Positions 1 to 64,000 of a stretch of DNA of 64,000 nucleotides are shown here, piece by piece; within the stretch, counting starts at the first letter, position 1, and every line of letters starts with the position of its first letter. This DNA comes from Streptomyces aquilus (GTDB lineage: Bacteria > Actinomycetota > Actinomycetes > Streptomycetales > Streptomycetaceae): assembly GCF_003955715.1 (NCBI RefSeq), contig NZ_CP034463.1, forward strand, positions 4,092,001 to 4,156,000, read 5' to 3'. The notes under the pieces were generated by a model, which saw only the letters and a list, made by a program, of their open reading frames with translations, was not told where the DNA came from and ran no database searches. The translations under genes were made by a program, and so were the position numbers.

Positions 1-569
1 TCCCGTCCTTCTGGCGGGACGACAAGACCGGTGAGGTGCTGGAGTCGGACACGCTGACGCCCGAGCAGTGGCGGAACCTCACCTCGCTGACCGAGCGGCT
101 CGGTCAGCGGGTGCGGGAGGAGTACGGGCTCCAGATCGTCGTCCACCCGCACGCCGACACGCACATCGACAGCGAGGAGAACGTCGTCCGGTTCCTCGAC
201 GGGACGGACTCGTCGCTGGTGTCGCTCTGCCTCGACACGGGGCACTACGCGTACTGCGGGGGCGACAGCGTGAAGCTGATCGAGACGTACGGGTCCCGGA
301 TCGGGTACCTGCATCTGAAGCAGGTCGATCCCGAGATCCTCGCCGATGTGCGGGCCAAGGGGACGCCGTTCGGGCCGGCCGTGGCGCAGGGTGTGATGTG
401 TGAACCGCCGTCCGGGGTGCCGGCGTTGGGGCCCGTGCTGGAGGCTGCGCAGGCTTTGGATGTGGATCTGTTCGCGATCGTGGAGCAGGACATGTATCCG
501 TGCGATCCGGACAAGCCGTTGCCCATTGCTCAGCGGACTCGGGCGTTTTTGAGGAGCTGCGGGGCTTAG
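1..569 (+). CDS. Sugar phosphate isomerase/epimerase (IolE-like), 5'-truncated by window
   Basis: C-terminal part of a xylose-isomerase-like TIM-barrel protein; the reading frame is already open at base 3 and the start lies outside the window. Metal-site style motifs are visible: VVHPHADTHID, CLDTGHYAYCG (Asp and His), GYLHLKQVD and a late Glu in FAIVEQDMYP. The arrangement resembles 2-keto-myo-inositol dehydratase (IolE) and related sugar isomerases, so a role in inositol or rare-sugar catabolism is likely, but the substrate cannot be read from the sequence. It stops at TAG and is followed by a short repeat-containing gap before the AraC regulator. Family assignment is confident, substrate is not. 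Confidence 0.8.
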   Translation, partial: PSFWRDDKTGEVLESDTLTPEQWRNLTSLTERLGQRVREEYGLQIVVHPHADTHIDSEENVVRFLDGTDSSLVSLCLDTGHYAYCGGDSVKLIETYGSRIGYLHLKQVDPEILADVRAKGTPFGPAVAQGVMCEPPSGVPALGPVLEAAQALDVDLFAIVEQDMYPCDPDKPLPIAQRTRAFLRSCGA

Positions 570-620
570 TGGCGCCTAATGGGGTGCCGGGGGCTGTGGG
601 TTGGCGAGTGCGGGTTGTTC

Positions 621-657
621 GTGGCTTGTCGCGCAGTTCCCCGCGCCCCTTGGGGCG
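621..657. repeat. Dispersed Streptomyces intergenic repeat with small hairpin
   Basis: The stretch contains CGCGCAGTTCCCCGCGCC followed by a perfect 6-2-6 hairpin CGCCCC-TT-GGGGCG (644-657). From memory this motif recurs in intergenic regions across many Streptomyces genomes. It lies between the isomerase stop and the AraC gene, which argues that the AraC frame should not be extended upstream to 601. Confidence 0.55.
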
Positions 658-672
658 TTGCACGATGGCTCT

Positions 673-1563
673 GTGACAAGTGTTCGGTCGGGACATGGGC
701 CCTGGGGGTCCTGGGAAGTTGCCCTTGCCCTGCCCCATCCCCGACTCCAACCCGGCGTCATCTCGTACCGCGGGGTGCGGCTGGGGCTCGATCGGCCTCG
801 GCGGCGGCTTGAGGCGCCCATCGGGGCGGCCACGCTGCTGTTGGGGTTCGGGGAGTCGGTGCGGATCAGCCGGGCGGGGCGGGCGCCGGACACGTTGGTG
901 TCGGTGTACTGCGGGCCTACGACCACTCCCGCCATCGGCGAGCACAACGGGCGGCTTTCGGGGATCGAGGTGTTACTCGCTCCCTGGGCCGCCTTCTCGT
1001 TGTTCGGGACGCCGCAGTACGAGCTCGCCAACCGGACCGTGGATCCCGACGAGTTGCCGCATGTGCTGCCCGGCAGGGTCGACGAACTCGCCGCCGCGCT
1101 CGGTGCCCTGCCGTCCTGGGAGGCCCGGTTCGGGCTGCTGGACGATGCGCTGGCACGGTGGTCACAGGGCGGTACGGCGCCGTCGGCCCGGGTGGTGCGG
1201 GCGTGGGCGGAGTTGGTGCGGACGGGTGGGGCGATCCCCGTGCCGCGGCTCGCCGAGGACGTCGGCTGGAGTGTGCGGCAGCTGGAGAGCCGGTTCCGGG
1301 AGCAGATCGGGCTGGGGCCGAAGGCGGCGGCACGGGTGCTGCGGTTGCAGCGGGCGCGGCGGCTGCTGGCCGCGGGGCGGGGGCAGGCGGAGACCGCGGC
1401 GCTGTGCGGGTTCTACGACCAGGCCCATCTCAGCGGGGAGTTCAAGGCGATGACCGGGTGCACGCCGCGGGAGTTCACGCTCGCCAGAGACGGGGCGGGC
1501 GTGGTGCCCGGCGGTGACCGGATCAGCGGTGAGGCGACGAGTCTGGTGCTCGGCGCACCCTGA
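673..1563 (+). CDS. AraC family transcriptional regulator
   Basis: A 296-residue regulator with a poorly conserved N-terminal sensing domain and a C-terminal AraC/XylS double helix-turn-helix at about residues 185-275. The pattern IPVPRLAEDVGWSVRQLESR corresponds to the first helix-turn-helix, and AAARVLRLQRARRLL followed by CGFYDQAHLSGEFKAMTG to the second, the canonical 'F.D.SH..R.FK...G.TP..FR' region. I chose GTG at 673 because an upstream start at 601 would translate the dispersed repeat at 621-657. The effector and target genes are unknown. A strong hairpin at 1671-1708 follows the gene. Confidence 0.85.
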   Translation: MTSVRSGHGPWGSWEVALALPHPRLQPGVISYRGVRLGLDRPRRRLEAPIGAATLLLGFGESVRISRAGRAPDTLVSVYCGPTTTPAIGEHNGRLSGIEVLLAPWAAFSLFGTPQYELANRTVDPDELPHVLPGRVDELAAALGALPSWEARFGLLDDALARWSQGGTAPSARVVRAWAELVRTGGAIPVPRLAEDVGWSVRQLESRFREQIGLGPKAAARVLRLQRARRLLAAGRGQAETAALCGFYDQAHLSGEFKAMTGCTPREFTLARDGAGVVPGGDRISGEATSLVLGAP

Positions 1564-1670
1564 TCGACGCCGAGTGCGGTTTTTTCCAAGACCCGCGGAG
1601 TTGGCCGAATGCAGTCTGTGGCTCCCGGCCGTTGTGCGCCCCCAGTGGCCACCGGGGAGGCGGGGGAGCT

Positions 1671-1708
1671 GGTGGAGCCGGGCCCGGCGCAGCGGGTCCG
1701 GCTCCACC
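1671..1708 (+). terminator. Hairpin terminator downstream of AraC gene
   Basis: Arms GGTGGAGCCGGGCCC (1671-1685) and GGGTCCGGCTCCACC (1694-1708) pair over 15 bp with one G-U pair and an 8-nt loop. No T run follows, as is common in Streptomyces. It lies about 110 bases after the AraC stop. Confidence 0.5.
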
Positions 1709-1808
1709 CGTGTGGACCCTGCGGGTCCTGTCAACGCGCCGCGCCCACGCGCCCGCGCGCGCCTTTGCTGCACTCGTGTCACGAACGCCCCTCGTGTGTC
1801 ACACATGT

Positions 1809-1820
1809 CGCGTATACGCG
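1809..1820. promoter_or_regulatory. 12-bp perfect palindrome CGCGTATACGCG
   Basis: CGCGTATACGCG reads identically on both strands and is flanked by GTGTGTCACACATGT on the left and GCGTCACAC on the right. It is 150 bases upstream of the small helix-turn-helix gene at 1971 and could be an operator. Function is inferred from symmetry only. Confidence 0.35.
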
Positions 1821-1970
1821 GGTCTTGCGTCACACGCCGTGCACAGGGCCTGACCTGCGCTCACTCTCTGTCGTTCACGGGGCACAGGCTTTGTGACGCC
1901 AGCGCAGCGCCCGGTACCCCCGACGGCCGTTCCCGGCCGCCGCCGCGGCGCGCGCAGGGAGGTGCACCTC

Positions 1971-2171
1971 ATGACCGACCGAAGGCTCTGGTCGTACAAG
2001 GAGATCGCGGCGCACATCAAGGTGCAGCCGGACACCGTGCGGTCGTACCGCAAGCACGGGCTGCTGCCGCCACCCGACCATGTGGAGGGCGGCAAGCCCT
2101 TCTGGTACGCGGACACCGTGCGGGCGTGGGTCGCCGCGCGGCCGGGCAACCGCGGCAGACGAGAGGACTGA
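1971..2171 (+). CDS. Small helix-turn-helix DNA-binding protein
   Basis: A 66-residue protein beginning MTDRRLWSYKEIAAHIKVQP, with a MerR/excisionase-style winged helix: YKEIAAHI-V-DTVRSYRKHGLLPPPD and then a Trp/Tyr beta-hairpin (PFWYADTVRAWVAARPG). This architecture is used by small Streptomyces regulators and by phage excisionases. There is no integrase nearby, so a chromosomal regulator is more likely. The start at ATG 1971 is set by the GGGAGG Shine-Dalgarno ten bases upstream; earlier in-frame starts would add a low-complexity Arg/Pro stretch. It is followed 48 bases later by a GNAT gene in the same direction. Confidence 0.75.
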   Translation: MTDRRLWSYKEIAAHIKVQPDTVRSYRKHGLLPPPDHVEGGKPFWYADTVRAWVAARPGNRGRRED

Positions 2172-2219
2172 GCGGAAACACGGTTGCCGACCGGGAGCCG
2201 GGCCGGTGAGGATCCGTGG

Positions 2220-2783
2220 ATGAGTTTCTCCGTCAAACCCGTGCTGACCGGCGAGAAGGCCGTGCTGCGTCCGTTCACCGCAGCGGACGCGGAGGTCATG
2301 GCGGAGATCATCCGCGACCCCGAGGTCCTCCGTTTCACCGGTGGACCCGACACCGAGTTCACCCTGGAGCAGTTGCGTTCCTGGTACGGCTCCCGGTCCG
2401 CCCAGCCCGACCGTCTCGATCTCGCCGTCACCGACCGCGCCACCGGCGAACTCGTCGGCGAGGTGGTGCTGTACGAGTGGGACGAGCGGGCGCGCGGCTG
2501 TACGTTCCGCACGCTCCTCGGGCCCCGGGGCCGTGACCGCGGCCTCGGCACCGAGGCGACGCGTCTCGTCGTCGGGTACGGCTTCGAGGAACTCGGCCTG
2601 CATCGCATCCAGTTGGAGGTCTACGGCCACAACGCCCGGGCCCTGCGCGCCTACGAGAAGGCCGGGTTCGTGCGGGAGGGCGTCCGGCGGGAGGCCGATC
2701 TGCGGGACGGTCGGTGGGTGGACTGGGTGCTCATGGCCGTGCTGGAACAGGAGTGGGCGGCGCTCAGTTCCACGGCTCGATGA
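2220..2783 (+). CDS. GNAT family N-acetyltransferase (RimJ/RimL type)
   Basis: A 187-residue acetyltransferase of the RimJ/RimL-like GNAT group, which transfers the acetyl group of acetyl-CoA to an amine on a protein or small molecule. The acetyl-CoA loop is visible as [20 protein letters not shown] (about residues 100-120), followed by the C-terminal pattern [20 protein letters not shown] and [13 protein letters not shown] 2220 gives [20 protein letters not shown], which starts directly at the first beta strand. The last 20 bases overlap the 3' end of the convergent alcohol dehydrogenase gene. The substrate is unknown. Confidence 0.85.
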
Positions 2784-3807
2784 CCGTCACCCCGGCGCCG
2801 GGTGCCGTGCCCATCGACGCCAGTGCGGCCGGCGTCGCGGCCAGGTCGATCGTGGACGTCACCAGGAGGTCCGGCCGCAGCACCCCCGACCGCACCAGCT
2901 CCAGCATCCCCGGATAGGTGTGCGCGGCCATGCCGTGGCTGCCCAGGATCTCCAGTTCCAGGGCGATGGCGCGGGCCATCGGGACCGGGGTCGTGCCGTC
3001 CGCCGAGGGCAGCAGGCCGACCTGGAGATGCCGGCCGCGGCGGCGCAGGGAGTTGACGGAGGCCGCGCAGGTGACCGGGGAGCCCAGCGCGTCCAGTGAC
3101 ACGTGCGCGCCGCCGCCGGTCAGTTCACGCACCGCGGCGGCCGTGTCACCGGCCTCGGACGCGTCGACGCCCGCCACCGCCCCGAACTTCTGTGCCAGCT
3201 CCAGGGCTTGGGGCGACACGTCCACCGCCACCACCCGGGCGCCGGAAGCCGCCGCGATCATCACCGCCGACAGGCCCACTCCGCCGCAGCCGTGCACCGC
3301 GACCCACTCCCCCGCCGCGACCCGCCCCTGCTGCACCACGGCACGGAACGCGGTGGCGAACCGGCAGCCGAGGGAGGCGGCGGTGGCGAAGGAGAGGTCC
3401 TCCGGGACCGCCACCAGGTTCACGTCGGCGTGGTCCAGCGCCACGTACTGCGCGAAGGAACCCCAGTGGGTGAAGCCCGGCTGGGTCTGCCGCTCGCAGA
3501 TCTGGTGGTCGCCGGCCGCGCAGGCGGCGCAGCGTCCGCAGGCGCACACGAAGGGGACGGTGACGCGGTCGCCGGGGCGCCAGCCGGTGACCCGGTCGCC
3601 GACCGCCTCGACGACTCCGGCGAGTTCATGGCCGGGCACGTGCGGGAGCGTGATGTCGGGGTCGTGGCCCTGCCAGCCGTGCCAGTCGCTGCGGCACAGG
3701 CCGGTGGCCGCCACGCGCACGACGACGCCGTGCGGGGCCGGTTCCGGGTCGGGCACCTCCCGCACCTCGGCCGGCTCGCCGTACCGCTCGAACACCACTG
3801 CCCGCAT
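2764..3807 (-). CDS. Zinc-dependent alcohol dehydrogenase (MDR superfamily)
   Basis: A 347-residue medium-chain dehydrogenase that oxidises an alcohol with NAD(P). The catalytic zinc site is shown by [10 protein letters not shown] (Cys) and the following PGHE; the structural zinc site by the four-cysteine run [17 protein letters not shown] near residue 100. The Rossmann glycine motif is [11 protein letters not shown]. The start at 3807 ([12 protein letters not shown]) has GGGAG five bases upstream; two earlier in-frame ATGs at 3819 and 3831 are possible. It is convergent with the GNAT gene (20-bp overlap) and lies downstream of the antiporter on the same strand. The substrate cannot be inferred. 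Confidence 0.88.
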
Positions 3808-3859
3808 GTGCGCTCCCATCGACGTGACCATCCGGTCCCCCCCCCATCCTGACCCGGCC

Positions 3860-5059
3860 TCACCACGACTCCGTACCCCCGAGCGGCTCCTCCACCGTCC
3901 TCCGCTCGCCGCGCAGCCGCAGCCCCGCCAGCGGGAACAGCAGCACCGAGAGCATCGCGGCACCGACCAGGGCCGCCGCCTCCTCCGTCTTCAGGACGCC
4001 GTCGTCGACGCCGATCGTGGTGATGGCGACGACCAGCGGCAGCGCGGTGGACGCGAACAGGGTCAGGGCGCGCCGGTCCCGTCGTACGAGATCCGGCGGG
4101 GCCAGCGCGTACACCGGCAGGCCGCGGACCAGCAGGAACAGCAGCAGGAAGACCGGCAGGAGCAGCAGCGCCCGGCCGCCGGACAGAAGGGCGTCCAGGT
4201 CGAACTCCATGCCGGTGACGACGTAGAACACCGGCACCAGGAAGCCGAACCCCATCGCCTCGACCTTCTCCAGGACCGGCCCCGCGCTCTCCGGTGCCGC
4301 CCCGTGCAGCAGCAGCCGGGTGAGCATCCCGGCGGCGAACGCGCCGAGCAGGGTGTCGAGGCCGAGGGCCTGGGAGATGCCGAGCATCACGGCGAGGAGG
4401 AGCACGACCAGGCGTACGGCGAACTGGCCGCTGCTGTGCAGGGTCCTGGCGATCACTCGCGGGAACCACGGCGGGCGCGGGCGCATTGCCCACCACACCG
4501 CGGCGGCCGTCAGCAGCGCGAACGCCGCCAGCACGGCCGTCGAGCGGCCCGGCGAACGCCCGCTCAGCAGCAGCGCGATGGCGATGATCGGCCCGAACTC
4601 GCCGACCGCCCCGAACGTCGTCATCACCGAGCCGAAGCGCGAGTGCAGGTCCCCCGCGTCCCGCAGCACCGGCAGGACCGTGCCGAGGGCGGTGCTGGTG
4701 AGGGCCGTACCGATGTAGACGCCCTTGGACAGCCCGGTCAGGGTGGAGGCGAGCGCGAGGCCCACGACGAGCGCGGTCAGCCATGCCCACAGCGAGCGTT
4801 TCAGGGTGGCGCCGCGGACCCGGTCGAACTCGATCTCGTACCCGGCGAGGAAGATCAGCATCGCCAGCCCGAGGTCGGACAGGGTGTCGATGACCGGCCC
4901 GTCGCCCGCCCAGCCCAGGACGTCCGGGCCGGCCAGGATGCCCAGCAGGATCTCGAAGATGACGAGCGGCACCGGCAGCCGGCGGCTGATCCCGTAGGCC
5001 AGCAGGGGTGCCAGCACCGCGATGGACATGATCAGGATGAGCGTCCCGGCCTGCGACAC
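3860..5059 (-). CDS. CPA2-family cation:proton antiporter (Kef/NapA type)
   Basis: A 399-residue membrane protein with about 12 hydrophobic segments, starting [20 protein letters not shown]. The [11 protein letters not shown] segment after TM3 and the repeated Gly-rich helices ([30 protein letters not shown]) are typical of monovalent cation:proton antiporters. It would exchange Na+ or K+ for protons at the cytoplasmic membrane. No C-terminal TrkA-N domain is present, unlike KefB/KefC. The GTG start at 5059 is divergent from copZ, and the CsoR-like operator lies only 27-43 bases upstream of it, so copper could influence its transcription as well. Ion specificity is not determined. Confidence 0.82.
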
Positions 5060-5077
5060 GATCGGCGCCTACCCCTC

Positions 5078-5105
5078 TTGGAGAAATACCCCCTAGGGGT
5101 ATAGT
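5078..5105 (+). promoter_or_regulatory. Probable sigma-70 type promoter of copZ-copA
   Basis: A -35 like TTGGAG (5078-5083) and a -10 TATAGT (5100-5105) are separated by 16 bp. The CsoR-like operator occupies the spacer and overlaps the -10, which fits repression by occlusion and release on copper binding. The copZ start lies 64 bases downstream of the -10. Confidence 0.65.
5086..5102. promoter_or_regulatory. CsoR-type copper operator
   Basis: ATACCCCCTAGGGGTAT contains inverted arms ATACCC and GGGTAT around five bases, matching the G-tract operator type recognised by CsoR copper-sensing repressors in Streptomyces. It sits directly in the copZ-copA promoter. No csoR gene is in the window, so the repressor would be encoded elsewhere. 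Confidence 0.75.
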
Positions 5106-5168
5106 GTGAGATACGTGGACGCCACCGCGGGTCCCGCAGAACCCACACGCCCCGAAGAGGAGAACGAG

Positions 5169-5402
5169 ATGACCGCCCAGAGCGACACCCAGGTCACCAC
5201 CGTCTACAAGGTGAGCGGCATGAGCTGCGGCCACTGCGAGGGCTCGGTCTCCGGCGAGATCTCCGAGATCCCCGGCGTCAGCTCCGTCAAGGCCGTCGCC
5301 TCCACCGGCGAGGTCACCGTCGTCTCCGCCGCCGAGCTCGACGAGGAAGCCGTGCGCGCGGCCGTCGACGAGGCCGGCTTCGAGCTCGTCGGCAAGGCCT
5401 GA
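5169..5402 (+). CDS. copZ: Copper chaperone, heavy-metal-associated domain (CopZ)
   Basis: A 77-residue single HMA-domain protein. The metal site GMSCGHC is a CxxC loop at about residues 19-22, and the rest follows the ferredoxin-like beta-alpha-beta-beta-alpha-beta fold ending FELVGKA. It would carry Cu(I) in the cytosol and hand it to the CopA ATPase encoded 24 bases downstream. ATG 5169 has GAGGAG at a suitable distance; the frame is open upstream but that part is within the promoter leader. A CsoR-type operator in the promoter implies copper induction. Confidence 0.92.
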   Translation: MTAQSDTQVTTVYKVSGMSCGHCEGSVSGEISEIPGVSSVKAVASTGEVTVVSAAELDEEAVRAAVDEAGFELVGKA

Positions 5403-5426
5403 CCGCCACCTCCTGGAGTACCCGCC

Positions 5427-7646
5427 ATGTCCGGCACCACCGCCCCGATAGCTCCGCCCGCCGAGGTCGAACTCCTCATCGGCGGCATGACCTGCGCCTC
5501 CTGCGCCGCCCGCGTGGAGAAGAAGCTCAACCGGATGGACGGCGTGACCGCCACCGTCAACTACGCGACGGAGAAGGCGAAGGTCACCTACGCCGAGGGC
5601 GTCCAGGTCGCGGATCTCATCGCGACGGTGGTGAAGACGGGGTACACGGCCGAGGAGCCCGCGCCGGCGGCGGCAGCGCCCGCCCCGCACGAGGACCCGG
5701 AGCCGGCGTCGCTGCGGCAGCGGCTCGTCGTCTCCGCGCTCCTCGCCGTGCCCGTCGTCCTGCTGTCGATGATCCCGGCCCTCCAGTTCGACAACTGGCA
5801 GTGGCTGGCCCTCACCCTCGCCTCCCCCGTCGTCGTCTGGGGCGGGCTGCCCTTCCACAAAGCCGCCTGGACCAACCTCCGGCACGGCGCGGCCACCATG
5901 GACACCCTCGTCTCGCTGGGCACGCTGGCCGCGTACGGCTGGTCGCTGTGGGCGCTGTTCTTCGGGGACGCGGGCATGGCGGGCATGAAGGACGAGTTCA
6001 CGTTCACCGTCTCGCGCATGGACAGCGCCTCCACGATCTATCTCGAAGTGGCCGCGGGCGTCACCACGTTCCTCCTGCTCGGCCGCTATCTGGAGGCCCG
6101 CTCCAAGCGCCGGGCGGGGGCCGCGCTACGGGCCCTGATGGAGCTGGGCGCGAAGGACGTGGCGGTCCTGCGGGACGGCCGCGAGGTCCGCGTCCCGGTC
6201 TCCCGCCTGACGGTCGGGGACCGTTTCGTCGTCCGCCCCGGGGAGAAGATCGCCACCGACGGCACCGTCGTCGAGGGCGCCTCCGCCGTGGACGCGTCCA
6301 TGCTGACCGGCGAGTCGGTGCCGGTGGACGTGACGGTCGGGGACGCGGTCGCGGGCGCGACCGTGAACGCCGGCGGGCGCCTGGTCGTCAAGGCCACGCG
6401 CGTGGGCGCGGACACACAGCTCGCGCGGATGGCGAAGCTGGTCGAGGAGGCGCAGAACGGCAAGGCCGAGGTGCAGCGGCTCGCCGACCGGATCTCGGCC
6501 GTCTTCGTGCCGGCGGTCATCGCGATCGCCGTCGCCACCTTCGGCGGTTGGCTCGGCGCGACCGGCGACCTTGCCGCCGCGTTCACCGCGGCCGTCGCCG
6601 TCCTGATCATCGCCTGCCCGTGCGCGCTCGGCCTGGCCACCCCGACCGCCCTGATGGTCGGCACGGGCCGCGGCGCCCAGCTCGGCATCCTCATCAAGGG
6701 CCCCGAGGTGCTGGAGAACACGCGCCGCGTCGACACCGTCGTCCTCGACAAGACGGGAACGGTCACCACCGGCCGGATGACCCTCCAGGAGGTGTACGCC
6801 GTCCAGGGCGCCGACGAGAAGCAGGTGCTGCGGCTCGCGGGCGCCGTGGAGCACGCCTCCGAGCATCCCGTCGCCCGGGCGGTCGCCGCCGGTGCCGAGG
6901 AGCGGGTGGGGCCGCTGCCCGCGGTCGAGGCGTTCGTGAACGTCCCCGGGCGGGGCGTGCGCGGGCGCGTGGAGGGCCATGACGTGGCCGTGGGGCGCCT
7001 CTTCGACGCCTTGCCGGAGGAGCTGGCCCGCGCCAAGGACGAGGCCGAGAGGGGCGGTCGTACGGCCGTCGTGGTCGGCTGGGACGGCGTGGCACGCGGC
7101 GTCGTGGCCGTCGCGGACGCGGTGAAGGAGACCAGCGCCGAGGCGGTACGGGAGCTGCGGGCCCTCGGGCTCACGCCGGTGCTGCTGACCGGGGACAACC
7201 GGACGGTCGCGGAGGCCGTGGCCGAACGGGTCGGGATCACGCGGGTCGTGGCCGAGGTGCTGCCCGAGGGCAAGGTCGACGCCGTACGACGGTTGCAGGG
7301 CGAGGGACGGGTCGTCGCCATGGTCGGCGACGGGGTCAACGACGCCGCCGCACTCGCCACCGCCGACCTGGGGCTCGCGATGGGGACCGGGACGGACGCG
7401 GCGATCGAGGCGGGGGATCTGACGCTGGTGCGCGGGGACCTGCGGGTGGCCGCGGACGCCATCCGGCTGTCGCGGCGGACGCTGGCCACGATCAAGGGGA
7501 ACCTGGTGTGGGCGTTCGGCTACAACGTGGCCGCGCTGCCGCTGGCCGCCGCGGGACTGCTGAACCCGATGATCGCGGGCGCCGCCATGGCGTTCTCCTC
7601 GGTGTTCGTCGTGACGAACAGCCTGCGATTGCGGTCATTCCGTTAG
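5427..7646 (+). CDS. copA: Copper-translocating P1B-type ATPase CopA
   Basis: A 739-residue copper export ATPase of the inner membrane. It has one N-terminal HMA domain with GGMTCASC (CxxC), an actuator TGES motif in [12 protein letters not shown], the transmembrane copper site CPC (Cys397-Pro-Cys399), the phosphorylation motif DKTGT with Asp441, the P1B-specific His-Pro dipeptide in SEHPVARA, and the hinge [10 protein letters not shown]. All residues needed for Cu(I) transport are present. It follows copZ in the same transcription unit under the CsoR-type operator. An internal block rich in Met/Asp (residues about 180-195, [17 protein letters not shown]) lies in the extracellular loop before TM3. 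Confidence 0.95.
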
Positions 7647-7902
7647 GCGGGACCCTCTGGAGTCCGGCGCGAGGCTCACATAAGCTCTTCACAAGGCTCG
7701 CGCATCATCCTTACGCTTGAGGCCCGATCGACGATTCGGCCCCTTGCGCATCAAACGGACAAATGCAAGAGACGCAGATCACAGTGATGTGAACGTAACC
7801 ATCGAAGGGGTTCGAAGGTCTAAGTTGGCGATGTCAGGCCGCGTCTTGGGGGGCGCATCCTGGCATCTGGGGATGTCTTGGGGGACTTCCTCAGAGATGC
7901 GT

Positions 7903-7963
7903 TGCCGGGACAGGCACGTCGGGAAGCTTTGAGCGGCCCTCCCGACCGTGCGCTGTCCCGGCA
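7903..7963 (+). ncRNA. Candidate structured non-coding RNA (long hairpin)
   Basis: TGCCGGGACAG (7903-7913) pairs perfectly with CTGTCCCGGCA (7953-7963), and the inner segments GCACG-TCGGGA and TCCCGA-C-CGTGC extend the helix to about 22 bp with two single-base bulges and a loop of about 15 nt. The downstream stem at 8095-8143 would end the transcript. Strand is chosen from the terminator order; 5' end is not defined. A small peptide reading through the hairpin remains possible. Confidence 0.45.
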
Positions 7964-8094
7964 GATCGCACACAGCGGTACACAGTAGGAGTACGACGAG
8001 TTCTGCTCGTTCTGCTCAACACAGCGATTCAGGCGCTGTTTTCTCACAGACGCCCGGCCGGATCCCGTGGGGGGAATCCGCACCGGGACATGGG

Positions 8095-8143
8095 AAGGCG
8101 CCCTGGACGTCGGCCCGTGGGGGGACCGCCGCCAGGGCGCCTT
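8095..8143 (+). terminator. Intrinsic terminator hairpin
   Basis: AAGGCGCCCTGG (8095-8106) and CCAGGGCGCCTT (8132-8143) form a perfect 12-bp stem, flanked by A and T pairs that let it work in both directions. It would end a transcript coming from the copA side or from the putative RNA gene. Confidence 0.7.
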
Positions 8144-8177
8144 CTGCTGTGCACCGCTCACTTCCCGGCACACGACG

Positions 8178-8210
8178 AGGCCCCGCAGCCGGCATCGGCA
8201 TGCGGGGCCT
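8178..8210 (-). terminator. Intrinsic terminator of citA
   Basis: AGGCCCCGCA (8178-8187) and TGCGGGGCCT (8201-8210) form a perfect 10-bp stem about 30 bases past the citA stop. Being symmetric, it can also stop rightward transcripts. Confidence 0.7.
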
Positions 8211-8238
8211 GGTGTGACCTCGCGGCTCAGCGCAACGG

Positions 8239-9528
8239 TCAGCGCTCCTCGACCGGGACGAAGTCGCGCTCGACCACGCCGGTGTAGATCTGGCGCGGGC
8301 GGCCGATGCGGGAGCCCGGCTCCTTGATCATCTCGTGCCACTGGGCGATCCAGCCCGGGAGGCGGCCGAGGGCGAAGAGGACCGTGAACATCTCGGTCGG
8401 GAAGCCCATCGCGCGGTAGATGAGGCCGGTGTAGAAGTCGACGTTCGGGTAGAGGCTGCGCGAGACGAAGTAGTCGTCGGAGAGCGCGTGCTCCTCCAGC
8501 TTCAGCGCGATGTCCAGCAGCTCGTCGGACTTGCCGAGGGCCGAGAGGACGTCGTGCGCCGCCGCCTTGATGATCTTCGCGCGCGGGTCGAAGTTCTTGT
8601 AGACCCGGTGGCCGAAGCCCATCAGCCGGACGCCGTCCTCCTTGTTCTTCACCTTGCGGATGAAGGAGTCGACGTCACCGCCGGAGGCCTGGATGCCCTC
8701 CAGCATCTCCAGCACGGACTGGTTGGCGCCGCCGTGCAGCGGGCCCCACAGCGCGTTGATGCCGGCCGAGATGGACGCGAACATGTTCGCCTGGGAGGAG
8801 CCGACGAGGCGGACCGTGGAGGTCGAACAGTTCTGCTCGTGGTCGGCGTGCAGGATCAGCAGCTTGTCGAGCGCGGCGACGACGACCGGGTCGAGGTCGT
8901 ACTCCTGGGCCGGCACCGAGAAGGTCATCCGCAGGAAGTTCTCGACGTAGCCGAGGTCGTTGCGCGGGTAGACGAACGGGTGACCGATCGACTTCTTGTA
9001 CGCGTACGCCGCGATCGTCGGGAGCTTGGCGAGCAGACGGATCGTCGAGAGGTTGCGCTGCTTCTCGTCGAACGGGTTGTGGCTGTCCTGGTAGAACGTC
9101 GACAGCGCGGAGACGACCGACGACAGCATGGCCATCGGGTGCGCGTCACGCGGGAAGCCGCGGTAGAAGTTCTTGACGTCCTCGTGCAGCAGGGTGTGCT
9201 GCGTGATGTCGTTCTTGAACACGGTGAGCTCGTCGACCGTCGGCAGCTCGCCGTTGATCAGCAGGTACGCCACCTCCAGGAAGGTGGAGCGCTCGGCCAG
9301 CTGCTCGATCGGGTAGCCGCGGTAGCGGAGGATGCCCGCCTCGCCGTCGAGGTAGGTGATCGCCGATTTGTAGGCGGCCGTGTTGCCGTAGCCGCTGTCC
9401 AGCGTCACCAGACCGGTCTGGGCGCGGAGCTTGCCGATGTCGAAGCCCTTGTCGCCGACGGTGCTGTCGATCACCGGGTAGGTGTACTCGCCATCGCCGT
9501 ACCGCAGTACTACAGAGTTGTCGCTCAC
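8239..9528 (-). CDS. citA: Citrate synthase
   Basis: A 429-residue type I (hexameric-type) citrate synthase, condensing oxaloacetate and acetyl-CoA at the entry to the TCA cycle. Catalytic signatures are present: HGGANQSVLEML with the first active-site His, MGFGHRVYKNFDPRAK with the second His, and the C-terminal RAMGFPTEMFTVLFALGRLP with GWIAQWHEM. The GTG start at 9528 (VSDNSVVLRYGDGEYTYPV) is chosen because it follows GAGGGAA and matches the usual length; an ATG at 9645 would add 39 non-conserved residues. It is monocistronic, with its own terminator at 8178-8210 and a 19-bp palindrome about 110 bases upstream. Confidence 0.95.
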   Translation of the reverse strand: MSDNSVVLRYGDGEYTYPVIDSTVGDKGFDIGKLRAQTGLVTLDSGYGNTAAYKSAITYLDGEAGILRYRGYPIEQLAERSTFLEVAYLLINGELPTVDELTVFKNDITQHTLLHEDVKNFYRGFPRDAHPMAMLSSVVSALSTFYQDSHNPFDEKQRNLSTIRLLAKLPTIAAYAYKKSIGHPFVYPRNDLGYVENFLRMTFSVPAQEYDLDPVVVAALDKLLILHADHEQNCSTSTVRLVGSSQANMFASISAGINALWGPLHGGANQSVLEMLEGIQASGGDVDSFIRKVKNKEDGVRLMGFGHRVYKNFDPRAKIIKAAAHDVLSALGKSDELLDIALKLEEHALSDDYFVSRSLYPNVDFYTGLIYRAMGFPTEMFTVLFALGRLPGWIAQWHEMIKEPGSRIGRPRQIYTGVVERDFVPVEER

Positions 9529-9637
9529 GTCTTCCCTCACCCGACGTTGTGCCTCATCTTCGAGGTTGCCCTGACTGTCTCTACCATCCCCCATTCGGCG
9601 CAGGAGAGTGCACTGGGGGTCGACCATTGGGCCTATT

Positions 9638-9656
9638 GGCGGCACTCAGTGCCGCC
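9638..9656. promoter_or_regulatory. 19-bp perfect palindrome upstream of citA
   Basis: GGCGGCACT-C-AGTGCCGCC is a perfect 9-1-9 inverted repeat between the citA start (9528) and the recD2 stop (9679). It may be an operator for citA or a short terminator for recD2; no T run follows. Confidence 0.45.
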
Positions 9657-9678
9657 AACTTGCCCATCCTGCCCTCCC

Positions 9679-11979
9679 CTACCCGGTTCCGGAAGGGCTC
9701 TGTGACCTAGGTGACTCATTTGATCGATCATTTTTCGGGGCGAGCCTGAAGTCCAGGGCCGTGCAGCGCCGACCCGCCGAGACCGTGCGCACCGCCTGGC
9801 CTATCGCCTTGCGCGAACCGACCAGGACGACCAGCTTCTTGGCCCGGGTGACCGCCGTGTACAGCAGGTTCCGCTGGAGCATCATCCAGGCCCCGGTGGT
9901 GACCGGGATCACCACGGCCGGATATTCACTGCCCTGCGAGCGGTGAATGGTCACCGCGTACGCGTGGGCCAGCTCGTCCAGTTCGTCGAACTCGTACGGC
10001 ACCTCCTCGTCCTCGTCGGTCAGTACCGTCAGGCGCTGGTCGACCGGGTCGAGCGAGGTGACCACGCCCACGGTGCCGTTGAAGACACCGTTCTTGCCCT
10101 TCTCGTAATTGTTGCGAATCTGGGTGACCTTGTCGCCGACCCGGAAGACCCGGCCGCCGAACCGCTTCTCGGACACATCGGGCCGGCCGGGCGTGATGGC
10201 CTGCTGCAACAGGCCGTTGAGGTTGCCGGCGCCGGCGGGCCCGCGGTGCATGGGCGCGAGCACCTGGACGTCCCGGCGCGGGTCGAGCCCGAACTTGGCC
10301 GGAATCCGACGGGCCGCCACGTCCACCGTGAGCCGCCCCGCCTCCTCGGTGTCGTCCTCGACGAAGAGGAAGAAGTCCGTCATGCCGTCGGTGACGGGAT
10401 GCTGCCCGGCGTTGATCCGGTGCGCGTTGGTCACCACGCCGGACTGCTGGGCCTGGCGGAACACGCGCGTGAGGCGCACCGCGGGGATGGGGCTGCCGTC
10501 GGCGAGCAGGTCCCGGAGCACCTCGCCCGCGCCGACGGACGGCAGCTGGTCCACGTCCCCCACGAACAGCAGATGCGCCCCCGGCGGCACCGCCTTCACC
10601 AGCTTGTTGGCGAGCAGCAGGTCCAGCATGGAGGCCTCGTCCACCACCACCAGGTCGGCGTCGAGCGGGCGGTCCTTGTCGTAGGCCGCGTCACCGCCCG
10701 GCTTCAGCTCCAGGAGGCGGTGGACGGTGGAGGCCTCGGCGCCGGTGAGCTCGGCGAGGCGCTTGGCGGCGCGGCCGGTGGGGGCCGCCAGCACCACCCG
10801 GGCCTTCTTGGCGCGGGCCAGCTCCACGATCGAGCGGACCGTGAAGGACTTGCCGCAGCCGGGTCCGCCGGTCAGGACGGCGACCTTCTTGGTGAGCGCC
10901 AGCTTCACGGCGGCCTCCTGCTCGGGCGCCAGCTCGGCTCCCGTACGGCCCTTCAGCCAGGTCAGCGCCTTGTCCCAGGCCACGTCCCGGAAGCCCGGCA
11001 TCCGGTCCTCGTCGGTGCGCAGGAGACGCAGCAGCTGGGCGGCGAGGGAGAGTTCGGCGCGGTGGAAGGGGACCAGGTAGACGGCGGTGACTGGCTCGCC
11101 GTGCTCGCCTGGGACCTTCTCCCGGACGACGCCGGGTTCGCCGGTGTCCTCGTCCGGCTCGGCGAGTTCGGCGAGGCACTCGATGACCAGACCGGTGTCG
11201 ACCTGGAGCAGCTTCACCGCGTCGGCGATCAGCCGCTCCTCGGGGAGGTAGCAGTTTCCCTGGTCGGTGGCCTGCGACAGCGCGTACTGGAGGCCCGCCT
11301 TCACGCGCTCCGGGCTGTCGTGCGGGATGCCGACGGACTGGGCGATCTTGTCGGCGGTGAGGAAGCCGATGCCCCAGACGTCGGCGGCGAGGCGGTAGGG
11401 CTGGTTCTTGACGACGGAGATGGAGGCGTCGCCGTACTTCTTGTAGATCCGGACCGCGATCGACGTCGACACCTCGACGGTCTGGAGGAAGAGCATGACC
11501 TCCTTGATCGCCTTCTGCTCCTCCCACGCGTCGGCGATCTTCTTGGTCCGCTTCGGGCCGAGGCCCGGGACCTCGATGAGCCGCTTGGGCTCCTCCTCGA
11601 TGATGCGCAGGGTGTCCAGGCCGAAGTGCTGGGTGATGCGGTCGGCGAAGACCGGGCCGATGCCCTTGACCAGCCCGGAGCCGAGATAGCGGCGGATGCC
11701 CTGGACGGTGGCGGGCAGGACGGTCGTGTAGTTCTCCACGGTGAACTGCTTGCCGTACTGCGGGTGGGAACCCCAACGCCCCTCCATGCGCAGGGACTCG
11801 CCGACCTGGGCGCCGAGCAGCGCGCCGACGACCGTGAGGAGGTCGCCGCCGCCCCGGCCGGTGTCCACGCGCGCGACGGTGTAGCCGTTCTCCTCGTTGG
11901 CGTACGTGATGCGCTCCAGCACGCCTTCGAGGACGGCGAGTCGCCGCTCGCCCGTCGCGTTCCCCGCCTGTTGAGCCAT
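9679..11979 (-). CDS. recD2: RecD2-type ATP-dependent DNA helicase
   Basis: A 766-residue SF1B helicase of the RecD2 (RecD-like, RecBC-independent) family, a 5'-3' DNA helicase of repair and replication. The N-terminal region carries helix-hairpin-helix elements (GSGLVKGIGPVFADRI; VPGLGPKRTKKIADAW). The helicase core shows Walker A TGGPGCGKSFT at about residue 370, Walker B VVDEASMLD, GDVDQLPSVGAG, and the UvrD-like C-terminal motif VTIHRSQGSEYPAV with YTAVTRAKKLV. The C-terminal tail after about residue 745 is short and charged. ATG 11979 is the first Met. The gene is upstream of citA on the same strand but the palindrome and gap suggest separate units. Confidence 0.93.
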   Translation of the reverse strand: MAQQAGNATGERRLAVLEGVLERITYANEENGYTVARVDTGRGGGDLLTVVGALLGAQVGESLRMEGRWGSHPQYGKQFTVENYTTVLPATVQGIRRYLGSGLVKGIGPVFADRITQHFGLDTLRIIEEEPKRLIEVPGLGPKRTKKIADAWEEQKAIKEVMLFLQTVEVSTSIAVRIYKKYGDASISVVKNQPYRLAADVWGIGFLTADKIAQSVGIPHDSPERVKAGLQYALSQATDQGNCYLPEERLIADAVKLLQVDTGLVIECLAELAEPDEDTGEPGVVREKVPGEHGEPVTAVYLVPFHRAELSLAAQLLRLLRTDEDRMPGFRDVAWDKALTWLKGRTGAELAPEQEAAVKLALTKKVAVLTGGPGCGKSFTVRSIVELARAKKARVVLAAPTGRAAKRLAELTGAEASTVHRLLELKPGGDAAYDKDRPLDADLVVVDEASMLDLLLANKLVKAVPPGAHLLFVGDVDQLPSVGAGEVLRDLLADGSPIPAVRLTRVFRQAQQSGVVTNAHRINAGQHPVTDGMTDFFLFVEDDTEEAGRLTVDVAARRIPAKFGLDPRRDVQVLAPMHRGPAGAGNLNGLLQQAITPGRPDVSEKRFGGRVFRVGDKVTQIRNNYEKGKNGVFNGTVGVVTSLDPVDQRLTVLTDEDEEVPYEFDELDELAHAYAVTIHRSQGSEYPAVVIPVTTGAWMMLQRNLLYTAVTRAKKLVVLVGSRKAIGQAVRTVSAGRRCTALDFRLAPKNDRSNESPRSQSPSGTG

Positions 11980-12033
11980 GATCCGACGGTACCGGTGGGG
12001 TGTGACATCGACCGGGGTTGTCCACAGACGGGG

Positions 12034-12993
12034 CTAGACCCTGTTGCGCGGCCTTTCCTCGTCGGCGGTGCCGGGGCGGCGGGCGGACTCGGCGAGCGCG
12101 CGGAACCGGTCCCACTCCACCGCGGGCCGGGTCAGACCACGGCGGTGCAGATACCGGTCGGTCGCCCGCTGGGTGCGGCGCAGGACCCGTACGGCGTCGC
12201 TCGGCCGTCCCGAGCCCATCGGCTCCAGCACCTTCCCGGGCACGAGAAGCCAACCGTCGTCGGTCTGCCGCAACTCCCCGCGGACCAGGGCGTTCCGCAT
12301 CCGGTTGAGCTTCTCGTCGTGCCGGTGCACCAGCAGCGAGGCGGGGCCGGGCACCATCGCGTGGTCGTCCGGCGGACTCACCGCGAAGCCGCCCACCGTG
12401 GGCGCGGTCCGGGTGCGGGCCAGTGCGGGCGCCCCGGAGGCGTCCCGGGCGGCGAGGACCGCCGTGGCATGGCGGGCGAGCTGCTCCGCGCCGGGCAACG
12501 GCGAGCCGTCCGGCCCGGCGGACACCTTCAGCAAGGGGGGCGCCCCGGCGGACCGCACGATCACCTGTTCCGGGGTGACGGTGATGACGAGCCGCAGGTA
12601 GTACCAGTCCATCAGCCGCCGCATCGGGCGCGAGAGATACGACCGGCTGTGCGGCTGCCGCTCGAAGAGCATCCGCCAGTAGTCGTCGAGGCCCTGCGGT
12701 CCCGTCCTGATGTCGTCGGGGCACTCGGCGCTGCCGCCGACGAAGATCTCCGGGGCGTCGGTGAGACCGCTGCCGGTGGGGTCGGAGAAGAGCAGCGCGA
12801 CGCGGCCGTCCCGGCGGATGTTCAGCGCCTTCTGCGCGAAGGCGAGGGACGTGGTCAGCACCAGCGTCCCGTCCTCGCGGCGCCACACCGCCGTCGGCCA
12901 GGCGAGCGGGGTCCCGTCCCGGCCCAGGGTGACGAACTCGCAGGTGCGGTAGGCGTCCAGGACGGCCGTCGGGGCGGAGCCGAGTACGGTCAC
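12034..12993 (-). CDS. Pyridoxamine 5'-phosphate oxidase-like FMN-binding family protein
   Basis: A 319-residue protein whose N-terminal about 150 residues follow the split-barrel PPOX fold: FVTLGRDGTPLAWPTAVW, then LVLTTSLAFAQKALNIRRDG and RVALLFSDPTGSG. Such proteins bind FMN or F420 and act as oxidases, reductases or non-catalytic flavin proteins. The C-terminal part (HRHDEKLNRMRNALVRGELR onward) is Arg-rich and unfamiliar. The GTG start overlaps the stop of the upstream hemerythrin gene by four bases, so the two are translationally coupled. A shared role in redox or nitric oxide stress is plausible but not shown. Confidence 0.72.
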   Translation of the reverse strand: MTVLGSAPTAVLDAYRTCEFVTLGRDGTPLAWPTAVWRREDGTLVLTTSLAFAQKALNIRRDGRVALLFSDPTGSGLTDAPEIFVGGSAECPDDIRTGPQGLDDYWRMLFERQPHSRSYLSRPMRRLMDWYYLRLVITVTPEQVIVRSAGAPPLLKVSAGPDGSPLPGAEQLARHATAVLAARDASGAPALARTRTAPTVGGFAVSPPDDHAMVPGPASLLVHRHDEKLNRMRNALVRGELRQTDDGWLLVPGKVLEPMGSGRPSDAVRVLRRTQRATDRYLHRRGLTRPAVEWDRFRALAESARRPGTADEERPRNRV

Positions 12994-13691
12994 CGTACCG
13001 TCCCCCCGGCCAGCGGGGCCCGCATGGCCTGGCAGAACGCGGTGTACTGCCGCCGCCCCACCCACCGCCACATCAGCCGTCCGAGCAGCGGTGCCCGGCC
13101 CAGGAAGTAGGCCCGCTCGTCCTCCGTGGCGTCCTCCAGGATCGCGCCGAGGGCCAGCATGACCTTGTTCTTCGGGAGGGTCTCCAGGCCGCGGCGGCCC
13201 ACCTCGTCCCACTCGGCGACGGTCAGATGCTCCGCGACCAGGGGAAGGACCAGCTTCTCCTCGTCGTCCAGGTGGTCGAGGAGGGCGAGCCGGTGCTCCT
13301 CCAGCGCCAGGGCGAGCTCCTGCCCGGCGACACTGTCGGCCGAGCCCCGCCACTGGGGCGCCCACTCCCCCACGGCTGCCAGGGTCCGGTCTATGTGGCC
13401 GTGCTGGTCCTCCATCCGGGCCACCAGGTCGTCCCGCGCGGCGGCCCGCTCCCGCAGCAGGGGCCAGATCAGCTCGTCCTCCAGCGCGTGGTGATGGTGC
13501 AGCCCCATCACGTAGTCGTCCAGATACGCCGCGACCTCACCGGCCCGGGCCGACGCGCCGTCCGGCACGGCACGGACCAGGCGGGGCAGCAGCGCGGACT
13601 CCCGGCGGAAGACGCGGTGCACCACGACCATCTCGTGGGTGTGGGGGCGGCCGCCGGCGGGAAGGCCGGACGGGGTGGAGTTGGGGGTCAC
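12990..13691 (-). CDS. Hemerythrin HHE cation-binding domain protein
   Basis: A 233-residue four-helix-bundle protein. Iron-ligand type His/Glu pairs appear in order: HTHEMVVVHRVFRRE, GLHHHHALEDELIWPLL, MEDQHGHIDRTL and LLDHLDDEEKLVLPLVAEH. HHE proteins bind a di-iron centre and sense or carry O2 or NO, or protect against iron and oxidative stress. The GTG at 13691 has GAAGGA eight bases upstream; extension further upstream gives a basic low-complexity stretch. It is the first gene of a two-gene unit with the FMN-type protein downstream (GTGA overlap), and divergent from the AfsR-like gene. Confidence 0.88.
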   Translation of the reverse strand: MTPNSTPSGLPAGGRPHTHEMVVVHRVFRRESALLPRLVRAVPDGASARAGEVAAYLDDYVMGLHHHHALEDELIWPLLRERAAARDDLVARMEDQHGHIDRTLAAVGEWAPQWRGSADSVAGQELALALEEHRLALLDHLDDEEKLVLPLVAEHLTVAEWDEVGRRGLETLPKNKVMLALGAILEDATEDERAYFLGRAPLLGRLMWRWVGRRQYTAFCQAMRAPLAGGTVR

Positions 13692-13865
13692 GCGGGTGTC
13701 CTTCGACGTTCGGATACAGACGGTGACCACGCTCGCGGCGCGTGCTTGGCGGTGACATGGAGTCCGCTTGGAGCCCCCTCGACAGCGCCGCCGATGTCCG
13801 GTCCGACCAGCGCGTTTAGTACCTGTTGACGGTGTGCGCACCGGGCTCGACTACATTTCGGCGGC

Positions 13866-16800
13866 GTGCTGTCCATCAGAGTCCTGGGTCCCCTGGGTGC
13901 CGATGTCGCGGGCGCCCCGGTGGAGTTGGGGCCCCCGCGGCAGCGGGCCGTCCTCGCTCTCCTCGTCGCCGCCCGCGGCAGGGTGACGTCCGTCGACCGC
14001 ATGGTGGACGAACTGTGGCGCGGGGCACCCCCGGCCAAGGCGACCGTGTCCCTCCAGTCGTACGTGTCGAACCTGCGCCGTCTGCTCGAACCCGGGCGGC
14101 CGCCCCGTGCACCCGCCTCCGTGCTGGTCTCCGCCGCTCCCGGATACGCCGTGCGGCTGCCCGAGGACACCGTGGACGCCTGGCGCTTCGAGTCCTGGGT
14201 GAGCCGTGCCCGGCGCGCGCCCGCGGCACAGGCCCGGGAGCTGCTGACCGAGGCCCTGCGCTGGTGGCAGGGGCCCCCGTTCCTGGAGCACGCGGACGAG
14301 ACCTGGGCGCTCCCCGAGGCGGCCCGCCTGAACGCGCTGTGCGCGGAGGCCCACGAACTCGCCGTCGCCGCCGGTCTGCGCACCGGGCACACCGCCGAGG
14401 CCACCCTCGCCGCCGAGGCCATGGTCCGCGACCGGCCGCTGCGCGAGGAGGGCTGGCGGCTGCTGGCGCTCGCCCACTGGGCCGGCGGCCGGCGCGCCGA
14501 CGCCCTCGCCGCGCTGCGCCGGGCCCGCGCGGTCCTGCGCGACGAGCTCGGCTGCGACCCCTCACCGGCCCTGGCCGAGCTGGAACACGCCGTCCTCGCC
14601 CAAAAGCTGGACGTCCTGCGGGCGGCGGTACCGGCAGCGCGGCGGACAGCGTCCGTACCGGCCCCGTCACCGGCGGGGGCGGTCCTGCCTGGCCCGACTC
14701 CAGCACCCGCCCTGCCCGGCCCGGCCGCACCACCACCCCCCGCGACCGTCCACCCCACCCCGCCCCGTGGCGGTCACGACCTGTTCGTCGGCCGGAGCGA
14801 GGAGCTGCGGGCCCTGGACGGCGCCGCACAGGCGGCCCGGCGCACGGGCGGCATGGTGCTGGTCACCGGCGAGGCGGGGGCGGGCAAGTCCGCCCTGCTC
14901 GCCCGGCTCACCGACCGCCTGCGCGGCAGGGGCTGGACGGTGGTCGTCGGCCGCTGCCCCGAGGACGAGGGCGCCCCACCGGCCTGGGCCTGGACCGAGG
15001 CGCTCGGCGCACTCGCGCGCACGGCACCCCCCACACGGCCGGAGGAACTGGCGGCCCTCCTGCGCGAGTCCGACAGCACGCCTGCCGCGCCGGACGCCAT
15101 GGCCCGCACGAACGCGGACGGCACCACGACGGCCCCCGCCACCATGGCGAGCGCAAACCCGGACGGCACCACAACCGCCCCCGCCACCATGGCGCGCGCG
15201 AACCCGGACGGCACCACATCCGCCTCCGCCACCATCACGCGCACAACCCCGGACGGCACCACAACCGCCCCCAACACCCCGATCCGACCCCCCGCCGGCC
15301 TCCCCTCTCCCCCCGCCGGTCCCCCCTCCCCCTCCGGCAGCGCCCCCACCACCCGCGACGAGGCCACCGCGGGCCGCTTCCGGCTGTACCGGGCCTTCGC
15401 CGCCTGGCTGCGGGACGCGGCGGCCGGGCGGCCGATCGCCGTCGTCCTGGAGGACCTGCACCGCGCCGACGGGCAGACCCTCGCCCTGCTCGAAGCGGCC
15501 GCCGCGATCACCGGGGTGCCGCTGCTCACCGTCGCCTGCTACCGGCCGGCCGAGGTGAACGGGCATCTGGCCAAGAGCCTGGCCCACCTCGCGCCCCGGT
15601 TCCCGCACCGGATCGCCCTCGGCGGCCTGTCGCAGCGGGACATCGCCACCGTCGTCACCGCCGTCCGCGGCGGGCCCGTGGACGCGGCCACGGTGACGGC
15701 GCTCGCCGAGCGCACCGGCGGCAACCCGTTCTACGTGTGGGAGAGCGCGCGGCTGCTGGCCGACGAGGGCGCCCTGGTCGCCGTGTCCGAAGTGCCGCAA
15801 GGAGTACGGGACGTGCTGCGCAGGCGGCTCGCCCTGCTGCCCGCCGAAGCGCTCGCGGCCGTACGGCTCGCGGCGGTGGCGGGGCTGGAGTCCGACGTCG
15901 CGCTGCTCGCGGACGCGGCCGAGGCGGACGAGGAGACCGTGCTGGCGGGACTAGAGGCGGCCGTCGCCGCAGATCTGCTGACCGAGCCGGGGCCGGGGCG
16001 GGTGCGGTTCGTGCACGCGCTGGTCCGCGACACCGTCTACACGGACCTGTCCGGCACCCGGCGGGCCCGCCTGCACGACCGGATCGCCGTCGAACTGCGC
16101 CGCCACCGCCCCGACGACCTCGCCGCGCTGGCCCACCACTTCGCCCGTTCCGGCCGTACGGCGAACGCTCCCCTGGCCGTCGACTACGCGCTGCGGGCCG
16201 CCGAGCGGGCCGAGCGGCGGTACGCCCACGACGTGGCCGTGGGACTGATCGAGCAGGCGCTGGAGGCGCACACCGCGGCGACCGCCGATCCCGAGGACGA
16301 TCCGGACGGCACCGTCGCGCTGCTGGTGCGGCTGCTGGGCGCACAGGTGCGGGCCGGTGCCACCGACGCCGCCCGGCGCACCCGGGGGCGGGCCGTCGAC
16401 CTGGCCGTACGGGCGGGCCGGGACGATCTCGCCGCGGCGGTCTACGGCGGCTGGACCGAACCCTCCCCGTGGCGAAGCCGCCTGGAGGGCTTCCTGGACC
16501 GGACCGACCTGGCCCATCTGGAGCGGCTCGCCCGTGACCCCGCGCTGGACGGTCCGACCCGCGCGCGCGTGCTCCAGGTCCTGGCCGACGCGGTGGCGGG
16601 CGAGGACGCGCCGCGGGCCCTCGACGCGGCACGCAGCCAGTTGGCGCTGGCCCGGGCCGACGGCGAACCCCGGCTGCTGGCCTCGGCGTTGATGACGTCC
16701 GCGCGGGTGCTGCCGCACGAGACGCAGGGCACGGCCCGCACCCCGCTCGTCGCCGAACTGCGCGAGCTGGCCCGGGCCCACGACCTGCCCGCCCATCGCT

Positions 16801-17507
16801 GGGTCTGCGAACACCTCGACGGTCTGACGGCCGCGACCCGCAACGACCCGGACGCGGTACGCCGGCACACCGCCGCCGGACTGGAACTCGCCCGCCGCTA
16901 CCGGATGCGCTGGGCGCAGGGCATCAACGTCGCCACCTCGGCCATGCTGGCCGCGGTCGCCGGCCGGTTCGAGGAGGCGGAGGCCCGGTACGCCGAGGCC
17001 GAGGGGCTCTTCCAGCGGGTCGGCACGCAACACGCCACGGGGCCGCGCACGCTGGGCCTGTGGACGATCCGGCTCACGCAGGGCCGCGAGGCGGAGATCG
17101 AGGCCGACGTCCGTGCCGTCCACGCGGCGGTCGGCGCCCCCGTCGCCGTGGCCCTCGCGCTCGTCCTGGCCCGGCTGGGACGGCTCGCGGAGGCGCGGGC
17201 CGTCGAGTTCCCGGCGCGGCCGGTGACGGACCATCTCTACGGGCTGGAGCTCGACTACCGCAGTCAGCTCGCGGTCCTGCTGGGCGACCGGGACACCGCC
17301 CGCATGCTGGTCGGCCATCTGCTGCCGCTGCGGGAGCAGTTCGCCGGGACGGCCGGCGGGGCCTACGCCACGCGTCCCCTCGCCCGGGCCCTCGGGGACC
17401 TGTACCGGTTCCTCGGTGAGCAGCGGCACGCGGCCGAGGCGTACACCGTGGCGGAGCGCGTCGCCCGCGCGTGGGGGGCGCCGGTCAGCGGGGCGGGCTC
17501 TTCCTGA
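13866..17507 (+). CDS. AfsR/SARP-type regulator with BTAD, ATPase and TPR-like regions
   Basis: A 1213-residue regulator. It opens with an OmpR-like winged helix (residues 1-95; MLSIRVLGPLGADVAGAPVE), then a bacterial transcriptional activator domain (about 97-245, ending LRDELGCDPSPALAELE). A Pro/Ala linker follows, then an AAA/STAND-like ATPase with Walker A TGEAGAGKSAL near 334-343 and Walker B-like IAVVLEDLHRAD near 522, and a C-terminal helical-repeat region to the end. Residues 411-470 are four tandem copies of a 15-residue unit, between Walker A and B. Such regulators control secondary metabolism. The GTG start has no good Shine-Dalgarno; TACATT at 13852-13857 would place transcription at or next to the start codon, so it may be leaderless. 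Its end overlaps the convergent MFS gene by 23 bases. Confidence 0.88.
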   Translation: MLSIRVLGPLGADVAGAPVELGPPRQRAVLALLVAARGRVTSVDRMVDELWRGAPPAKATVSLQSYVSNLRRLLEPGRPPRAPASVLVSAAPGYAVRLPEDTVDAWRFESWVSRARRAPAAQARELLTEALRWWQGPPFLEHADETWALPEAARLNALCAEAHELAVAAGLRTGHTAEATLAAEAMVRDRPLREEGWRLLALAHWAGGRRADALAALRRARAVLRDELGCDPSPALAELEHAVLAQKLDVLRAAVPAARRTASVPAPSPAGAVLPGPTPAPALPGPAAPPPPATVHPTPPRGGHDLFVGRSEELRALDGAAQAARRTGGMVLVTGEAGAGKSALLARLTDRLRGRGWTVVVGRCPEDEGAPPAWAWTEALGALARTAPPTRPEELAALLRESDSTPAAPDAMARTNADGTTTAPATMASANPDGTTTAPATMARANPDGTTSASATITRTTPDGTTTAPNTPIRPPAGLPSPPAGPPSPSGSAPTTRDEATAGRFRLYRAFAAWLRDAAAGRPIAVVLEDLHRADGQTLALLEAAAAITGVPLLTVACYRPAEVNGHLAKSLAHLAPRFPHRIALGGLSQRDIATVVTAVRGGPVDAATVTALAERTGGNPFYVWESARLLADEGALVAVSEVPQGVRDVLRRRLALLPAEALAAVRLAAVAGLESDVALLADAAEADEETVLAGLEAAVAADLLTEPGPGRVRFVHALVRDTVYTDLSGTRRARLHDRIAVELRRHRPDDLAALAHHFARSGRTANAPLAVDYALRAAERAERRYAHDVAVGLIEQALEAHTAATADPEDDPDGTVALLVRLLGAQVRAGATDAARRTRGRAVDLAVRAGRDDLAAAVYGGWTEPSPWRSRLEGFLDRTDLAHLERLARDPALDGPTRARVLQVLADAVAGEDAPRALDAARSQLALARADGEPRLLASALMTSARVLPHETQGTARTPLVAELRELARAHDLPAHRWVCEHLDGLTAATRNDPDAVRRHTAAGLELARRYRMRWAQGINVATSAMLAAVAGRFEEAEARYAEAEGLFQRVGTQHATGPRTLGLWTIRLTQGREAEIEADVRAVHAAVGAPVAVALALVLARLGRLAEARAVEFPARPVTDHLYGLELDYRSQLAVLLGDRDTARMLVGHLLPLREQFAGTAGGAYATRPLARALGDLYRFLGEQRHAAEAYTVAERVARAWGAPVSGAGSS
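15096..15275 (+). repeat. Four tandem 45-bp units coding a 15-residue repeat
   Basis: Units start at 15096, 15141, 15186 and 15231. The protein units read AMARTNADGTTTAPA, TMASANPDGTTTAPA, TMARANPDGTTSASA and TITRTTPDGTTTAPN. All stay in frame. They sit inside the ATPase region of the AfsR-like protein and are followed by a Pro-rich segment, so they form a flexible Thr/Ala/Pro insert. Copy number probably varies between strains. Confidence 0.9.
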
Positions 17508-18774
17508 CGGCGTCTCGCCCCTGTCCGTCCCCGGTGCGTACGACGCCGGCGGCGGCCGCCAGCGCGGCCAGCGCCGTGAGCGCGGTGCCGGTCCAGCCGA
17601 CGGCTTCGAGCAACGGCGCCGCGATCGTCGTACCGACGGCTCCCACCGCGAAGTACAGCACCAGGTACACGCCGCTGAGGCTGCCGCCGCGCTCGGGGTC
17701 GAGGGCCATGACCCTGCTCTGGTTGGCCGCCTGGGCGGCGAACGCGCCCGCGTCGAAGAGAGCCAGGCCGACGACGGTGACCAGGGGATCGCCGAGGCCG
17801 GTGGCGAGCAGGGCGGTGCCGGTCGCGGCGGTGGCCAGCGAGGCCGTGATCACCGTACGGGGGCTGTGGCGGTCGGCCAGGCGGCCGGTGACGGGCAGCG
17901 CGACGAAGCCGAGGAGGCCCGCCAGGCTGTAGAGGCCGATGGCGGTGGGGTCGAGGGAGTACGGCGGGCGGCCGAGGGCCAGGGCGAGGGCGACCCAGAC
18001 CAGGTTGAAGGCGAGGTACCACAGGCCTCCCGCGGCCACCGCCCGGCGCAGGCCGGGGTGTTGGCGCAGCAGACGGGGCAGTGCGCGGACGGCGGCCGGG
18101 TACGTGCCGCGCGCGGGCGGCCGCTCCCCCGGCAGCAGCCACGCGGCGGCGGTCGCGCACAGCAGTACGGCGGCGGCGAAGACCAGCAGCATTGTCCGCC
18201 AGCCGAGGCCGTCCGCGAGGGCTCCGCCCACGAGGCGGCTGAGCAGGATGCCGGCCGACATCCCGGCGGCGACGCCGGCCACGGCACGCGCGCGACGCCC
18301 GTGCGGGGCGAGGCGGCCCGCGAGGGCGCCGGCCTGCGCGGCGACGCCGGCCGTGGCGCCGACGAGGAGGTAGGCGGCGAGCAGGACGCCCGCGCCGGGG
18401 GCGGCCGCGGCCAGGGTGAGGGCGGCGGCGAGGGCGGTGAGCTGGGCGGGCAGCAGACGGTTCGGCGCCACGCGGTCGGCCAGCGGGAGCAGCAGCACGA
18501 AGCCGGTCATGCAGCCGAGCAGGGCGGCGGTGGGGACGAGGCCGATCACCGACAGCGGGACGTGGAGCTCGGCGGCGATGTCGGTGAGCGCGGGCTGGAT
18601 CGCGTAGTTGTTGGCGATCGCGGTGCCGGCGACGACGGCGAGCAGGACGGTACGGCCCCGACGGCCGCCGGGCTCCGGTGCCGAAGGCGGGCGTGCGGTG
18701 CCGAAGGCGGGTGACGGCTCGGGGCCGGCGGTGACGCGGGGGGTGCGTCGCGCGAGTCGCGGCTGCCGTCTCAT
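17485..18774 (-). CDS. MFS transporter (drug/arabinose efflux type)
   Basis: A 429-residue major facilitator with about 12 hydrophobic segments. The loop 2-3 signature is present as LADRVAPNRLLPAQ, and the second half repeats it as GRLADRHSPRTVITASL. It resembles proton-driven exporters of drugs or metabolites. The ATG at 18774 overlaps the stop of the upstream XRE regulator by four bases (ATGA), so the pair is co-translated and the regulator very likely controls this exporter. The 3' end overlaps the AfsR-like gene by 23 bases in convergent arrangement. The substrate is unknown. Confidence 0.85.
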   Translation of the reverse strand: MRRQPRLARRTPRVTAGPEPSPAFGTARPPSAPEPGGRRGRTVLLAVVAGTAIANNYAIQPALTDIAAELHVPLSVIGLVPTAALLGCMTGFVLLLPLADRVAPNRLLPAQLTALAAALTLAAAAPGAGVLLAAYLLVGATAGVAAQAGALAGRLAPHGRRARAVAGVAAGMSAGILLSRLVGGALADGLGWRTMLLVFAAAVLLCATAAAWLLPGERPPARGTYPAAVRALPRLLRQHPGLRRAVAAGGLWYLAFNLVWVALALALGRPPYSLDPTAIGLYSLAGLLGFVALPVTGRLADRHSPRTVITASLATAATGTALLATGLGDPLVTVVGLALFDAGAFAAQAANQSRVMALDPERGGSLSGVYLVLYFAVGAVGTTIAAPLLEAVGWTGTALTALAALAAAAGVVRTGDGQGRDAVRKSPPR

Positions 18775-19388
18775 GGCTGCTGGTGCCGGGTCAGGACGAC
18801 GACGTAACGGCACTCCGTGCCGGTGTTGTTGACGAAGGTGCGCGGGGCCGGTTCGCCGAGTTCGAGGGTGTCGCCCGCGTGGAGTTCGTGCACCAGGTCG
18901 CCCTCGTGGAAGGTCAGTCGGCCGTCGAGGACCCACACCAGCTGCCGGATGAACGCGAACGCCGCCGCCGGGTACGGGACTTGCGCCCCGGGGGGCAGGC
19001 GGATCTCGGCGATCTCCGCGGGGAAGCGGGGGGTGGTGATCTGGCGGCGCCGGTAGCCGGTCTCCGGGTCGCGCCATTCCGCCGCGTCGGCCTGCCGCCG
19101 CACCCGCCCCGCACCGGTCTCGGTCGCAGTCTCGCCCTCACCCTCGCCCTCGCCCTCGCCCTCGCCCTCGCCCGCCAGCAGCGACGACACGCTGAGCCGG
19201 AACGCGGCCGACAGCTTGCCGAGGACGACCGCCGTGGGGCTGCTCTCCTCCCGTTCGATCCGGCTGATCATCGCCTGCGAGACACCGGAGGCCTCGGCGA
19301 GCTGGGCCAGGGTCCAGCGACGGCGCTCGCGCTCGGCACGCACGCGTGCGGCGATCCGGCGGACCAGCGGATCTACTATGTTGGACAT
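18771..19388 (-). CDS. XRE family regulator with C-terminal cupin
   Basis: A 205-residue regulator. Residues about 8-68 form an XRE helix-turn-helix (LAQLAEASGVSQAMISRIER); a (Gly-Glu)7 spacer follows; residues about 110-200 form a cupin barrel with LPPGAQVPYP, WVLDGRLTFHEGD and HELHAGDTLELG. Cupins of this kind bind a small ligand. It is translationally coupled to the MFS exporter downstream and divergent from a PAT-like acetyltransferase, with the two start codons overlapping in one CATG. The start MSNIVDPLVRRIAARVRAER is preceded by TATATT at the right distance for a leaderless transcript. A TTGGA-N6-TCCAA palindrome across the starts may be its own operator. Confidence 0.85.
   Translation of the reverse strand: MSNIVDPLVRRIAARVRAERERRRWTLAQLAEASGVSQAMISRIEREESSPTAVVLGKLSAAFRLSVSSLLAGEGEGEGEGEGEGETATETGAGRVRRQADAAEWRDPETGYRRRQITTPRFPAEIAEIRLPPGAQVPYPAAAFAFIRQLVWVLDGRLTFHEGDLVHELHAGDTLELGEPAPRTFVNNTGTECRYVVVLTRHQQP
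19130..19171 (-). repeat. Hexanucleotide repeat coding (Gly-Glu)7
   Basis: About seven copies of a GGCGAG-type hexamer (CTCGCC on the plus strand, one with CTCACC) encode the linker between the helix-turn-helix and cupin domains of the XRE regulator. Each copy adds two residues without shifting frame, so length changes by slippage would alter linker length only. Confidence 0.8.
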
Positions 19389-19400
19389 GAATCCAATATA
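19374..19400. promoter_or_regulatory. Mirror-image leaderless promoter pair with shared CATG start
   Basis: Rightward -10 TACTAT (19374-19379) lies eight bases before ATG 19387; leftward -10 TATATT (complement of 19395-19400) lies seven bases before ATG 19388 on the other strand. The two ATGs overlap in CATG. TTGGA (19381-19385) and TCCAA (19392-19396) form inverted arms around them. No room remains for Shine-Dalgarno sequences on either side. Confidence 0.6.
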
Positions 19401-19908
19401 CGAGAAGGCCGCCCCAGGGGTGACCGTGCGTCCGGCGCTCCCCGGGGACGCCGAGGCCGTCCGGGAGATCCGCAATCACGCGATCGAGCACTCCACCGCC
19501 CTGTGGACGGACCGGACGCTGTCCGCCGCGGAGGGGGCGGACTGGCTGGCCGCCCATCTGGAGCGCGGCTCCGCGTTCGTCGCCGAGGCCGGCGGGGAGG
19601 TGGTGGGCTTCGCGACCTACGGGCCCTGGCGCGAGAAGGAGGGCTACCGCCACACCGTGGAGAACTCGGTCTACGTCCGCGAGGGGCACCACGGCCGGGG
19701 CATCGGTTCCGTCCTGCTGGCCGCCGTCATCGACGCGGCCCGGGGCGCGGGGCACCACGTGATGGTCGCCGGCATCGAGGCCGGGAACGCCGCGTCGGTC
19801 CGGCTGCACGAGCGGTACGGCTTCGAGCACGCGGGGACGGTCCGGGAGGTCGGCATCAAGTTCGGGCGCTGGCTGGACCTGACGATCATGCGGCTGCCGT
19901 TGAGCTGA
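19387..19908 (+). CDS. GNAT acetyltransferase, phosphinothricin N-acetyltransferase-like
   Basis: A 173-residue GNAT of the PAT/Bar/MnaT type, which acetylates the amino group of phosphinothricin, methionine sulfoximine or related amino acids. The family signature runs through VTVRPALPGDAEAVREIRNH, then YGPWREKEGYRHTVENSVYV, the acetyl-CoA loop HHGRGIGSVLL, and the ending VREVGIKFGRWLDLTIM. The start MNPIYEKAAPGV at 19387 fits a leaderless mRNA; an in-frame ATG nine bases earlier is the alternative. It is divergent from the XRE regulator. True substrate is unproven, since these enzymes commonly have housekeeping methionine-derivative roles. Confidence 0.85.
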   Translation: MNPIYEKAAPGVTVRPALPGDAEAVREIRNHAIEHSTALWTDRTLSAAEGADWLAAHLERGSAFVAEAGGEVVGFATYGPWREKEGYRHTVENSVYVREGHHGRGIGSVLLAAVIDAARGAGHHVMVAGIEAGNAASVRLHERYGFEHAGTVREVGIKFGRWLDLTIMRLPLS

Positions 19909-19990
19909 GCGGGGCGGCCGTTCCGCTCAGCTGAGCACCCTTCATCACGATCCGGTCTCAGAGGTCGGTCGAGGGCTTGATTAACCCGCA

Positions 19991-20036
19991 TGTAATCGAT
20001 TCCAATCCTCCGTACACGCCGATGTAATCGATTCCA
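19991..20036. promoter_or_regulatory. Two tandem LacI-type operators upstream of rbsR
   Basis: The 14-mer TGTAATCGATTCCA occurs at 19991-20004 and again at 20023-20036, 32 bp (about three helical turns) apart. Each is a near-palindrome with the central CG step and TGnAA..TTnCA frame typical of LacI-family operators. They lie 53-98 bases upstream of rbsR, consistent with autorepression of the whole ribose operon. Confidence 0.8.
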
Positions 20037-20088
20037 TGAACCGGTTGCCCGGCTGCACACGATCGATCCACAGGGAGGTGGAACGGCG

Positions 20089-21126
20089 ATGGCGAGCATC
20101 AAGGACGTGGCCGCCGAGGCGGGAGTGTCCGTCGCCACGGTGTCGCGCGTCCTGAACGACCATCCGTCGGTCAGCGCCGACGCACGCACCCGCGTGCTGG
20201 CCGCCGTGGCGGCCCTGGGCTACCGCCCGAACGCCGTCGCCCGGTCGCTGCGCACCGACCAGACCCGCACCCTCGGCCTGGTCATCAGCGACGTGCTCAA
20301 CCCGTACTTCACCGAACTGGCCCGCTCCGTCGAGGAGGAGGCCCGCGCGCTCGGCTACAGCGTCATCATCGGCAACGCCGACGAACGGCCCGACCTCCAG
20401 GACCACCACGTACGGACCCTGCTCGACCGCCGTATCGACGGCCTCCTGGTCTCCCCCACCGACGGCGGCTCCCCGCTGATGCTGGACGCCGCGCACGCGG
20501 GGACGCCGATGGTCTTCGTGGACCGGTGGATCCCGGGCGTGGACGTGCCGGTGGTGCGGTCCGACGGGCGGGGCGCGGTGCGTGACCTCGTCGCACACCT
20601 GCACTCCCTCGGCCACCGGCGGCTCGCGATCATCGCGGGCCCGGCGGCCACCACCACCGGCCGCGAGCGCGTGGAGGCCTTCAGGGAGGCCCTGGCCGAG
20701 TACGGTCTCGCACTCCCCGACGCCTACATCGGGCAGGGCGACTTCCAGGCCGAGAGCGGGCGGCGGGTCACCGAGGGCTTCCTCGACCTGCCCGAGCCGC
20801 CCGAGGTCGTGTTCGCCGCGGACAACCTGATGGCGCTGGGCGCGCTGGACGCCATCCGCGCGCGAGGGCTGCGGGCCCCCCGGGACATCGCGCTCGCCGC
20901 GTTCGACGACATCCCGTGGTTCGTGCACACCGATCCGCCGATCACCGCGGTCGCCCAGCCGACGGGCGAGCTGGGCCGGGCCGCCGTGCGGGCCCTGGTC
21001 GACCGCATCGAGGGACGGCCCCCGCAGTCCGTCACCCTCCCCGCCCGTCTCGTCGTACGCCGCTCGTGCGGCGAGCAGCCGGCTTTCCCCGAGCCGGCCC
21101 CCGTACAGAACAGGAGCCAGTCGTGA
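20089..21126 (+). CDS. rbsR: LacI family repressor of the ribose operon
   Basis: A 345-residue LacI/GalR regulator. The helix-turn-helix and hinge are at residues 1-58 (MASIKDVAAEAGVSVATVSR, then VLNDHPSVSADARTRVLAAV), followed by a periplasmic-binding-protein-like sugar domain with the dimer-interface features of RbsR. It starts the operon and overlaps rbsA by four bases (GTGA), so it is co-expressed with the transporter and catabolic genes. Two identical 14-bp operators precede it. Ribose is the expected inducer because rbsK and rbsD are in the same operon. ATG 20089 has GGGAGG upstream. Confidence 0.9.
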   Translation: MASIKDVAAEAGVSVATVSRVLNDHPSVSADARTRVLAAVAALGYRPNAVARSLRTDQTRTLGLVISDVLNPYFTELARSVEEEARALGYSVIIGNADERPDLQDHHVRTLLDRRIDGLLVSPTDGGSPLMLDAAHAGTPMVFVDRWIPGVDVPVVRSDGRGAVRDLVAHLHSLGHRRLAIIAGPAATTTGRERVEAFREALAEYGLALPDAYIGQGDFQAESGRRVTEGFLDLPEPPEVVFAADNLMALGALDAIRARGLRAPRDIALAAFDDIPWFVHTDPPITAVAQPTGELGRAAVRALVDRIEGRPPQSVTLPARLVVRRSCGEQPAFPEPAPVQNRSQS

Positions 21127-22646
21127 GCAACGCGGACGAGTTGCTGCGCATCGAGGGCATTCGGAAGACCTTCCCGGGCGTGGTCGCGCTGGACGGCGTC
21201 GACTTCGACCTGCGCCGCGGCGAGGTGCACGTCCTCCTCGGTGAGAACGGCGCGGGCAAGAGCACCCTCATCAAGATGCTCTCCGGCGCCTACACGCCCG
21301 ACGCGGGCCGCATTCTGGCCGGCGGCGAGGAGGTGCGCATCCATGGCGCCCAGGACTCCGAGCGCCTCGGGATCGCCACGATCTACCAGGAGTTCAACCT
21401 CGTCCCCGATCTGACGGTCGCCGAGAACATCTTCCTGGGCCGCCAGCCGCGCCGCCTCGGCATGATCGACCGGAAGCGGATGGAGGCCGACGCCGAGGTC
21501 CTGCTCGCGCGTGTGGGGGTGAACGTCTCGCCCCGCGCGCGGGTGCGTGAACTCGGCATCGCCCGCCTCCAGATGGTCGAGATCGCCAAGGCGCTCAGCC
21601 TGAACGCGCGCGTGCTGATCATGGACGAGCCGACCGCCGTGCTCACCTCCGAGGAGGTCGAGAAGCTCTTCGCGATCGTGCGCACGCTGCGCGAGGACGG
21701 CGTCGGGATCGTCTTCATCACGCATCACCTGGAGGAGATCGCCGCCCTCGGCGACCGGGTCACGGTCATCCGGGACGGCAGGTCGGTCGGCCAGGTCCCC
21801 GCCTCCACCCCGGAGGACGAGCTGGTACGGCTCATGGTCGGGCGCTCCATCGAGCAGCAGTACCCGCGCGAACAGCCCGAGAAGGGCGCCGCGTTGCTGA
21901 CCGTCGAGGGGCTCACCCGGGACGGTGTCTTCCACGACGTGTCCTTCGAGGTGCACGCCGGTGAGGTCGTCGGCATCGCGGGGCTGGTCGGCGCCGGGCG
22001 TACGGAGGTCGTGCGCGCGGTGTTCGGCGCCGACCCGTACGACCAGGGCGCGGTGAAGGTCGCCGGAGCCGCGCTGCGGCGGCACGACGTCAACGCGGCC
22101 ATGGCGGCGGGCATCGGGCTCGTCCCCGAGGACCGCAAGGGCCAGGGCCTGGTCCTTGACGCGTCCGTCGAGGAGAACCTCGGTCTGGTGACGCTGCGTT
22201 CGGCCACGCGCGCGGGGCTCGTCGATCTCAAGGGGCAGCGGGAGGCCGCCGCCCGGATCGCCGGGCAGCTGGGCGTGCGGATGGCCGGACTCGGCCAGCA
22301 CGTACGGACGTTGTCCGGCGGCAACCAGCAGAAGGTCGTCATCGGCAAGTGGCTGCTCGCCGACACCAAGGTGCTGATCCTCGACGAGCCGACGCGTGGC
22401 ATCGACGTCGGCGCGAAGGTCGAGATCTACCAGCTGATCAACGAGCTGACCGCCCAGGGTGCGGCCGTGCTCATGATCTCCAGCGACCTGCCCGAGGTCC
22501 TCGGCATGAGCGACCGGGTCCTGGTCATGGCCCAGGGCCGGATCGCCGGTGAACTCCCGGCCGCGGAAGCCACCCAGGACGCCGTGATGGCGCTCGCCGT
22601 CAGCAACCCCACCACGCTTGAGAAGGAGGCCCCCCGTGGCCACTGA
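21123..22646 (+). CDS. rbsA: Ribose ABC transporter ATP-binding protein
   Basis: A 507-residue double-ABC ATPase of the RbsA type that powers sugar import. The first nucleotide-binding domain has Walker A GENGAGKST near residue 41, and Walker B LIMDEPTAVL; the second has the degenerate Walker A GLVGAGRTE usual for this family, signature TLSGGNQQKV and Walker B LILDEPTRGID. GTG 21123 overlaps the rbsR stop by four bases. The 3' end overlaps the start of the fused permease/binding protein by 11 bases, so translation is coupled along the operon. Confidence 0.93.
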   Translation: MSNADELLRIEGIRKTFPGVVALDGVDFDLRRGEVHVLLGENGAGKSTLIKMLSGAYTPDAGRILAGGEEVRIHGAQDSERLGIATIYQEFNLVPDLTVAENIFLGRQPRRLGMIDRKRMEADAEVLLARVGVNVSPRARVRELGIARLQMVEIAKALSLNARVLIMDEPTAVLTSEEVEKLFAIVRTLREDGVGIVFITHHLEEIAALGDRVTVIRDGRSVGQVPASTPEDELVRLMVGRSIEQQYPREQPEKGAALLTVEGLTRDGVFHDVSFEVHAGEVVGIAGLVGAGRTEVVRAVFGADPYDQGAVKVAGAALRRHDVNAAMAAGIGLVPEDRKGQGLVLDASVEENLGLVTLRSATRAGLVDLKGQREAAARIAGQLGVRMAGLGQHVRTLSGGNQQKVVIGKWLLADTKVLILDEPTRGIDVGAKVEIYQLINELTAQGAAVLMISSDLPEVLGMSDRVLVMAQGRIAGELPAAEATQDAVMALAVSNPTTLEKEAPRGH

Positions 22647-24573
22647 CACGCTCAAGAGCACGACGGGCGCCTCAGGGCTGCGCCGGCTGCTCCTCGACAA
22701 CGGCGCGCTGACCGCGCTGATCGTCCTCGTCATCGCGATGTCGGCGCTGTCCGGCGACTTCCTGACCACCGACAACCTCCTGAACGTCGGCGTCCAGGCG
22801 GCCGTGACCGCCATCCTCGCCTTCGGCGTGACCTTCGTGATCGTCTCGGCGGGCATCGACCTGTCGGTCGGCTCGGTCGCCGCCCTGTCGGCCACCGTCC
22901 TCGCCTGGAGCGCCACGTCGCAGGGCATGCCGGTCGTCCTGGCCGTGCTGCTCGCGATCGCGACCGGCATAGCGTGCGGTCTGGTCAACGGCTTCCTGAT
23001 CTCGTACGGCAAACTGCCGCCGTTCATCGCGACGCTCGCCATGCTGTCGGTGGCGCGCGGTCTGTCGCTGGTGATCTCGCAGGGCTCCCCGATCGCGTTC
23101 CCGTCCTCCGTCTCGCACCTCGGTGACACCCTCGGCGGCTGGCTGCCCGTGCCGGTGCTGGTGATGGTCGGCATGGGTCTGATCACGGCGTTCGTGCTCG
23201 GACGGACGTACATCGGGCGTTCGATGTACGCGATCGGCGGCAACGAGGAGGCGGCCCGCCTCTCCGGCCTGCGGGTGAAGAAGCAGAAGCTCGCGATCTA
23301 CGCGTTCTCGGGGCTGTTCGCCGCCGCGGCCGGCATCGTGCTGGCCGCCCGGCTCTCCTCCGCGCAGCCGCAGGCCGCGCAGGGCTACGAGCTCGACGCG
23401 ATCGCGGCGGTCGTCATCGGCGGCGCGTCGCTGGCCGGTGGTACGGGCAAGGCGTCCGGGACGCTGATCGGCGCGCTGATCCTCGCGGTGCTGCGCAACG
23501 GCCTGAACCTGCTGTCCGTGTCGGCGTTCTGGCAGCAGGTCGTCATCGGTGTCGTCATCGCGCTGGCGGTGCTGCTCGACACGGTCCGCCGCAAGGCGGG
23601 GGCCACCCCGGTCGCGGCCGGTACGGGCGGCAACAAGGGCAAGCAGGCGGCGACCTACGTGCTCGCGGCGGTCGTCGCGGCGGCGATCGTCGGCGCCACG
23701 TCGCTCCTCCACGGCGGCACCTCGGAGGCGAAGAGCCAGAAGATCGGCCTGTCGCTGTCGACCCTCAACAACCCGTTCTTCGTGCAGATCCGCGCCGGTG
23801 CGCAGGCCGAGGCGAAGAAGCTGGGCGTGGACCTGACGGTCACCGACGCGCAGAACGACGCCTCGCAGCAGGCCAACCAGTTGCAGAACTTCACCAGCGA
23901 GGGCCTCGGCACGATCATCGTCAACGCCGTCGACTCCGACGCGGTGACCCCGGCGGCGAAGGGCGTCAACAAGGCGGGCATCCCGCTGGTCGCCGTCGAC
24001 CGGGCCGTCAACAACGCGGACACCGCGGCCCTCGTCGCCTCCGACAACGTGGCGGGCGGCAAGCTCGCCGCCAAGGACCTCGCCGAGAAGCTGGGCGGCA
24101 AGGGGAAGATCGTCGTCCTTCAGGGCCAGGCCGGCACCTCCGCCAGCCGGGAGCGCGGCGCCGGCTTCACCGAGGGGCTCAAGGCCTACCCGGGCATCGA
24201 GGTCGTCGCCAAGCAGCCCGCCGACTGGGACCGCACCAAGGGCCTGGACGTCATGACCAACCTCCTTCAGGCCAACCCGGACATCGACGGTGTCTTCGCC
24301 GAGAACGACGAGATGGCGCTCGGCGCGATCAAGGCGCTCGGCTCCAAGGCCGGGAAGTCCGTCCAGGTCATCGGCTTCGACGGAACCGCGGACGGCCTGA
24401 ACGCCGTCAAGGCAGGCACGCTGTACGCGTCGGTGGCACAGCAGCCGGCGGAACTGGGCAGGATCGCCGTGCGGAACGCGGTGAAGGTGGCCGAGGGCGG
24501 CAAGGTCGAGAAGTCGGTGATGGTGCCGGTGAAGGTGGTCACGAAGGAGAACGTGGCCGACTTCGCGGGCTGA
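22636..24573 (+). CDS. rbsCB: Fused ribose ABC permease and substrate-binding protein
   Basis: A 645-residue fusion. Residues 1 to about 320 are an RbsC permease (FVIVSAGIDLSVGSVAALSA, and AIAAVVIGGASLAGGTGKAS near the end). A short basic linker is followed by one more hydrophobic segment at about 340-360 and then a complete RbsB-like binding protein from about residue 368 (KIGLSLSTLNNPFFVQIRAG ... GVFAENDEMALGAIKALG). RbsB is normally a separate secreted lipoprotein. Here the extra membrane segment would carry the binding domain outside and tether one copy per permease chain. GTG 22636 is preceded by AGAAGGAGG. The frame is intact across the junction. Confidence 0.92.
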   Translation: MATDTLKSTTGASGLRRLLLDNGALTALIVLVIAMSALSGDFLTTDNLLNVGVQAAVTAILAFGVTFVIVSAGIDLSVGSVAALSATVLAWSATSQGMPVVLAVLLAIATGIACGLVNGFLISYGKLPPFIATLAMLSVARGLSLVISQGSPIAFPSSVSHLGDTLGGWLPVPVLVMVGMGLITAFVLGRTYIGRSMYAIGGNEEAARLSGLRVKKQKLAIYAFSGLFAAAAGIVLAARLSSAQPQAAQGYELDAIAAVVIGGASLAGGTGKASGTLIGALILAVLRNGLNLLSVSAFWQQVVIGVVIALAVLLDTVRRKAGATPVAAGTGGNKGKQAATYVLAAVVAAAIVGATSLLHGGTSEAKSQKIGLSLSTLNNPFFVQIRAGAQAEAKKLGVDLTVTDAQNDASQQANQLQNFTSEGLGTIIVNAVDSDAVTPAAKGVNKAGIPLVAVDRAVNNADTAALVASDNVAGGKLAAKDLAEKLGGKGKIVVLQGQAGTSASRERGAGFTEGLKAYPGIEVVAKQPADWDRTKGLDVMTNLLQANPDIDGVFAENDEMALGAIKALGSKAGKSVQVIGFDGTADGLNAVKAGTLYASVAQQPAELGRIAVRNAVKVAEGGKVEKSVMVPVKVVTKENVADFAG

Positions 24574-24581
24574 GACCAACG

Positions 24582-24613
24582 GCCGGCGGGCGCTCTCACG
24601 GGCGCCCGCCGGC
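24582..24613 (+). terminator. Hairpin inside the rbs operon, between rbsCB and rbsK
   Basis: GCCGGCGGGCGC (24582-24593) and GCGCCCGCCGGC (24602-24613) form a perfect 12-bp stem with an 8-nt loop, nine bases after the rbsCB stop. It could be a partial terminator or an mRNA-stabilising stem setting transporter above catabolic gene expression. Confidence 0.6.
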
Positions 24614-24641
24614 TCACGTCATCTCATAGGGGAGCAACTTC

Positions 24642-25544
24642 ATGTACGACTACGACCTCCTGGTCGTAGGGTCGGCCAACGCCGACCTGGTGATCGGTGT
24701 CGAGCGCCGGCCGGCGGCCGGGGAGACCGTGCTCGGCTCCGACCTGGCCGTCCACCCGGGCGGCAAGGGCGCGAACCAGGCCGTCGCGGCCGCCCGGCTG
24801 GGCGCGCGCACGGCTCTGCTGGCCCGGGTCGGCGACGACGGGCACGGCCGGCTGCTGCTGGACTCGCTGCGCTCGGCCGGCGTCGACACGGTGGGCGTGC
24901 TGGTCGGCGGGGCGCCGACGGGGGTCGCGCTGATCACGGTGGACCCGTCGGGCGACAACAGCATCGTCGTCTCACCGGGCGCGAACGGCCGCCTGACGCC
25001 GGAGGACGTGCGGGCCGCGGGCAGTCTGTTCCACGCGTCCCGGGTGGTGTCGGCGCAGCTGGAGATCCCGCTGGAGACGGTCGTGGCGGTGGCGGCGAGC
25101 CTGTCGCCGGACAGCCGTTTCGTGCTGAATCCCTCTCCGCCGCGCCCGCTGCCCGCCGTGCTGCTGGCGGCCTGCGACCCGCTGATCGTCAACGAGCACG
25201 AGGCGAAGGTCATCCTGGGCGACTCGGCGATCGGGGACGACCCGGAGGACTGGGCGCGCATCCTGCTGGCGAAGGGCCCGCGGTCGGTGGTCGTGACCCT
25301 GGGCGCGGAGGGCGCGCTGGTGGCGTCCCGGGACGGCGTGAGCCGGGTGGCGTCGGTGAAGGTCGACGCGGTGGACACGACGGGCGCGGGCGACGCGTTC
25401 ACGGCGGCGCTGGCCTACCGGCTGGGCACGGGGGCGTCCCTGGAGGAGGCGGCGGCGTACGCGGCCCGGGTCGGGGCGGCGGCGGTGACGAAGGAGGGCG
25501 CGCAGGTGTCCTTCCCGACGGCCGAGGAGGTCGACGCGCTGTGA
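24642..25544 (+). CDS. rbsK: Ribokinase
   Basis: A 300-residue PfkB-family kinase that phosphorylates D-ribose at the 5-OH in the cytosol. The N-terminal Gly-Gly motif is HPGGKGANQAVAAARLGA, a further family motif is VNEHEAKVILG, and the C-terminal signature with the catalytic Asp is DTTGAGDAFTAAL. ATG 24642 has GGGGAG upstream. The stop overlaps rbsD by four bases. The gene is separated from rbsCB by 68 bases containing a stable hairpin. Confidence 0.94.
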   Translation: MYDYDLLVVGSANADLVIGVERRPAAGETVLGSDLAVHPGGKGANQAVAAARLGARTALLARVGDDGHGRLLLDSLRSAGVDTVGVLVGGAPTGVALITVDPSGDNSIVVSPGANGRLTPEDVRAAGSLFHASRVVSAQLEIPLETVVAVAASLSPDSRFVLNPSPPRPLPAVLLAACDPLIVNEHEAKVILGDSAIGDDPEDWARILLAKGPRSVVVTLGAEGALVASRDGVSRVASVKVDAVDTTGAGDAFTAALAYRLGTGASLEEAAAYAARVGAAAVTKEGAQVSFPTAEEVDAL

Positions 25545-25930
25545 AGAAGGCGGGAATCCTGAACCGTCATCTGTCCGGCGCGCTGGCCGAGTTGGGGCAC
25601 GGTGACGGCGTCCTGGTCTGCGACGCCGGCATGCCGATACCCGACGGGCCCCGGGTGGTGGACCTCGCCTTCCGGGCGGGGGTGCCGTCCTTCGCGGAGG
25701 TGCTGGAGGGGCTGTTGGCGGAGCTGGTGGTGGAGGGGGCCACGGCGGCTTCCGAGGTGCGCGACGCGAACCCGGCGGCCGCGGAGCTGCTGGGCGATTC
25801 CCTCACCGGCTTGGAGTTCGTCTCCCATGAGCGGCTCAAGGAGCTGTCGGCGGGGGCTCGGCTGGTCGTACGGACGGGCGAGGCGCGGCCGTACGCGAAT
25901 GTGCTGCTGCGCTGCGGGGTGTTCTTCTGA
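25541..25930 (+). CDS. rbsD: D-ribose pyranase
   Basis: A 129-residue RbsD/FucU-family mutarotase converting beta-D-ribopyranose to the furanose form used by ribokinase. The typical start MKKAGILNRHLSGALAELGH carries the catalytic His region, and the ending RTGEARPYANVLLRCGVFF with a conserved Tyr/Asn pair matches the family. GTG 25541 overlaps rbsK. It is the last gene of the operon, followed by a strong terminator. Confidence 0.94.
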   Translation: MKKAGILNRHLSGALAELGHGDGVLVCDAGMPIPDGPRVVDLAFRAGVPSFAEVLEGLLAELVVEGATAASEVRDANPAAAELLGDSLTGLEFVSHERLKELSAGARLVVRTGEARPYANVLLRCGVFF

Positions 25931-25966
25931 ACCCGCCGGACGCGAGTGAACCGCGCCGGATGCTTC

Positions 25967-25998
25967 GAGGGGGCCTGGTCCGTCGACCAGGCCCCCTC
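25967..25998 (+). terminator. Terminator of the rbs operon
   Basis: GAGGGGGCCTGGTC (25967-25980) and GACCAGGCCCCCTC (25985-25998) form a perfect 14-bp stem with a CGTC tetraloop, 36 bases after the rbsD stop. Confidence 0.85.
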
Positions 25999-26130
25999 GG
26001 CCTTTCCCCCTCCAGATCAGAACCCCCGCGATCCCCCCAGATCCCCTCCCCAGAAGTCCTGATGCCAAGTACGACACGGCAGGTGCGGGGAGGGTTGTAC
26101 GGCTTCTCGAGAAATTTTCACCGGGCCGCT

Positions 26131-26580
26131 CTAGCGGGGCTCAGGCACCGGATGCGGGTCGGCGAGGACCACGCCCCAGCTGTCGTCGTCCCCGATCCGG
26201 ACGGTGAGTTCCTGAGTGCGGCGGGACTTGGCGAAGTGCAGCACCACGTCCTGGCGTACGGACCCCTCGTCGAGGAAGTCCGCGGTCACCTTCCCGCCGG
26301 CGTCGGCGGCGTACGTCTTGATCCAGGCGCGGGCCTGCGGGCGTCCGTCGCCGTCCTCGGTGTGCAGGGCGGCCAGTGCCTCGGCGTCCTGGTCGGCGAG
26401 GTGCCAGACGATCTGCTGGACGGTGCCGAGGCTGCCGGTGGAGGGGTGGCCGGTGACCTGGAGGGGGCGGTGGTTGGTGTAGGCGGTCTGGTACTCCGTC
26501 GGGCCGTTGTCGTCGCCGCATGCCGTCAGCAGGGCGCCGAGGGCGAGGGCCAGGGCGGGCAGGCGCAGGGTGCGGATCAT
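26131..26580 (-). CDS. Small secreted lipoprotein
   Basis: A 149-residue lipoprotein: MIRTLRLPALALALGALLTA then the lipobox Cys in LLTAC, followed by an acidic GDDNGPTEYQ spacer. The mature part (about 125 residues; QIVWHLADQDAEALAALHTE; DSWGVVLADP) looks like a compact NTF2-like or DUF domain that I cannot name. It would be anchored on the outer face of the membrane. It lies 31 bases downstream of the truncated secreted protein gene on the same strand. Confidence 0.75.
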   Translation of the reverse strand: MIRTLRLPALALALGALLTACGDDNGPTEYQTAYTNHRPLQVTGHPSTGSLGTVQQIVWHLADQDAEALAALHTEDGDGRPQARAWIKTYAADAGGKVTADFLDEGSVRQDVVLHFAKSRRTQELTVRIGDDDSWGVVLADPHPVPEPR

Positions 26581-26611
26581 TCTCAGCTCCTCGGCTTGGG
26601 GCGCAGGATGA

Positions 26612-26986
26612 TCACGCGCTCGATGTAGCCAGGTCGCGGGGTTTCGCGGTACGGGCCTCGGCGAGCGAGTCGGCGATGTCGCCGCCCTCGCCGGCGAGCG
26701 TGAGGCCGGCGGGGTGGGCCTTGGGCGCCACGGTGCCGTCCGCGCGGGCGGTCAGGTCGGTGTCGACCGGGACCCAGCGGCCGTCGCGTTCGAAGCGGAT
26801 CGGGCCCGCGGTCAGCTCGGTCGTCAGGGAGCCGTCCCCGTGCACCCAGGTGGTCGAGGTCTCGGCGCGCTCGGACAGCGCCTCCACCGGGGAGCCTGTG
26901 CGATGCGCCGCGGCGTGCACCGGGCCGGCCGGCAGCAGGACGGACAGGAGAACCAGGCCGGTGGTACCGGCCTTCGGTATGCGCAT
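26612..26986 (-). pseudogene. Truncated N-terminus of a large secreted repeat-type protein
   Basis: A 124-residue frame starting MRIPKAGTTGLVLLSVLLPA with a Sec signal peptide cleaved near GPVHAAAH. The mature part (TTWVHGDGSLTTELTAGPIR; FERDGRWVPVDTDLTARADG) closely resembles the N-terminal module of very large Streptomyces surface proteins of the DNRLRE/LamG/RHS kind, in which it is followed by many hundreds of residues. Here the frame ends after about 75 module residues. It is therefore probably a deletion remnant, though a short functional secreted protein cannot be excluded. The upstream region (26987-27120) is AT-rich and looks like an intact promoter. Confidence 0.55.
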
Positions 26987-27126
26987 GTTTTGTTGCGGCC
27001 TTTGGTCAATGGGCGGTAATGCGACCGCAAAGACTAAGAGGCTCCCGTGAGGAACACATACCGATCGATGACCGGATTGCAACGATCTATCCGGATATTG
27101 CGTGAGTGACAATGACCATCGGTGAT

Positions 27127-27166
27127 TTCGGAACGCCGACGGCACGAATCCCGTCGGCGTTCCGAA
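27127..27166 (-). terminator. Terminator of the Gfo/DapA-like/isomerase operon
   Basis: TTCGGAACGCCGACGG (27127-27142) and CCGTCGGCGTTCCGAA (27151-27166) form a perfect 16-bp stem with an 8-nt loop, 11 bases beyond the isomerase stop at 27177. Confidence 0.85.
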
Positions 27167-27176
27167 GCCCGTCCTG

Positions 27177-28010
27177 CTATGCCGTGTGCTCCACGAACCG
27201 TGCCGCCGTCTCCGCCAGCACCTCCCGCCCGTCCCGCGCCCACAGCCCGTCGTTGAACAGCTCCACCTCGATCGCGCCGGTGTACCCGGCCGCCTCGACG
27301 TAGCCCTGCCACTCGCGCATGTCGATCGCGCCGTCGCCGATCTGGCCGCGGCCGTTGAGGACGCCCTCGGGCAACGGGGTGGTCCAGTCGGCGAGTTGGA
27401 AGGTGTGGATACGGCCCGACGCGCCCGCGCGGGCGATCTGGGCGGGGGCGTTGTCGTCCCACCAGATGTGGTACGTGTCGACCGTGACGCCGACCTGGTG
27501 GGCCGGGAAGCGTTCCGCGAGGTCGAGGGCCTGCTTGAGCGTCGAGACCACGCAGCGGTCGGAGGCGTACATCGGGTGGAGAGGCTCGATGGCCAGCTTC
27601 ACACCGCGCTCCTCCGCGTACGGGCCCAGCTCGCTCAGCGCGTCGGCGATCCGTTCCCGGGCGCCATGCAGGTCCTTCGAACCGGCCGGGAGACCGCCGG
27701 AGACCAGCACCAGCGTGTCCGTGCCCAGCGTCGCCGCCTCGTCGATCGCGCGGCGGTTGTCGTCCAGCGCCTTGGAACGTTCCCCCGGCTCGATCGCCGT
27801 GAAGAAGCCGCCGCGGCACAGGGTCGTGACGGTCAGGCCCGCGTCGCGGATCAGCTTGGCGGTCGCCTCCAGGCCGTACGTCTGGACGGGCTCGCGCCAC
27901 AGGCCGACGTTGGCGATGCCCAACTGGCCGCAGGCGTCGACCAGTTCCGGCATCGACAGCTGCTTGACCGTCATCTGGTTGATGGAGAAGCGTTCAAGTC
28001 CGGTGCTCAC
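27177..28010 (-). CDS. Sugar phosphate isomerase/epimerase
   Basis: A 277-residue xylose-isomerase-like TIM barrel. Metal-ligand motifs are in order: VKLAIEPLHPM (Glu), VGVTVDTYHIWWDDN (Asp, His), RIHTFQLADW (His) and IEVELFND (Glu). It would isomerise or epimerise a keto sugar or inositol-like compound. GTG 28010 overlaps the upstream aldolase-like gene by four bases, and the operon's dehydrogenase is next upstream, so the three act in one catabolic route. A strong terminator follows. Confidence 0.87.
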   Translation of the reverse strand: MSTGLERFSINQMTVKQLSMPELVDACGQLGIANVGLWREPVQTYGLEATAKLIRDAGLTVTTLCRGGFFTAIEPGERSKALDDNRRAIDEAATLGTDTLVLVSGGLPAGSKDLHGARERIADALSELGPYAEERGVKLAIEPLHPMYASDRCVVSTLKQALDLAERFPAHQVGVTVDTYHIWWDDNAPAQIARAGASGRIHTFQLADWTTPLPEGVLNGRGQIGDGAIDMREWQGYVEAAGYTGAIEVELFNDGLWARDGREVLAETAARFVEHTA

Positions 28011-29161
28011 TGGACCACTCCGTACAGGGCGAGCAGGGTCTTCATCCGCTCCTCCGCCAGCTTCGGGTCCGGGAACAGGCCCAGGCCGTCCGCCAGTTCG
28101 TAGGCGCGGGTGAAGTGCGGGAGGGAGCGGGCCGACTGGAGGCCGCCGACCATCGTGAAGTGGCTCTGGTGGCCCGCCAGCCACGCCAGGAAGACCACGC
28201 CCGTCTTGTAGAAGCGGGTGGGAGCCTGGAAGAGGTGGCGGGACAACTCGACGGTGGGGTCGAGGAGTTCGCGGAAGCCGGCCACGTTCCCGGTGTCCAG
28301 GACGCGGACCGCCTCCGCCGCCAGCGGGCCCAGCGGGTCGAAGATGCCGAGCAGGGCGTGACTGAAGCCCTTCTCGTCGCCCGCGATCAGCTCGGGGTAG
28401 TTGAAGTCGTCGCCGGTGTAGCAGCGGACGCCCTGCGGGAGGCGGCGGCGGATGTCGATCTCGCGCTGGGCCTCCAGGAGGGAGACCTTGATGCCGTCGA
28501 CCTTGTCCGGGTGGGCCGCGATGACCTCCAGGAAGGTGTCCGTGGCCGCGTCCAGGTCGGACGAACCCCAGTAGCCCTCCAGCGCCGGGTCGAACATGGG
28601 GCCCAGCCAGTGCAGGATCACCGGCTCGGACGCCTGGCGGAGGAGGTGGCCGTAGACCTCCAGGTAGTCCTCGGGGCCGGAGGCCGCGGCGGCCAGCGCC
28701 CGCGAGGCCATCAGGATGGCCTGGGCTCCGGACTCCTCCACGAGGGCGAGCTGCTCCTCGTAGGCGGCGCGGACCTCGGCCAGGGTCGCCGGGCCGGTGA
28801 GCTGGTCGGTGCCGACGCCGCAGGCGATCAGGCCGCCGACGGACTTCGCCTCGGCGGCGGACCGGCGGATCAGCTCCGCCGCGCCCGCCCAGTCCAGCCC
28901 CATGCCGCGCTGGGCGGTGTCCATCGCCTCCGCCACACCGAGGCCGTGGGACCACAGGTGGCGGCGGAAGGCGAGGGTAGCGTCCCAGTCGACGGCGGCC
29001 GGGGAGTCGGGGGTCGTGTCCGCGAACGGGTCGGCCACCACGTGCGCCGCCGAGAAGACCGTACGGGAGGTGAAAGGCGTGCCGGTCTTCACCGGCAGCG
29101 GCTCGGTGCGGGGCTCGTACGCCCTCAAGCCGCCCTTGAAGTCGGGGAGTCGGATCGTCAC
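28007..29161 (-). CDS. DapA-superfamily aldolase/dehydratase-like protein (DUF993)
   Basis: A 384-residue protein of the dihydrodipicolinate synthase-like family known as DUF993, about 80 residues longer than DapA. The likely Schiff-base lysine lies in KVDGIKVSLLEA, and GVRCYTGDDFNYPELIAGDE is a conserved family stretch. Members are expected to cleave or dehydrate a keto sugar acid through a Schiff base. It is translationally coupled to both neighbours (GTGA overlaps at 29158-29161 and 28007-28010), between a sugar dehydrogenase and an isomerase. The actual reaction is not established. Confidence 0.8.
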   Translation of the reverse strand: MTIRLPDFKGGLRAYEPRTEPLPVKTGTPFTSRTVFSAAHVVADPFADTTPDSPAAVDWDATLAFRRHLWSHGLGVAEAMDTAQRGMGLDWAGAAELIRRSAAEAKSVGGLIACGVGTDQLTGPATLAEVRAAYEEQLALVEESGAQAILMASRALAAAASGPEDYLEVYGHLLRQASEPVILHWLGPMFDPALEGYWGSSDLDAATDTFLEVIAAHPDKVDGIKVSLLEAQREIDIRRRLPQGVRCYTGDDFNYPELIAGDEKGFSHALLGIFDPLGPLAAEAVRVLDTGNVAGFRELLDPTVELSRHLFQAPTRFYKTGVVFLAWLAGHQSHFTMVGGLQSARSLPHFTRAYELADGLGLFPDPKLAEERMKTLLALYGVVQ

Positions 29162-30309
29162 AGCGCGATCTCCGGTACGTCGAGACGGCGGCCCTCCGCC
29201 GAGGACCTCAGGCCCAGCTCGGCGAGCTGGACGCCGCGGGCGCCGGCGAGGAGGTCCCAGTGGTAGGGGGCGTCGGCGTAGACGTGCTTGAGGAACAGCT
29301 CCCACTGCGCCTTGAAGCCGTTGTCGAACTCGGCGTTGTCCGGGACCTCCTGCCACTGGTCGCGGAAGACCTCGGTGGCGGGGATGTCCGGGTTCCAGAC
29401 CGGCTTGGGGGTGGCGCTGCGGTGCTGGACACGGCAGTTGCGCAGACCGGCGACGGCGGAGCCCTCCGTCCCGTCGACCTGGAACTCGACGAGCTCGTCG
29501 CGGTTGACGCGGACGGCCCAGGAGGAGTTGATCTGCGCGATGGCGCCGCCGTCGAGCTCGAAGATGCCGTACGCGGCGTCGTCGGCGGTGGCGTCGTAGG
29601 GCTTGTCGTTCTCGTCCCAGCGCTGCGGGATGTGGGTGGCGGTGAGGGCCTGGACGGTCTTCACGCGGCCGAAGAGCTCGTGGAGGACGTACTCCCAGTG
29701 CGGGAACATGTCGACGACGATGCCGCCGCCGTCCTCGGAGCGGTAGTTCCAGCTCGGGCGCTGGGCCTGCTGCCAGTCGCCCTCGAAGACCCAGTAGCCG
29801 AACTCGCCGCGGATGGAGAGGATCCGGCCGAAGAAGCCGCCGTCGATGAGGCGCTTCAGCTTGAGCAGGCCGGGGAGGAAGAGCTTGTCCTGGACCACGC
29901 CGTGCTTGATGCCCGCCGCGTTCGCGAGGCGGGCCAGCTCCAGGGCGCCGTCGAGGCCGGTGGCGGTGGGCTTCTCGGTGTAGATGTGCTTGCCCGCCGC
30001 GATCGCCTTCCTGATCGCCTCCTCGCGGGCCGAGGTGACCTGGGCGTCGAAGTAGATGTCGACGGTCGGGTCGGCGAGGACCTCGTCCACGTCGGTCGCC
30101 CAGTGCTCCAGACCGTGCTGCTCGGCGAGCGCCTTCAGCGCGTGCTCGCGGCGGCCGACCAGGATCGGCTCCGGCCACAGCACGGTGCCGTCGCCGAGGT
30201 CGAGGCCGCCCTGCTCGCGGAGGGCCAGGATGGAGCGGACCAGGTGCTGGCGGTAGCCCATGCGTCCGGTCACGCCGTTCATGGCGATCCGCACCGTCTT
30301 GCGTGTCAC
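29158..30309 (-). CDS. Gfo/Idh/MocA family sugar oxidoreductase
   Basis: A 383-residue NAD(P)-dependent dehydrogenase. The N-terminal Rossmann motif is VRIAMNGVTGRMGYRQH and the family Glu-Lys-Pro motif appears in HIYTEKPTATGLDGALELA; a Gfo/Idh C-terminal domain follows (GGGIVVDMFPHWEYVLHELF includes the conserved Asp/His type region). It would oxidise a sugar or cyclitol to its keto form as the first step of the operon's pathway. GTG 30309 is the first start; an ATG nine codons later is possible. Control by the divergent LacI regulator is expected through the operator at 30402-30415. Confidence 0.88.
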   Translation of the reverse strand: MTRKTVRIAMNGVTGRMGYRQHLVRSILALREQGGLDLGDGTVLWPEPILVGRREHALKALAEQHGLEHWATDVDEVLADPTVDIYFDAQVTSAREEAIRKAIAAGKHIYTEKPTATGLDGALELARLANAAGIKHGVVQDKLFLPGLLKLKRLIDGGFFGRILSIRGEFGYWVFEGDWQQAQRPSWNYRSEDGGGIVVDMFPHWEYVLHELFGRVKTVQALTATHIPQRWDENDKPYDATADDAAYGIFELDGGAIAQINSSWAVRVNRDELVEFQVDGTEGSAVAGLRNCRVQHRSATPKPVWNPDIPATEVFRDQWQEVPDNAEFDNGFKAQWELFLKHVYADAPYHWDLLAGARGVQLAELGLRSSAEGRRLDVPEIAL

Positions 30310-30401
30310 GTCGGTCCCTTCGTAGGCGTCGTACGCAGCGTTCCCTGCGCATTCCGTACGCGGTTGTGCGCGCCGCGTACGCCTCGACTGGTGAGCGATA
30401 C

Positions 30402-30415
30402 AGCAAGCGCTTTCT
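30402..30415. promoter_or_regulatory. LacI-type operator
   Basis: AGCAAGCGCTTTCT is a near-palindrome centred on AAGCGCTT with the central CG of LacI-family sites. It is 93 bases upstream of the dehydrogenase start and lies between that operon and the lacI gene at 30678, whose product is the obvious candidate repressor. Confidence 0.65.
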
Positions 30416-30519
30416 ATCTACGAAGAAGCTAGCCTCTGACCAGCGGTCTGGACAAGACCGTGACGGGGTTGAGTTGTTCGAGGGGGCGAACAACGGGGGT
30501 CGGGGGCCTTAAGGTCTGG

Positions 30520-30604
30520 GGGGTTGCGTGGCCTTGGGGGTTGCGTGGCCCTGGGGGACTGCGTGGCCTGCGGGGTCGTGTGCCCTGCGGGGCCCTGTGG
30601 CCCG
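30520..30604. repeat. Five tandem copies of a 17-bp unit
   Basis: Units start at 30520, 30537, 30554, 30571 and 30588. The first two are GGGGTTGCGTGGCCTTG and GGGGTTGCGTGGCCCTG; copies 3-5 diverge progressively while keeping the 17-bp period and the GTGGCC core. The array is G-rich on the plus strand and lies 74 bases before the LacI gene. Confidence 0.8.
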
Positions 30605-30677
30605 TACGAAACCAATGCCTTGCGCCTGTGCGTGTACAACGAGGTACGACTGAGATGCGCGACCGGAGGACGACGAG

Positions 30678-31724
30678 ATGACGGTGACCCTGGCGGACGT
30701 GGCGGCGCGCGCACAGGTCTCGCCCGCGACGGTGTCGCGCGTGCTGAACGGGAACTACCCCGTGGCCGCTTCCACCCGCGAGCGGGTGCTGCGCGCCGTG
30801 GACGAGCTGGACTACGTGCTGAACGGACCGGCGAGCGCGCTGGCCGCGGCCACGTCCGACCTGGTGGGGATTCTCGTCAACGACATCGCCGACCCCTTCT
30901 TCGGGATCATGGCGAGCGCCATCCAGTCGGAGATCGGCGGTCCGGGCGGACGCGCGGGCGGTGAGCGCCTCGCGGTGACCTGCAACACGGGCGGCTCCCC
31001 GGAGCGCGAACTGACCTATCTGACGCTGCTCCAGAGACAGCGGGCGGCGGCCGTCGTGCTGACCGGTGGCGCCGTCGAGGACGCGCCGCACGCGGCGGCC
31101 GTGGCCGCGAAGCTGCGCAAGCTGGGCGAGGCGGGGACGCGGGTGGTGCTGTGCGGGCGGCCCGCGGTGCCGGACACCTCGGCCATCGCGCTGACCTTCG
31201 ACAACCGTGGGGGCGGGCGGGAGCTCACCGAGCATCTGATCGGGCTCGGCCACCGGCGGCTCGGGTACATCGCGGGCCCGGAGGAGCGGACGACCACCCG
31301 GCACCGGCTGGAGGGGCACCGGGCCGCGCTCGCCGACGCGGGGATCGAGGAGGACCCGCGGTGGACCGTGCACGGGCCGTACGACCGTCGGGCCGGGTAC
31401 GAGGCGACCCTGGAGCTGCTGCGGCGGGACCCGTCGCTCACGGCGGTGGTCGCGGCGAACGACTCCGTCGCGCTGGGGGCGTGCGCCGCCCTGCGGGACT
31501 CGGGGCTGCGGATTCCGGACGACGTGTCGGTCGCCGGGTTCGATGATCTGCCGTTCAGCATCGACGCGGTGCCGGCGTTGACGACGGTGCGGTTGCCGCT
31601 CGCGGAGGCGGGGGCTCGGGCGGGGCGGATCGCGATGGGGCGGGAGGAGCCGCCGCCCGGGGGGATTGCCGTGATTCGGGGGGAGTTGATGGTGCGGGGG
31701 TCCACGGGGGGTCCGCGGGGTTGA
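30678..31724 (+). CDS. LacI family transcriptional regulator
   Basis: A 348-residue LacI/GalR regulator. The helix-turn-helix is MTVTLADVAARAQVSPATVS with RVLNGNYPVAASTRERVLRA, then a sugar-binding core (LVGILVNDIADPFFGIMASA; VVAANDSVALGACAALRDSG; VSVAGFDDLPFS). ATG 30678 has GGAGG upstream. It is divergent from the dehydrogenase/aldolase/isomerase operon and most likely represses it in response to a sugar or pathway intermediate. The C-terminus after about residue 335 is Gly-rich and variable. Confidence 0.88.
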   Translation: MTVTLADVAARAQVSPATVSRVLNGNYPVAASTRERVLRAVDELDYVLNGPASALAAATSDLVGILVNDIADPFFGIMASAIQSEIGGPGGRAGGERLAVTCNTGGSPERELTYLTLLQRQRAAAVVLTGGAVEDAPHAAAVAAKLRKLGEAGTRVVLCGRPAVPDTSAIALTFDNRGGGRELTEHLIGLGHRRLGYIAGPEERTTTRHRLEGHRAALADAGIEEDPRWTVHGPYDRRAGYEATLELLRRDPSLTAVVAANDSVALGACAALRDSGLRIPDDVSVAGFDDLPFSIDAVPALTTVRLPLAEAGARAGRIAMGREEPPPGGIAVIRGELMVRGSTGGPRG

Positions 31725-31750
31725 TCGCGTCGTAGGTGACGCGGGACGAC

Positions 31751-31810
31751 CGGCGGCGGCGCGGGGCGACCGGCGGCGGCGCGGGGCGACCGGCGGCGGC
31801 GCGGGGCGAC
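31751..31810. repeat. Three identical tandem 20-bp units
   Basis: CGGCGGCGGCGCGGGGCGAC is repeated exactly at 31751-31770, 31771-31790 and 31791-31810, with partial matches before (CGGGACGAC) and after (CGGCG). It starts 26 bases after the LacI stop. Exact identity suggests recent slippage or expansion. Confidence 0.85.
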
Positions 31811-31832
31811 CGGCGTCTCCTTTGGGTTCGCG

Positions 31833-32052
31833 GTGGCCGAGCGTGGTGGAGAACTGTCCCACGACGTACGGGAGTTGCTGCTCGCAGGGCATCGGGGCGC
31901 CGTGCCGCGATTCTCCGCGCGGGGTTCGGGCTCGCGGAGGTCAGGGCGGTGCTGGAGCGGGTCCTCGGCGGGGAGCTCTCCGGGACCCGGCCCGAGATGG
32001 AGTCGCCCGCACGCCGGTTGCGGGGTGCCGGCGTCGAGGTCGTCGTGTCGGC
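31833..32052 (+). pseudogene. Possible frameshifted gene remnant
   Basis: From GTG 31833 the frame reads VAERGGELSHDVRELLLAGH and onward to about 31909. After that point codon usage becomes strongly Streptomyces-like in the next frame, reading AGFGLAEVRAVLERVLGGEL and RRLRGAGVEVVV up to the GNAT gene end. A single frameshift near 31905 would join them. The family is not recognisable. Confidence 0.3.
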
Positions 32053-32685
32053 TCACGCCGCCAGGCGCTGCTCCGGAAAGCGCGTCGTCAGCCAGACTCC
32101 GAGGCCCGGTGTCAGGGGGACGTGCCGGGGATGGCGGAAGCCCAGGGAGCGCAGCTGGTCGGTGTGGCGGACCGCGAGGGTGAGGGCCACCGCCGTGGCG
32201 GTCTCCGCGTCCACCTCGGCGAGGCCGGGGGCGAGGAGGTCGGCGACCAGGGTCGGCTCCCAGGCCTCCGTGTCGTCCTGGGCGCAGACGGTGACGACCG
32301 TCCAGTGCGGTTCGGCGGGGCCGGCCTTCTTCAGGGCCGCCGGGAGGAGCGGGCTCTCGGGCGGGCGGACGGCGAGTTCGCGGGCGAACAGGGAGCCCAG
32401 GCGGGCGTGCGGAGGCTCGGCGCCGGCGTCCGGCGGCATCCAGACGGCGGCCGCGAGCAGCTCGCCGTCGGCGCGCTCGGCCACCCACACCTGGCCCTCC
32501 TCCAACGCGTGGTGAGCCAGCAGCAGGCGCATGGCGCGCTGCGCCTGGTCCCAGTCGCCGGCCAGGCACTCCCCCGAGCGGAGCACGGGCGACGGCGGGG
32601 TGATCAGGCGGACCACCGCCGGTACGTCGACCAGGCCGGCCGGGCGGATGACGGCGGTACGGGGGCGCAGTCGCAGGATCGTCAT
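32053..32685 (-). CDS. GNAT-like acetyltransferase
   Basis: A 210-residue protein with the fold pattern of small GNAT acetyltransferases common in Streptomyces: an N-terminal VIRPAGLVDVPAVVRLI strand-helix, GQVWVAERADGELLAAAVWM in the middle, and the C-terminal LAVRHTDQLRSLGFRHPRHV. The acetyl-CoA pyrophosphate loop is weak (around WEPTLVADLLAPGLAEVDAE), as in divergent members. It is 16 bases downstream of the EamA exporter gene and probably co-transcribed with it. The substrate is unknown. Confidence 0.65.
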   Translation of the reverse strand: MTILRLRPRTAVIRPAGLVDVPAVVRLITPPSPVLRSGECLAGDWDQAQRAMRLLLAHHALEEGQVWVAERADGELLAAAVWMPPDAGAEPPHARLGSLFARELAVRPPESPLLPAALKKAGPAEPHWTVVTVCAQDDTEAWEPTLVADLLAPGLAEVDAETATAVALTLAVRHTDQLRSLGFRHPRHVPLTPGLGVWLTTRFPEQRLAA

Positions 32686-32701
32686 GTGCGGGGTCTGCCT
32701 T

Positions 32702-33667
32702 TCACAACGACCGGGCGGGGCCGGTCAGTTCGACGGTTGCGGGGGTGAGGGACGGGCGGGGGGCCACCACCGCGACCGGTACCGTCCGGTTCGGGGTGTG
32801 GGGGGTGCGGGGCGCCCGGAGGGTGCGCGGGGCACTCGACGTGCTCGACGCGCCCGACGTGCTCGGTGCCTCCTGTGCGCGGCTCAGCAGCGTCACGCCG
32901 TACACCGCCGCCGCTGCCCCTGCCAGCGCGAGCAGCGTGCCCGTGCCGCCGTACTGGAATCCCTCGCCCAGGAGCGCGATGCCGATGGCGGACGCGGTGA
33001 CCGGGTTGACCAGGGTGAGGAGGGCGAGGGGGCCGCCGAGGCCGCTGCGGTACGCCTGCTGGGAGAGCAGCAGGCCGCCGACCGCGAAGCCCACCGTCAG
33101 GACCCCCACCAGAGCCGTGCCCCAGGACACCGTCGGGCCCACCGCGAGCTTCTGCGACAGCGTGGAGCCGACACCGGAGGCGATGCCGGACGCCGCGGCG
33201 AACGCCAGGCCTCCCGTGCCCGCGCTCACCAGCACCGCCACCGCGCCCGCCGCGAAGAGCGCGACGGCCAGGACCTCGGCGGTGCCCAGCGTGTCGTGCG
33301 GCGCGCCACCCGTCGCGGTGACCAGGAGCAGCGTGCTCAGGCCTACGAGGGTGTAGGCGACGCCCCGCCACTGGGTGCCGGAGGTGCGGCGGCCCGTGGC
33401 CAGCGAGCCCAGCGGCACCGCGAGCACCAGGCTCAGCGCGCCGAGCGGCTGGACCAGGGTCAGCGGGCCGTAGCGCAGGGCGACCACGTGGAGCAGCGCG
33501 CCGCCCGCGTTGAGGGCCACCGACCCCCACCAGGCGCCGCGGGCCAGTGCGCCGCGCATGCCCGGCGTGGCCGCCGCGGTCCGTTCCTGGACGACGGCGG
33601 CCGTGGCGTAGCAGACCGCCGAGATGAGGGAGAGGGCGACCGCCAGCAGCACCGGGGACGCTGTCAT
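32702..33667 (-). CDS. EamA/DMT family transporter
   Basis: A 321-residue membrane protein with about ten hydrophobic segments (LLAVALSLISAVCYATAAVV; WGSVALNAGGALLHVVALRY; LVNPVTASAIGIALLGE). It belongs to the drug/metabolite transporter superfamily, likely an exporter of small metabolites. The start at 33667 is preceded by AGGAGGT eight bases away. The C-terminal 60 residues after LLSRAQE are a Ser/Thr/Pro/Ala-rich tail without membrane segments. Two perfect inverted repeats upstream (33714-33730 and 33756-33771) suggest tight transcriptional control. Confidence 0.8.
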   Translation of the reverse strand: MTASPVLLAVALSLISAVCYATAAVVQERTAAATPGMRGALARGAWWGSVALNAGGALLHVVALRYGPLTLVQPLGALSLVLAVPLGSLATGRRTSGTQWRGVAYTLVGLSTLLLVTATGGAPHDTLGTAEVLAVALFAAGAVAVLVSAGTGGLAFAAASGIASGVGSTLSQKLAVGPTVSWGTALVGVLTVGFAVGGLLLSQQAYRSGLGGPLALLTLVNPVTASAIGIALLGEGFQYGGTGTLLALAGAAAAVYGVTLLSRAQEAPSTSGASSTSSAPRTLRAPRTPHTPNRTVPVAVVAPRPSLTPATVELTGPARSL

Positions 33668-33713
33668 CGGGCCCACCTCCTCGCCGGGCCGGGCCCACGC
33701 CCGACCGCATCAA

Positions 33714-33730
33714 TACGAAACCGTTTCGTA
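33714..33730. promoter_or_regulatory. Inverted repeat TACGAAAC-C-GTTTCGTA
   Basis: Perfect 8-1-8 palindrome 47 bases upstream of the EamA gene start, just downstream of a plausible leftward promoter. The half-site style is common for TetR-type repressors. No such regulator is adjacent. Confidence 0.65.
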
Positions 33731-33755
33731 CAGATAGGCTACGGAGCCTCTTAGC

Positions 33756-33771
33756 GAAACGCAAGCGTTTC
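33756..33771. promoter_or_regulatory. Inverted repeat GAAACGC-AA-GCGTTTC
   Basis: Perfect 7-2-7 palindrome overlapping a leftward -35-like TTGCGT that is 17 bp from TAGCCT. It shares the GAAAC/GTTTC core with the palindrome at 33714-33730, suggesting the same protein binds both. Confidence 0.6.
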
Positions 33772-33796
33772 TTTTGGCGGGGCTTTCAACGGGCCT

Positions 33797-34480
33797 TCAG
33801 CGCCCCGGGACCCCGCCCTTCACCGCCGCGAAACCGAACAGCTCCGGCACCCCCTCCCGCCCCCTCTCCACCGTCCGCTCCAGCCGCAGACCGGCCGCCG
33901 GCACGGCGTTCAGCAGGTCCGCCAGCGGGATGTGCCAGGCGCCGACCCGGGCCCGTACGCCCGCCGGGTTCCAGCCGCCGAGCGTCCGGGAACGGTCCGC
34001 GTACCCGTCCCCCAGCACCACCCGCCCCGGCTCACCCCGGTCCGCGAACGCGCCGACGAAGCAGGGGTGGACGCCCAGGTGCACGAACCGGCCGCCGGGA
34101 GCCAGGACGCGGGCGATCTCCCCGGTCACGGCGGCGTAGTCGGGGACGTCCGTGCTGGCCAGCACGCACACCGCGGCCGGTACGGAGCCGTCGGCCAGCG
34201 GGAGGGCCGTCGCGTCGGCGACCGCCACCGGCAGCCGGGCGGCGGCGTGGCGGAGCTGGCCGCGTGAGAGGTCGATGCCGACCGGGGTCCAGCCGAGGTC
34301 CGCCGGCACGCCCGCGTGGGCGCCGGTGCCGCAGCAGACGTCCAGGCAGACGCCCGCGCCGGGGCCCAGGAGGTCGCCGAGTGTGCCGTGCACCTGGCGG
34401 ATGTAGTCGCCGCCCGCGTCGGGCGACATGTAGTCGTTGTACCAGTCCGCGTGGTCGTCGTACGCCGCTGTCGTCGTCAT
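33797..34480 (-). CDS. Class I SAM-dependent methyltransferase
   Basis: A 227-residue methyltransferase. Motif I is VCLDVCCGTGAHA (S-adenosylmethionine glycine loop), motif II the acidic end of strand 2 in GWTPVGIDLSRGQL, then ADATALPLADGSVPAAVCVL and the post-motif VLAPGGRFVHLGVH. The N-terminus MTTTAAYDDHADWYNDYMSP is typical of small-molecule O- or N-methyltransferases. The substrate is not apparent. ATG 34480 is the first Met; the gene is divergent from the DUF4253 gene. Confidence 0.87.
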   Translation of the reverse strand: MTTTAAYDDHADWYNDYMSPDAGGDYIRQVHGTLGDLLGPGAGVCLDVCCGTGAHAGVPADLGWTPVGIDLSRGQLRHAAARLPVAVADATALPLADGSVPAAVCVLASTDVPDYAAVTGEIARVLAPGGRFVHLGVHPCFVGAFADRGEPGRVVLGDGYADRSRTLGGWNPAGVRARVGAWHIPLADLLNAVPAAGLRLERTVERGREGVPELFGFAAVKGGVPGR

Positions 34481-34570
34481 ACCTATGACGCTGGGAACAC
34501 GCCGTCCCGCACAAACCCCGGTTCGCTCTCGGCACGCGGCATTGTCAGTGCTCGCCCTTATCGTCACGCC

Positions 34571-35368
34571 ATGGTCTTCTCCCTGCCCGCCGGGCTGCCC
34601 CCGGGGCGGTTCGAGCGCCGTGGCCCTGCCGAGATCTGGGTCTGCGACGAACTGCCGGACGACGTCGACGTGTTGTTCGGCGAGCTGCTGCGGCAGGCCG
34701 CCGTCACCGGCCTGTATCCGCACCTCTGCTGGCCGGACCCGCACGACCGGCCGGAGGACCCGGCCGCCGCCGACGCGATACGCCTGGACGAGGTCCTCGC
34801 GGCCGACTTCGCGGCGTACCGGCAGGAGCGGCTGCCCTACTGGTCCGCCCCGGCCTCCGAGGAGACGTCGGACGACCTTCCCGAGGACGTCGAGCCCTGG
34901 CCGCACGACCCCGGACCGCCCTTCGAGACCTGGCCGGGACTCGCTCCCGCCGGTCCGCCGTCGGGGGACGGTGGTCCCGGTACGACGCCGGAGGAGGCCG
35001 CGCGGCGTACCGTCGCCGATCTCCTCTCCACCGAGTACTTCACTCCGTCGCTCACCCTCGTCCCCGCCCGCCGCGCCGCCGACGTGGTCGCCGTCATCGG
35101 CTGGGACGGCGGTCCGCCCATCCCCCTCCTCACCGCCCTGCTGCGCAGTTGGGAGGACCGCTTCGGGGCGCGTGTCGTGGGTGCCTACGGCGGTGACGTC
35201 CATGTCTCCGTCGCCCGGCCGCCCCTCGACCGGGCGAGCGCGGACCGGCTCGCCCTGGAGCACCTGCTGTCCACCGCCGACAACATCGTGGACGACCCGC
35301 CCACGCCCTTCCCCGAGTACGCGAGCGGGCTGATCGGGCGGACGCAGTGGCGGTTCTGGTGGGACTGA
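34571..35368 (+). CDS. DUF4253 domain-containing protein
   Basis: A 265-residue cytosolic protein starting MVFSLPAGLPPGRFERRGPA. The C-terminal half (YFTPSLTLVPARRAADVVAV; GWDGGPPIPLLTALLRSWED; RFGARVVGAYGGDVHVSVAR and PFPEYASGLIGRTQWRFWWD) is the DUF4253 pattern seen in many Streptomyces proteins. Some family members occur with polymorphic toxin immunity loci, but no toxin gene is adjacent here. The function is unknown. No strong ribosome binding site is visible before ATG 34571. Confidence 0.78.
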   Translation: MVFSLPAGLPPGRFERRGPAEIWVCDELPDDVDVLFGELLRQAAVTGLYPHLCWPDPHDRPEDPAAADAIRLDEVLAADFAAYRQERLPYWSAPASEETSDDLPEDVEPWPHDPGPPFETWPGLAPAGPPSGDGGPGTTPEEAARRTVADLLSTEYFTPSLTLVPARRAADVVAVIGWDGGPPIPLLTALLRSWEDRFGARVVGAYGGDVHVSVARPPLDRASADRLALEHLLSTADNIVDDPPTPFPEYASGLIGRTQWRFWWD

Positions 35369-35457
35369 GCCGACGCGGGACCGAGCCGGCGCGGCCGGGG
35401 TCCGGAGGGCGGGGCGGGGATCTGGACGGCGGGGCGGGGCGGTCGTACGGTTATCTC

Positions 35458-35468
35458 TGACTGAGTCA
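35458..35468. promoter_or_regulatory. Palindrome TGACT-G-AGTCA upstream of MarR-GNAT gene
   Basis: A perfect 5-1-5 palindrome flanked by AT-rich TTATC and AACTATC, 47 bases upstream of the MarR-GNAT start. It is a good candidate for the protein's own operator. Confidence 0.55.
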
Positions 35469-35515
35469 ACTATCCGAGCCGCCCTGTCCGCCTCGCCACC
35501 CGGGGGTCGCCCGCC

Positions 35516-36448
35516 ATGACCGTCCAGGACATCCGCGCCTTCAACCGCTTCTACACCAACGTCATCGGCGCCCTCGACTACAGCCGCCGGCTCTACGCCC
35601 CGTTCACCCTCACCGAGTCCCGGGTCCTGTACGAGCTCGCGCACTCCCCGCGTACCGACGCGGCCGACCTGCGGACCGAACTCTCGCTGGACGCGGGCTA
35701 TCTGAGCCGGATCCTCAACAAGTTCGAGGAGGACGGGCTGATCGAGCGGACGGCCTCGCGGCGGGATCCCCGGCGGCGGCGCGTCACGCTCACCGTCCGG
35801 GGCCGGGAGACCGCAGCGCTGCTCGCCGAACGGGCGGACGAATCGGTGGGCGCGCTCCTCGCCACCGTGCCCGCCGCCGAGCGGCCGCGGCTCGCGGAGG
35901 CCATGCGGACCGTCCGCGACCTCCTCTCCGAGGGGCGGCCGCCCCGCCGTGAGGACGTGCTGCTGCGCGAGCCAGGGCCCGGTGACCTGGGCTGGATCGT
36001 GCAGCGCAACGCCGCGCTCTACACGGCGGAGTACGGCTGGAACGCCGACTACGAGGGGCTGGTGGCGCGGATCGTCGCCGACTTCGCGGAGGATCACGAT
36101 CCGCATCTGGAGCGGGTGTGGATCGCCGAGCTGGACGGGCGGCCGGTGGGCTGCGTGATGTGCGTGCGCGACGAGGCGCCCGCCACGGCCCGGCTTCGGC
36201 TGCTGCTGGTCGAGCCGGACGCCCGCGGCCTCGGCATCGGGGACCGGCTGGTCACGGCCGTCATCGGCTTCGCCCGCGAGGTCGGCTACCGGGACCTGGT
36301 GCTGTGGACCAACGACATCCTCAGCTCCGCCCGCCACATCTACCAGCGCCACGGCTTCGTGCTGCTCGCCGAGAAGCCGCACCGGTCCTTCGGCAAGGAT
36401 CTGGTCGGCCAGGACTGGCGGCTGGACCTGCACGGCACCCGGGAGTGA
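35516..36448 (+). CDS. MarR-GNAT fusion: regulator/acetyltransferase
   Basis: A 310-residue two-domain protein. Residues 1-145 form a MarR winged helix (YTNVIGALDYSRRLYAPFTL; ADLRTELSLDAGYLSRILNK with the wing SRRDPRRRRVTLTVRG). Residues about 155-310 form a GNAT domain (VEPDARGLGIGDRLVTAVIG, then DILSSARHIYQRHGFVL and SFGKDLVGQDWRLDL). This fusion type is known in actinobacteria and may couple acetylation of a small molecule with its sensing. ATG 35516 follows a palindrome at 35458-35468 that suggests autoregulation. The isomerase gene follows 18 bases later. Confidence 0.88.
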   Translation: MTVQDIRAFNRFYTNVIGALDYSRRLYAPFTLTESRVLYELAHSPRTDAADLRTELSLDAGYLSRILNKFEEDGLIERTASRRDPRRRRVTLTVRGRETAALLAERADESVGALLATVPAAERPRLAEAMRTVRDLLSEGRPPRREDVLLREPGPGDLGWIVQRNAALYTAEYGWNADYEGLVARIVADFAEDHDPHLERVWIAELDGRPVGCVMCVRDEAPATARLRLLLVEPDARGLGIGDRLVTAVIGFAREVGYRDLVLWTNDILSSARHIYQRHGFVLLAEKPHRSFGKDLVGQDWRLDLHGTRE

Positions 36449-36466
36449 CGCGTAAAGTCCAAAACC

Positions 36467-37267
36467 ATGAAACTCGCGTTCTCCACTCTCGGTGTCCCCG
36501 GTCTCCCCGTCCCCGAGGTGCTGCGGCTGGCCACCGCGCACGGGTATCACGGGGTCGAGCTGCGCGCGCATCCCGAGGAGCCGGTGCATCCCGGGATCGG
36601 GGCGGAGCAACGGGCCGACGTCGTGAGCGAGTTCAAGGCCGCCGGGGTGGAGATCCTGAGCGTGGCCGGGTACGTGCGCGTGGCCGCGCCCGGGGACGAC
36701 GCGCCCGTGATCGAGGAGATCCGCGGGCTCCTCGACCTCGCCCGCGACCTGGGCGCCCCCTACATCCGCGTGTTCCCCGGCGCGGCCCACGGGCAGTCCC
36801 CCGAGGAGGCCGACGCCACGGCCGCCCGGCGGCTCGGCACGGCCGCGGAGTACGCCGCCGACCTCGGCGTACGGATTCTGCTGGAGACCCACGACTCGCA
36901 CCGCACCGGCGCCGACGCGATCCGCGTCCTGGGCCTGGTCGGCCACCGCAACGTCGGTTCGCTGTGGGACGTCATGCACACCTGGCTCGGCGGCGAGCAG
37001 CCGAGCGAGACCTACGCGGCGCTCTCCCCGTACCTCGGATACGTCCAGGTCAAGGACATCGCCTCGGCCGAGGACACCACCCCGCTGCGGCTCGGCGCCG
37101 GTGTCCTGCCGATCGCCGAGTGCGTCGAGATCCTCTCCCGGCACGGCTGGGACGGCTGGCTGTGCTGGGAGTACGAGAAGCGCTGGTACGAGGGGGCCGC
37201 GCCGCTTCCGGGGCTGCTCGGGCGGGGGCGCGAGCACCTGGCGCGCCTTCTGAACGACAGCGCGTGA
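36467..37267 (+). CDS. Sugar phosphate isomerase/epimerase
   Basis: A 266-residue xylose-isomerase-like TIM barrel, starting MKLAFSTLGVPGLPVPEVLR. Ligand motifs: RILLETHDSHRTG (Glu), GSLWDVMHTWLGGE (Asp, His), GYVQVKDIA and WLCWEYEKRWYEG (Glu). It is a third member of this fold in the window, with low similarity to the one at 27177. It lies 18 bases after the MarR-GNAT gene and may be co-transcribed. The substrate is unknown. Confidence 0.87.
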   Translation: MKLAFSTLGVPGLPVPEVLRLATAHGYHGVELRAHPEEPVHPGIGAEQRADVVSEFKAAGVEILSVAGYVRVAAPGDDAPVIEEIRGLLDLARDLGAPYIRVFPGAAHGQSPEEADATAARRLGTAAEYAADLGVRILLETHDSHRTGADAIRVLGLVGHRNVGSLWDVMHTWLGGEQPSETYAALSPYLGYVQVKDIASAEDTTPLRLGAGVLPIAECVEILSRHGWDGWLCWEYEKRWYEGAAPLPGLLGRGREHLARLLNDSA

Positions 37268-37331
37268 CTAATTCGGTGGCCCGGGGGGCCGTCGCCGGAT
37301 AACGTCCCGGGGTGCATCAGCCCACCCCGCC

Positions 37332-37355
37332 CCCGCTCCCGCTCCCGCTCCCGCT
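37332..37355 (+). repeat. Hexamer (CCCGCT)4 just before the MFS start codon
   Basis: Four exact CCCGCT units end three bases before ATG 37359, filling the position where a ribosome binding site should be. The region contains no purine-rich Shine-Dalgarno. Confidence 0.85.
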
Positions 37356-37358
37356 CTC

Positions 37359-38624
37359 ATGAGCCTGTCCGACGCGCTGCTCGACGTACGGCCCCTGCGC
37401 ACCTCCCCCGTCTTCCGGCGGCTGCTCTTCGGGCGCACGGTCTCCGTGCTCGGCAGCTTCATGACCATGGTCACCGTCCTGTACCAGGTGTGGGACATGA
37501 CCCACAGCGCGTTCTGGAGCGGCGCGGTCGGGGTCGCGCAGGCGGTGCCGATGGTCGGCGTCAGCCTGTTCGCGGGCGCCTGGGCCGACCGCGTCGACCG
37601 CCGCCGGCTGTATCTGACCGGCACCGTGGGCTCGGCGGTGTGCTCCGTGCTGCTGGCCGTGCAGGGCTTCGCCGGGCATGCGCCGGTGGCCGTCGTGCTC
37701 GTCCTGGTCGCGGTCCAGACGTCGTTCGCCGCGCTCGGCGCCCCCGCGGCCGGGGTGTTCGTGCCGCGGCTGCTGCCCAAGGACCAGGTGGCCGCCGGCC
37801 TCGCCCTCCAGCAGGTCAGCGGCCAGGCGATGATGCTGGTCGGCCCGGCCGTCGCCGGTCTCGTCCTCGGCTGGTGGGGGATCGGCGTCTGCTACCTCCT
37901 GGACGCCCTGAGCTTCGCCCTGTCCTTCTACGGCGCCTACGGCCTGCCCGCGCTGCCGCCCGAGGGCGCCAAGTCCCGCCCCGGGATCCACGGGGTGCTG
38001 GACGGCCTGCGCTTCCTGGTCGGCCACCGGGTGGTGCGCGGCGCCCTGGTCACCGACCTGGCGGCCACCCTGCTGTCCATGCCGACCAGCCTCTTCCCGC
38101 TGGTCAACGAGGAACGCTTCGGCGGCGACCCCCGCACCCTCGGGCTGTTCCTGTCCGCGCTGGCCGTCGGCGGAGTCGCCGCGACCGCCTTCTCCGGCCC
38201 GGTGACCCGGCTGGCCCGCCCCGGCCCGGTGATGCTGTGCGCGTCCGCCTGCTGGGGCGTCGGCCTCTTCCTCTTCGGACTGACGACCAGCGCCTGGCTG
38301 GGCCTCGGTCTGCTCACGCTGGCCGGTGCGGCGGACGCCCTCGCCGTCCTCTCCCGTACGACCATCGTCCAGACCCGCACCCCCGACGCCCTGCTGGGCC
38401 GGGTCACGGCGGCCGAGACGATCGTCGGCCAGGCGGGCCCCCACCTGGGCAACCTCCGCGGCGGCCTGGTCGCGGGCTGGAGCTCCGGAGCGACCGCGCT
38501 GATCGCCGGCGGGCTGATGTGCCTGGCGGCGGTGACGGCGGTCGGTGTCACCACACCGGAGCTGCGCGCGGCCGGTGCCGCCGCCCCCGGGGAGCCCCCG
38601 GCCACCGCGCCTACCGGACCCTGA
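37359..38624 (+). CDS. MFS transporter (DHA3/EntS-like)
   Basis: A 421-residue major facilitator with about 12 membrane segments, resembling the EntS/multidrug DHA3 group. The start MSLSDALLDVRPLRTSPVFR is the usual family N-terminus. Signatures: FAGAWADRVDRRRLYLTGTV in loop 2-3, then LGAPAAGVFVPRLLPKDQVA and a late TPDALLGRVTAAETIVGQAG. A likely exporter of a small molecule. Translation has no Shine-Dalgarno because a CCCGCT hexamer repeat occupies that region. Its stop codon lies inside the 29-bp repeat array at 38610-38725. Confidence 0.85.
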   Translation: MSLSDALLDVRPLRTSPVFRRLLFGRTVSVLGSFMTMVTVLYQVWDMTHSAFWSGAVGVAQAVPMVGVSLFAGAWADRVDRRRLYLTGTVGSAVCSVLLAVQGFAGHAPVAVVLVLVAVQTSFAALGAPAAGVFVPRLLPKDQVAAGLALQQVSGQAMMLVGPAVAGLVLGWWGIGVCYLLDALSFALSFYGAYGLPALPPEGAKSRPGIHGVLDGLRFLVGHRVVRGALVTDLAATLLSMPTSLFPLVNEERFGGDPRTLGLFLSALAVGGVAATAFSGPVTRLARPGPVMLCASACWGVGLFLFGLTTSAWLGLGLLTLAGAADALAVLSRTTIVQTRTPDALLGRVTAAETIVGQAGPHLGNLRGGLVAGWSSGATALIAGGLMCLAAVTAVGVTTPELRAAGAAAPGEPPATAPTGP

Positions 38625-38725
38625 ACTCGGCCACCGCACCTCCCGGGCCCTGAACTCGGCCACCGGGCCTACCGGCTCCTGAACTCGGCCTCCGGGCCTA
38701 CCGGCTCCTGAACTCGGCCTCCGGG
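38610..38725. repeat. Four tandem 29-bp units at a convergent gene junction
   Basis: Units start at 38610, 38639, 38668 and 38697; copies 3 and 4 are identical. Each carries CCTGAACTCGGCC. On the plus strand TGA in unit 1 ends the MFS gene; on the minus strand TAG (CTA) in unit 4 ends the alpha/beta hydrolase gene. As 29 is not a multiple of three, each copy offers a stop in a different frame. Confidence 0.85.
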
Positions 38726-39261
38726 TCCAGGCACCACTCCAGCACCGACGGCCAGGAGCCGTACCCGGCGTCCAGATCCAGGTGGGCGGCGCCGGGGAGG
38801 AGCCGGGTGGGGATGCCCAGCGGGTCGCCGTAGGCGGCCTGCGCGCCACCTGGGCAGTACGGGTCGTCGTCGCCCGCCACCAGCAGCGTCGGCCCCGGGA
38901 GGGTGAAGTCCAGGGGTGGCGCGGTGAATTCGACGACCTCGGGATACCGGGCCAGGACCGGGGCGGACGGCGGCGCCACCAGCAGCACCCGCTCCACGTC
39001 CCCGACCCCGGGCGTCCCCCGCGCCACCGCGTGCAGCCACAGCACGGCGGAGGCGCTGTGGGCGACCACGACATCCGGCGCCTCCGCGAGATACCGGGCC
39101 AGCTCGGTCAGCCACACCTCCAGCGAGGGGTCGTCCGGATCGGGCAGCTGCGGGTAGGTGACCTGGTGGCCGAGCTCGGTGAGGCGGTCGGCGAGCCAGT
39201 GCTGCCAGTGGTCGGCGGGGCGGTGGTTCTGCCAGCCGTGGAGGATGAGGTAGGCGGTCAT
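38698..39261 (-). CDS. Alpha/beta hydrolase (RBBP9/YdeN family)
   Basis: A 187-residue small serine hydrolase. The opening MTAYLILHGWQNHRPADHWQ carries the HG-W motif of this family. The nucleophile is in VVVAHSASAVLWLHAVA (HSxS in place of GxSxG, usual here). The acid and base come later in LLVAGDDDPYCPGG (Asp) and LPGAAHLDLDAGYGSW (His). It acts as a cytosolic esterase of unknown substrate. Its last codons (EAEFRSR) are encoded by the 29-bp repeat array. It is divergent from a LysR gene, 51 bases away. Confidence 0.88.
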   Translation of the reverse strand: MTAYLILHGWQNHRPADHWQHWLADRLTELGHQVTYPQLPDPDDPSLEVWLTELARYLAEAPDVVVAHSASAVLWLHAVARGTPGVGDVERVLLVAPPSAPVLARYPEVVEFTAPPLDFTLPGPTLLVAGDDDPYCPGGAQAAYGDPLGIPTRLLPGAAHLDLDAGYGSWPSVLEWCLDPEAEFRSR

Positions 39262-39267
39262 GACCCT

Positions 39268-39281
39268 GATCGTTTCCGATC
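39268..39281. promoter_or_regulatory. Inverted repeat GATCG-TTTC-CGATC
   Basis: A perfect 5-4-5 palindrome in the 51-bp gap between the hydrolase and LysR starts; a likely regulator-binding element for the divergent pair. Confidence 0.5.
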
Positions 39282-39312
39282 CTCTCTCCCCCGGTCCAGT
39301 TAATCTTTCTCG

Positions 39313-40254
39313 ATGGAACAGGTAAGCGAGACCTTCACCGTCGATCTGCGCCGCCTGACCGTCCTGCGGGAACTCCAGCGCCGGGGCAGTCTCGCCCGTA
39401 CCGCCGAGGCCCTCCACCTCACCCCGTCCGCCGTCTCCCAGCAGATCGCCGCGCTGGCCCGGGAGGTGGGCGCGCCCCTCACCGAACGGGACGGCCGGGG
39501 CGTACGGCTCACCGGCCAGGCCCGGGTCCTGCTGGCGCACGCCGATCTGATCGCCGCCCAACTGGAGCGCGCCCGCGCCGACTTGGCGGCGTACGGGGAG
39601 GGCGGGCGCGGCTCGGTGACGGTCGGCTGCTTCTCCAGCGGCATCCTGGGGCTGCTGCCGGGGGCCCTGCGGGGGCTGGGGGCGCGGCTGCCGCACGTCC
39701 GTGTGGACGTCGTCGAGTCCGAGCCGCCGGATCTGTTCACCGCGCTGGACGGAGGGCAGGTGGACCTCGCGGTGGCGGTGGACTTCGCCGCGGGGCCGCC
39801 GCACACCGACCGCCGCTACAGCCGCGTCGACCTGCTCACCGACGTCATGGACCTGGTGGTGCCGGAAGGCCACCGGCTGGCGGGGCGGGACGGGGACGTC
39901 CCCCTGCGCGAACTGGCCGCCGACGCCTGGATCGTGGGCCATCCGCGCAGCTGTGTGGGGGCGGTGGCGCGTTCGGTGTGCGCGACGGCCGGCTTCACGC
40001 CCGACATCCGGCACGCCGTGAACGACTGGGCGGCGGTGGCGGCGCTCGTCGAGGCGGGGGCCGGGGTGGCGTTGATCCCGCGCCTGGTACGGCCGTTGTA
40101 CGAGGGCCGGCGGCTCGCGGTGCTGCGGACCGAGGGCGAGCCGCCGTCCCGGAACGTGTTCGCGGCGGTGCGGACGGGGTCGGAGGACGACCCGGTGCTG
40201 GCCGCCGTACGGGAGGAACTGCGGCGTGCGGCGGAGGAGTTGACGGGACGGTGA
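39313..40254 (+). CDS. LysR family transcriptional regulator
   Basis: A 313-residue LysR regulator. The helix-turn-helix is RLTVLRELQRRGSLARTAEA with LHLTPSAVSQQIAALAREVG; the effector domain starts near residue 95 (GRGSVTVGCFSSGILGLLPG) and shows the normal two-lobe pattern to the end. It is divergent from the alpha/beta hydrolase gene, which is its probable target, and convergent (10-bp gap) with the GNAT gene. Its effector is unknown. Confidence 0.88.
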   Translation: MEQVSETFTVDLRRLTVLRELQRRGSLARTAEALHLTPSAVSQQIAALAREVGAPLTERDGRGVRLTGQARVLLAHADLIAAQLERARADLAAYGEGGRGSVTVGCFSSGILGLLPGALRGLGARLPHVRVDVVESEPPDLFTALDGGQVDLAVAVDFAAGPPHTDRRYSRVDLLTDVMDLVVPEGHRLAGRDGDVPLRELAADAWIVGHPRSCVGAVARSVCATAGFTPDIRHAVNDWAAVAALVEAGAGVALIPRLVRPLYEGRRLAVLRTEGEPPSRNVFAAVRTGSEDDPVLAAVREELRRAAEELTGR

Positions 40255-40264
40255 CGGGCCCGGC

Positions 40265-40900
40265 TCAGCTCGCCCGGCGGGCCGCGAACCGCGCCACCCG
40301 CGCCTCCAGGGCCGGCCGGATCCGCGGCCATTCCTCCGCCGTGACGGAGAAGATCGCGGAGTCGCGCAGCCGGCCGTCCTCGCCCGGTGCCCAGGAGCGC
40401 GACCAGTTGCGCAGGACGCCCTCGAAGCGGGCGCCGACGCTCGCGATCGCCGCGTGGGAGCGGGCGTTGCGGGCGTCGGTCTTGAGGTCGACGCGGGCGA
40501 CGCCCCACTCCTCGAAGGCGTGCCGGAACAGCAGGTACTTGGACTCGGCGTTCACGCCGGTGCCCTGCGCGGACCTCGCCAGCCAGCTGAAGCCGATCTC
40601 GATGGCGTCGAGGCGGTCCGGCGACCGCCAACTGCGCGGCTCCCAGTAGGAGGTGGTGCCGACGACGTGCCCGGTCGCCGTCGAGATCTGGGCGTACGGG
40701 GCGAGCTTGCCGTCCGCGGCCCGGCCGAGCTGGGCGTCGATGTACCCGGCGACCTCGTGGGCGCGCGGCACCCAGGTGAACGCGAAGGTGTCGCGGTCCT
40801 CCTCGGCCGCCGCGGCGAGACCGGGCGCGTGCCGGTGCTCCAGCGGTTCCAGGCGCACCAGCCCGCCCTCCAGGAGCGGTCCCTCCAGCTTGAAGCTCAA
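40265..40900 (-). CDS. GNAT acetyltransferase (RimJ-like), TTG start
   Basis: A 211-residue GNAT. Family features: [40 protein letters not shown], the CoA loop region [20 protein letters not shown] and [20 protein letters not shown] ending [15 protein letters not shown]. It resembles RimJ/RimL-type N-acetyltransferases that can also act on small amines. The TTG at 40900 overlaps the aroA stop (TTGA), so expression depends on translation of aroA. It is the last gene of an exporter-aroA-GNAT operon. The substrate is not known. Confidence 0.83.
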
Positions 40901-42144
40901 TGCCCGATGTCCCTTCGCAGTGCGGCGAACGCCTCGTGGAAACCGGGGAAAGTCTTCCGCACGCATCCGGGGTCGTCGAACGAAATACCGGGCACCCGCA
41001 GCCCGGTGACCGCGAAGGACATCACGATGCGGTGGTCGCCGTACGTCTTGATCTCGGCGCCCGCGGTCGCCGGGTCCAGCCCCGGCCGGATCTCGATCCA
41101 GTCCGGGCCCACCGCCACCTCCACCCCCAGCCTCCGCAGGTTCTCCGCGCAGGCCTCCAGGCGGTCGCACTCCTTGACCCGGGTGTTCGCCACGTCCTCG
41201 ATACGGACGGGGCCGTCGGCGAAGGGGGCGAGGGCCGCGAGGGTCGGCATGGTGTCCGAGATGTCCCGCATGGTGACGGTGAGGCCGCGCAGTCGGCCGG
41301 TGCCGCGGACGGTCGCGCCCTCCGGCGTCACCGACACGTCGGCGCCCATCCGGCGCAGGACGTCCACGAAGCCCAGGTCCCCCTGGAGGGCGCCCGTCCC
41401 GAGGCCGGGGACGGTGACCTCGGCGCCGGGGGTGACGGCCGCCGCGGCGAAGAAGTAGCTGGAGGTGGAGGCGTCCGGCTCGATCGCGTACGTGGTGGCC
41501 CGGTAGCCGCCCGGCGGGACGACGAAGACGTTCCCCTCCCGGGCGACCTCGACGCCGAACGCCCGCATCATCGCGATCGTGATCTCCACGTACGGCACGG
41601 AGACCAGGTCGGTCACGCGGATCCGCAGCCCGCGCCGGGTCAGCGGACCCAGCAGCAGCAGTGCCGTCAGGTACTGGGACGACTGACCGGCGTCCAGCAC
41701 CACCTCGCCGCCCTCGACGCCGGACGCCCGGACGGTCAGCGGGTGGTGGCCCTCGGCCTCCTCGTGGCGCAGGTCCACGCCCAGGTCGCGCAGGGCGCGC
41801 GAGAGCGGCAGCAGGGGGCGGCGGCGCATCTGGGCGGAGGCGTCGAAGCGGTAGGTGCCGTGGCCGGCCGCGGCCAGCGTCGGCAGGAAGCGTGCGGTCG
41901 TCGCGCCGTCCCGGCAGTAGACGTCGGCCTCCGCCACGGCGGGCCCCTCGGGCCGGCCGTCGACCTGCCAGCTCTCCGGCGTCCGCCCGACGCGGTACCC
42001 GAGCCGGCTCAGCCCCTCGGCGAACCCCTCCGTGTCGTCGGAGCGGAGGGGCCGTACGAGCGTCGTGACACCGTCGGCCGCCGCCGCCAGGAACAGGGCG
42101 CGGGCGGTGATGGACTTGGAACCGGGGATGGCGACTGCGGGCAT
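40897..42144 (-). CDS. aroA: EPSP synthase paralogue (3-phosphoshikimate 1-carboxyvinyltransferase)
   Basis: A 415-residue EPSP synthase-like enzyme joining shikimate-3-phosphate and phosphoenolpyruvate. Catalytic residues are retained: Lys10-Ser11 and Arg15 in PGSKSITAR, Thr82 and Arg85 in DGATTARFL, Arg109 in MRRRP, the SSQ motif in [11 protein letters not shown], Asp in [23 protein letters not shown] and the late Lys in [13 protein letters not shown]. The position equal to E. coli Gly96 is Ala81, the change that characterises glyphosate-insensitive enzymes. Start [10 protein letters not shown] gives a very short N-terminus. It lies four bases after the EamA exporter and is coupled to a GNAT. 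Probably a second, specialised AroA rather than the housekeeping copy. Confidence 0.87.
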
Positions 42145-42148
42145 GCCG

Positions 42149-43060
42149 TCATGATCGGACGCGGACGGTTTCCGGCGCCGGGGCGTCCAGCGGGTGGACC
42201 GCCGGCCGCCGCACCGTCACCGACGCGAGCGCCACCCCGCCCACCAGCAGCGCCGCCGCGCACCACCGCAGACCGCTCACGCTCTCCCCCAGGAACAGGG
42301 CCGCCGAGGACATGCCGAAGACCGGGACCAGGAGGGAGAAGGGGGCGACCGTGGATGCCGGGTGGTGGCGGAGGAGCCAACCCCAGGCCCCGAAGCCGAG
42401 GACCGTCGTGACCCAGGCGACGTAGACGACCGTGCCGGCGCCCTGCCAGTCGAGGGCGCGCAGCGCGTCGTAGTCCCGCGTCGGCCCCTCGGTCAGGAGG
42501 GAGAGGGCGAGGAGGGGCAGGACCGGGACCGTGCTCACCCACACCATGAAGTTCAGCGCGTCCGGGGGTGCCGCCTTGCGGGTGAGGACGTTGGAAGCTC
42601 CCCAGCAGGCCGCCGCCGCGACGCACAGGGCGAAGGCGCCGAGGGGGCCGGACGTGCCCTCGTCGACGGCCGCGACGCCGATGCCCGCCAGCGCCACCGC
42701 CATGCCCAACGCACGTACTCCGGACGGCTGTTCGCCCAGGACCGCGAACGCGATCACCGCCGTGAACACCGCCTGGATCTGGAGCACCAGGGAGGACAGT
42801 CCGGCCGGCATCCCCGCGTCCATCGCGACGAACAGCAGGCCGAACTTCGCGACCCCCAGCACCAGGCCCACCGCCACGATCCACTTCCACGCCACCTTCG
42901 GGCGGCCCACGAAGAACACCGCGGGCAGGGCCGCCGCCAGGAAGCGCAGGGCGGAGAAGAGCAGCGGCGGGAAGTGGTCGAGGCCGATCTCGATGACGGT
43001 GAAGTTCACGCCCCAGACGGCGGCGACGAGGACGGCGAGGGCGATGTGGGCGGGACGCAT
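42149..43060 (-). CDS. EamA family metabolite exporter
   Basis: A 303-residue ten-helix DMT/EamA transporter (MRPAHIALAVLVAAVWGVNF; FPPLLFSALRFLAAALPAVF; GLSSLVLQIQAVFTAVIAFA; STVAPFSLLVPVFGMSSAAL). The group includes exporters of O-acetylserine, amino acids and aromatic compounds. It is the first gene of an operon with aroA (4-bp gap) and the GNAT gene, opposite to a LysR regulator. I start it at ATG 43060; an in-frame ATG at 43087 inside the divergent regulatory region is the alternative. Confidence 0.85.
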   Translation of the reverse strand: MRPAHIALAVLVAAVWGVNFTVIEIGLDHFPPLLFSALRFLAAALPAVFFVGRPKVAWKWIVAVGLVLGVAKFGLLFVAMDAGMPAGLSSLVLQIQAVFTAVIAFAVLGEQPSGVRALGMAVALAGIGVAAVDEGTSGPLGAFALCVAAAACWGASNVLTRKAAPPDALNFMVWVSTVPVLPLLALSLLTEGPTRDYDALRALDWQGAGTVVYVAWVTTVLGFGAWGWLLRHHPASTVAPFSLLVPVFGMSSAALFLGESVSGLRWCAAALLVGGVALASVTVRRPAVHPLDAPAPETVRVRS

Positions 43061-43087
43061 GCGTCGAGGATCACCCGCGGCGACCAT

Positions 43088-43110
43088 GTAGCACCAGCGA
43101 TGATTGCTGC
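43088..43110. promoter_or_regulatory. LysR-type box GTAGCA-N11-TGCTGC
   Basis: Arms GTAGCA (43088-43093) and TGCTGC (43105-43110) are inverted (five of six pairs) around 11 bases, the spacing of LysR recognition sites. It lies between the divergent EamA-aroA-GNAT operon and lysR. Confidence 0.6.
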
Positions 43111-43150
43111 ATGGTTGGATGAAGCGACGCTAACGATTGGGAGCCGGGAG

Positions 43151-44068
43151 ATGCTCGACCTGCAACGCCTCCGCGCCCTGCACGCCGTCTCCGTCCACGG
43201 CACCGTCGGCGCGGCCGCCGCCGCGCTCGGCTACACGCCCTCCGCCGTGTCCCAGCAGATCGCCAAGCTGGAGCGGGAGACCCGGACCGTGCTCCTCGAG
43301 CGGGAGGGGCGTGGGGTGCGGCTCACCGCTGAGGCGCTGCAACTCGTCGACACCGCAGAGGAGTTGCTCGCCATCGTCGAGCGCGCCGAGACCGGTATCG
43401 AGCAGCGGCGCAACACCCCGGCGGGGCGGCTGACGGTGGCCGCGTTCGCGTCGGCGGCGCGCGGGCTGCTGCCGGGCGTGCTGGCCGACCTCGCCCAGCG
43501 GCACCCCGCCCTCGACGTCCGGCTCTCCGAGATCGACCCGCATCTGTCGGTGGGGCTGGTGGCGCGGGGCGCGCTGGACATGGCCGTCGTGCACGACTGG
43601 GACATCTCGCCGCTGCCGGTGCCGCCCGGGGTGGAGCAGGCGGTGATCGGCGAGGACCGGTGCACGCTGCTCGTGCCCGAGGGGCACGCCTTCGCCGGGC
43701 GGGCGAAGGTGCGGCGCGAGGACCTCGGCGGGGAGCGGTGGGTGTGCCAGCCGCCGGGCCGGGTCTGCCACGACTGGCTGGTACGCACCCTGCGAAGCGC
43801 CGGGCACGAGCCGGAGATCATCCACCAGGCCGACGAGAACCCCACCCTCGTCGCGCTCGTCGCCGCCGGACTCGGCATCTGCCTCATCCCCCGCCTCGGC
43901 CGCGGCCCGCTGCCGGCCGGCGTCGTCGAGGTCGACCTCGACCCCACCCCGGTACGACGCCTGTACGCCCTGTGGCGCACGGGCGCGGCGGGCCGCCCGT
44001 CGATCACGGAGACGGTACGCACCCTCCAGAACCACTGGCCCAAGACCGCGTCCACCCCACCCCGCTGA
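43151..44068 (+). CDS. LysR family transcriptional regulator
   Basis: A 305-residue LysR regulator. Helix-turn-helix: LQRLRALHAVSVHGTVGAAA with LGYTPSAVSQQIAKLERETR; effector domain from about residue 95 (GRLTVAAFASAARGLLPGVL). ATG 43151 has GGGAG seven bases upstream. It is divergent from the EamA-aroA-GNAT operon with a LysR-type box between, making it the presumed regulator of that operon. Confidence 0.88.
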   Translation: MLDLQRLRALHAVSVHGTVGAAAAALGYTPSAVSQQIAKLERETRTVLLEREGRGVRLTAEALQLVDTAEELLAIVERAETGIEQRRNTPAGRLTVAAFASAARGLLPGVLADLAQRHPALDVRLSEIDPHLSVGLVARGALDMAVVHDWDISPLPVPPGVEQAVIGEDRCTLLVPEGHAFAGRAKVRREDLGGERWVCQPPGRVCHDWLVRTLRSAGHEPEIIHQADENPTLVALVAAGLGICLIPRLGRGPLPAGVVEVDLDPTPVRRLYALWRTGAAGRPSITETVRTLQNHWPKTASTPPR

Positions 44069-44318
44069 ACAAGCCGGGCCGCCCCGGCGCCCCCGCCGAG
44101 CCACCCCGACCGCCCCACCGGCCCCGGTGAACCGCCCCACCCACCCCGCCCGCCCCTCGCCCCCCGACTTCCGGGATTCGGGCCCCGCCCGGGAACCCCG
44201 TTCCGCCCCCGCTCGTCCAACCCGCGAGCTGTCGGAGAGTCACCGCGGTGCGGTGTCGGCCTCGCTGCTGGCTGCGAACGCTGACCTACCCTCTCCTCCG
44301 TACTGCGGCCGGCAGCAC

Positions 44319-44360
44319 GCCGCCATCGGCGCGCCCCCCTCCAACAGCGCCGATGGCGGC
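44319..44360 (+). terminator. Perfect 14-bp hairpin
   Basis: GCCGCCATCGGCGC (44319-44332) and GCGCCGATGGCGGC (44347-44360) pair perfectly with a 14-nt loop. It is 250 bases after the lysR stop and 30 bases before the GH3 promoter, so it would insulate the latter. Confidence 0.65.
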
Positions 44361-44388
44361 CCCTCCATGTCGTACGGTGCGCACTCCC

Positions 44389-44435
44389 TTGACTGGCAGA
44401 AACTTCCCGGATACCTCTGTCTTCTCGGAAGTTTC
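44389..44435 (+). promoter_or_regulatory. GH3 promoter region with operator-like inverted repeat
   Basis: TTGACT (44389-44394) is a good -35; an A/T-containing GATACCT 16-17 bases later could be the -10. GAAACTTCC (44399-44407) and GGAAGTTTC (44427-44435) are perfect 9-bp inverted arms around 19 bases that span the -10 and start site, a clear candidate operator. Confidence 0.55.
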
Positions 44436-44467
44436 CTTCAGCGGATCACCTCCGGAAGGAGCGCACG

Positions 44468-46255
44468 TTGCCCTCCAGACGTACCGTCCTCGCCGCCGGC
44501 GCGGGCGTCACCGCGGCCCTGGCGTTCGGCACCGACGCCCGGGCCGCCGGCCACGACGACAAGAAGCTCCGTTCCCTCATCTCCCGTATGACCCTTGAGG
44601 AGAAGGTCGGCCAGCTCTTCGTGATGCGGGTCTACGGCCACTCCGCCACCGCCCCCGACCAGGCCGACATCGACGCCAACCTCAAGGAGATCGGCGTCCG
44701 CAGCGCCGCCGAGCTGATCGCCAAGTACCGCGTGGGCGGCATCATCTACTTCACCTGGGCGCACAACACCCGCGACCCGCACCAGATCGCCGACCTCTCC
44801 AACGGCATCCAGAAGGCGTCCCTCAGCAGGCCGCGCGGCCTGCCCGTCCTGATCTCCACCGACCAGGAGCACGGCATCGTCTGCCGGGTCGGCGAGCCCG
44901 CCACGCTCTTCCCGGGCGCGATGGCCATCGGCGCGGGCGGCTCACGCAAGGACGCCCGCACCCTCGGCCGTGTCGCGGGGCAGGAGTTGCGGGCTCTCGG
45001 CATCCGGCAGAACTACTCCCCCGTCGCCGACGTCAACGTCAACCCCGCCAACCCGGTCATCGGCGTCCGCTCCTTCGGAGCCGACCCGCACGCGGTGGCC
45101 GGACTCGTCGCCGCCGAGGTCAGCGGGTACCAGCACGGCCGTCAGGTCGCCGCCACCGCCAAGCACTTCCCCGGGCACGGCGACACCGCCGTCGACAGCC
45201 ACTACGGCTTCCCGGTCATCACCCACACCCGCGAGCAGTGGGAGGAGCTGGACGCCCCGCCGTTCCGGGCCGCGATCGCCGCCGGCATCGACTCGATCAT
45301 GACCGCCCACCTGATGGTCCCGGCCCTCGACGACTCCGGCGACCCGGCGACCCTGTCCCGCCCGATCCTGCACGGCATCCTGCGCGAGGAGTTCGGCTAC
45401 GAGGGGGTGATCGTCACCGACTCCCTCGGCATGGAGGGCGTGCGCACGAAGTACGGCGACGACCGCGTCCCCGTGCTCGCCCTGAAGGCCGGGGTGGACC
45501 AGCTCCTCAACCCGCCGAATCTGGACGTCGCCTGGAACGCCGTGCTGAACGCCGTGCGGGGCGGCGAGCTGACCGAGGCGCGGCTCGACGAGTCGATCCT
45601 GCGGGTGCTGCGGCTGAAGGCGAAACTGGGGCTGTTCGAGAAGCCGTACGTCAGCCAGGCCGGTGTCAGCCGTACCGTCGGCGCCCCCGCCCACCTCGCG
45701 GCGGCCGACCGCGTCGCCGAGCGGACGACGACCCTGCTGGTCAACAAGGGCGGCCTGCTGCCCCTGTCCCCGCGCGCACTCCTGGTGTGCGGCGCCGATC
45801 CGGCCTCCCCGTCCGGCACCACCGGCCCGCCCACCGGGGTCCTCGCGACCGCGTTCACCGAGCTCGGCTTCACGGCCACCGCCCTGTCCACGGGCACGGC
45901 ACCCTCCGCCGCCACCGTCGCCAAGGCGGTCGCGGCGGCGCAGAACGCGGACGCGGTCGTCGTGGGGACGTACAACCTGAACGCCGCGCAGAAGACGCTG
46001 GTCGAGCAGTTGCTGGCGACGGGGAAACCGGTGGTGGCGATCGCGATCCGCAATCCGTACGACGTGGCCCAACTGCCCGGCGTCCCGGCCTACCTGGCGG
46101 CGTACTCCTGGACCGACGTCGAACTGCGGGCCGCCGCGCGGGTGATCGCGGGCGCGGCGGCGCCGCGCGGGAAGCTGCCGGTGCCGGTGCAGAAGGCCGA
46201 CGATCCGGCACAGGTGCTGTATCCGATCGGCCACGGGCTCTCGTATCCGACGTAG
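44468..46255 (+). CDS. Secreted glycoside hydrolase family 3 (beta-N-acetylhexosaminidase type)
   Basis: A 595-residue GH3 enzyme. The N-terminus MPSRRTVLAAGAGVTAALAF is a twin-arginine-like signal. The catalytic barrel shows GLPVLISTDQEHGIVCRVGE, the NagZ-type KHFPGHGDTAVDSH (His/Asp acid-base dyad) and the nucleophile Asp in VIVTDSLGMEGVRTKYGDD. A C-terminal alpha/beta sandwich follows (ERTTTLLVNKGGLLPLSPRA to the end). It would release GlcNAc from chitin or peptidoglycan fragments outside the cell. Translation starts at TTG 44468 with GGAAGGAG upstream. The promoter carries a palindrome that suggests induction by a sugar-responsive regulator. Confidence 0.87.
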   Translation: MPSRRTVLAAGAGVTAALAFGTDARAAGHDDKKLRSLISRMTLEEKVGQLFVMRVYGHSATAPDQADIDANLKEIGVRSAAELIAKYRVGGIIYFTWAHNTRDPHQIADLSNGIQKASLSRPRGLPVLISTDQEHGIVCRVGEPATLFPGAMAIGAGGSRKDARTLGRVAGQELRALGIRQNYSPVADVNVNPANPVIGVRSFGADPHAVAGLVAAEVSGYQHGRQVAATAKHFPGHGDTAVDSHYGFPVITHTREQWEELDAPPFRAAIAAGIDSIMTAHLMVPALDDSGDPATLSRPILHGILREEFGYEGVIVTDSLGMEGVRTKYGDDRVPVLALKAGVDQLLNPPNLDVAWNAVLNAVRGGELTEARLDESILRVLRLKAKLGLFEKPYVSQAGVSRTVGAPAHLAAADRVAERTTTLLVNKGGLLPLSPRALLVCGADPASPSGTTGPPTGVLATAFTELGFTATALSTGTAPSAATVAKAVAAAQNADAVVVGTYNLNAAQKTLVEQLLATGKPVVAIAIRNPYDVAQLPGVPAYLAAYSWTDVELRAAARVIAGAAAPRGKLPVPVQKADDPAQVLYPIGHGLSYPT

Positions 46256-46370
46256 CGCACGTACGCCACGCACCCGGTGCACACCCGTCAAAGGGCGCAA
46301 AGCACCCCGCACGGCTGGCGTGTCCCCGCCACGGCGGGTCACGCTGGTCCGGGGTGTCCGGGGGGATGCG

Positions 46371-47006
46371 ATGCGCGAGAAATGGTCGGCAGGGGCGGTG
46401 TACGCCCTGCTCGCCGTGCTGCTCGCGGCCCTGCTGACCGCCTGCCAGAGCACGCCGGACAGCGGCACCGAGAGCGACGGACACATCAGCAACGAGGTGA
46501 CACCGACCCGGCCCTCCGGGTACGGGACGGTGTTCCTCGACGTCGACGAGTGCAGCTCCTTCGGCACCACCAGCTTCACCGAGGTGCCCTGCACCAGTGA
46601 GCGGGCGGCGGCCCGGGTCGTGGCGCGCTTCGACGGCACCAGCGCCGACGGCCCGCTCTGCCCGGGCACCACCGACTTCGTGCTGCACATCAGCGAACAG
46701 GCCCCGTCCTCCGACGAGGACGGCGACGGTGCGGTCCCGCAGGGCTACGCCTGTATGCGCAACCTCTCCGCCCCGCATCCCGGCGACCCGGGCGGCGGGG
46801 GCGGGCCGCGCACCATCGTCGGCGACTGCGTCTACAGCTCCGGCGACGGACAGGTCCGCGAGACCGCGTGCGACGGAAAGGGCGAGAAGAAGCCGGAGTT
46901 CAAGGTGACGAAGGCGGTTTCCCGACGCAGCCGGTGCCCGCTGTCCACGGCGCTGTACGTCCAGCTCGGCGGCGAGGAACCGGTCGGCTGCGCCCGCCCG
47001 GTCTGA
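46371..47006 (+). CDS. Secreted lipoprotein, unknown function
   Basis: A 211-residue lipoprotein: MREKWSAGAVYALLAVLLAA and the lipobox LLTAC at about residue 25. The mature part contains six or more cysteines (DVDECSSFG, EVPCTSERAA, GPLCPGTT, GYACMRNL, GDCVYSSG, SRCPLSTALYVQ), suggesting disulfides, and a septum-formation-like repeat pattern. I cannot name a function. ATG 46371 is chosen because it places the charged residues directly before the hydrophobic core; earlier starts are Arg-rich. Confidence 0.7.
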   Translation: MREKWSAGAVYALLAVLLAALLTACQSTPDSGTESDGHISNEVTPTRPSGYGTVFLDVDECSSFGTTSFTEVPCTSERAAARVVARFDGTSADGPLCPGTTDFVLHISEQAPSSDEDGDGAVPQGYACMRNLSAPHPGDPGGGGGPRTIVGDCVYSSGDGQVRETACDGKGEKKPEFKVTKAVSRRSRCPLSTALYVQLGGEEPVGCARPV

Positions 47007-47101
47007 GGACACGGGCGCCATCTTTTCCCGATCTCCCCTGGTGCGCAGGGGAGTTGCTCCGATAGCTTCCGCTCGCACAGCTGTCTCACAGGGGAGCATG
47101 T

Positions 47102-48535
47102 ATGCGCAAGGCGCTCAGATGGCTGCTGGCGCTCACGGTGCTGATAGGCACGTTGAGCACGGCAGGGGCGGCCACCGCCGCCGAGCCGGAGACCCCGGCC
47201 GCCGGCACCGACATCAAGGAACAGCTGCTGTCCATACCGGGCATGAGCCTGATCGAGGAGAAGCCCTACACCGGCTACCGCTACTTCGTCCTCAACTACA
47301 CCCAGCCGGTGGACCACCGGCACCCGTCCAAGGGCACGTTCCAGCAGCGGATCACCGTGCTGCACAAGGACGTCAGCCGCCCGACGGTCTTCTACACCGG
47401 CGGCTACAACGTCTCCACGACACCGAGCCGCCGCGAGCCGACCCAGATCGTGGACGGCAACCAGGTCTCCCTGGAGTACCGCTTCTTCACGCCCTCCCGG
47501 CCCGACCCGGCCGACTGGAGCAAGCTGGACATCTGGCAGGCGGCCAGCGACCAGCACCGCGTCTTCAAGGCGCTGAAGCCGATCTACGCGAAGAACTGGA
47601 TCGCCACCGGCGGCTCGAAGGGCGGCATGACCGCCACCTACTACGAGCGCTTCTACCCCAAGGACATGGACGGCGTGGTGGCGTACGTGGCCCCCAACGA
47701 CGTCGTCAACGACGAGGACTCGGCCTACGACCGCTTCTTCGCCTCCGTCGGCACCAAGGAGTGCCGCGACCGGCTGAACGCGGTGCAGCGCGAGGCGCTG
47801 GTGCGCCGGGAGTCCCTGGAGAAGAAGTACGCGGCCTACGCGGCGGCGGAGGGCTTCACCTTCACCACCGTCGGCAGCCTCGACAAGGCGTACGAGGCGG
47901 TCGTCCTCGACTACGTCTGGGGCTTCTGGCAGTACAACCTGCTGGCCAACTGCGGTGACGACGAGCTGATCCCGCCGGACGCGAAGACCGCGACCGACGA
48001 CCAGATCTGGAACTCGGTCGACACGATCTCCGGGTTCTCCTTCTACACGGACCAGGGCCTGGAACCGTACACGCCGTACTACTACCAGGCGGCCACCCAG
48101 CTCGGCGCCCCCACGATCCACTTCCCGTACATCGAGAAGAAGTACGTCCGCTACGGCTACCAGCCGCCGCGCAACTTCGTCCCGCGTGACATCCCGACGA
48201 AGTTCCAGCCGTACGCGATGCGGGACGTCGACACCTGGATCCGGCACCACGCCCGGCACATGCTCTACGTCTACGGCCAGAACGACCCGTGGGGCGGCGA
48301 GCGGTTCCGGGTCGACAAGGGCGCGAAGGACTCCTACGTGTTCACGGCCCCCGGCATGAACCACGGCGCGAACGTGGCCGGTCTGGTCGCCGACCAGAAG
48401 GCCTTCGCGACGGCCCGCATCCTCGACTGGGCCGGCCTGTCGGCCGCCACGGTCGCCGAGGCGAAGCCGCTCGCGAGGTTCGACAGGAAGCTGGACGTGC
48501 GGGACGTGGAGCGCGAGCCCACGCTCCGTCCGTAG
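47102..48535 (+). CDS. Secreted tripeptidyl aminopeptidase (peptidase S37, PS-10 type)
   Basis: A 477-residue secreted serine peptidase with a Sec signal (MRKALRWLLALTVLIGTLST ... cleavage near ATAAEP). The nucleophile elbow is ATGGSKGGMTATYY (GxSxG), early motifs FVLNYTQPVDHRHPSKGTFQ and QVSLEYRFFTPSRPDPADW are diagnostic of the Streptomyces PS-10/S37 family, and the late PGMNHGANVAGL supplies the catalytic His. It removes N-terminal tripeptides from extracellular proteins. A CTCCCCTG/CAGGGGAG hairpin lies just upstream. The gene stands alone, with a strong hairpin after it. Confidence 0.92.
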   Translation: MRKALRWLLALTVLIGTLSTAGAATAAEPETPAAGTDIKEQLLSIPGMSLIEEKPYTGYRYFVLNYTQPVDHRHPSKGTFQQRITVLHKDVSRPTVFYTGGYNVSTTPSRREPTQIVDGNQVSLEYRFFTPSRPDPADWSKLDIWQAASDQHRVFKALKPIYAKNWIATGGSKGGMTATYYERFYPKDMDGVVAYVAPNDVVNDEDSAYDRFFASVGTKECRDRLNAVQREALVRRESLEKKYAAYAAAEGFTFTTVGSLDKAYEAVVLDYVWGFWQYNLLANCGDDELIPPDAKTATDDQIWNSVDTISGFSFYTDQGLEPYTPYYYQAATQLGAPTIHFPYIEKKYVRYGYQPPRNFVPRDIPTKFQPYAMRDVDTWIRHHARHMLYVYGQNDPWGGERFRVDKGAKDSYVFTAPGMNHGANVAGLVADQKAFATARILDWAGLSAATVAEAKPLARFDRKLDVRDVEREPTLRP

Positions 48536-48544
48536 CTCCGACAT

Positions 48545-48577
48545 CCGGCTCCGGTGCGTCCCGCGCGCCGGAGCCGG
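48545..48577. terminator. Bidirectional terminator hairpin
   Basis: CCGGCTCCGG (48545-48554) and CCGGAGCCGG (48568-48577) form a perfect 10-bp stem between the converging S37 peptidase and small secreted protein genes. Confidence 0.7.
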
Positions 48578-48586
48578 GTGGGTTTC

Positions 48587-48991
48587 TCAGTACCGCTTCC
48601 AGCTGCTGGACTCGTACTTCCCCCGGCCCACCTGGCCCTTGATCCACACCTTGCGGGTGCCGGCGTACGTCTTCACCGGCCCGGCGTGGTGCGTGTACTC
48701 GTCCTTGTCCACGACGGCCCCGAAGCCGCGCGCCTGGATGCTGACCATCATGATGCGCTTGCCGCCGCCGGTGTTCTTCGGGAACGTCATGGCGCAGAGC
48801 CAGCCACCGTCCTTGTAGAGCCGGACGGAGCCGGTGGAGAAGGTGAACGTGCGGATCTTCCGGCCCTCGCAGGAGTCCGCCGACGCGGCCTGCGCCTGAC
48901 CCGGCACCGCGATCGCGAGCAGCCCGGAAGCGGTCAGCGCGGCGAGCACGGCCGCGGCACGCCGCCGTATCGCACCAGTCCCTCGGTCCAC
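48587..48991 (-). CDS. Small secreted protein, unknown
   Basis: A 134-residue exported protein: VDRGTGAIRRRAAAVLAALT with a Sec signal ending GQAQAASA. The mature 95 residues contain two Cys (DSCEGRK; GWLCAMTF, a possible disulfide) and aromatic/basic beta-strand-like segments (TFTFSTGSVRLYKDGGWL; GKYESSSWKRY). It resembles small secreted Streptomyces proteins without known function. GTG 48991 is preceded by GGGAGGGA. Confidence 0.75.
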   Translation of the reverse strand: MDRGTGAIRRRAAAVLAALTASGLLAIAVPGQAQAASADSCEGRKIRTFTFSTGSVRLYKDGGWLCAMTFPKNTGGGKRIMMVSIQARGFGAVVDKDEYTHHAGPVKTYAGTRKVWIKGQVGRGKYESSSWKRY

Positions 48992-49084
48992 TGTGGTCCC
49001 TCCCGTACCCCGGCGATGAGCGTACTGGTGTACGGACGCACGACGTATGTCGGATGGTTGCACGGCCGTCACGGGATCAGGCCA

Positions 49085-49196
49085 TCACGCGACCACCGGG
49101 GCGTCCTCCCCCACGAACGTGCGCCACAACGAGGCGTAGAGACCGTCGCGTTCGATCAGCTCGTCGTGCGTGCCGTCCTCCGCGACCCGCCCGTGG
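49085..49196 (-). pseudogene. Orphan 3' fragment of an ABC exporter gene
   Basis: The minus strand encodes [20 protein letters not shown] then [16 protein letters not shown] and a TGA stop, the C-terminal end of an ABC transporter ATPase, without any start. Bases 49102-49196 are identical to 49317-49411 inside the intact exporter gene (offset 215). The tail after FVGED differs (APVVA here, EPLAA in the gene). Confidence 0.85.
49102..49196. repeat. 95-bp exact direct repeat, copy 1
   Basis: Identical over 95 bp to 49317-49411. Begins CGTCCTCCCCCACGAACG and ends CGACCCGCCCGTGG. Copy 2 is within the 3' end of the fused ABC exporter gene. Confidence 0.95.
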
Positions 49197-49299
49197 GCTG
49201 AACCTCCCGATGTCGCTCTCGCGCCGATCGGCCCTGGCGGGCCTCACAGGCTTCGAGACGACTGGCCGGACTCCGTCCGGCGCTGCGGCAGGCCGTCGC

Positions 49300-52200
49300 T
49301 CAGGCGGCCAGCGGCTCGTCCTCCCCCACGAACGTGCGCCACAACGAGGCGTAGAGACCGTCGCGTTCGATCAGCTCGTCGTGCGTGCCGTCCTCCGCGA
49401 CCCGCCCGTGGTCCATCACGACCACCCGGTCCGCGCGCGCCGCGGTCGTCAGCCGGTGGGCGACGACGAGGGTCGTACGGCGGCCCGCGAGCCGGTCGGT
49501 GGCCTGGTTGACCTGGGCCTCGGTGGCCAGGTCCAGGGCGGCCGTCGCCTCGTCGAGGAGCAGGATGTCGGGGTCGACGAGTTCCGCGCGGGCCAGCGCG
49601 ATCAGCTGGCGCTGGCCGGCCGAGAGGTTGCGGCCGCGCTCGGCGACCTCGTGGAGGTAGCCGCCGTCGAGGGTGGCGATCATCTCGTGCGCGCCGACCG
49701 CGCGGGCCGCCGCCTCCACCTCGGCGTCGGTGGCGTCGGGGCGGCCGTAGGCGATGGCGTCGCGGACGGTGCCCGGGAAGAGGTACGCCTCCTGCGGGAC
49801 GACCCCGAGCCGGTGCCGGTACGAGGTGAGGTCGAGGTCCCGCAGATCCGTGCCGTCGACGGTGACCCGGCCGCCGGTCGGGTCGTAGAACCGCGCCACC
49901 AGCTTCACCACGGTCGACTTGCCGGCGCCGGTCTCGCCGACGAACGCGACGGTCTGCCCGGCGGGGACGCGCAGGTCGATCCCGCCGATGGCCTCCTCGT
50001 CGTCGCCGTACGCGAAGTGCACGTCCTCGAAGGCGATCTCGCCCCGCAGGGAGAGCACTTCGAGCGGCTCGTCGGCCGCCTTCGTCGAGGTCGGCTCCTG
50101 GAGCAGTTCCTGGATGCGGCCGAGGGAGACGGTGGCCTGCTGGTAGCCGTCGAAGACCTGGGAGAGCTGCTGCACGGGCGCGAAGAACAGGTCGATGTAG
50201 AGGAGGTACGCGACCAGTGCGCCGGTGGTGAGGGTCGCGTCGTCGATCCGTCCGGCGCCCGCGATGAGGACGGCCGCGGCGGCGACCGAGGACAGCAGCT
50301 GCACGAAGGGGAAGTAGACCGAGATCAGCCACTGTCCCCGGATCCGCGCCTGCCGGTAGCTGTCGCTGCGCTCCGCGAACCGCGCCCCGCCGTCCCGCTC
50401 GCGCCGGAAGGCCTGCACGATCCTGAGCCCGGCGACGGACTCCTGGAGGTCGGCGTTGACCACCGACACCCGCTCACGGGCGAGTTCGTACGCCTTCACG
50501 CTCGCCTTGCGGAAGAAGTACGTGGCGACGATCAGCGGCGGCAGCGTCACGAAGACGACCAGGGCCAGCTGCACGTCGAGGACGAGCAGGGCGACCATGA
50601 TGCCGAAGAAGGTGACGACGGAGACGAAGGCGGTGACGAGCCCGGTCTGCAGGAAGGTCGAGAGCGCGTCGACGTCGGTCGTCATGCGGGTCATGATCCG
50701 GCCGGTCAACTCTCGCTCGTAGAAGTCGAGTCCGAGCCGCTGGAGCTGCGCGAAGATCTTCAGGCGGAGCGAGTACAGCACCCGCTCGCCGGTCCGCCCG
50801 GTCATCCGCGTCTCGCCGACCTGCGCCGCCCACTGCACGCCGACGGTGAGCAGCCCGAGCAGCGACGCCGCCCAGACCGCGCCGAGGGCCATCTCGCTGA
50901 CGCCGCTGTCGATGCCGTGCCGGATCAGGATCGGCAGCAGCAGCCCCATGCCGGCGTCGACGGCGACGAGCCCGAGGCTGATGAGGAGGGGGGTGCCGAA
51001 CCCGCGCAGCAGCCTGCGCAGGCCGTACGACTCCTCCGGCATGACCGCCCGCGCCTCGTCGATGTCCGGGGTGTCGGTCGCCGGGGGCAGCGCCTCCACC
51101 TGGGCGAGCAGCTCGGGGGTGGCCGGGGTGCCGGAGAGCGCGACGTCCTTCCGTTCCCGGTCGCCGGTCCACAGCCGCGGGGTCACTCCGCGTTCGGCGT
51201 CGAACTCGGCGTCCAGTTCGTCGCGGACGGAGGTGTCCTCGGCCGGGGCGAGGGGCTGGGCGTGGCCGGGCGATACGCCGCCGAGCTCGTCGGGGTCGGT
51301 GAGCAGGCGCCGGTAGAGGGCGGACCGTTTCTCCAGCTCGGCGTGGGTGCCGATGGCGGCGAGCCGGCCCTGGTCGAGGACGGCGATGCGGTCGGCGAGG
51401 TTGAGGGTGGACCGCCGGTGCGCGATGAGCAGGGTGGTCCGGCCCTCCATGACCTGCTTCAGCGCCTCGTGGATCTCGTGCTCGACGCGGGCGTCCACGG
51501 CGGAGGTGGCGTCGTCGAGGACGAGGAGGCGCGGGTCGGTGAGGATCGCGCGGGCGAGCGCCATGCGCTGGCGCTGGCCGCCGGAGAGGGTGAGGCCGTG
51601 CTCGCCGACCTTGGTGTCGTAGCCCTCGGGCAGCTCGCTGATGAACCGGTCGGCCTGGGCGGCGCGGGCCGCGGTCTCGATCTGCTCCTGAGTGGCCTCG
51701 GGACGGCCGTACGCGATGTTGTTGCGGACGGTGTCCGAGAAGAGGAAGGAGTCCTCGGGGACGAGCCCGATGGCGGCCCGCAGCGAGTCGAGGGTCAGCT
51801 CGCGGACGTCGTGGCCGCCGACGAGGACGGCGCCGTGCGTGACGTCGTAGAAGCGCGGGAGGAGGAGGGAGACGGTGGACTTGCCGGAGCCGGAGGAGCC
51901 GACGACGGCGAGGGTCTCACCGGGCCGGATCTCGAAGGAGAGCCCCTGGAGGACGGGGCTGGTTTTGCCGGAGGCGTCCTCGTACCCGAAGGACACGTCG
52001 TCGAACTCGACGGTCGCGGGCGCGTCGGCGGGCAGCTCCTTGCGCCCGTCCGTCATGGACGGCTCGGTGTCGATCAGCTCCAGGACCCGCTCGGTGCCGG
52101 CGCGGGCCTGCTGGGCGACGGTGAGGACCATGGCGAGCATGCGGACCGGCCCGACGAGCTGGGCGAGATAGGTCGAGAAGGCGACGAAGGTACCGAGGGT

Positions 52201-53013
52201 GATGTGCCCACGCACGGCCAGCCAGCCGCCCAGCGCGAGCATGGCGACCTGCCCGAGGGCGGGGACGGCCTGGAGCGCCGGCGTGTACTTGCTGTTGAAC
52301 CGGATGGTCCGCAGCCGCCCCGCGAAGAGCCGCCGCCCGACCTCCCTCAGCTTCCCGGTCTCCTGCTCCTCCTGCCCGAACCCCTTGACCACCCGCACGC
52401 CGCCCACGGCACCGTCGACCACCCCGGCGACGGCCGCGGCCTGGGCCTGGGCGTACCAGGTGGCGGGGTGCAGCTTGCTGCGGGAGCGCTTCGCGATCCA
52501 GGCGAGGGCGGGCGCGACCGCGAGGGCGACCAGGGTCAGCGGGATGGACAGCCAGGCCATGACGACCAGGGAGATCAGGAACAGGGCGAAGTTGCCGATG
52601 GTCATCGGCAGCATGAAGAGGAGCCCCTGGATCAGCTGGAGGTCGCTGGTGGCCCGCCCCACGACCTGCCCGGTCGACAGCTCGTCCTGCCGCCGCCCGT
52701 CGAGCCGCGTGATCGTGCCGTACATCTCGGTCCGCAGGTCGTGCTGGACGTCGAGGGCGAGACGGCCGCCGTAGAAGCGGCGGATGTAGGTGAGGACGTA
52801 CACGAGCACGGCGGAGGCGATGAGCAGCCCGGCCCAGGGGGCCATGTCCCGGCTGTGATCACCGATGACGTCGTCGATGATCACCTTCGTGATCAGCGGC
52901 ACGAGCGCCATGACCGCCATACCGGCGAGACTGGACCCGAGGGCCAGGACGACGTCCTTCGGATACCGCCAGGCGTATCCGGCCAGCCGCCGTGCCCATC
53001 CCCGCTGTCTCAC
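49300..53013 (-). CDS. Fused heterodimer-type ABC exporter (TMD-NBD-TMD-NBD)
   Basis: A 1237-residue multidrug-type ABC exporter in which two half-transporters are joined. First half: membrane domain from about residue 20, Walker [10 protein letters not shown] near 370, signature [14 protein letters not shown], Walker [13 protein letters not shown] with Asp where the catalytic Glu should be. Second half: membrane domain from about 650, Walker [10 protein letters not shown] near 1027, signature [14 protein letters not shown], Walker [13 protein letters not shown] with the normal Glu. One consensus and one degenerate ATP site is the rule in heterodimeric exporters. A 50-70 residue linker ([20 protein letters not shown] onward) joins the halves. 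GTG 53013 has GGAGG eight bases upstream. Its 3' end is partly duplicated downstream. Confidence 0.93.
49317..49411. repeat. 95-bp exact direct repeat, copy 2
   Basis: Second copy, inside the intact exporter gene (its last 30 or so codons). The 120 bp between the copies include the exporter stop and a 6-bp CCGGAC-GTCCGG hairpin. Confidence 0.95.
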
Positions 53014-53126
53014 GTGCCCGTCCTCCGCTCTGCTGGTCTGCCGGAAGGGGACAACGCGGAAGGGCGGGGATTTCATCCCGCCGCAATATTTCGGAGGGGA
53101 CGGGGTGGCGTCCGAGTGCGGGCCCG

Positions 53127-54149
53127 TCAGCGCGCGGGCTTGACGCTGAGGTAGTAGAACCGCGTCGTCTGCACCGCGTTCTGGTTGTCGTCGCTGACCA
53201 GCAGCACCTTCCACGCTCCCTTGCCACGGCCCGTGATCGTCATGCCCTCGATGTTGTCGAGCAGTGGGTTCGGCTGGGGCTGCTTGGCGGTGGCGCCGAG
53301 GGTGGGGCAGGTGGCGATGTCCGTGAGGAGGGTCTTCCTCACCAGCCGTACGCCGTCCTGGCCCGTCAGGTTCTCCACCCCGCTCGTGTCCGTCGCGTGG
53401 CGCGGGTCGGCCAGGTAGAGGCGGACGGTGTTGCCGACGCCGGAGGTGAAGCCGCGTTCCAGGACGAGGAGGCGGCCGTCGGGGAGGGACTGGACCTCGG
53501 GGACGCCGAGGCCTGCGTCGGGCTGGTAGGCGTACTGGGTCGACAGGGCGAAGCCCGCACCCGTCCGGCGCCAGGTCTGGAAGCGGACCGCGCCCGAGGT
53601 GTCACCGGACAGCGCGTACTCCATCGACGCCAGCAAGGACCGGCCCCCGCGGTACCAGGTCAGCCCCTCGAACGTGCCGTTGGCGACCGCCCGCCCCGCC
53701 GGTGCCACCCGCAGCGCGTCCGGCACCGGCAGGCGGTCGAGGACGCGGCCGTCCGTGCTGTACCGGCGTACGGACGGCTCCGTCTCCGACGTCACCAGCC
53801 GGGTGCCGTCCCGGTCGATCACCAGGCCCTCGGAGTCGAGGGCGGCGCCGTTCTCGTCGGCGAGCGCCACCACACCCCTCGGGGCGAGGGTCCGCGCGTC
53901 CAACGAGAACAGCGACGACCGGTCGGAGAGGGCCGCGAGCGAGCCGTCCCGGTCCACCGCCAGCGCGGAGAAGTTCCCGACGAACGTCCCGTCGTACGAC
54001 GTCTTGTCGAGCGCGTCGGAGAAGCGGTCGATGGACACGGAGGGCGAACAGGCGTGGGTGGTCGAGGCGTTGGCGGGCCCGGCGGCGGACAGACAGGTGG
54101 TCGCCGCCAGGGCCGCGGTGGTGGTCGCGAGTACGGTTCTCAGGCGCAT
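53127..54149 (-). CDS. Secreted esterase-like/phytase-like beta-propeller protein
   Basis: A 340-residue exported protein: MRLRTVLATTTAALAATTCL with a Sec signal cleaved near ANASTTHAC. The mature part follows the 'esterase-like activity of phytase' pattern: NFSALAVDRDGSLAALSDRS, LDSEGLVIDRDGTRLVTSET, NGTFEGLTWYRGGRSLLASM, GVPEVQSLPDGRLLVLERGF and DNIEGMTITGRGKGAWKVLL. This is a beta-propeller whose members include phosphatases and proteins of unclear activity. It would act outside the cell. Two cysteine pairs are possible. It is 113 bases upstream of the ABC exporter gene on the same strand. Confidence 0.85.
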   Translation of the reverse strand: MRLRTVLATTTAALAATTCLSAAGPANASTTHACSPSVSIDRFSDALDKTSYDGTFVGNFSALAVDRDGSLAALSDRSSLFSLDARTLAPRGVVALADENGAALDSEGLVIDRDGTRLVTSETEPSVRRYSTDGRVLDRLPVPDALRVAPAGRAVANGTFEGLTWYRGGRSLLASMEYALSGDTSGAVRFQTWRRTGAGFALSTQYAYQPDAGLGVPEVQSLPDGRLLVLERGFTSGVGNTVRLYLADPRHATDTSGVENLTGQDGVRLVRKTLLTDIATCPTLGATAKQPQPNPLLDNIEGMTITGRGKGAWKVLLVSDDNQNAVQTTRFYYLSVKPAR

Positions 54150-54212
54150 GGGCGCCACCGTAGGGCGGGTCGGTGACGGGCGGGAGTCCGGCAGGTGTGC
54201 AGATCTGCCGAA

Positions 54213-54248
54213 CCGCACGAGCCCGCCAGACCGCACGAGTCCGCCGAA
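54213..54248. repeat. Two tandem 18-bp units
   Basis: CCGCACGAGCCCGCCAGA (54213-54230) is followed by CCGCACGAGTCCGCCGAA (54231-54248), in the gap between the phytase-like and beta-lactamase-fold genes. Three of 18 positions differ. No function is apparent. Confidence 0.7.
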
Positions 54249-54301
54249 ACGCACCCCCCTGCCGAGCCGTGGGAGCCCGGCTCCGGGGGCGCCACAGACT
54301 C

Positions 54302-55840
54302 TCAGCCGAGGGCGCGCAGGATGCGGCCGTTGACCGGTTCGAGGGGCGTGCTCCGGTTGGTCAGGGCGACGTGGACCCGCCGGTCGCGCAGGTGGACGGC
54401 GAGGGAGGCGGAGGCGCCGGGGAGGTGGCCGGTGCGTCCCGCGACCTCCCCGCTCGGGTCCAGCTCCCAGCCCAGGCCGGCGTGGCCCGCGCCGGGGAGG
54501 GCGGTCTGCGGGGTGAGGGCCTGGCGCGCCAGATCGTCGGGGAGGAGGGTGTGCCAGCCGAGGCCGAAGCGCACCAGGTCGGGTGCCGTCGTCCACAGGC
54601 CGGCCGCGGCGGGCATGGTGCTCACCCGTTCCCGTACGGGGATGAGAGTGCCGTCCTCGAAGGCGACGTACCCGGTGACCGTGTGCGTCTCGCCGGACGC
54701 GGCGGGCCGGTGGGCCGGGAAGAAGGAGTCGGTCATGCCCAGGGGCCGCAGTACGAGGTCGGCGGCGGCCTGCGGGAAGGGCGATCCGGTGAGGTTCTCG
54801 ACGAGCAGACCGAGCGCGGCGTAGCCCGCGTCGCTGCGCGCGTGCCGGCCTCGCGGTCCGCCGCAGGGGATGACCGGGCCGAACAGGGCGAGGGGGTCCG
54901 GCACCTGGTCGGTGAGCCGTTCGGACGGGGTGTCCACGCCGCCGGTGTGGCCGAGCAGCTCCCGGACGGTGATGGCGGGGTCGGCGAGGCGGACGGTGTG
55001 CAGGTTCCGGTCGGCGGGGTCGTCCAGGCCGACGCGGCCGTCGGCGACCAGGCGCAGCACGGCGGTGGCCGTCACCAGCGTGGTGACGGAACCGGCGGGG
55101 AAGCGGTGCCGGGTCGTCAGCGGCTCGACCGGATCGAGGGCGGACCAGCCGCGGGCGAGGGCCCAGACCGTGCCTCGCGGGTCGGCGGCCGCCAACGCCA
55201 GCCCCGGCAGGCCGAGTTCGGCGAAGACCTGCGCCGCCACCTCCGAGGCCGGCGTGGGGACCCGGCCTTCGGTACGGGTGCCCGGCGCGGTCAGCCGCGG
55301 GTCGTCGATCTCGGCGGTGGGGTGGACGCGGAGCTCCACCAGCCGGTACGGCGGGGTGCGTTCGACGACGGCCTGCATCTGGGTGACCGCCGCCAGGTCG
55401 GCGGAGTCGAGCCGGGCCAGGGCGTGGGTGGGGGTGTCCTCGACGAGAGCGAGGGCGCCGGTGCGGGGGCCGCGCAGACGCGGCGCGAGCTTCATGAGCC
55501 TCGGCAGCAGTTCCTCGGGCGGCGTCGCTTCGAGGAGCTGCTCGTGGAAGTGCTCGCGCAGCTCCTCCTCGGCGGGCGCGTGCCAGGCGGGTGCGTCGGC
55601 GTCCGCGAACCGTGCGGCGATCCACCGCAGTTGCCGGCTCGCGTGTCGTCGCCCGGGAGTGACGCGGTTCTCGACGAGCCGCTTGAGCGCCGTCCAGCTC
55701 GGCGCTCCGTGCTCGCGGGCGATCGTCAGCTGCGCCTCGTCCAGGGTGGTGAACTCACCGGCACGCAACCGGCGTTTGGCCTCGATCTTGAGATACCGCA
55801 GGCTCGGGCGGCCGGGCAGGGAACGGGAGCGATCGGACAC
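54302..55840 (-). CDS. Beta-lactamase-fold protein lacking catalytic residues
   Basis: A 512-residue protein. The N-terminal 60 residues (LKIEAKRRLRAGEFTTLDEA; LTIAREHGAPSWTALKRLVE) match a short module found before ankyrin-repeat and other domains in actinobacteria. Residues about 205-512 are a serine beta-lactamase/class C-like domain: HRFPAGSVTTLVTATAVLRL, TVRELLGHTGGVDTPSERL, AGYAALGLLVENLTG. The SxxK motif is SVTT, so the catalytic Lys (position 254) is absent, and the Tyr of the YxN motif is replaced (RSDAGY). It has no signal peptide and is probably cytosolic. A non-enzymatic, binding or regulatory role is the likely reading. Confidence 0.82.
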   Translation of the reverse strand: MSDRSRSLPGRPSLRYLKIEAKRRLRAGEFTTLDEAQLTIAREHGAPSWTALKRLVENRVTPGRRHASRQLRWIAARFADADAPAWHAPAEEELREHFHEQLLEATPPEELLPRLMKLAPRLRGPRTGALALVEDTPTHALARLDSADLAAVTQMQAVVERTPPYRLVELRVHPTAEIDDPRLTAPGTRTEGRVPTPASEVAAQVFAELGLPGLALAAADPRGTVWALARGWSALDPVEPLTTRHRFPAGSVTTLVTATAVLRLVADGRVGLDDPADRNLHTVRLADPAITVRELLGHTGGVDTPSERLTDQVPDPLALFGPVIPCGGPRGRHARSDAGYAALGLLVENLTGSPFPQAAADLVLRPLGMTDSFFPAHRPAASGETHTVTGYVAFEDGTLIPVRERVSTMPAAAGLWTTAPDLVRFGLGWHTLLPDDLARQALTPQTALPGAGHAGLGWELDPSGEVAGRTGHLPGASASLAVHLRDRRVHVALTNRSTPLEPVNGRILRALG

Positions 55841-55996
55841 CGTAGTCCTTCCTCACGCCCGCGGGTCCGCGACGTCGGGCAGGAAAGACCGGTGGTCGAT
55901 CATCGCCGTGCACCGGTGAGCTTGCAGCCCTGCCCGCGGACCCGGAGGCGGCCGGAACCACCACGCCCAGAGTAACCCGCGCGCCTCCGGGTGCGG

Positions 55997-56839
55997 TCAG
56001 CTCGCGGCGAGGTCCCTGTGGATGACCTTGGCGACGCCCTGGATGGTCGTGATGCCGTATTTCATGGTGCTGTTGTCGTGCGTGAGCACCGTGATCATGT
56101 AGTCGTGGCCGCCGCCCTTGAAGGTGCCGACGCTGTGGACGCGCCAGCCGTGCGTGGAGCGTTGCAGCCAGCCGTTCTTGACGTGCACGGTGACGTCGGA
56201 GGGGGCGCCGTACGGGGTGCCCCAGCGCTGCGAGGAGATGACCTGGCTCATCAACTTGCGGATGTACGTGCGGGAGTTGTCGCTCAGGACCGTGTTCGAC
56301 GCGGTGATCAGCTTGAGGAGCTTCTGCTCGTCGGTGACCGTGATCTGGGTCAGCCCCCAGTAGCCGTCGGCGCCGGGCTTGGTCTGGGTCATGCCGGCCG
56401 CGCTCAGGAAGCCCTTGATCTTCGTCAGGCCCAGCTGCTTCCACAGGGTGCTGGTGGCGCTGTTGTCCGACTTGGTGATCATGGCCTTGGCGAGGGTGGT
56501 CTCGCGGTCGGTCAGGTAGCGGTTGTGCAGCTTCGCGTCCCACAGCAGCGTGGCGAGGACGGTGACCTTGACGACGCTCGCGGAGTCGTAGGCCGACGAA
56601 GCGCGCAGGGTGCAGGTCGTCTTGGTGCTGCGGTCGTAGAGGCCGACGGCGATCGTGCCCTTGCGGTTGGCGAGGGCCGAGGTGATGTCCCGCTTCAGCT
56701 TGTCGGCGAGGCCCGCCTTGGACGACGTACAGCTGACGGTGGGGGCCGTGGCGGCGGTGGCGGGGGCGGCTGCGGCCACACACGCGACGAGCGCGCCCCC
56801 CGCCACCCATCTGGCGCGTCTGGATATGCCGTGAGTCAT
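55997..56839 (-). CDS. Secreted class A beta-lactamase-like serine hydrolase
   Basis: A 280-residue exported protein with signal MTHGISRRARWVAGGALVAC ending PATAATAP. The active-site motifs are SVVK (Ser88-Lys91), SDN (124-126) and KNG (221-223) in place of KTG. The omega-loop Glu of true class A enzymes (Glu166) is not evident in GADGYWGLTQITVTD. It is therefore probably a penicillin-binding or peptidase-like relative rather than a resistance beta-lactamase. Two Cys (CTSSK, CTLRASS) may form a disulfide. It is divergent from the GT39 gene. Confidence 0.83.
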   Translation of the reverse strand: MTHGISRRARWVAGGALVACVAAAAPATAATAPTVSCTSSKAGLADKLKRDITSALANRKGTIAVGLYDRSTKTTCTLRASSAYDSASVVKVTVLATLLWDAKLHNRYLTDRETTLAKAMITKSDNSATSTLWKQLGLTKIKGFLSAAGMTQTKPGADGYWGLTQITVTDEQKLLKLITASNTVLSDNSRTYIRKLMSQVISSQRWGTPYGAPSDVTVHVKNGWLQRSTHGWRVHSVGTFKGGGHDYMITVLTHDNSTMKYGITTIQGVAKVIHRDLAAS

Positions 56840-56973
56840 GCCCTCTTGACTCACGGACGGGAGTGAAAGGTTGCATGCGTGTTCGAAAGTGACGCAGCAC
56901 ACTAGGAGGAGTTCACAGGCAGGGCCCAGGTACGGCACAGCCCGCACCCACCCCGGCTCCGCACCATGCTCGG

Positions 56974-59187
56974 GTGACATCTGCCACCGATCCACACCCC
57001 CACCCCGAGACCACGGCCGTTTCTCCCGACCGGCCGCCACCCGGCCCACCGGCGGCACCTCCGGACCAAGCCCCCCGCTGGTCACTGCCCGCGCTGCTCG
57101 CGATCCTGGTCCTGGCCGGCGTCCTGTACGCCTGGAACCTGTCCGGCAGCAGCCTGAACAGCTTCTACAGCGCGGCGGTCTACAGCGGTACGCAGAGCTG
57201 GAAGGCGTGGTTCTTCGGCTCGCTCGACGCGGGCAACTTCATCACCGTCGACAAGCCGCCGTTCGCCCTCATGGTCATGGGCCTGTCGTGCCGCGTCCTC
57301 GGCTTCGGCACCTGGCAGATGATGGCGCCCGAGATCGCTGCCGCGCTCGGCACGATCTGGATCCTGCACAGCTCCGTGAAGCGGGCCTTCGGGCACGCCG
57401 CCGCCGCGATCGCCGCGCTGGTCCTCGCGCTCACCCCGATCACGGTCGCGATCAACCGTGACAACAACCCCGACACGATCCTCGTCCTGCTGATGGTCGG
57501 CGGCGCGGCCCTGGCGCTGCGCGCCCTGCGCACCGACCGGCTGCTGCCGCTCATCGGCTCCGCGGTCCTGTTCGGGCTCGCCTTCAACACCAAGATGCTC
57601 CAGGGCTACATCGCCCTGCCCGCCGTCTTCGCCGTGTACGTGTACGCCTCGAAGCCCGGCTGGCGGAAGAAGGCCGTCAACCTGGCCCTGGCCGCCGTCG
57701 CGCTGGCCGTCGCCAGCTTCTGGTGGGCCGCGGCCGTCTCGCTGGTCCCGGCCGACGACCGGCCGTACATCGGCGGTTCGACCGACGGCTCCGCCTGGGA
57801 CCTGATCATGGGCTACAACGGCCTGGGCCGGGTCCTCGGTGGCGAGGGCAACGGCGGGGGCGGCGGCGGAGGCGGCGGAGGCGGCACCTTCGCCGGCACC
57901 GCGGGCATCGGGCGGATGTTCAACGACGTCCTCGGCGGCCAGATCTCCTGGCTGATCCCCTTCGCCTTCCTCGCGCTCGCCGCCGGTCTGGTGCTGCGCG
58001 GCCGGGCCCCGCGCACCGACCCGACGCGGGCCGCGCTCGTGCTGTGGGGCGGCTGGCTGGTGCTGCACTACCTGACCTTCGCGTTGGCCGAGGGCACCAT
58101 GCACCCGTACTACACGACCGCGCTCGCCCCGGGCATCGCGGCGCTCACCGGTGGCGGCGGCGTGATGCTGTGGCGCGCCTTCCGCGGTGGCGACGCCCGC
58201 TGGTCGTGGGTGCTGCCCGCGGGCCTCGCGGTCACCGGCGTCTGGGCGGTCGTGCTGCTGCGCCGGGCCACCGGCTGGAACACCTGGCTGTGGCCGGTCG
58301 TCGGCGTGGTCATGGCGCTCGCGATCGTGGGCCTGTTCGTCTTCCGTACGGCGGGCTCCGGGACCCGGGCCCGGCTGCTGGCCGTGTCCCTGGCCGCGGC
58401 GGTCGTGGCGGGCCTCGCCGGTCCGACGGCGTACGCCGCCTCGCCGGCCTTCGACTCCGCTTCCGGCGGCATGGGAGGCACCAATCCCACGGCGGGCCCG
58501 TCGACCGGGAACGGCATGGGCGGGCCCGGTGGCGGCCGGGGCGGCGACGGAGGTGGCCCCGGCGGCATGCCGGACGGCGCCCGGCAGGGCAGCGGTCAGG
58601 CGGGCGGGGAGTTCCCCGGTGGCGATGGCCGGATGCAGCCCGGTGGCGGTGGCGGCGAGCTTCCGCAGGGCGGTGGCGCACCGGGCGGCGCGAACGGGGA
58701 GTTCCCGGGCGGTGACAGCGCTCGCAGCGGCGGCTTCGGCGGTGGCGGTAGCGATGGCGGCGGTGGCGGCCCCATGGGCGGCGGCAGCGTCGACAGCGAG
58801 CTGATCGCGTACCTGGAGAAGCACCAGGACGGCGCCAAGTGGCTGCTCGCGGTCTCCAACTCGCAGAGCGCGGGCCAGCTGATCCTGAGCACCCACAAGC
58901 CCGTCATCTCCATGTGGGGCTTCACCGGCTCCGACCAGGCGATGACCCTGGCCAAGCTCAAGGAGCTGGTGAAGAAGGGCGAGTTGCACTACATCCAGCT
59001 CGGCGGTGGCGGCATGGGCGGCAACAGCAGCCTCAACCAGGAGATCACCAGCTGGGTGCAGAAGAACGGCACGGCGGTGAAGGCGAGCGAGTACGCCTCG
59101 ACTTCGACGACGGAGTCGACCTCCGACTCCGCCTCCGACTCCGCCACGTCGACGATCTACCGCCTCGACCCGTCGGACGTCGGCTGA
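56974..59187 (+). CDS. Membrane glycosyltransferase, GT39/ArnT-like
   Basis: A 737-residue polytopic enzyme using a lipid-linked sugar. It opens with a Pro/His-rich cytosolic tail, then about 11-12 membrane helices. The first external loop carries the catalytic region WFFGSLDAGNFITVDKPPFA (Asp, Lys-Pro-Pro) typical of PMT/ArnT enzymes, and NRDNNPDTILVLLMVGGAAL is another family motif. A loop of ten consecutive Gly follows residue 290. After the last helix comes a 130-residue Gly/Pro-rich extracytoplasmic linker (GGMGGTNPTAGPSTGNGMGG ...) leading to a folded C-terminal domain (ELIAYLEKHQDGAKWLLAVS; MWGFTGSDQAMTLAKLKELV). The acceptor is unknown; cell-envelope glycans or proteins are likely. 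GTG 56974 lacks a clear ribosome binding site. Confidence 0.87.
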   Translation: MTSATDPHPHPETTAVSPDRPPPGPPAAPPDQAPRWSLPALLAILVLAGVLYAWNLSGSSLNSFYSAAVYSGTQSWKAWFFGSLDAGNFITVDKPPFALMVMGLSCRVLGFGTWQMMAPEIAAALGTIWILHSSVKRAFGHAAAAIAALVLALTPITVAINRDNNPDTILVLLMVGGAALALRALRTDRLLPLIGSAVLFGLAFNTKMLQGYIALPAVFAVYVYASKPGWRKKAVNLALAAVALAVASFWWAAAVSLVPADDRPYIGGSTDGSAWDLIMGYNGLGRVLGGEGNGGGGGGGGGGGTFAGTAGIGRMFNDVLGGQISWLIPFAFLALAAGLVLRGRAPRTDPTRAALVLWGGWLVLHYLTFALAEGTMHPYYTTALAPGIAALTGGGGVMLWRAFRGGDARWSWVLPAGLAVTGVWAVVLLRRATGWNTWLWPVVGVVMALAIVGLFVFRTAGSGTRARLLAVSLAAAVVAGLAGPTAYAASPAFDSASGGMGGTNPTAGPSTGNGMGGPGGGRGGDGGGPGGMPDGARQGSGQAGGEFPGGDGRMQPGGGGGELPQGGGAPGGANGEFPGGDSARSGGFGGGGSDGGGGGPMGGGSVDSELIAYLEKHQDGAKWLLAVSNSQSAGQLILSTHKPVISMWGFTGSDQAMTLAKLKELVKKGELHYIQLGGGGMGGNSSLNQEITSWVQKNGTAVKASEYASTSTTESTSDSASDSATSTIYRLDPSDVG

Positions 59188-59230
59188 CGACCTGACGTAC
59201 GGCCAGACGCAGGACCTGAAGTACGGCCTC

Positions 59231-59262
59231 AACGGCCCCCGCCCATCCGGTCGGGGGCCGTT
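59231..59262 (+). terminator. Terminator after the GT39 gene
   Basis: AACGGCCCCCG (59231-59241) and CGGGGGCCGTT (59252-59262) form a perfect 11-bp stem followed by CTGG, 43 bases after the stop. Confidence 0.8.
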
Positions 59263-59407
59263 CTGGCACGTCAACTCGCGTAGACAAGGGCCGATTTGCC
59301 GTTCCCGGTCACCCAATGGACACGCAGATTCCATTTACAGGGCCGCATGTCCATGTCACTCTCTCGCTTGCCGCCTCCATTCAACCCGCGTAGATGGGAC
59401 CCTCTTT

Positions 59408-60214
59408 ATGCTGGCGACACGCATACGGCGCTGGAAGTCGGTGGCCCTGGCCACGGCCGCCGTCATGGCCGGCCTCTGCGCCCCGGCGCTCACCGCGACC
59501 CCGGCCGCCGCCACGACCACGGCGTACGACTCGACGTACTACAAGAACGCGATCGGCAAGACGGGCACGAGCCTGAAGTCGTCCCTGCACACGATCATCA
59601 GCGCCAACGTCTCGAAGATCTCGTACTCCGCGGTCTGGGACGCGCTCAAGGTCACCGACCAGGACCCGAACAACACCAGCAACGTCCTGCTCCTGTACAG
59701 CGGCGTCTCGCGCAGCAAGTCCCTCAACGGCGGTGACGTCGGCGACTGGAACCGTGAGCACACCTGGGCCAAGTCGCACGGCGACTTCGGCGAGGTGGTC
59801 GGCCCGGGCACCGACCTGCACCATCTGCGCGCCTGTGACGTCCAGGTCAACAGCACCCGCGGCAACCTGGACTTCGACAACGGCGGCAGCGCGGTCACCA
59901 ACGGCGGCGGCTCCACCGTCGACTCCGACTCCTTCGCGCCGCGCGCCGCGGACCGGGGCGACGTGGCCCGCATGATCCTCTACATGGCCGTGCGCTACGA
60001 GGGTGACGACGGCTTCGCCGACCTGGAACCCAACGAGAAGGTCGGCAACGGCTCCAACCCGTACATGGGCAAGCTCTCCGTCCTCAAGGCCTGGAACGAG
60101 GCGGACCCGCCGAGTGCCTTCGAGGAGCGCCGCAACCAGGTCATCTACGACACCTACCAGCACAACCGCAACCCGTTCATCGACCACCCGGAGTGGGTCG
60201 AGGCGATCTGGTAG
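59408..60214 (+). CDS. Secreted endonuclease I family nuclease
   Basis: A 268-residue exported nuclease. The signal MLATRIRRWKSVALATAAVM ends near TPAAATTTAYD. The mature enzyme matches EndA/NucM/BsnI: VWDALKVTDQDPNNTSNVLL early, the catalytic beta-beta-alpha metal motif WNREHTWAKSHGDF, then TDLHHLRACDVQVNSTRGNL, and RMILYMAVRYEGDDGFADLE. It cuts DNA and RNA non-specifically outside the cell, for nutrient recovery or biofilm DNA turnover. The ATG has only a weak upstream GGGA. A very stable terminator follows. Confidence 0.92.
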   Translation: MLATRIRRWKSVALATAAVMAGLCAPALTATPAAATTTAYDSTYYKNAIGKTGTSLKSSLHTIISANVSKISYSAVWDALKVTDQDPNNTSNVLLLYSGVSRSKSLNGGDVGDWNREHTWAKSHGDFGEVVGPGTDLHHLRACDVQVNSTRGNLDFDNGGSAVTNGGGSTVDSDSFAPRAADRGDVARMILYMAVRYEGDDGFADLEPNEKVGNGSNPYMGKLSVLKAWNEADPPSAFEERRNQVIYDTYQHNRNPFIDHPEWVEAIW

Positions 60215-60231
60215 CCGGCAGCCGCTGCGGA

Positions 60232-60276
60232 AGAGGCGTCGAACTCCCCATTTCCCATGGGGAGTTCGACGCCTCT
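60232..60276 (+). terminator. Terminator of the endonuclease gene
   Basis: Arms 60232-60251 and 60257-60276 pair perfectly over 20 bp around the loop TTCCC (core GGCGTCGAACTCCCC / GGGGAGTTCGACGCC). It lies 17 bases after the endonuclease stop and ends the convergent ThDP-enzyme transcript as well. Confidence 0.9.
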
Positions 60277-60341
60277 CCGGTTGCGCTCAGGAAGTCCATG
60301 TCATGGCACGGTCCCCACCTGTTCTGGCCGACCAGTCGAAG

Positions 60342-62027
60342 TCACTCCGAATGCGTAGCCGCGAACATCCGCAGTACCGCCGGCAGCACCACCACCGAAG
60401 GCCCGGGCTCGGACAGCGCCTTCGTCAGGTCCGTCTCCAGCGTCTCCGCCGACGTCCGCACCCCCGGCACCCCGAACGACTCCGCCAGCGCCACATAGTC
60501 CGGCCGCGTCAGTTCCGTCGCCGTGGCCTCGCCGAACGCGTCCGTCATGTACTCGCGCAGGATGCCGTAACCGCCGTCGTCGACGATCAGCCACGTCACG
60601 TTCAGGTCGTACTGGCGAGCGGTCGCCAGCTCGGCGATCGAGTACAGCGCACCCCCGTCCCCCGACACCGCCAGCACCGGCCGCGAACCGTCGGCCACCG
60701 CCGCGCCCAGCGCCGCCGGGAAGCCGTAGCCGAGGCCGCCCGCGCCCTGGGCGGAGTGGAGGAGGTTGGGGCCCTTGGCGTCGAAGGCGGACCAGGCCCA
60801 GTAGGCCAGGATCGTCATGTCCCAGAAGGACGGGGAGTCAGCGGGGAGGGCACGGCGTACCGACGCCAACACGTCCTGTTCCAGGGTGAGTTCCTGGGCG
60901 GCGATGCGGTCCGCGACGCGGGTCAGGACCTCACGGACCCGTTCCGGCGCGGTCTCGTCCGTCCTCGGGGACACCGTCTCCAGCAGCGCCTGCAACGCCA
61001 GCCGCGCGTCCGCGTGGATGCCCAGCGCCGGGTGGTTGGACTCCAGCTTGCCGAGGTCCGCCTCGATCTGGATCACCCGGCCACGCGGCTTGAACGTGTG
61101 GTAGTTCGACGACAGTTCGCCGAGGCCCGAGCCGACCACCAGCAGTACGTCCGCCTCCTCCAGGAAGTCCGTGACGTACCGGTCCTCGATCCAGGACTGG
61201 AGGGACAGGGGGTGGGTCCAGGGGAACGCCCCCTTGCCGCCCGGCGTCGTCACCACCGGGGCCTGCACCAGCTCCGCCAGCTGCCGCAGCTTCCCGCTCG
61301 CGTCCGACCGTACGACTCCCCCGCCCGCGATGATCGCCGGGCGGGCCGCCTTCGACAGCAGGTCCGCCGCCACCGCCGTCAGTTCGACGCGCGGCGGCAG
61401 TTCCTCCGGGAACGCGTCGCCGCCCGTCACCACCGGGATCGACGTCTCGGCCAGCAGCACGTCCTGCGGGATCTCCACCCACACCGGACCGTGCGGGGCC
61501 GTCAGGGCCGACTTCCAGGCCGCCTCGATCGCGGACGGGATCTGGGACTGGGTGCGCACGGTGTGGACCGACTTCACCACGCCCCGGAAGGACGCGGACT
61601 GGTCCGGGAGTTCGTGGAGGTAGCCGTGGCGGCCGCCGCCGAGGCCGGCGGAAGGGATCTGGCTGCTGATCGCGAGGACCGGGGCCGAGGCCGCCGCCGC
61701 CTCCTGGAGCGCGGCGAGCGACGTCAGCGCGCCCGGGCCCGTCGACAGCAGCAGCGGGGCCGCCTCGCCCGTGATCCGGCCGTACGCGTCCGCCGCGAAC
61801 CCGGCGTTGTTCTCCACGCGCAGGCCCACATAGCGCAGATCGCTGCGCCGCAGCGCGTCGAACATGCCGAGCGCGTGCTGGCCCGGCAGGCCGAAGACCG
61901 TCGTCGTGCCGAGCGCGGCCAGGGTCTCCACGACCAGGTCTCCGCCGTTCCGGCCGGCGGGCGGGTTCAGGGCGGCGGCGGTCTGGGCCTCCGTGGGGCG
62001 GAGCACCAGGTCGTGGTCGTGGGTCAC
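60342..62027 (-). CDS. ThDP-dependent decarboxylase (AruI-like candidate)
   Basis: A 561-residue thiamine diphosphate enzyme of the acetolactate synthase/decarboxylase superfamily. The three domains are visible: Pyr domain with the essential Glu72 in [17 protein letters not shown], a central domain ([20 protein letters not shown]), and the PP domain with the ThDP/Mg2+ motif [20 protein letters not shown] ending VDDGGYG (Asp-Asp where many have Asn-Asn). It is coupled by GTGA overlap to the agmatinase-family gene upstream. That pairing fits 2-ketoarginine (5-guanidino-2-oxopentanoate) decarboxylase, the AruI step of arginine transaminase catabolism. The substrate is an inference from context; acetolactate synthase is less likely as there is no regulatory-subunit gene. 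Confidence 0.8.
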
Positions 62028-62995
62028 TTCGCTGCCTTCTCCTGGGCGATCTGACGGGACATGATCGTGGTGAGTTCGTACGCCGTGTGGGACGCGGCCA
62101 CCGACGTGATCTCCGCGTGATCGTACGCGGGGGCCACCTCGACGACGTCGGCCGAGACCAGGTTGCAGGAGGCCAGGCCGCGCAGGATCTCCAGGAGTTC
62201 CCTGGACGTCATGCCGCCCGCCTCGGGCGTGCCCGTGCCGGGGGCGTGGGCCGGGTCCAGGCAGTCGATGTCGATGGAGATGTAGAGGGGGCGGTCGCCG
62301 ATGCGCTGGCGCAGCTGGTCGGCGACCTCGTCGGCGCCGCGGCGGTAGATGTCCGCCGAGGTGACGATGCCGAAGCCCATCTTCTCGTCGTCGGTGAGGT
62401 CCTGCTTGCCGTAGAGCGGGCCGCGCGTGCCGACGTGGGAGAGGGCGGACGTGTCGAGGATGCCTTCCTCGACCGCGCGCCGGAACGGCGTGCCGTGCGT
62501 GTACTCGGCGCCGAAGTAGGTGTCCCAGGTGTCGAGGTGGGCGTCGAAGTGCAGCAGGGCGACCGGGCCGTGCTTCTTGGCGACCGAGCGCAGCAGCGGC
62601 AGCGCGATGGTGTGGTCGCCGCCGAGGGTCATCAGGCGGGCGCCGGTGCCGAGCAGGTCGTCGGCCGCGGCCTCGATCGTCTCGACGGCCTCGTTGATGT
62701 TGAACGGGTTCACCGCGATGTCCCCGCCGTCCGCGACCTGCGCGAGCGCGAACGGGGAGGCGTCCTGCGCCGGGTTGTAGGGGCGCAGGAGCCGGGACGC
62801 CTCACGGATCGCGTTGCCGCCGAAGCGGGCGCCCGGCCGGTACGAGACGCCCGAGTCGAACGGCACGCCCACCACGGCGACGTCGGCGCGGCCGACCTCG
62901 TCGAGGCGGGGCAGCCGGGCGAAGGTCGCGGGGCCGGCGTACCGCGGGATGCGGGAGGAGTCGACGGGGCCGCGGGGCGTCTCGTTGCTGCTCAT
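62024..62995 (-). CDS. speB: Agmatinase/guanidinobutyrase family ureohydrolase
   Basis: A 323-residue manganese ureohydrolase that releases urea from a guanidino compound. The binuclear metal site is complete: [12 protein letters not shown] (His), [12 protein letters not shown] (Asp-His-Asp) and [20 protein letters not shown] (two Asp). Family members cleave agmatine, 4-guanidinobutyrate or 3-guanidinopropionate, which cannot be told apart by eye. Because the next gene is a ThDP decarboxylase, guanidinobutyrase is the preferred reading. The ATG 62995 start is followed by a typical loose N-terminus. A sodium symporter gene lies 57 bases upstream on the same strand. Confidence 0.92.
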
Positions 62996-63052
62996 GAGGT
63001 AATGCCTTCTTTCCTACGCTTCATCGCGTATATGCGGAATGTGTTGTCGACT

Positions 63053-64000
63053 CTACTGGGGAGCCGGGACGGGTTCGGACACGAGTTCGGGGGCGCCCCG
63101 GCCGGCCAGCCGCTCGCGCCAGGCCGTGAGGACCGCCTCGTCGGTCGCGGGGGTCGCCAGGGACACCGCCACATAGGCGGCGAGGGAGAGCAGCAGGCCG
63201 TAGTAGACGGGCTCGTTGGCGAGGATGCCGTAGCCCGCCATCAGGCCGATGACCGCGAGGCCGCCGACGATCACGGAGGCGAGCGCGCCGTGGACGGTGC
63301 CGCGCTTCCACAGCAGACCGCCGAGGATCGGGACGAGGAGTCCGCCGACGAGCAGGTTGTACGCCACCGTCAGCGCCTCGACTACGTTGTTGAGGGCGAT
63401 CGCCGTGCCGATGACACCGACGCCCATGATGAGGATGAAGGCGCGGTTGCCCGCCACCTCGTCGCGCTCGCCGCCGGTGACCTTGCCCCGCAGGCGCGAC
63501 CAGATGTCGTTGTTGGCGACGGTGGCGCAGGCGATCAGCGCGCCGGAGGACGTCGACATCACGGCGGCGAGCGCGGCGGCCAGCACCAAGCCCCTCACGC
63601 CGACCGGGAGTTCGTCCTTGACGATGGTGGCGAAGGCGTCGTCGGCGCTGCCCAGCTTGGGATAGAGGACCTTGGCCGCCGTGCCGATGACGGCGCCGGC
63701 GAGGGCGTACACGAGGCAGTAGGTGCCCGCGACCGTGCCACCCCACTTGGCCGTCGTGTCGCTGCGGGCGGTGAAGACGCGCTGCCAGATGTCCTGACCG
63801 ATGAGCATGCCGAACGTATAGATCAGGACGTAGGTGAAGATCGTCTCGCCGCCGATGCCGAGCGGGTCGAAGTACGAGGTCGGCAGCTGGTCCCTCATCT
63901 CGCCGAAGCCGCCCGCCTTGACGACGGCGATCGGGAGCAGCAGGAGCAGGACGCCGACCGTCTTCACCACGAACTGGACCATGTCGGTGAGGGTGATCGA
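63053..64000 (-). CDS. Sodium:solute symporter (SSF family), 5' end outside window
   Basis: The C-terminal 315 residues of an SSF transporter; the frame continues past the window edge (six codons before Met at 63982). Several membrane helices are visible, with the SSF signature region GLVLAAALAAVMSTSSGALI and VANNDIWSRLRGKV, and IGQDIWQRVFTARSDTTAKW. It imports a solute with Na+. Its position just upstream of the ureohydrolase and decarboxylase genes suggests uptake of a guanidino compound, arginine derivative or similar amine. Confidence 0.9.
   Translation of the reverse strand, partial: SITLTDMVQFVVKTVGVLLLLLPIAVVKAGGFGEMRDQLPTSYFDPLGIGGETIFTYVLIYTFGMLIGQDIWQRVFTARSDTTAKWGGTVAGTYCLVYALAGAVIGTAAKVLYPKLGSADDAFATIVKDELPVGVRGLVLAAALAAVMSTSSGALIACATVANNDIWSRLRGKVTGGERDEVAGNRAFILIMGVGVIGTAIALNNVVEALTVAYNLLVGGLLVPILGGLLWKRGTVHGALASVIVGGLAVIGLMAGYGILANEPVYYGLLLSLAAYVAVSLATPATDEAVLTAWRERLAGRGAPELVSEPVPAPQ

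Follow-up and report, generated by a model that had tools for sequence, protein, structure and literature searches.

Does a gene run in Streptomyces aquilus that joins an EamA-family exporter, a paralogue of the EPSP synthase AroA and a GNAT acetyltransferase, with a divergent LysR-family regulator beside it, amount to a self-resistance set? The original prediction, made from a 64,000-nucleotide stretch of DNA (the window), read it so: efflux, an insensitive target and acetylation would protect the strain against a compound of its own. The gene run itself stands on a re-reading of the sequence. EamA and AroA are separated by 4 bp (42145-42148), and the AroA stop codon TGA overlaps a GNAT start codon TTG as TTGA at 40900-40897; this TTG is the probable GNAT start. 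For the divergent pair, a LysR start at 43151 is more likely than one at 43100, and an EamA start at 43060 more likely than one at 43087, because a conserved, apparently non-coding block spans the upstream start codons. The features are collected in Table 1. A search of 36-48 kb for structured RNA returned none above threshold, and no anti-phage model matched EamA or GNAT.

Table 1. Features at and around the AroA paralogue, in window coordinates
Feature	Position	Strand	Evidence
TIM-barrel isomerase-like gene, conserved border of variable site	36467..37267	+	PF01261; 64/80 named loci (within 5 kb flanks)
Second LysR gene, convergent with GNAT, variable neighbour	39313..40254	+	PF00126/PF03466; presence varies
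GNAT acetyltransferase, Acetyltransf_3 type	40265..40900	-	PF13302; 0 NCBIfam models above cut-off
AroA paralogue, class IV EPSP synthase	40897..42144	-	TIGR01356, PF00275, 7m0o match, residue map
Loop DGATTARF, residues 79-86, with Ala81	41887..41910	-	Coordinates derived from AroA start 42144
EamA-family exporter, 303 aa	42149..43060	-	PF00892
Conserved EamA/LysR intergenic block	about 43082..43133	.	Footprint, 47 EamA loci
LysR-family regulator, divergent from EamA	43151..44068 (alternative start 43100)	+	PF00126, PF03466
Glycoside hydrolase family 3 (GH3) gene, conserved border of variable site	44468..46255	+	PF00933; 74/80 named loci

A second EPSP synthase, of class IV

AroA scores 397.2 bits against the aroA equivalog model TIGR01356 (cut-off 287.25). 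Positions were checked from what we take to be the catalytic residues of the E. coli enzyme. Those kept, in E. coli numbering, are Lys22, Ser23, Arg27, Arg124, Ser169-Gln171, Ser197, Tyr200, Asp313, Asn336, Lys340, Glu341, Arg344, His385, Arg386 and Lys411, and among them are the six by which we recognized an EPSP synthase (Lys22, Arg27, Asp313, Lys340, Glu341 and Lys411). The claim that all catalytic residues are kept thus holds at the positions checked outside the loop but fails within it, where three of four residues differ: N94-A95-G96-T97 of E. coli corresponds to D79-G80-A81-T82 in AroA, while A98 and P101 correspond to T83 and F86. Alignment confirmed the predicted placement of Ala81 at Gly96, where class IV enzymes carry Ala.

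The S. sviceus enzyme 7m0o, which we take to be DGT-28, was reportedly crystallized by Griffin et al. in 2021. AroA is identical to it at 372 of 409 residues (91%; 813.5 bits), against about 238-243 bits for E. coli entries and about 107-109 bits for the Agrobacterium CP4 entries 2gg4, 2ggd, 2pqb and 2pqd. By these pairwise scores, taken against 7m0o, class I and class II, AroA lies close to 7m0o and nearer to class I than to class II (the trees reported below were built from sequences other than 7m0o); on this sequence evidence it is a class IV EPSP synthase. The proposal of a second EPSP synthase with the Ala of glyphosate insensitivity is supported, and class IV is the established name for enzymes of this kind. 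DGT-28 EPSPS belongs to this class and gives glyphosate tolerance, and a class IV enzyme has been assessed for glyphosate-tolerant maize, according to PMC12554703. The median dN/dS of AroA, measured against 80 named orthologues, is 0.164. Our literature search found no report on the LysR/EamA-AroA-GNAT arrangement or on what class IV enzymes do in their native hosts, and the available portion of PMC5801464 has nothing on aroA.

The same genome carries a Gly-type AroA elsewhere (L001), so that the AroA of the trio is a second copy and not the sole aroA of the strain. L001 belongs to the same EPSP synthase family and is 36% identical to the class IV AroA; because of this low identity, class IV is, judged by sequence, a separate lineage and no recent duplicate of the housekeeping gene. 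The loop of L001 reads NAGTVMRF, with Gly, rather than DGATTARF, and L001 has His, Glu, His and His at E. coli positions Tyr200, Asp313, Asn336 and Lys340.

Distribution and descent of the class IV genes

Of 150 Streptomyces genomes, 55 carry class IV aroA, 54 with a match of 72-100% identity and one (G016) with a fragment. All 54 have at least one further AroA-type match at E<=1e-10. Service as the sole aroA was considered and rejected, class IV never being the only match in these 54 genomes among the matches listed. A larger survey found class IV in 150 of 392 genomes, over a third of the sampled genus. New here is the uniformity of the residue: all 115 distinct class IV sequences have Ala at the Gly96 position and all 21 EPSP synthases examined from other groups have Gly there, as counted with contained sequences removed and with 19 duplicates and 3 short matches omitted. 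The line between class IV and the others, 60.5% identity, was set post hoc between L194/L200 (60.0%, Gly) and L206 (61.4%, Ala).

A single gain of Ala would be the simplest history. It is a weakly supported one, because in the careful tree the single Ala clade has support of 69/18, and it appears in 64% of bootstrap trees with the most divergent sequence. Class IV genes at the GH3 site (a label put on all window-type loci, 6 of 80 being without a GH3 match) form one clade, with SH-aLRT 100 in the AroA tree of named loci. On that tree, from which four of 80 loci (L012, L033, L050 and L076) were omitted and in which L077 (305 bases upstream) was scored as lacking EamA, there are 13 changes in the presence of EamA and 19 in GNAT adjacency. 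The direction in which aroA moved is uncertain because the genes at the dxr site fit either as basal or as a sister clade. This uncertainty and the 69/18 support count against the explanation that we favor below.

Exporter, intergenic box and acetyltransferase

EamA adjoins class IV aroA in 6 of the 55 genomes, and the contiguous trio is found in four; among named loci with full flanks (7 of 80 being excluded for a short flank), 11 of 73 have the trio. Across the 150 genomes EamA and class IV aroA are independent, EamA being present in 24 of 55 class IV genomes versus 47 of 95 others (Fisher p 0.50). Where the two adjoin, the arrangement persists in several lineages, and the spacing is 6-8 bp by a tblastn measure in 10 of 17 loci. 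Such tight spacing, recurring in several lineages, is an observation that does not favor our preferred account.

The predicted box GTAGCA-N11-TGCTGC lies at 43088-43110. It is real and above chance, since a wider surrounding block is kept in EamA loci; its position stands, while its extent does not, the conserved block of Table 1 being longer than the box. This block is probably the LysR operator and promoter region. Its 37-base core, sought with up to 10 substitutions tolerated, is present in all 17 named loci that have EamA and in none of the 63 without. The box follows the EamA-LysR pair rather than aroA. The idea that LysR controls aroA itself was rejected, the core not being found in those 63 loci. 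L018 retains LysR1 (93%) without EamA and has no box upstream of aroA. LysR-EamA with the box occupies the same site in genomes that have no class IV aroA.

The acetyltransferase is more often found with the enzyme. GNAT is present in 25 of 55 class IV genomes versus 9 of 95 others (p about 1e-6, uncorrected for kinship), and of the 73 named loci with full flanks, 40 have AroA and GNAT within 500 bp of each other. This adjacency, with genome-level co-occurrence above expectation, sits poorly with our preferred account, and would instead fit a real functional pair in which EamA is incidental and the acetylation target of GNAT is a protein or small molecule linked to the shikimate step. We consider such a pair doubtful. 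In 22 of the 34 GNAT genomes GNAT is not directly beside class IV aroA (in two it is about 1.5 kb off), in four genomes it follows EamA without aroA, and in the seven dxr-site loci inspected no GNAT stands beside aroA. The median dN/dS of GNAT, 0.331 over 48 loci, is higher than that of AroA, and the association figure carries the kinship effect noted above.

Self-resistance, precursor supply or a spare enzyme

Under self-resistance the strain would make an EPSP-synthase-directed or phosphonate-like compound, against which exporter, target and acetyltransferase protect. A second target copy of predicted insensitivity, an exporter and a GNAT do stand in one gene run, and in another genome, G013, class IV aroA has a phosphonate-type gene run beginning about 2.4 kb from it, the PEP-mutase-like gene of that run being about 7 kb away. 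We nevertheless judge this very unlikely. The trio is not conserved together, EamA is independent of class IV aroA, and LysR-EamA holds the same site without aroA. No biosynthetic cluster was found among the genes annotated at 35.5-46.3 kb; a search of the genome placed the nearest ketosynthase match about 0.7 Mb off, and a search for condensation domains gave no strong match near the locus, only a weak frame (58 bits) about 50 kb away, outside the window. The proposed phosphonate-like metabolite fares no better, as the search of the genome yielded no PEP mutase (best score 45.9 bits versus 319.55; no match at E<=1e-55). A phosphonate link in the wider survey was tried and rejected: PEP-mutase-like genes occur in 9 of 150 class IV genomes versus 22 of 242 others (Fisher p 0.34). 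Among those nine, the PEP-mutase-like gene and class IV aroA lie within 20 kb on one contig only in G013; in G633 a single contig carries both at a separation of 1.9 Mb, and in the other seven they are on different contigs. The second option of the original prediction, a specialized shikimate-type step with product export, found no support among the neighboring genes.

A different possibility, which we hold tentatively, is that class IV and the EPSP synthases of chorismate-type clusters (L087-L096 and L201) have a common origin and that class IV still supplies precursors to aromatic specialized metabolism, Ala81 then being a structural by-product that arose without selection by an inhibitor. 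Nine of the ten loci L087-L096 share at least one of class II DAHP synthase, transketolase and chorismate synthase (neighbors identified by blastp, with Pfam applied to L087, L088 and L089 proteins), L201 has chorismate synthase and an ADIC-synthase-like enzyme, and the tree is compatible with such an origin. Against it, the class IV genes of the GH3 and dxr sites are without such annotated neighbors, none stand among the five annotated neighbors of L194/L200, the closest Gly-type row, and Ala is retained without exception.

The explanation that we prefer, at a probability of roughly three in four, is that AroA is a working accessory class IV isozyme, intrinsically insensitive to glyphosate, with the exporter outside its function. 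Ala81 would narrow the glyphosate site next to PEP and so confer the insensitivity, and the enzyme is presumed active. Roughly one Streptomyces in three retains the class IV gene as an extra, here beside a Gly-type AroA. In the lineage of the window, aroA lies directly behind EamA in the variable site between the GH3 and TIM-barrel isomerase genes; it would have arrived there at a time when LysR-EamA was already in place, and it is probably co-transcribed with EamA and GNAT. Its most likely role would be that of a reserve or extra-capacity EPSP synthase for times when the Gly-type enzyme is limiting or blocked. EamA and GNAT look like neighbors of circumstance. The locus thus carries a caution, that an exporter and a spare target may merely share a variable chromosomal site without forming a self-resistance set.

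It is conceivable, though improbable, that class IV is a natural target-insensitivity trait. A paired switch from Ala-Gly to Gly-Ala would have been fixed before glyphosate, once or at most a few times, owing to a natural soil inhibitor of the PEP site of EPSP synthase, and the spare enzyme would move among sites as a resistance gene, caught at times by candidate producer clusters such as those of G013 and G546, the latter a gene run with an acetolactate-synthase-like enzyme near class IV aroA. Since more than a third of the sampled genus carries a spare isozyme of insensitive type, the question of a natural EPSP synthase inhibitor can be tested by gene deletion.

Among known systems, the exporter has as its best NCBIfam match the O-acetylserine/cysteine exporter EamA of E. 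coli, presumably YdeD, at 213.7 bits against model NF008523, below the cut-off of 472; export of aromatics was set aside, the YddG model scoring only 21.3 bits. The nearest large group to the class IV enzymes is that of the chorismate-type clusters, at 50-53% tblastn identity, which forms one clade beside class IV and differs in its loop, DAGTAARF or DAGTAGRF with Gly, and in its setting inside biosynthetic clusters. The class II enzyme of Agrobacterium CP4 shares the Ala, as Ala100 at the Gly96 position according to PMC8983318, but is more distant in sequence. 7m0o has the same DGATTARF loop as the AroA of this locus and no protein difference of weight from it.

Layout and linkage of the EamA, AroA and GNAT genes

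The locus is best read as an accessory class IV EPSP synthase sited behind an unrelated LysR-EamA pair. The original prediction read it as a possible self-resistance set of exporter, insensitive target and acetylation. What it observed holds up, and the genome does carry a second target of insensitive type; the trio, though, is a local arrangement. The window lies at 4.09-4.16 Mb in a single-contig genome of 10.39 Mb, and its EamA-AroA-GNAT run shows a 4-bp gap followed by a TTGA overlap.

Genes of the locus, with position in the window and family assignment
Gene	Position	Strand	Family
EamA	42149-43060	-	confirmed by Pfam and NCBIfam
AroA	40897-42144	-	confirmed by Pfam and NCBIfam
GNAT	40265-40900	-	confirmed by Pfam and NCBIfam
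LysR		opposite to the EamA-AroA-GNAT run	confirmed by Pfam and NCBIfam

The GNAT is of the Acetyltransf_3 type by Pfam and reached no curated NCBIfam model over cut-off; the nearest NCBIfam model for EamA, an O-acetylserine/cysteine exporter, was matched below its cut-off. By a simple counting method, median dN/dS is 0.164 for AroA (80 loci), 0.188 for EamA (17), 0.242 for LysR (18) and 0.331 for GNAT (48), a rough ranking, as the sets of loci, all at 70% identity or more, differ between genes. All four genes look conserved under purifying selection.

Conservation of the trio across genomes was not borne out. The three genes are contiguous in 4 of 150 genomes (the window genome G000, G122, G104 and G060) and in 11 of 73 named loci, those of the best 80 that have both flanks. 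EamA lies within 250 bp of class IV aroA in the same four genomes plus G092 and G023, six of the 150. EamA orthologues (E<=1e-80), present in 71 of 150 genomes, are distributed independently of class IV (24/55 with, 47/95 without, p 0.50), while GNAT orthologues (E<=1e-50), present in 34 of 150, are associated with it (25/55 with, 9/95 without, p ~1e-6, a value that ignores kinship). Among the 73 named loci, aroA and GNAT are adjacent (within 500 bp) in 40, EamA adjoins aroA in 16, and neither EamA nor GNAT was found in 26. Mapped on the AroA tree, the presence of EamA shows 13 changes and the adjacency of GNAT 19.

Copy number, distribution and the Ala81 residue

The window gene is not the sole aroA of its genome. 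Two of the five PF00275 matches found there reach E<=1e-10 against AroA: the window gene itself and L001, a second AroA of the Gly type. A weaker PF00275 gene (L005, G000:C1:10243767-10244993, 94.4 bits), MurA-like by eye, adjoins a gene that by eye is metallophosphoesterase-like, ~150 kb from the end of the contig. Class IV sequences at 72-100% identity occur in 54 of 150 Streptomyces genomes, each with at least one further AroA match, and as a fragment in one more, G016; of the 90 genomes that lack both class IV and the 54-56% group, 75 have exactly one AroA match. Class IV at 77% identity or more was found in 17 of 393 genomes drawn from the class, all 17 of them Streptomyces, and a match at E below 1e-140 in 150 of 392 Streptomyces genomes. 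Because the class IV aroA of G061 is found as two overlapping pieces (G061:C141:514097-515624), it is probably broken; G061 has a further AroA match.

The predicted alanine at the position of E. coli Gly96 is confirmed by alignment: D79-G80-A81-T82 lies opposite N94-A95-G96-T97, and the loop change is a paired switch from Ala-Gly to Gly-Ala. With 19 duplicates and 3 short matches taken out, the EPSP synthases fetched came to 136 distinct sequences. The 115 with at least 61% identity all have Ala, and the other 21 all have Gly. Of these 21, 13 have 50-60% identity and 8 less than 50%, among the 8 being E. coli and the second AroA of the window genome. The dividing line was set post hoc, with L194/L200 (60.0%, Gly) below it and L206 (61.4%, Ala) above.

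A quick 107-row tree, drawn without L206-L211, united sequences from two chromosomal homes, the GH3 and dxr sites described below, in one clade (SH-aLRT 100), with L194 outside it and the biosynthetic-cluster group next further out. In a careful 41-row tree that included L206-L211, the Ala rows fall on one side of a branch with support of 69/18, found in 64% of bootstrap trees; Ala rows plus L194 are firmly together (100/96), and the adjoining clade of biosynthetic-cluster rows is firm (100/99). The simplest history is a single gain of Ala, though it is not a proven one.

Chromosomal sites and the intergenic box

Window-type loci mostly lie between a GH3 gene (74/80) and a TIM-barrel isomerase gene (64/80). 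Positions 36467-46255 of the window form a variable chromosomal site: its borders stay the same in different Streptomyces, while the set of genes inside varies among EamA, LysR, aroA, GNAT, an MFS gene, an alpha/beta-hydrolase-like gene and a second LysR. Fourteen genomes that have EamA but no match to class IV were fetched (L137-L150). In 11 of the 14 (L137, L140-L149), a LysR-EamA pair adjoins the same GH3 gene; L138 has EamA and GH3 and lacks the divergent LysR, and the contigs of L139 and L150 are short. GNAT follows EamA, with no aroA between, in four (L138, L139, L142, L144).

A second class IV home (L101-L106, L175, L210) has an acyl-CoA dehydrogenase gene on one side and dxr on the other; neither EamA nor GNAT stands beside the class IV aroA there. 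None of the marker genes was seen at L206, L207, L208 or L211; further homes of class IV therefore exist. G040 carries class IV at the dxr site (L101) and LysR-EamA at the GH3 site (L176). GH3-site genes form one clade in both trees, with dxr-site rows outside it in both; the dxr-site rows may still form one clade. We infer that aroA arrived at a site already holding LysR-EamA, the direction of the move being uncertain.

The EamA-LysR intergenic region is conserved in all 47 aligned EamA loci, the window's own included, both with and without aroA. Its 37-base core, with 10 substitutions allowed, occurs in all 17 named loci that have EamA and in none of the 63 that lack it. The GCAGCA half of the predicted box (GTAGCA-N11-TGCTGC, here read on the other strand) varies more than the rest: loci at greater distance carry GAAGAA or GCAGAG in its place, with CGCTGGTGCT and GCTTCATCCAACCATG mostly kept. 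The box belongs with the LysR-EamA pair.

Biosynthetic neighborhoods and known relatives

Gly-type relatives of class IV (L087-L096, L201) lie mostly in chorismate-derived biosynthetic clusters. By blastp clusters, the EPSP synthase gene has one or more of class II DAHP synthase, transketolase and chorismate synthase nearby in 9 of the 10 loci L087-L096, L091 being the exception. Pfam runs on proteins of L087-L089 gave these names, and also identified an isochorismatase domain and an ADIC-synthase-like enzyme, the latter present together with chorismate synthase in L201 too. In the group at ~40% identity (L097-L100; blastp clusters, with Pfam on L097), the EPSP synthase paralogue precedes an iPGM-like enzyme, and genes for binding-protein-dependent transport are close by; we take this to be the arseno-organic cluster. 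In L202 the paralogue likewise precedes an iPGM-like enzyme, with a ThDP enzyme nearby. The chemistry of L097-L100 and L202 is possibly arseno-organic or phosphonate-like. According to PMC6939163, arsenolipid enzymes arose through expansion of the 3-phosphoshikimate-1-carboxyvinyltransferase family along with two others.

In the window genome no PEP mutase scored over cut-off (best 45.9 bits against 319.55), and none matched the PEP-mutase-like gene of G013 at E<=1e-55. The nearest ketosynthase match in a genome search is ~0.7 Mb from the window aroA, and a condensation-like frame with a weak score (58 bits) is found ~50 kb from it, outside the window. Across 392 genomes, PEP-mutase-like genes are no commoner with class IV (9/150 vs 22/242, p 0.34). 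Two arrangements are leads. In G013 a PEP-mutase-like gene (297 bits, also below cut-off) lies ~7 kb from class IV aroA; the locus (L165, G013:C285:10337-29593, positions 1064-6626 and 8998-10266) has a phosphonate-type run, then a phospholipase-C-like gene, then aroA, the run comprising PEP-mutase-like, phosphonopyruvate-decarboxylase-like (as halves), CDP-alcohol-transferase-like, asparagine-synthase-like and nucleotidyltransferase-like genes. In G546 (L207, G546:C1:11658653-11675864) a class IV aroA at 69% identity, Ala kept, lies ~345 kb from the contig end, among genes for an acetolactate-synthase-like enzyme, a glutamate-semialdehyde-type aminotransferase, a hydantoinase/caprolactamase-like protein and a GntR-like regulator.

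The enzyme class of the window AroA is already known. The 80 best loci of 397 AroA relatives are all Streptomyces, except one titled only Actinobacteria bacterium, and the window protein is 91% identical to PDB 7m0o (372/409 aligned residues). We presume 7m0o to be the same protein as DGT-28; the papers on each share a citation. PMC8983318 gives 7m0o as the S. sviceus enzyme, citing Griffin et al. 2021. PMC12554703, which also cites Griffin 2021, assigns DGT-28 EPSPS to class IV, described as a clade of its own with class I as the nearest, and reports that it gives glyphosate tolerance in a maize. The class IV reference in PMC9145961 is S. davawensis. For the CP4 enzyme, Ala100 is equivalent to Gly96, and its mutation to Gly brings sensitivity back, as PMC8983318 reports.
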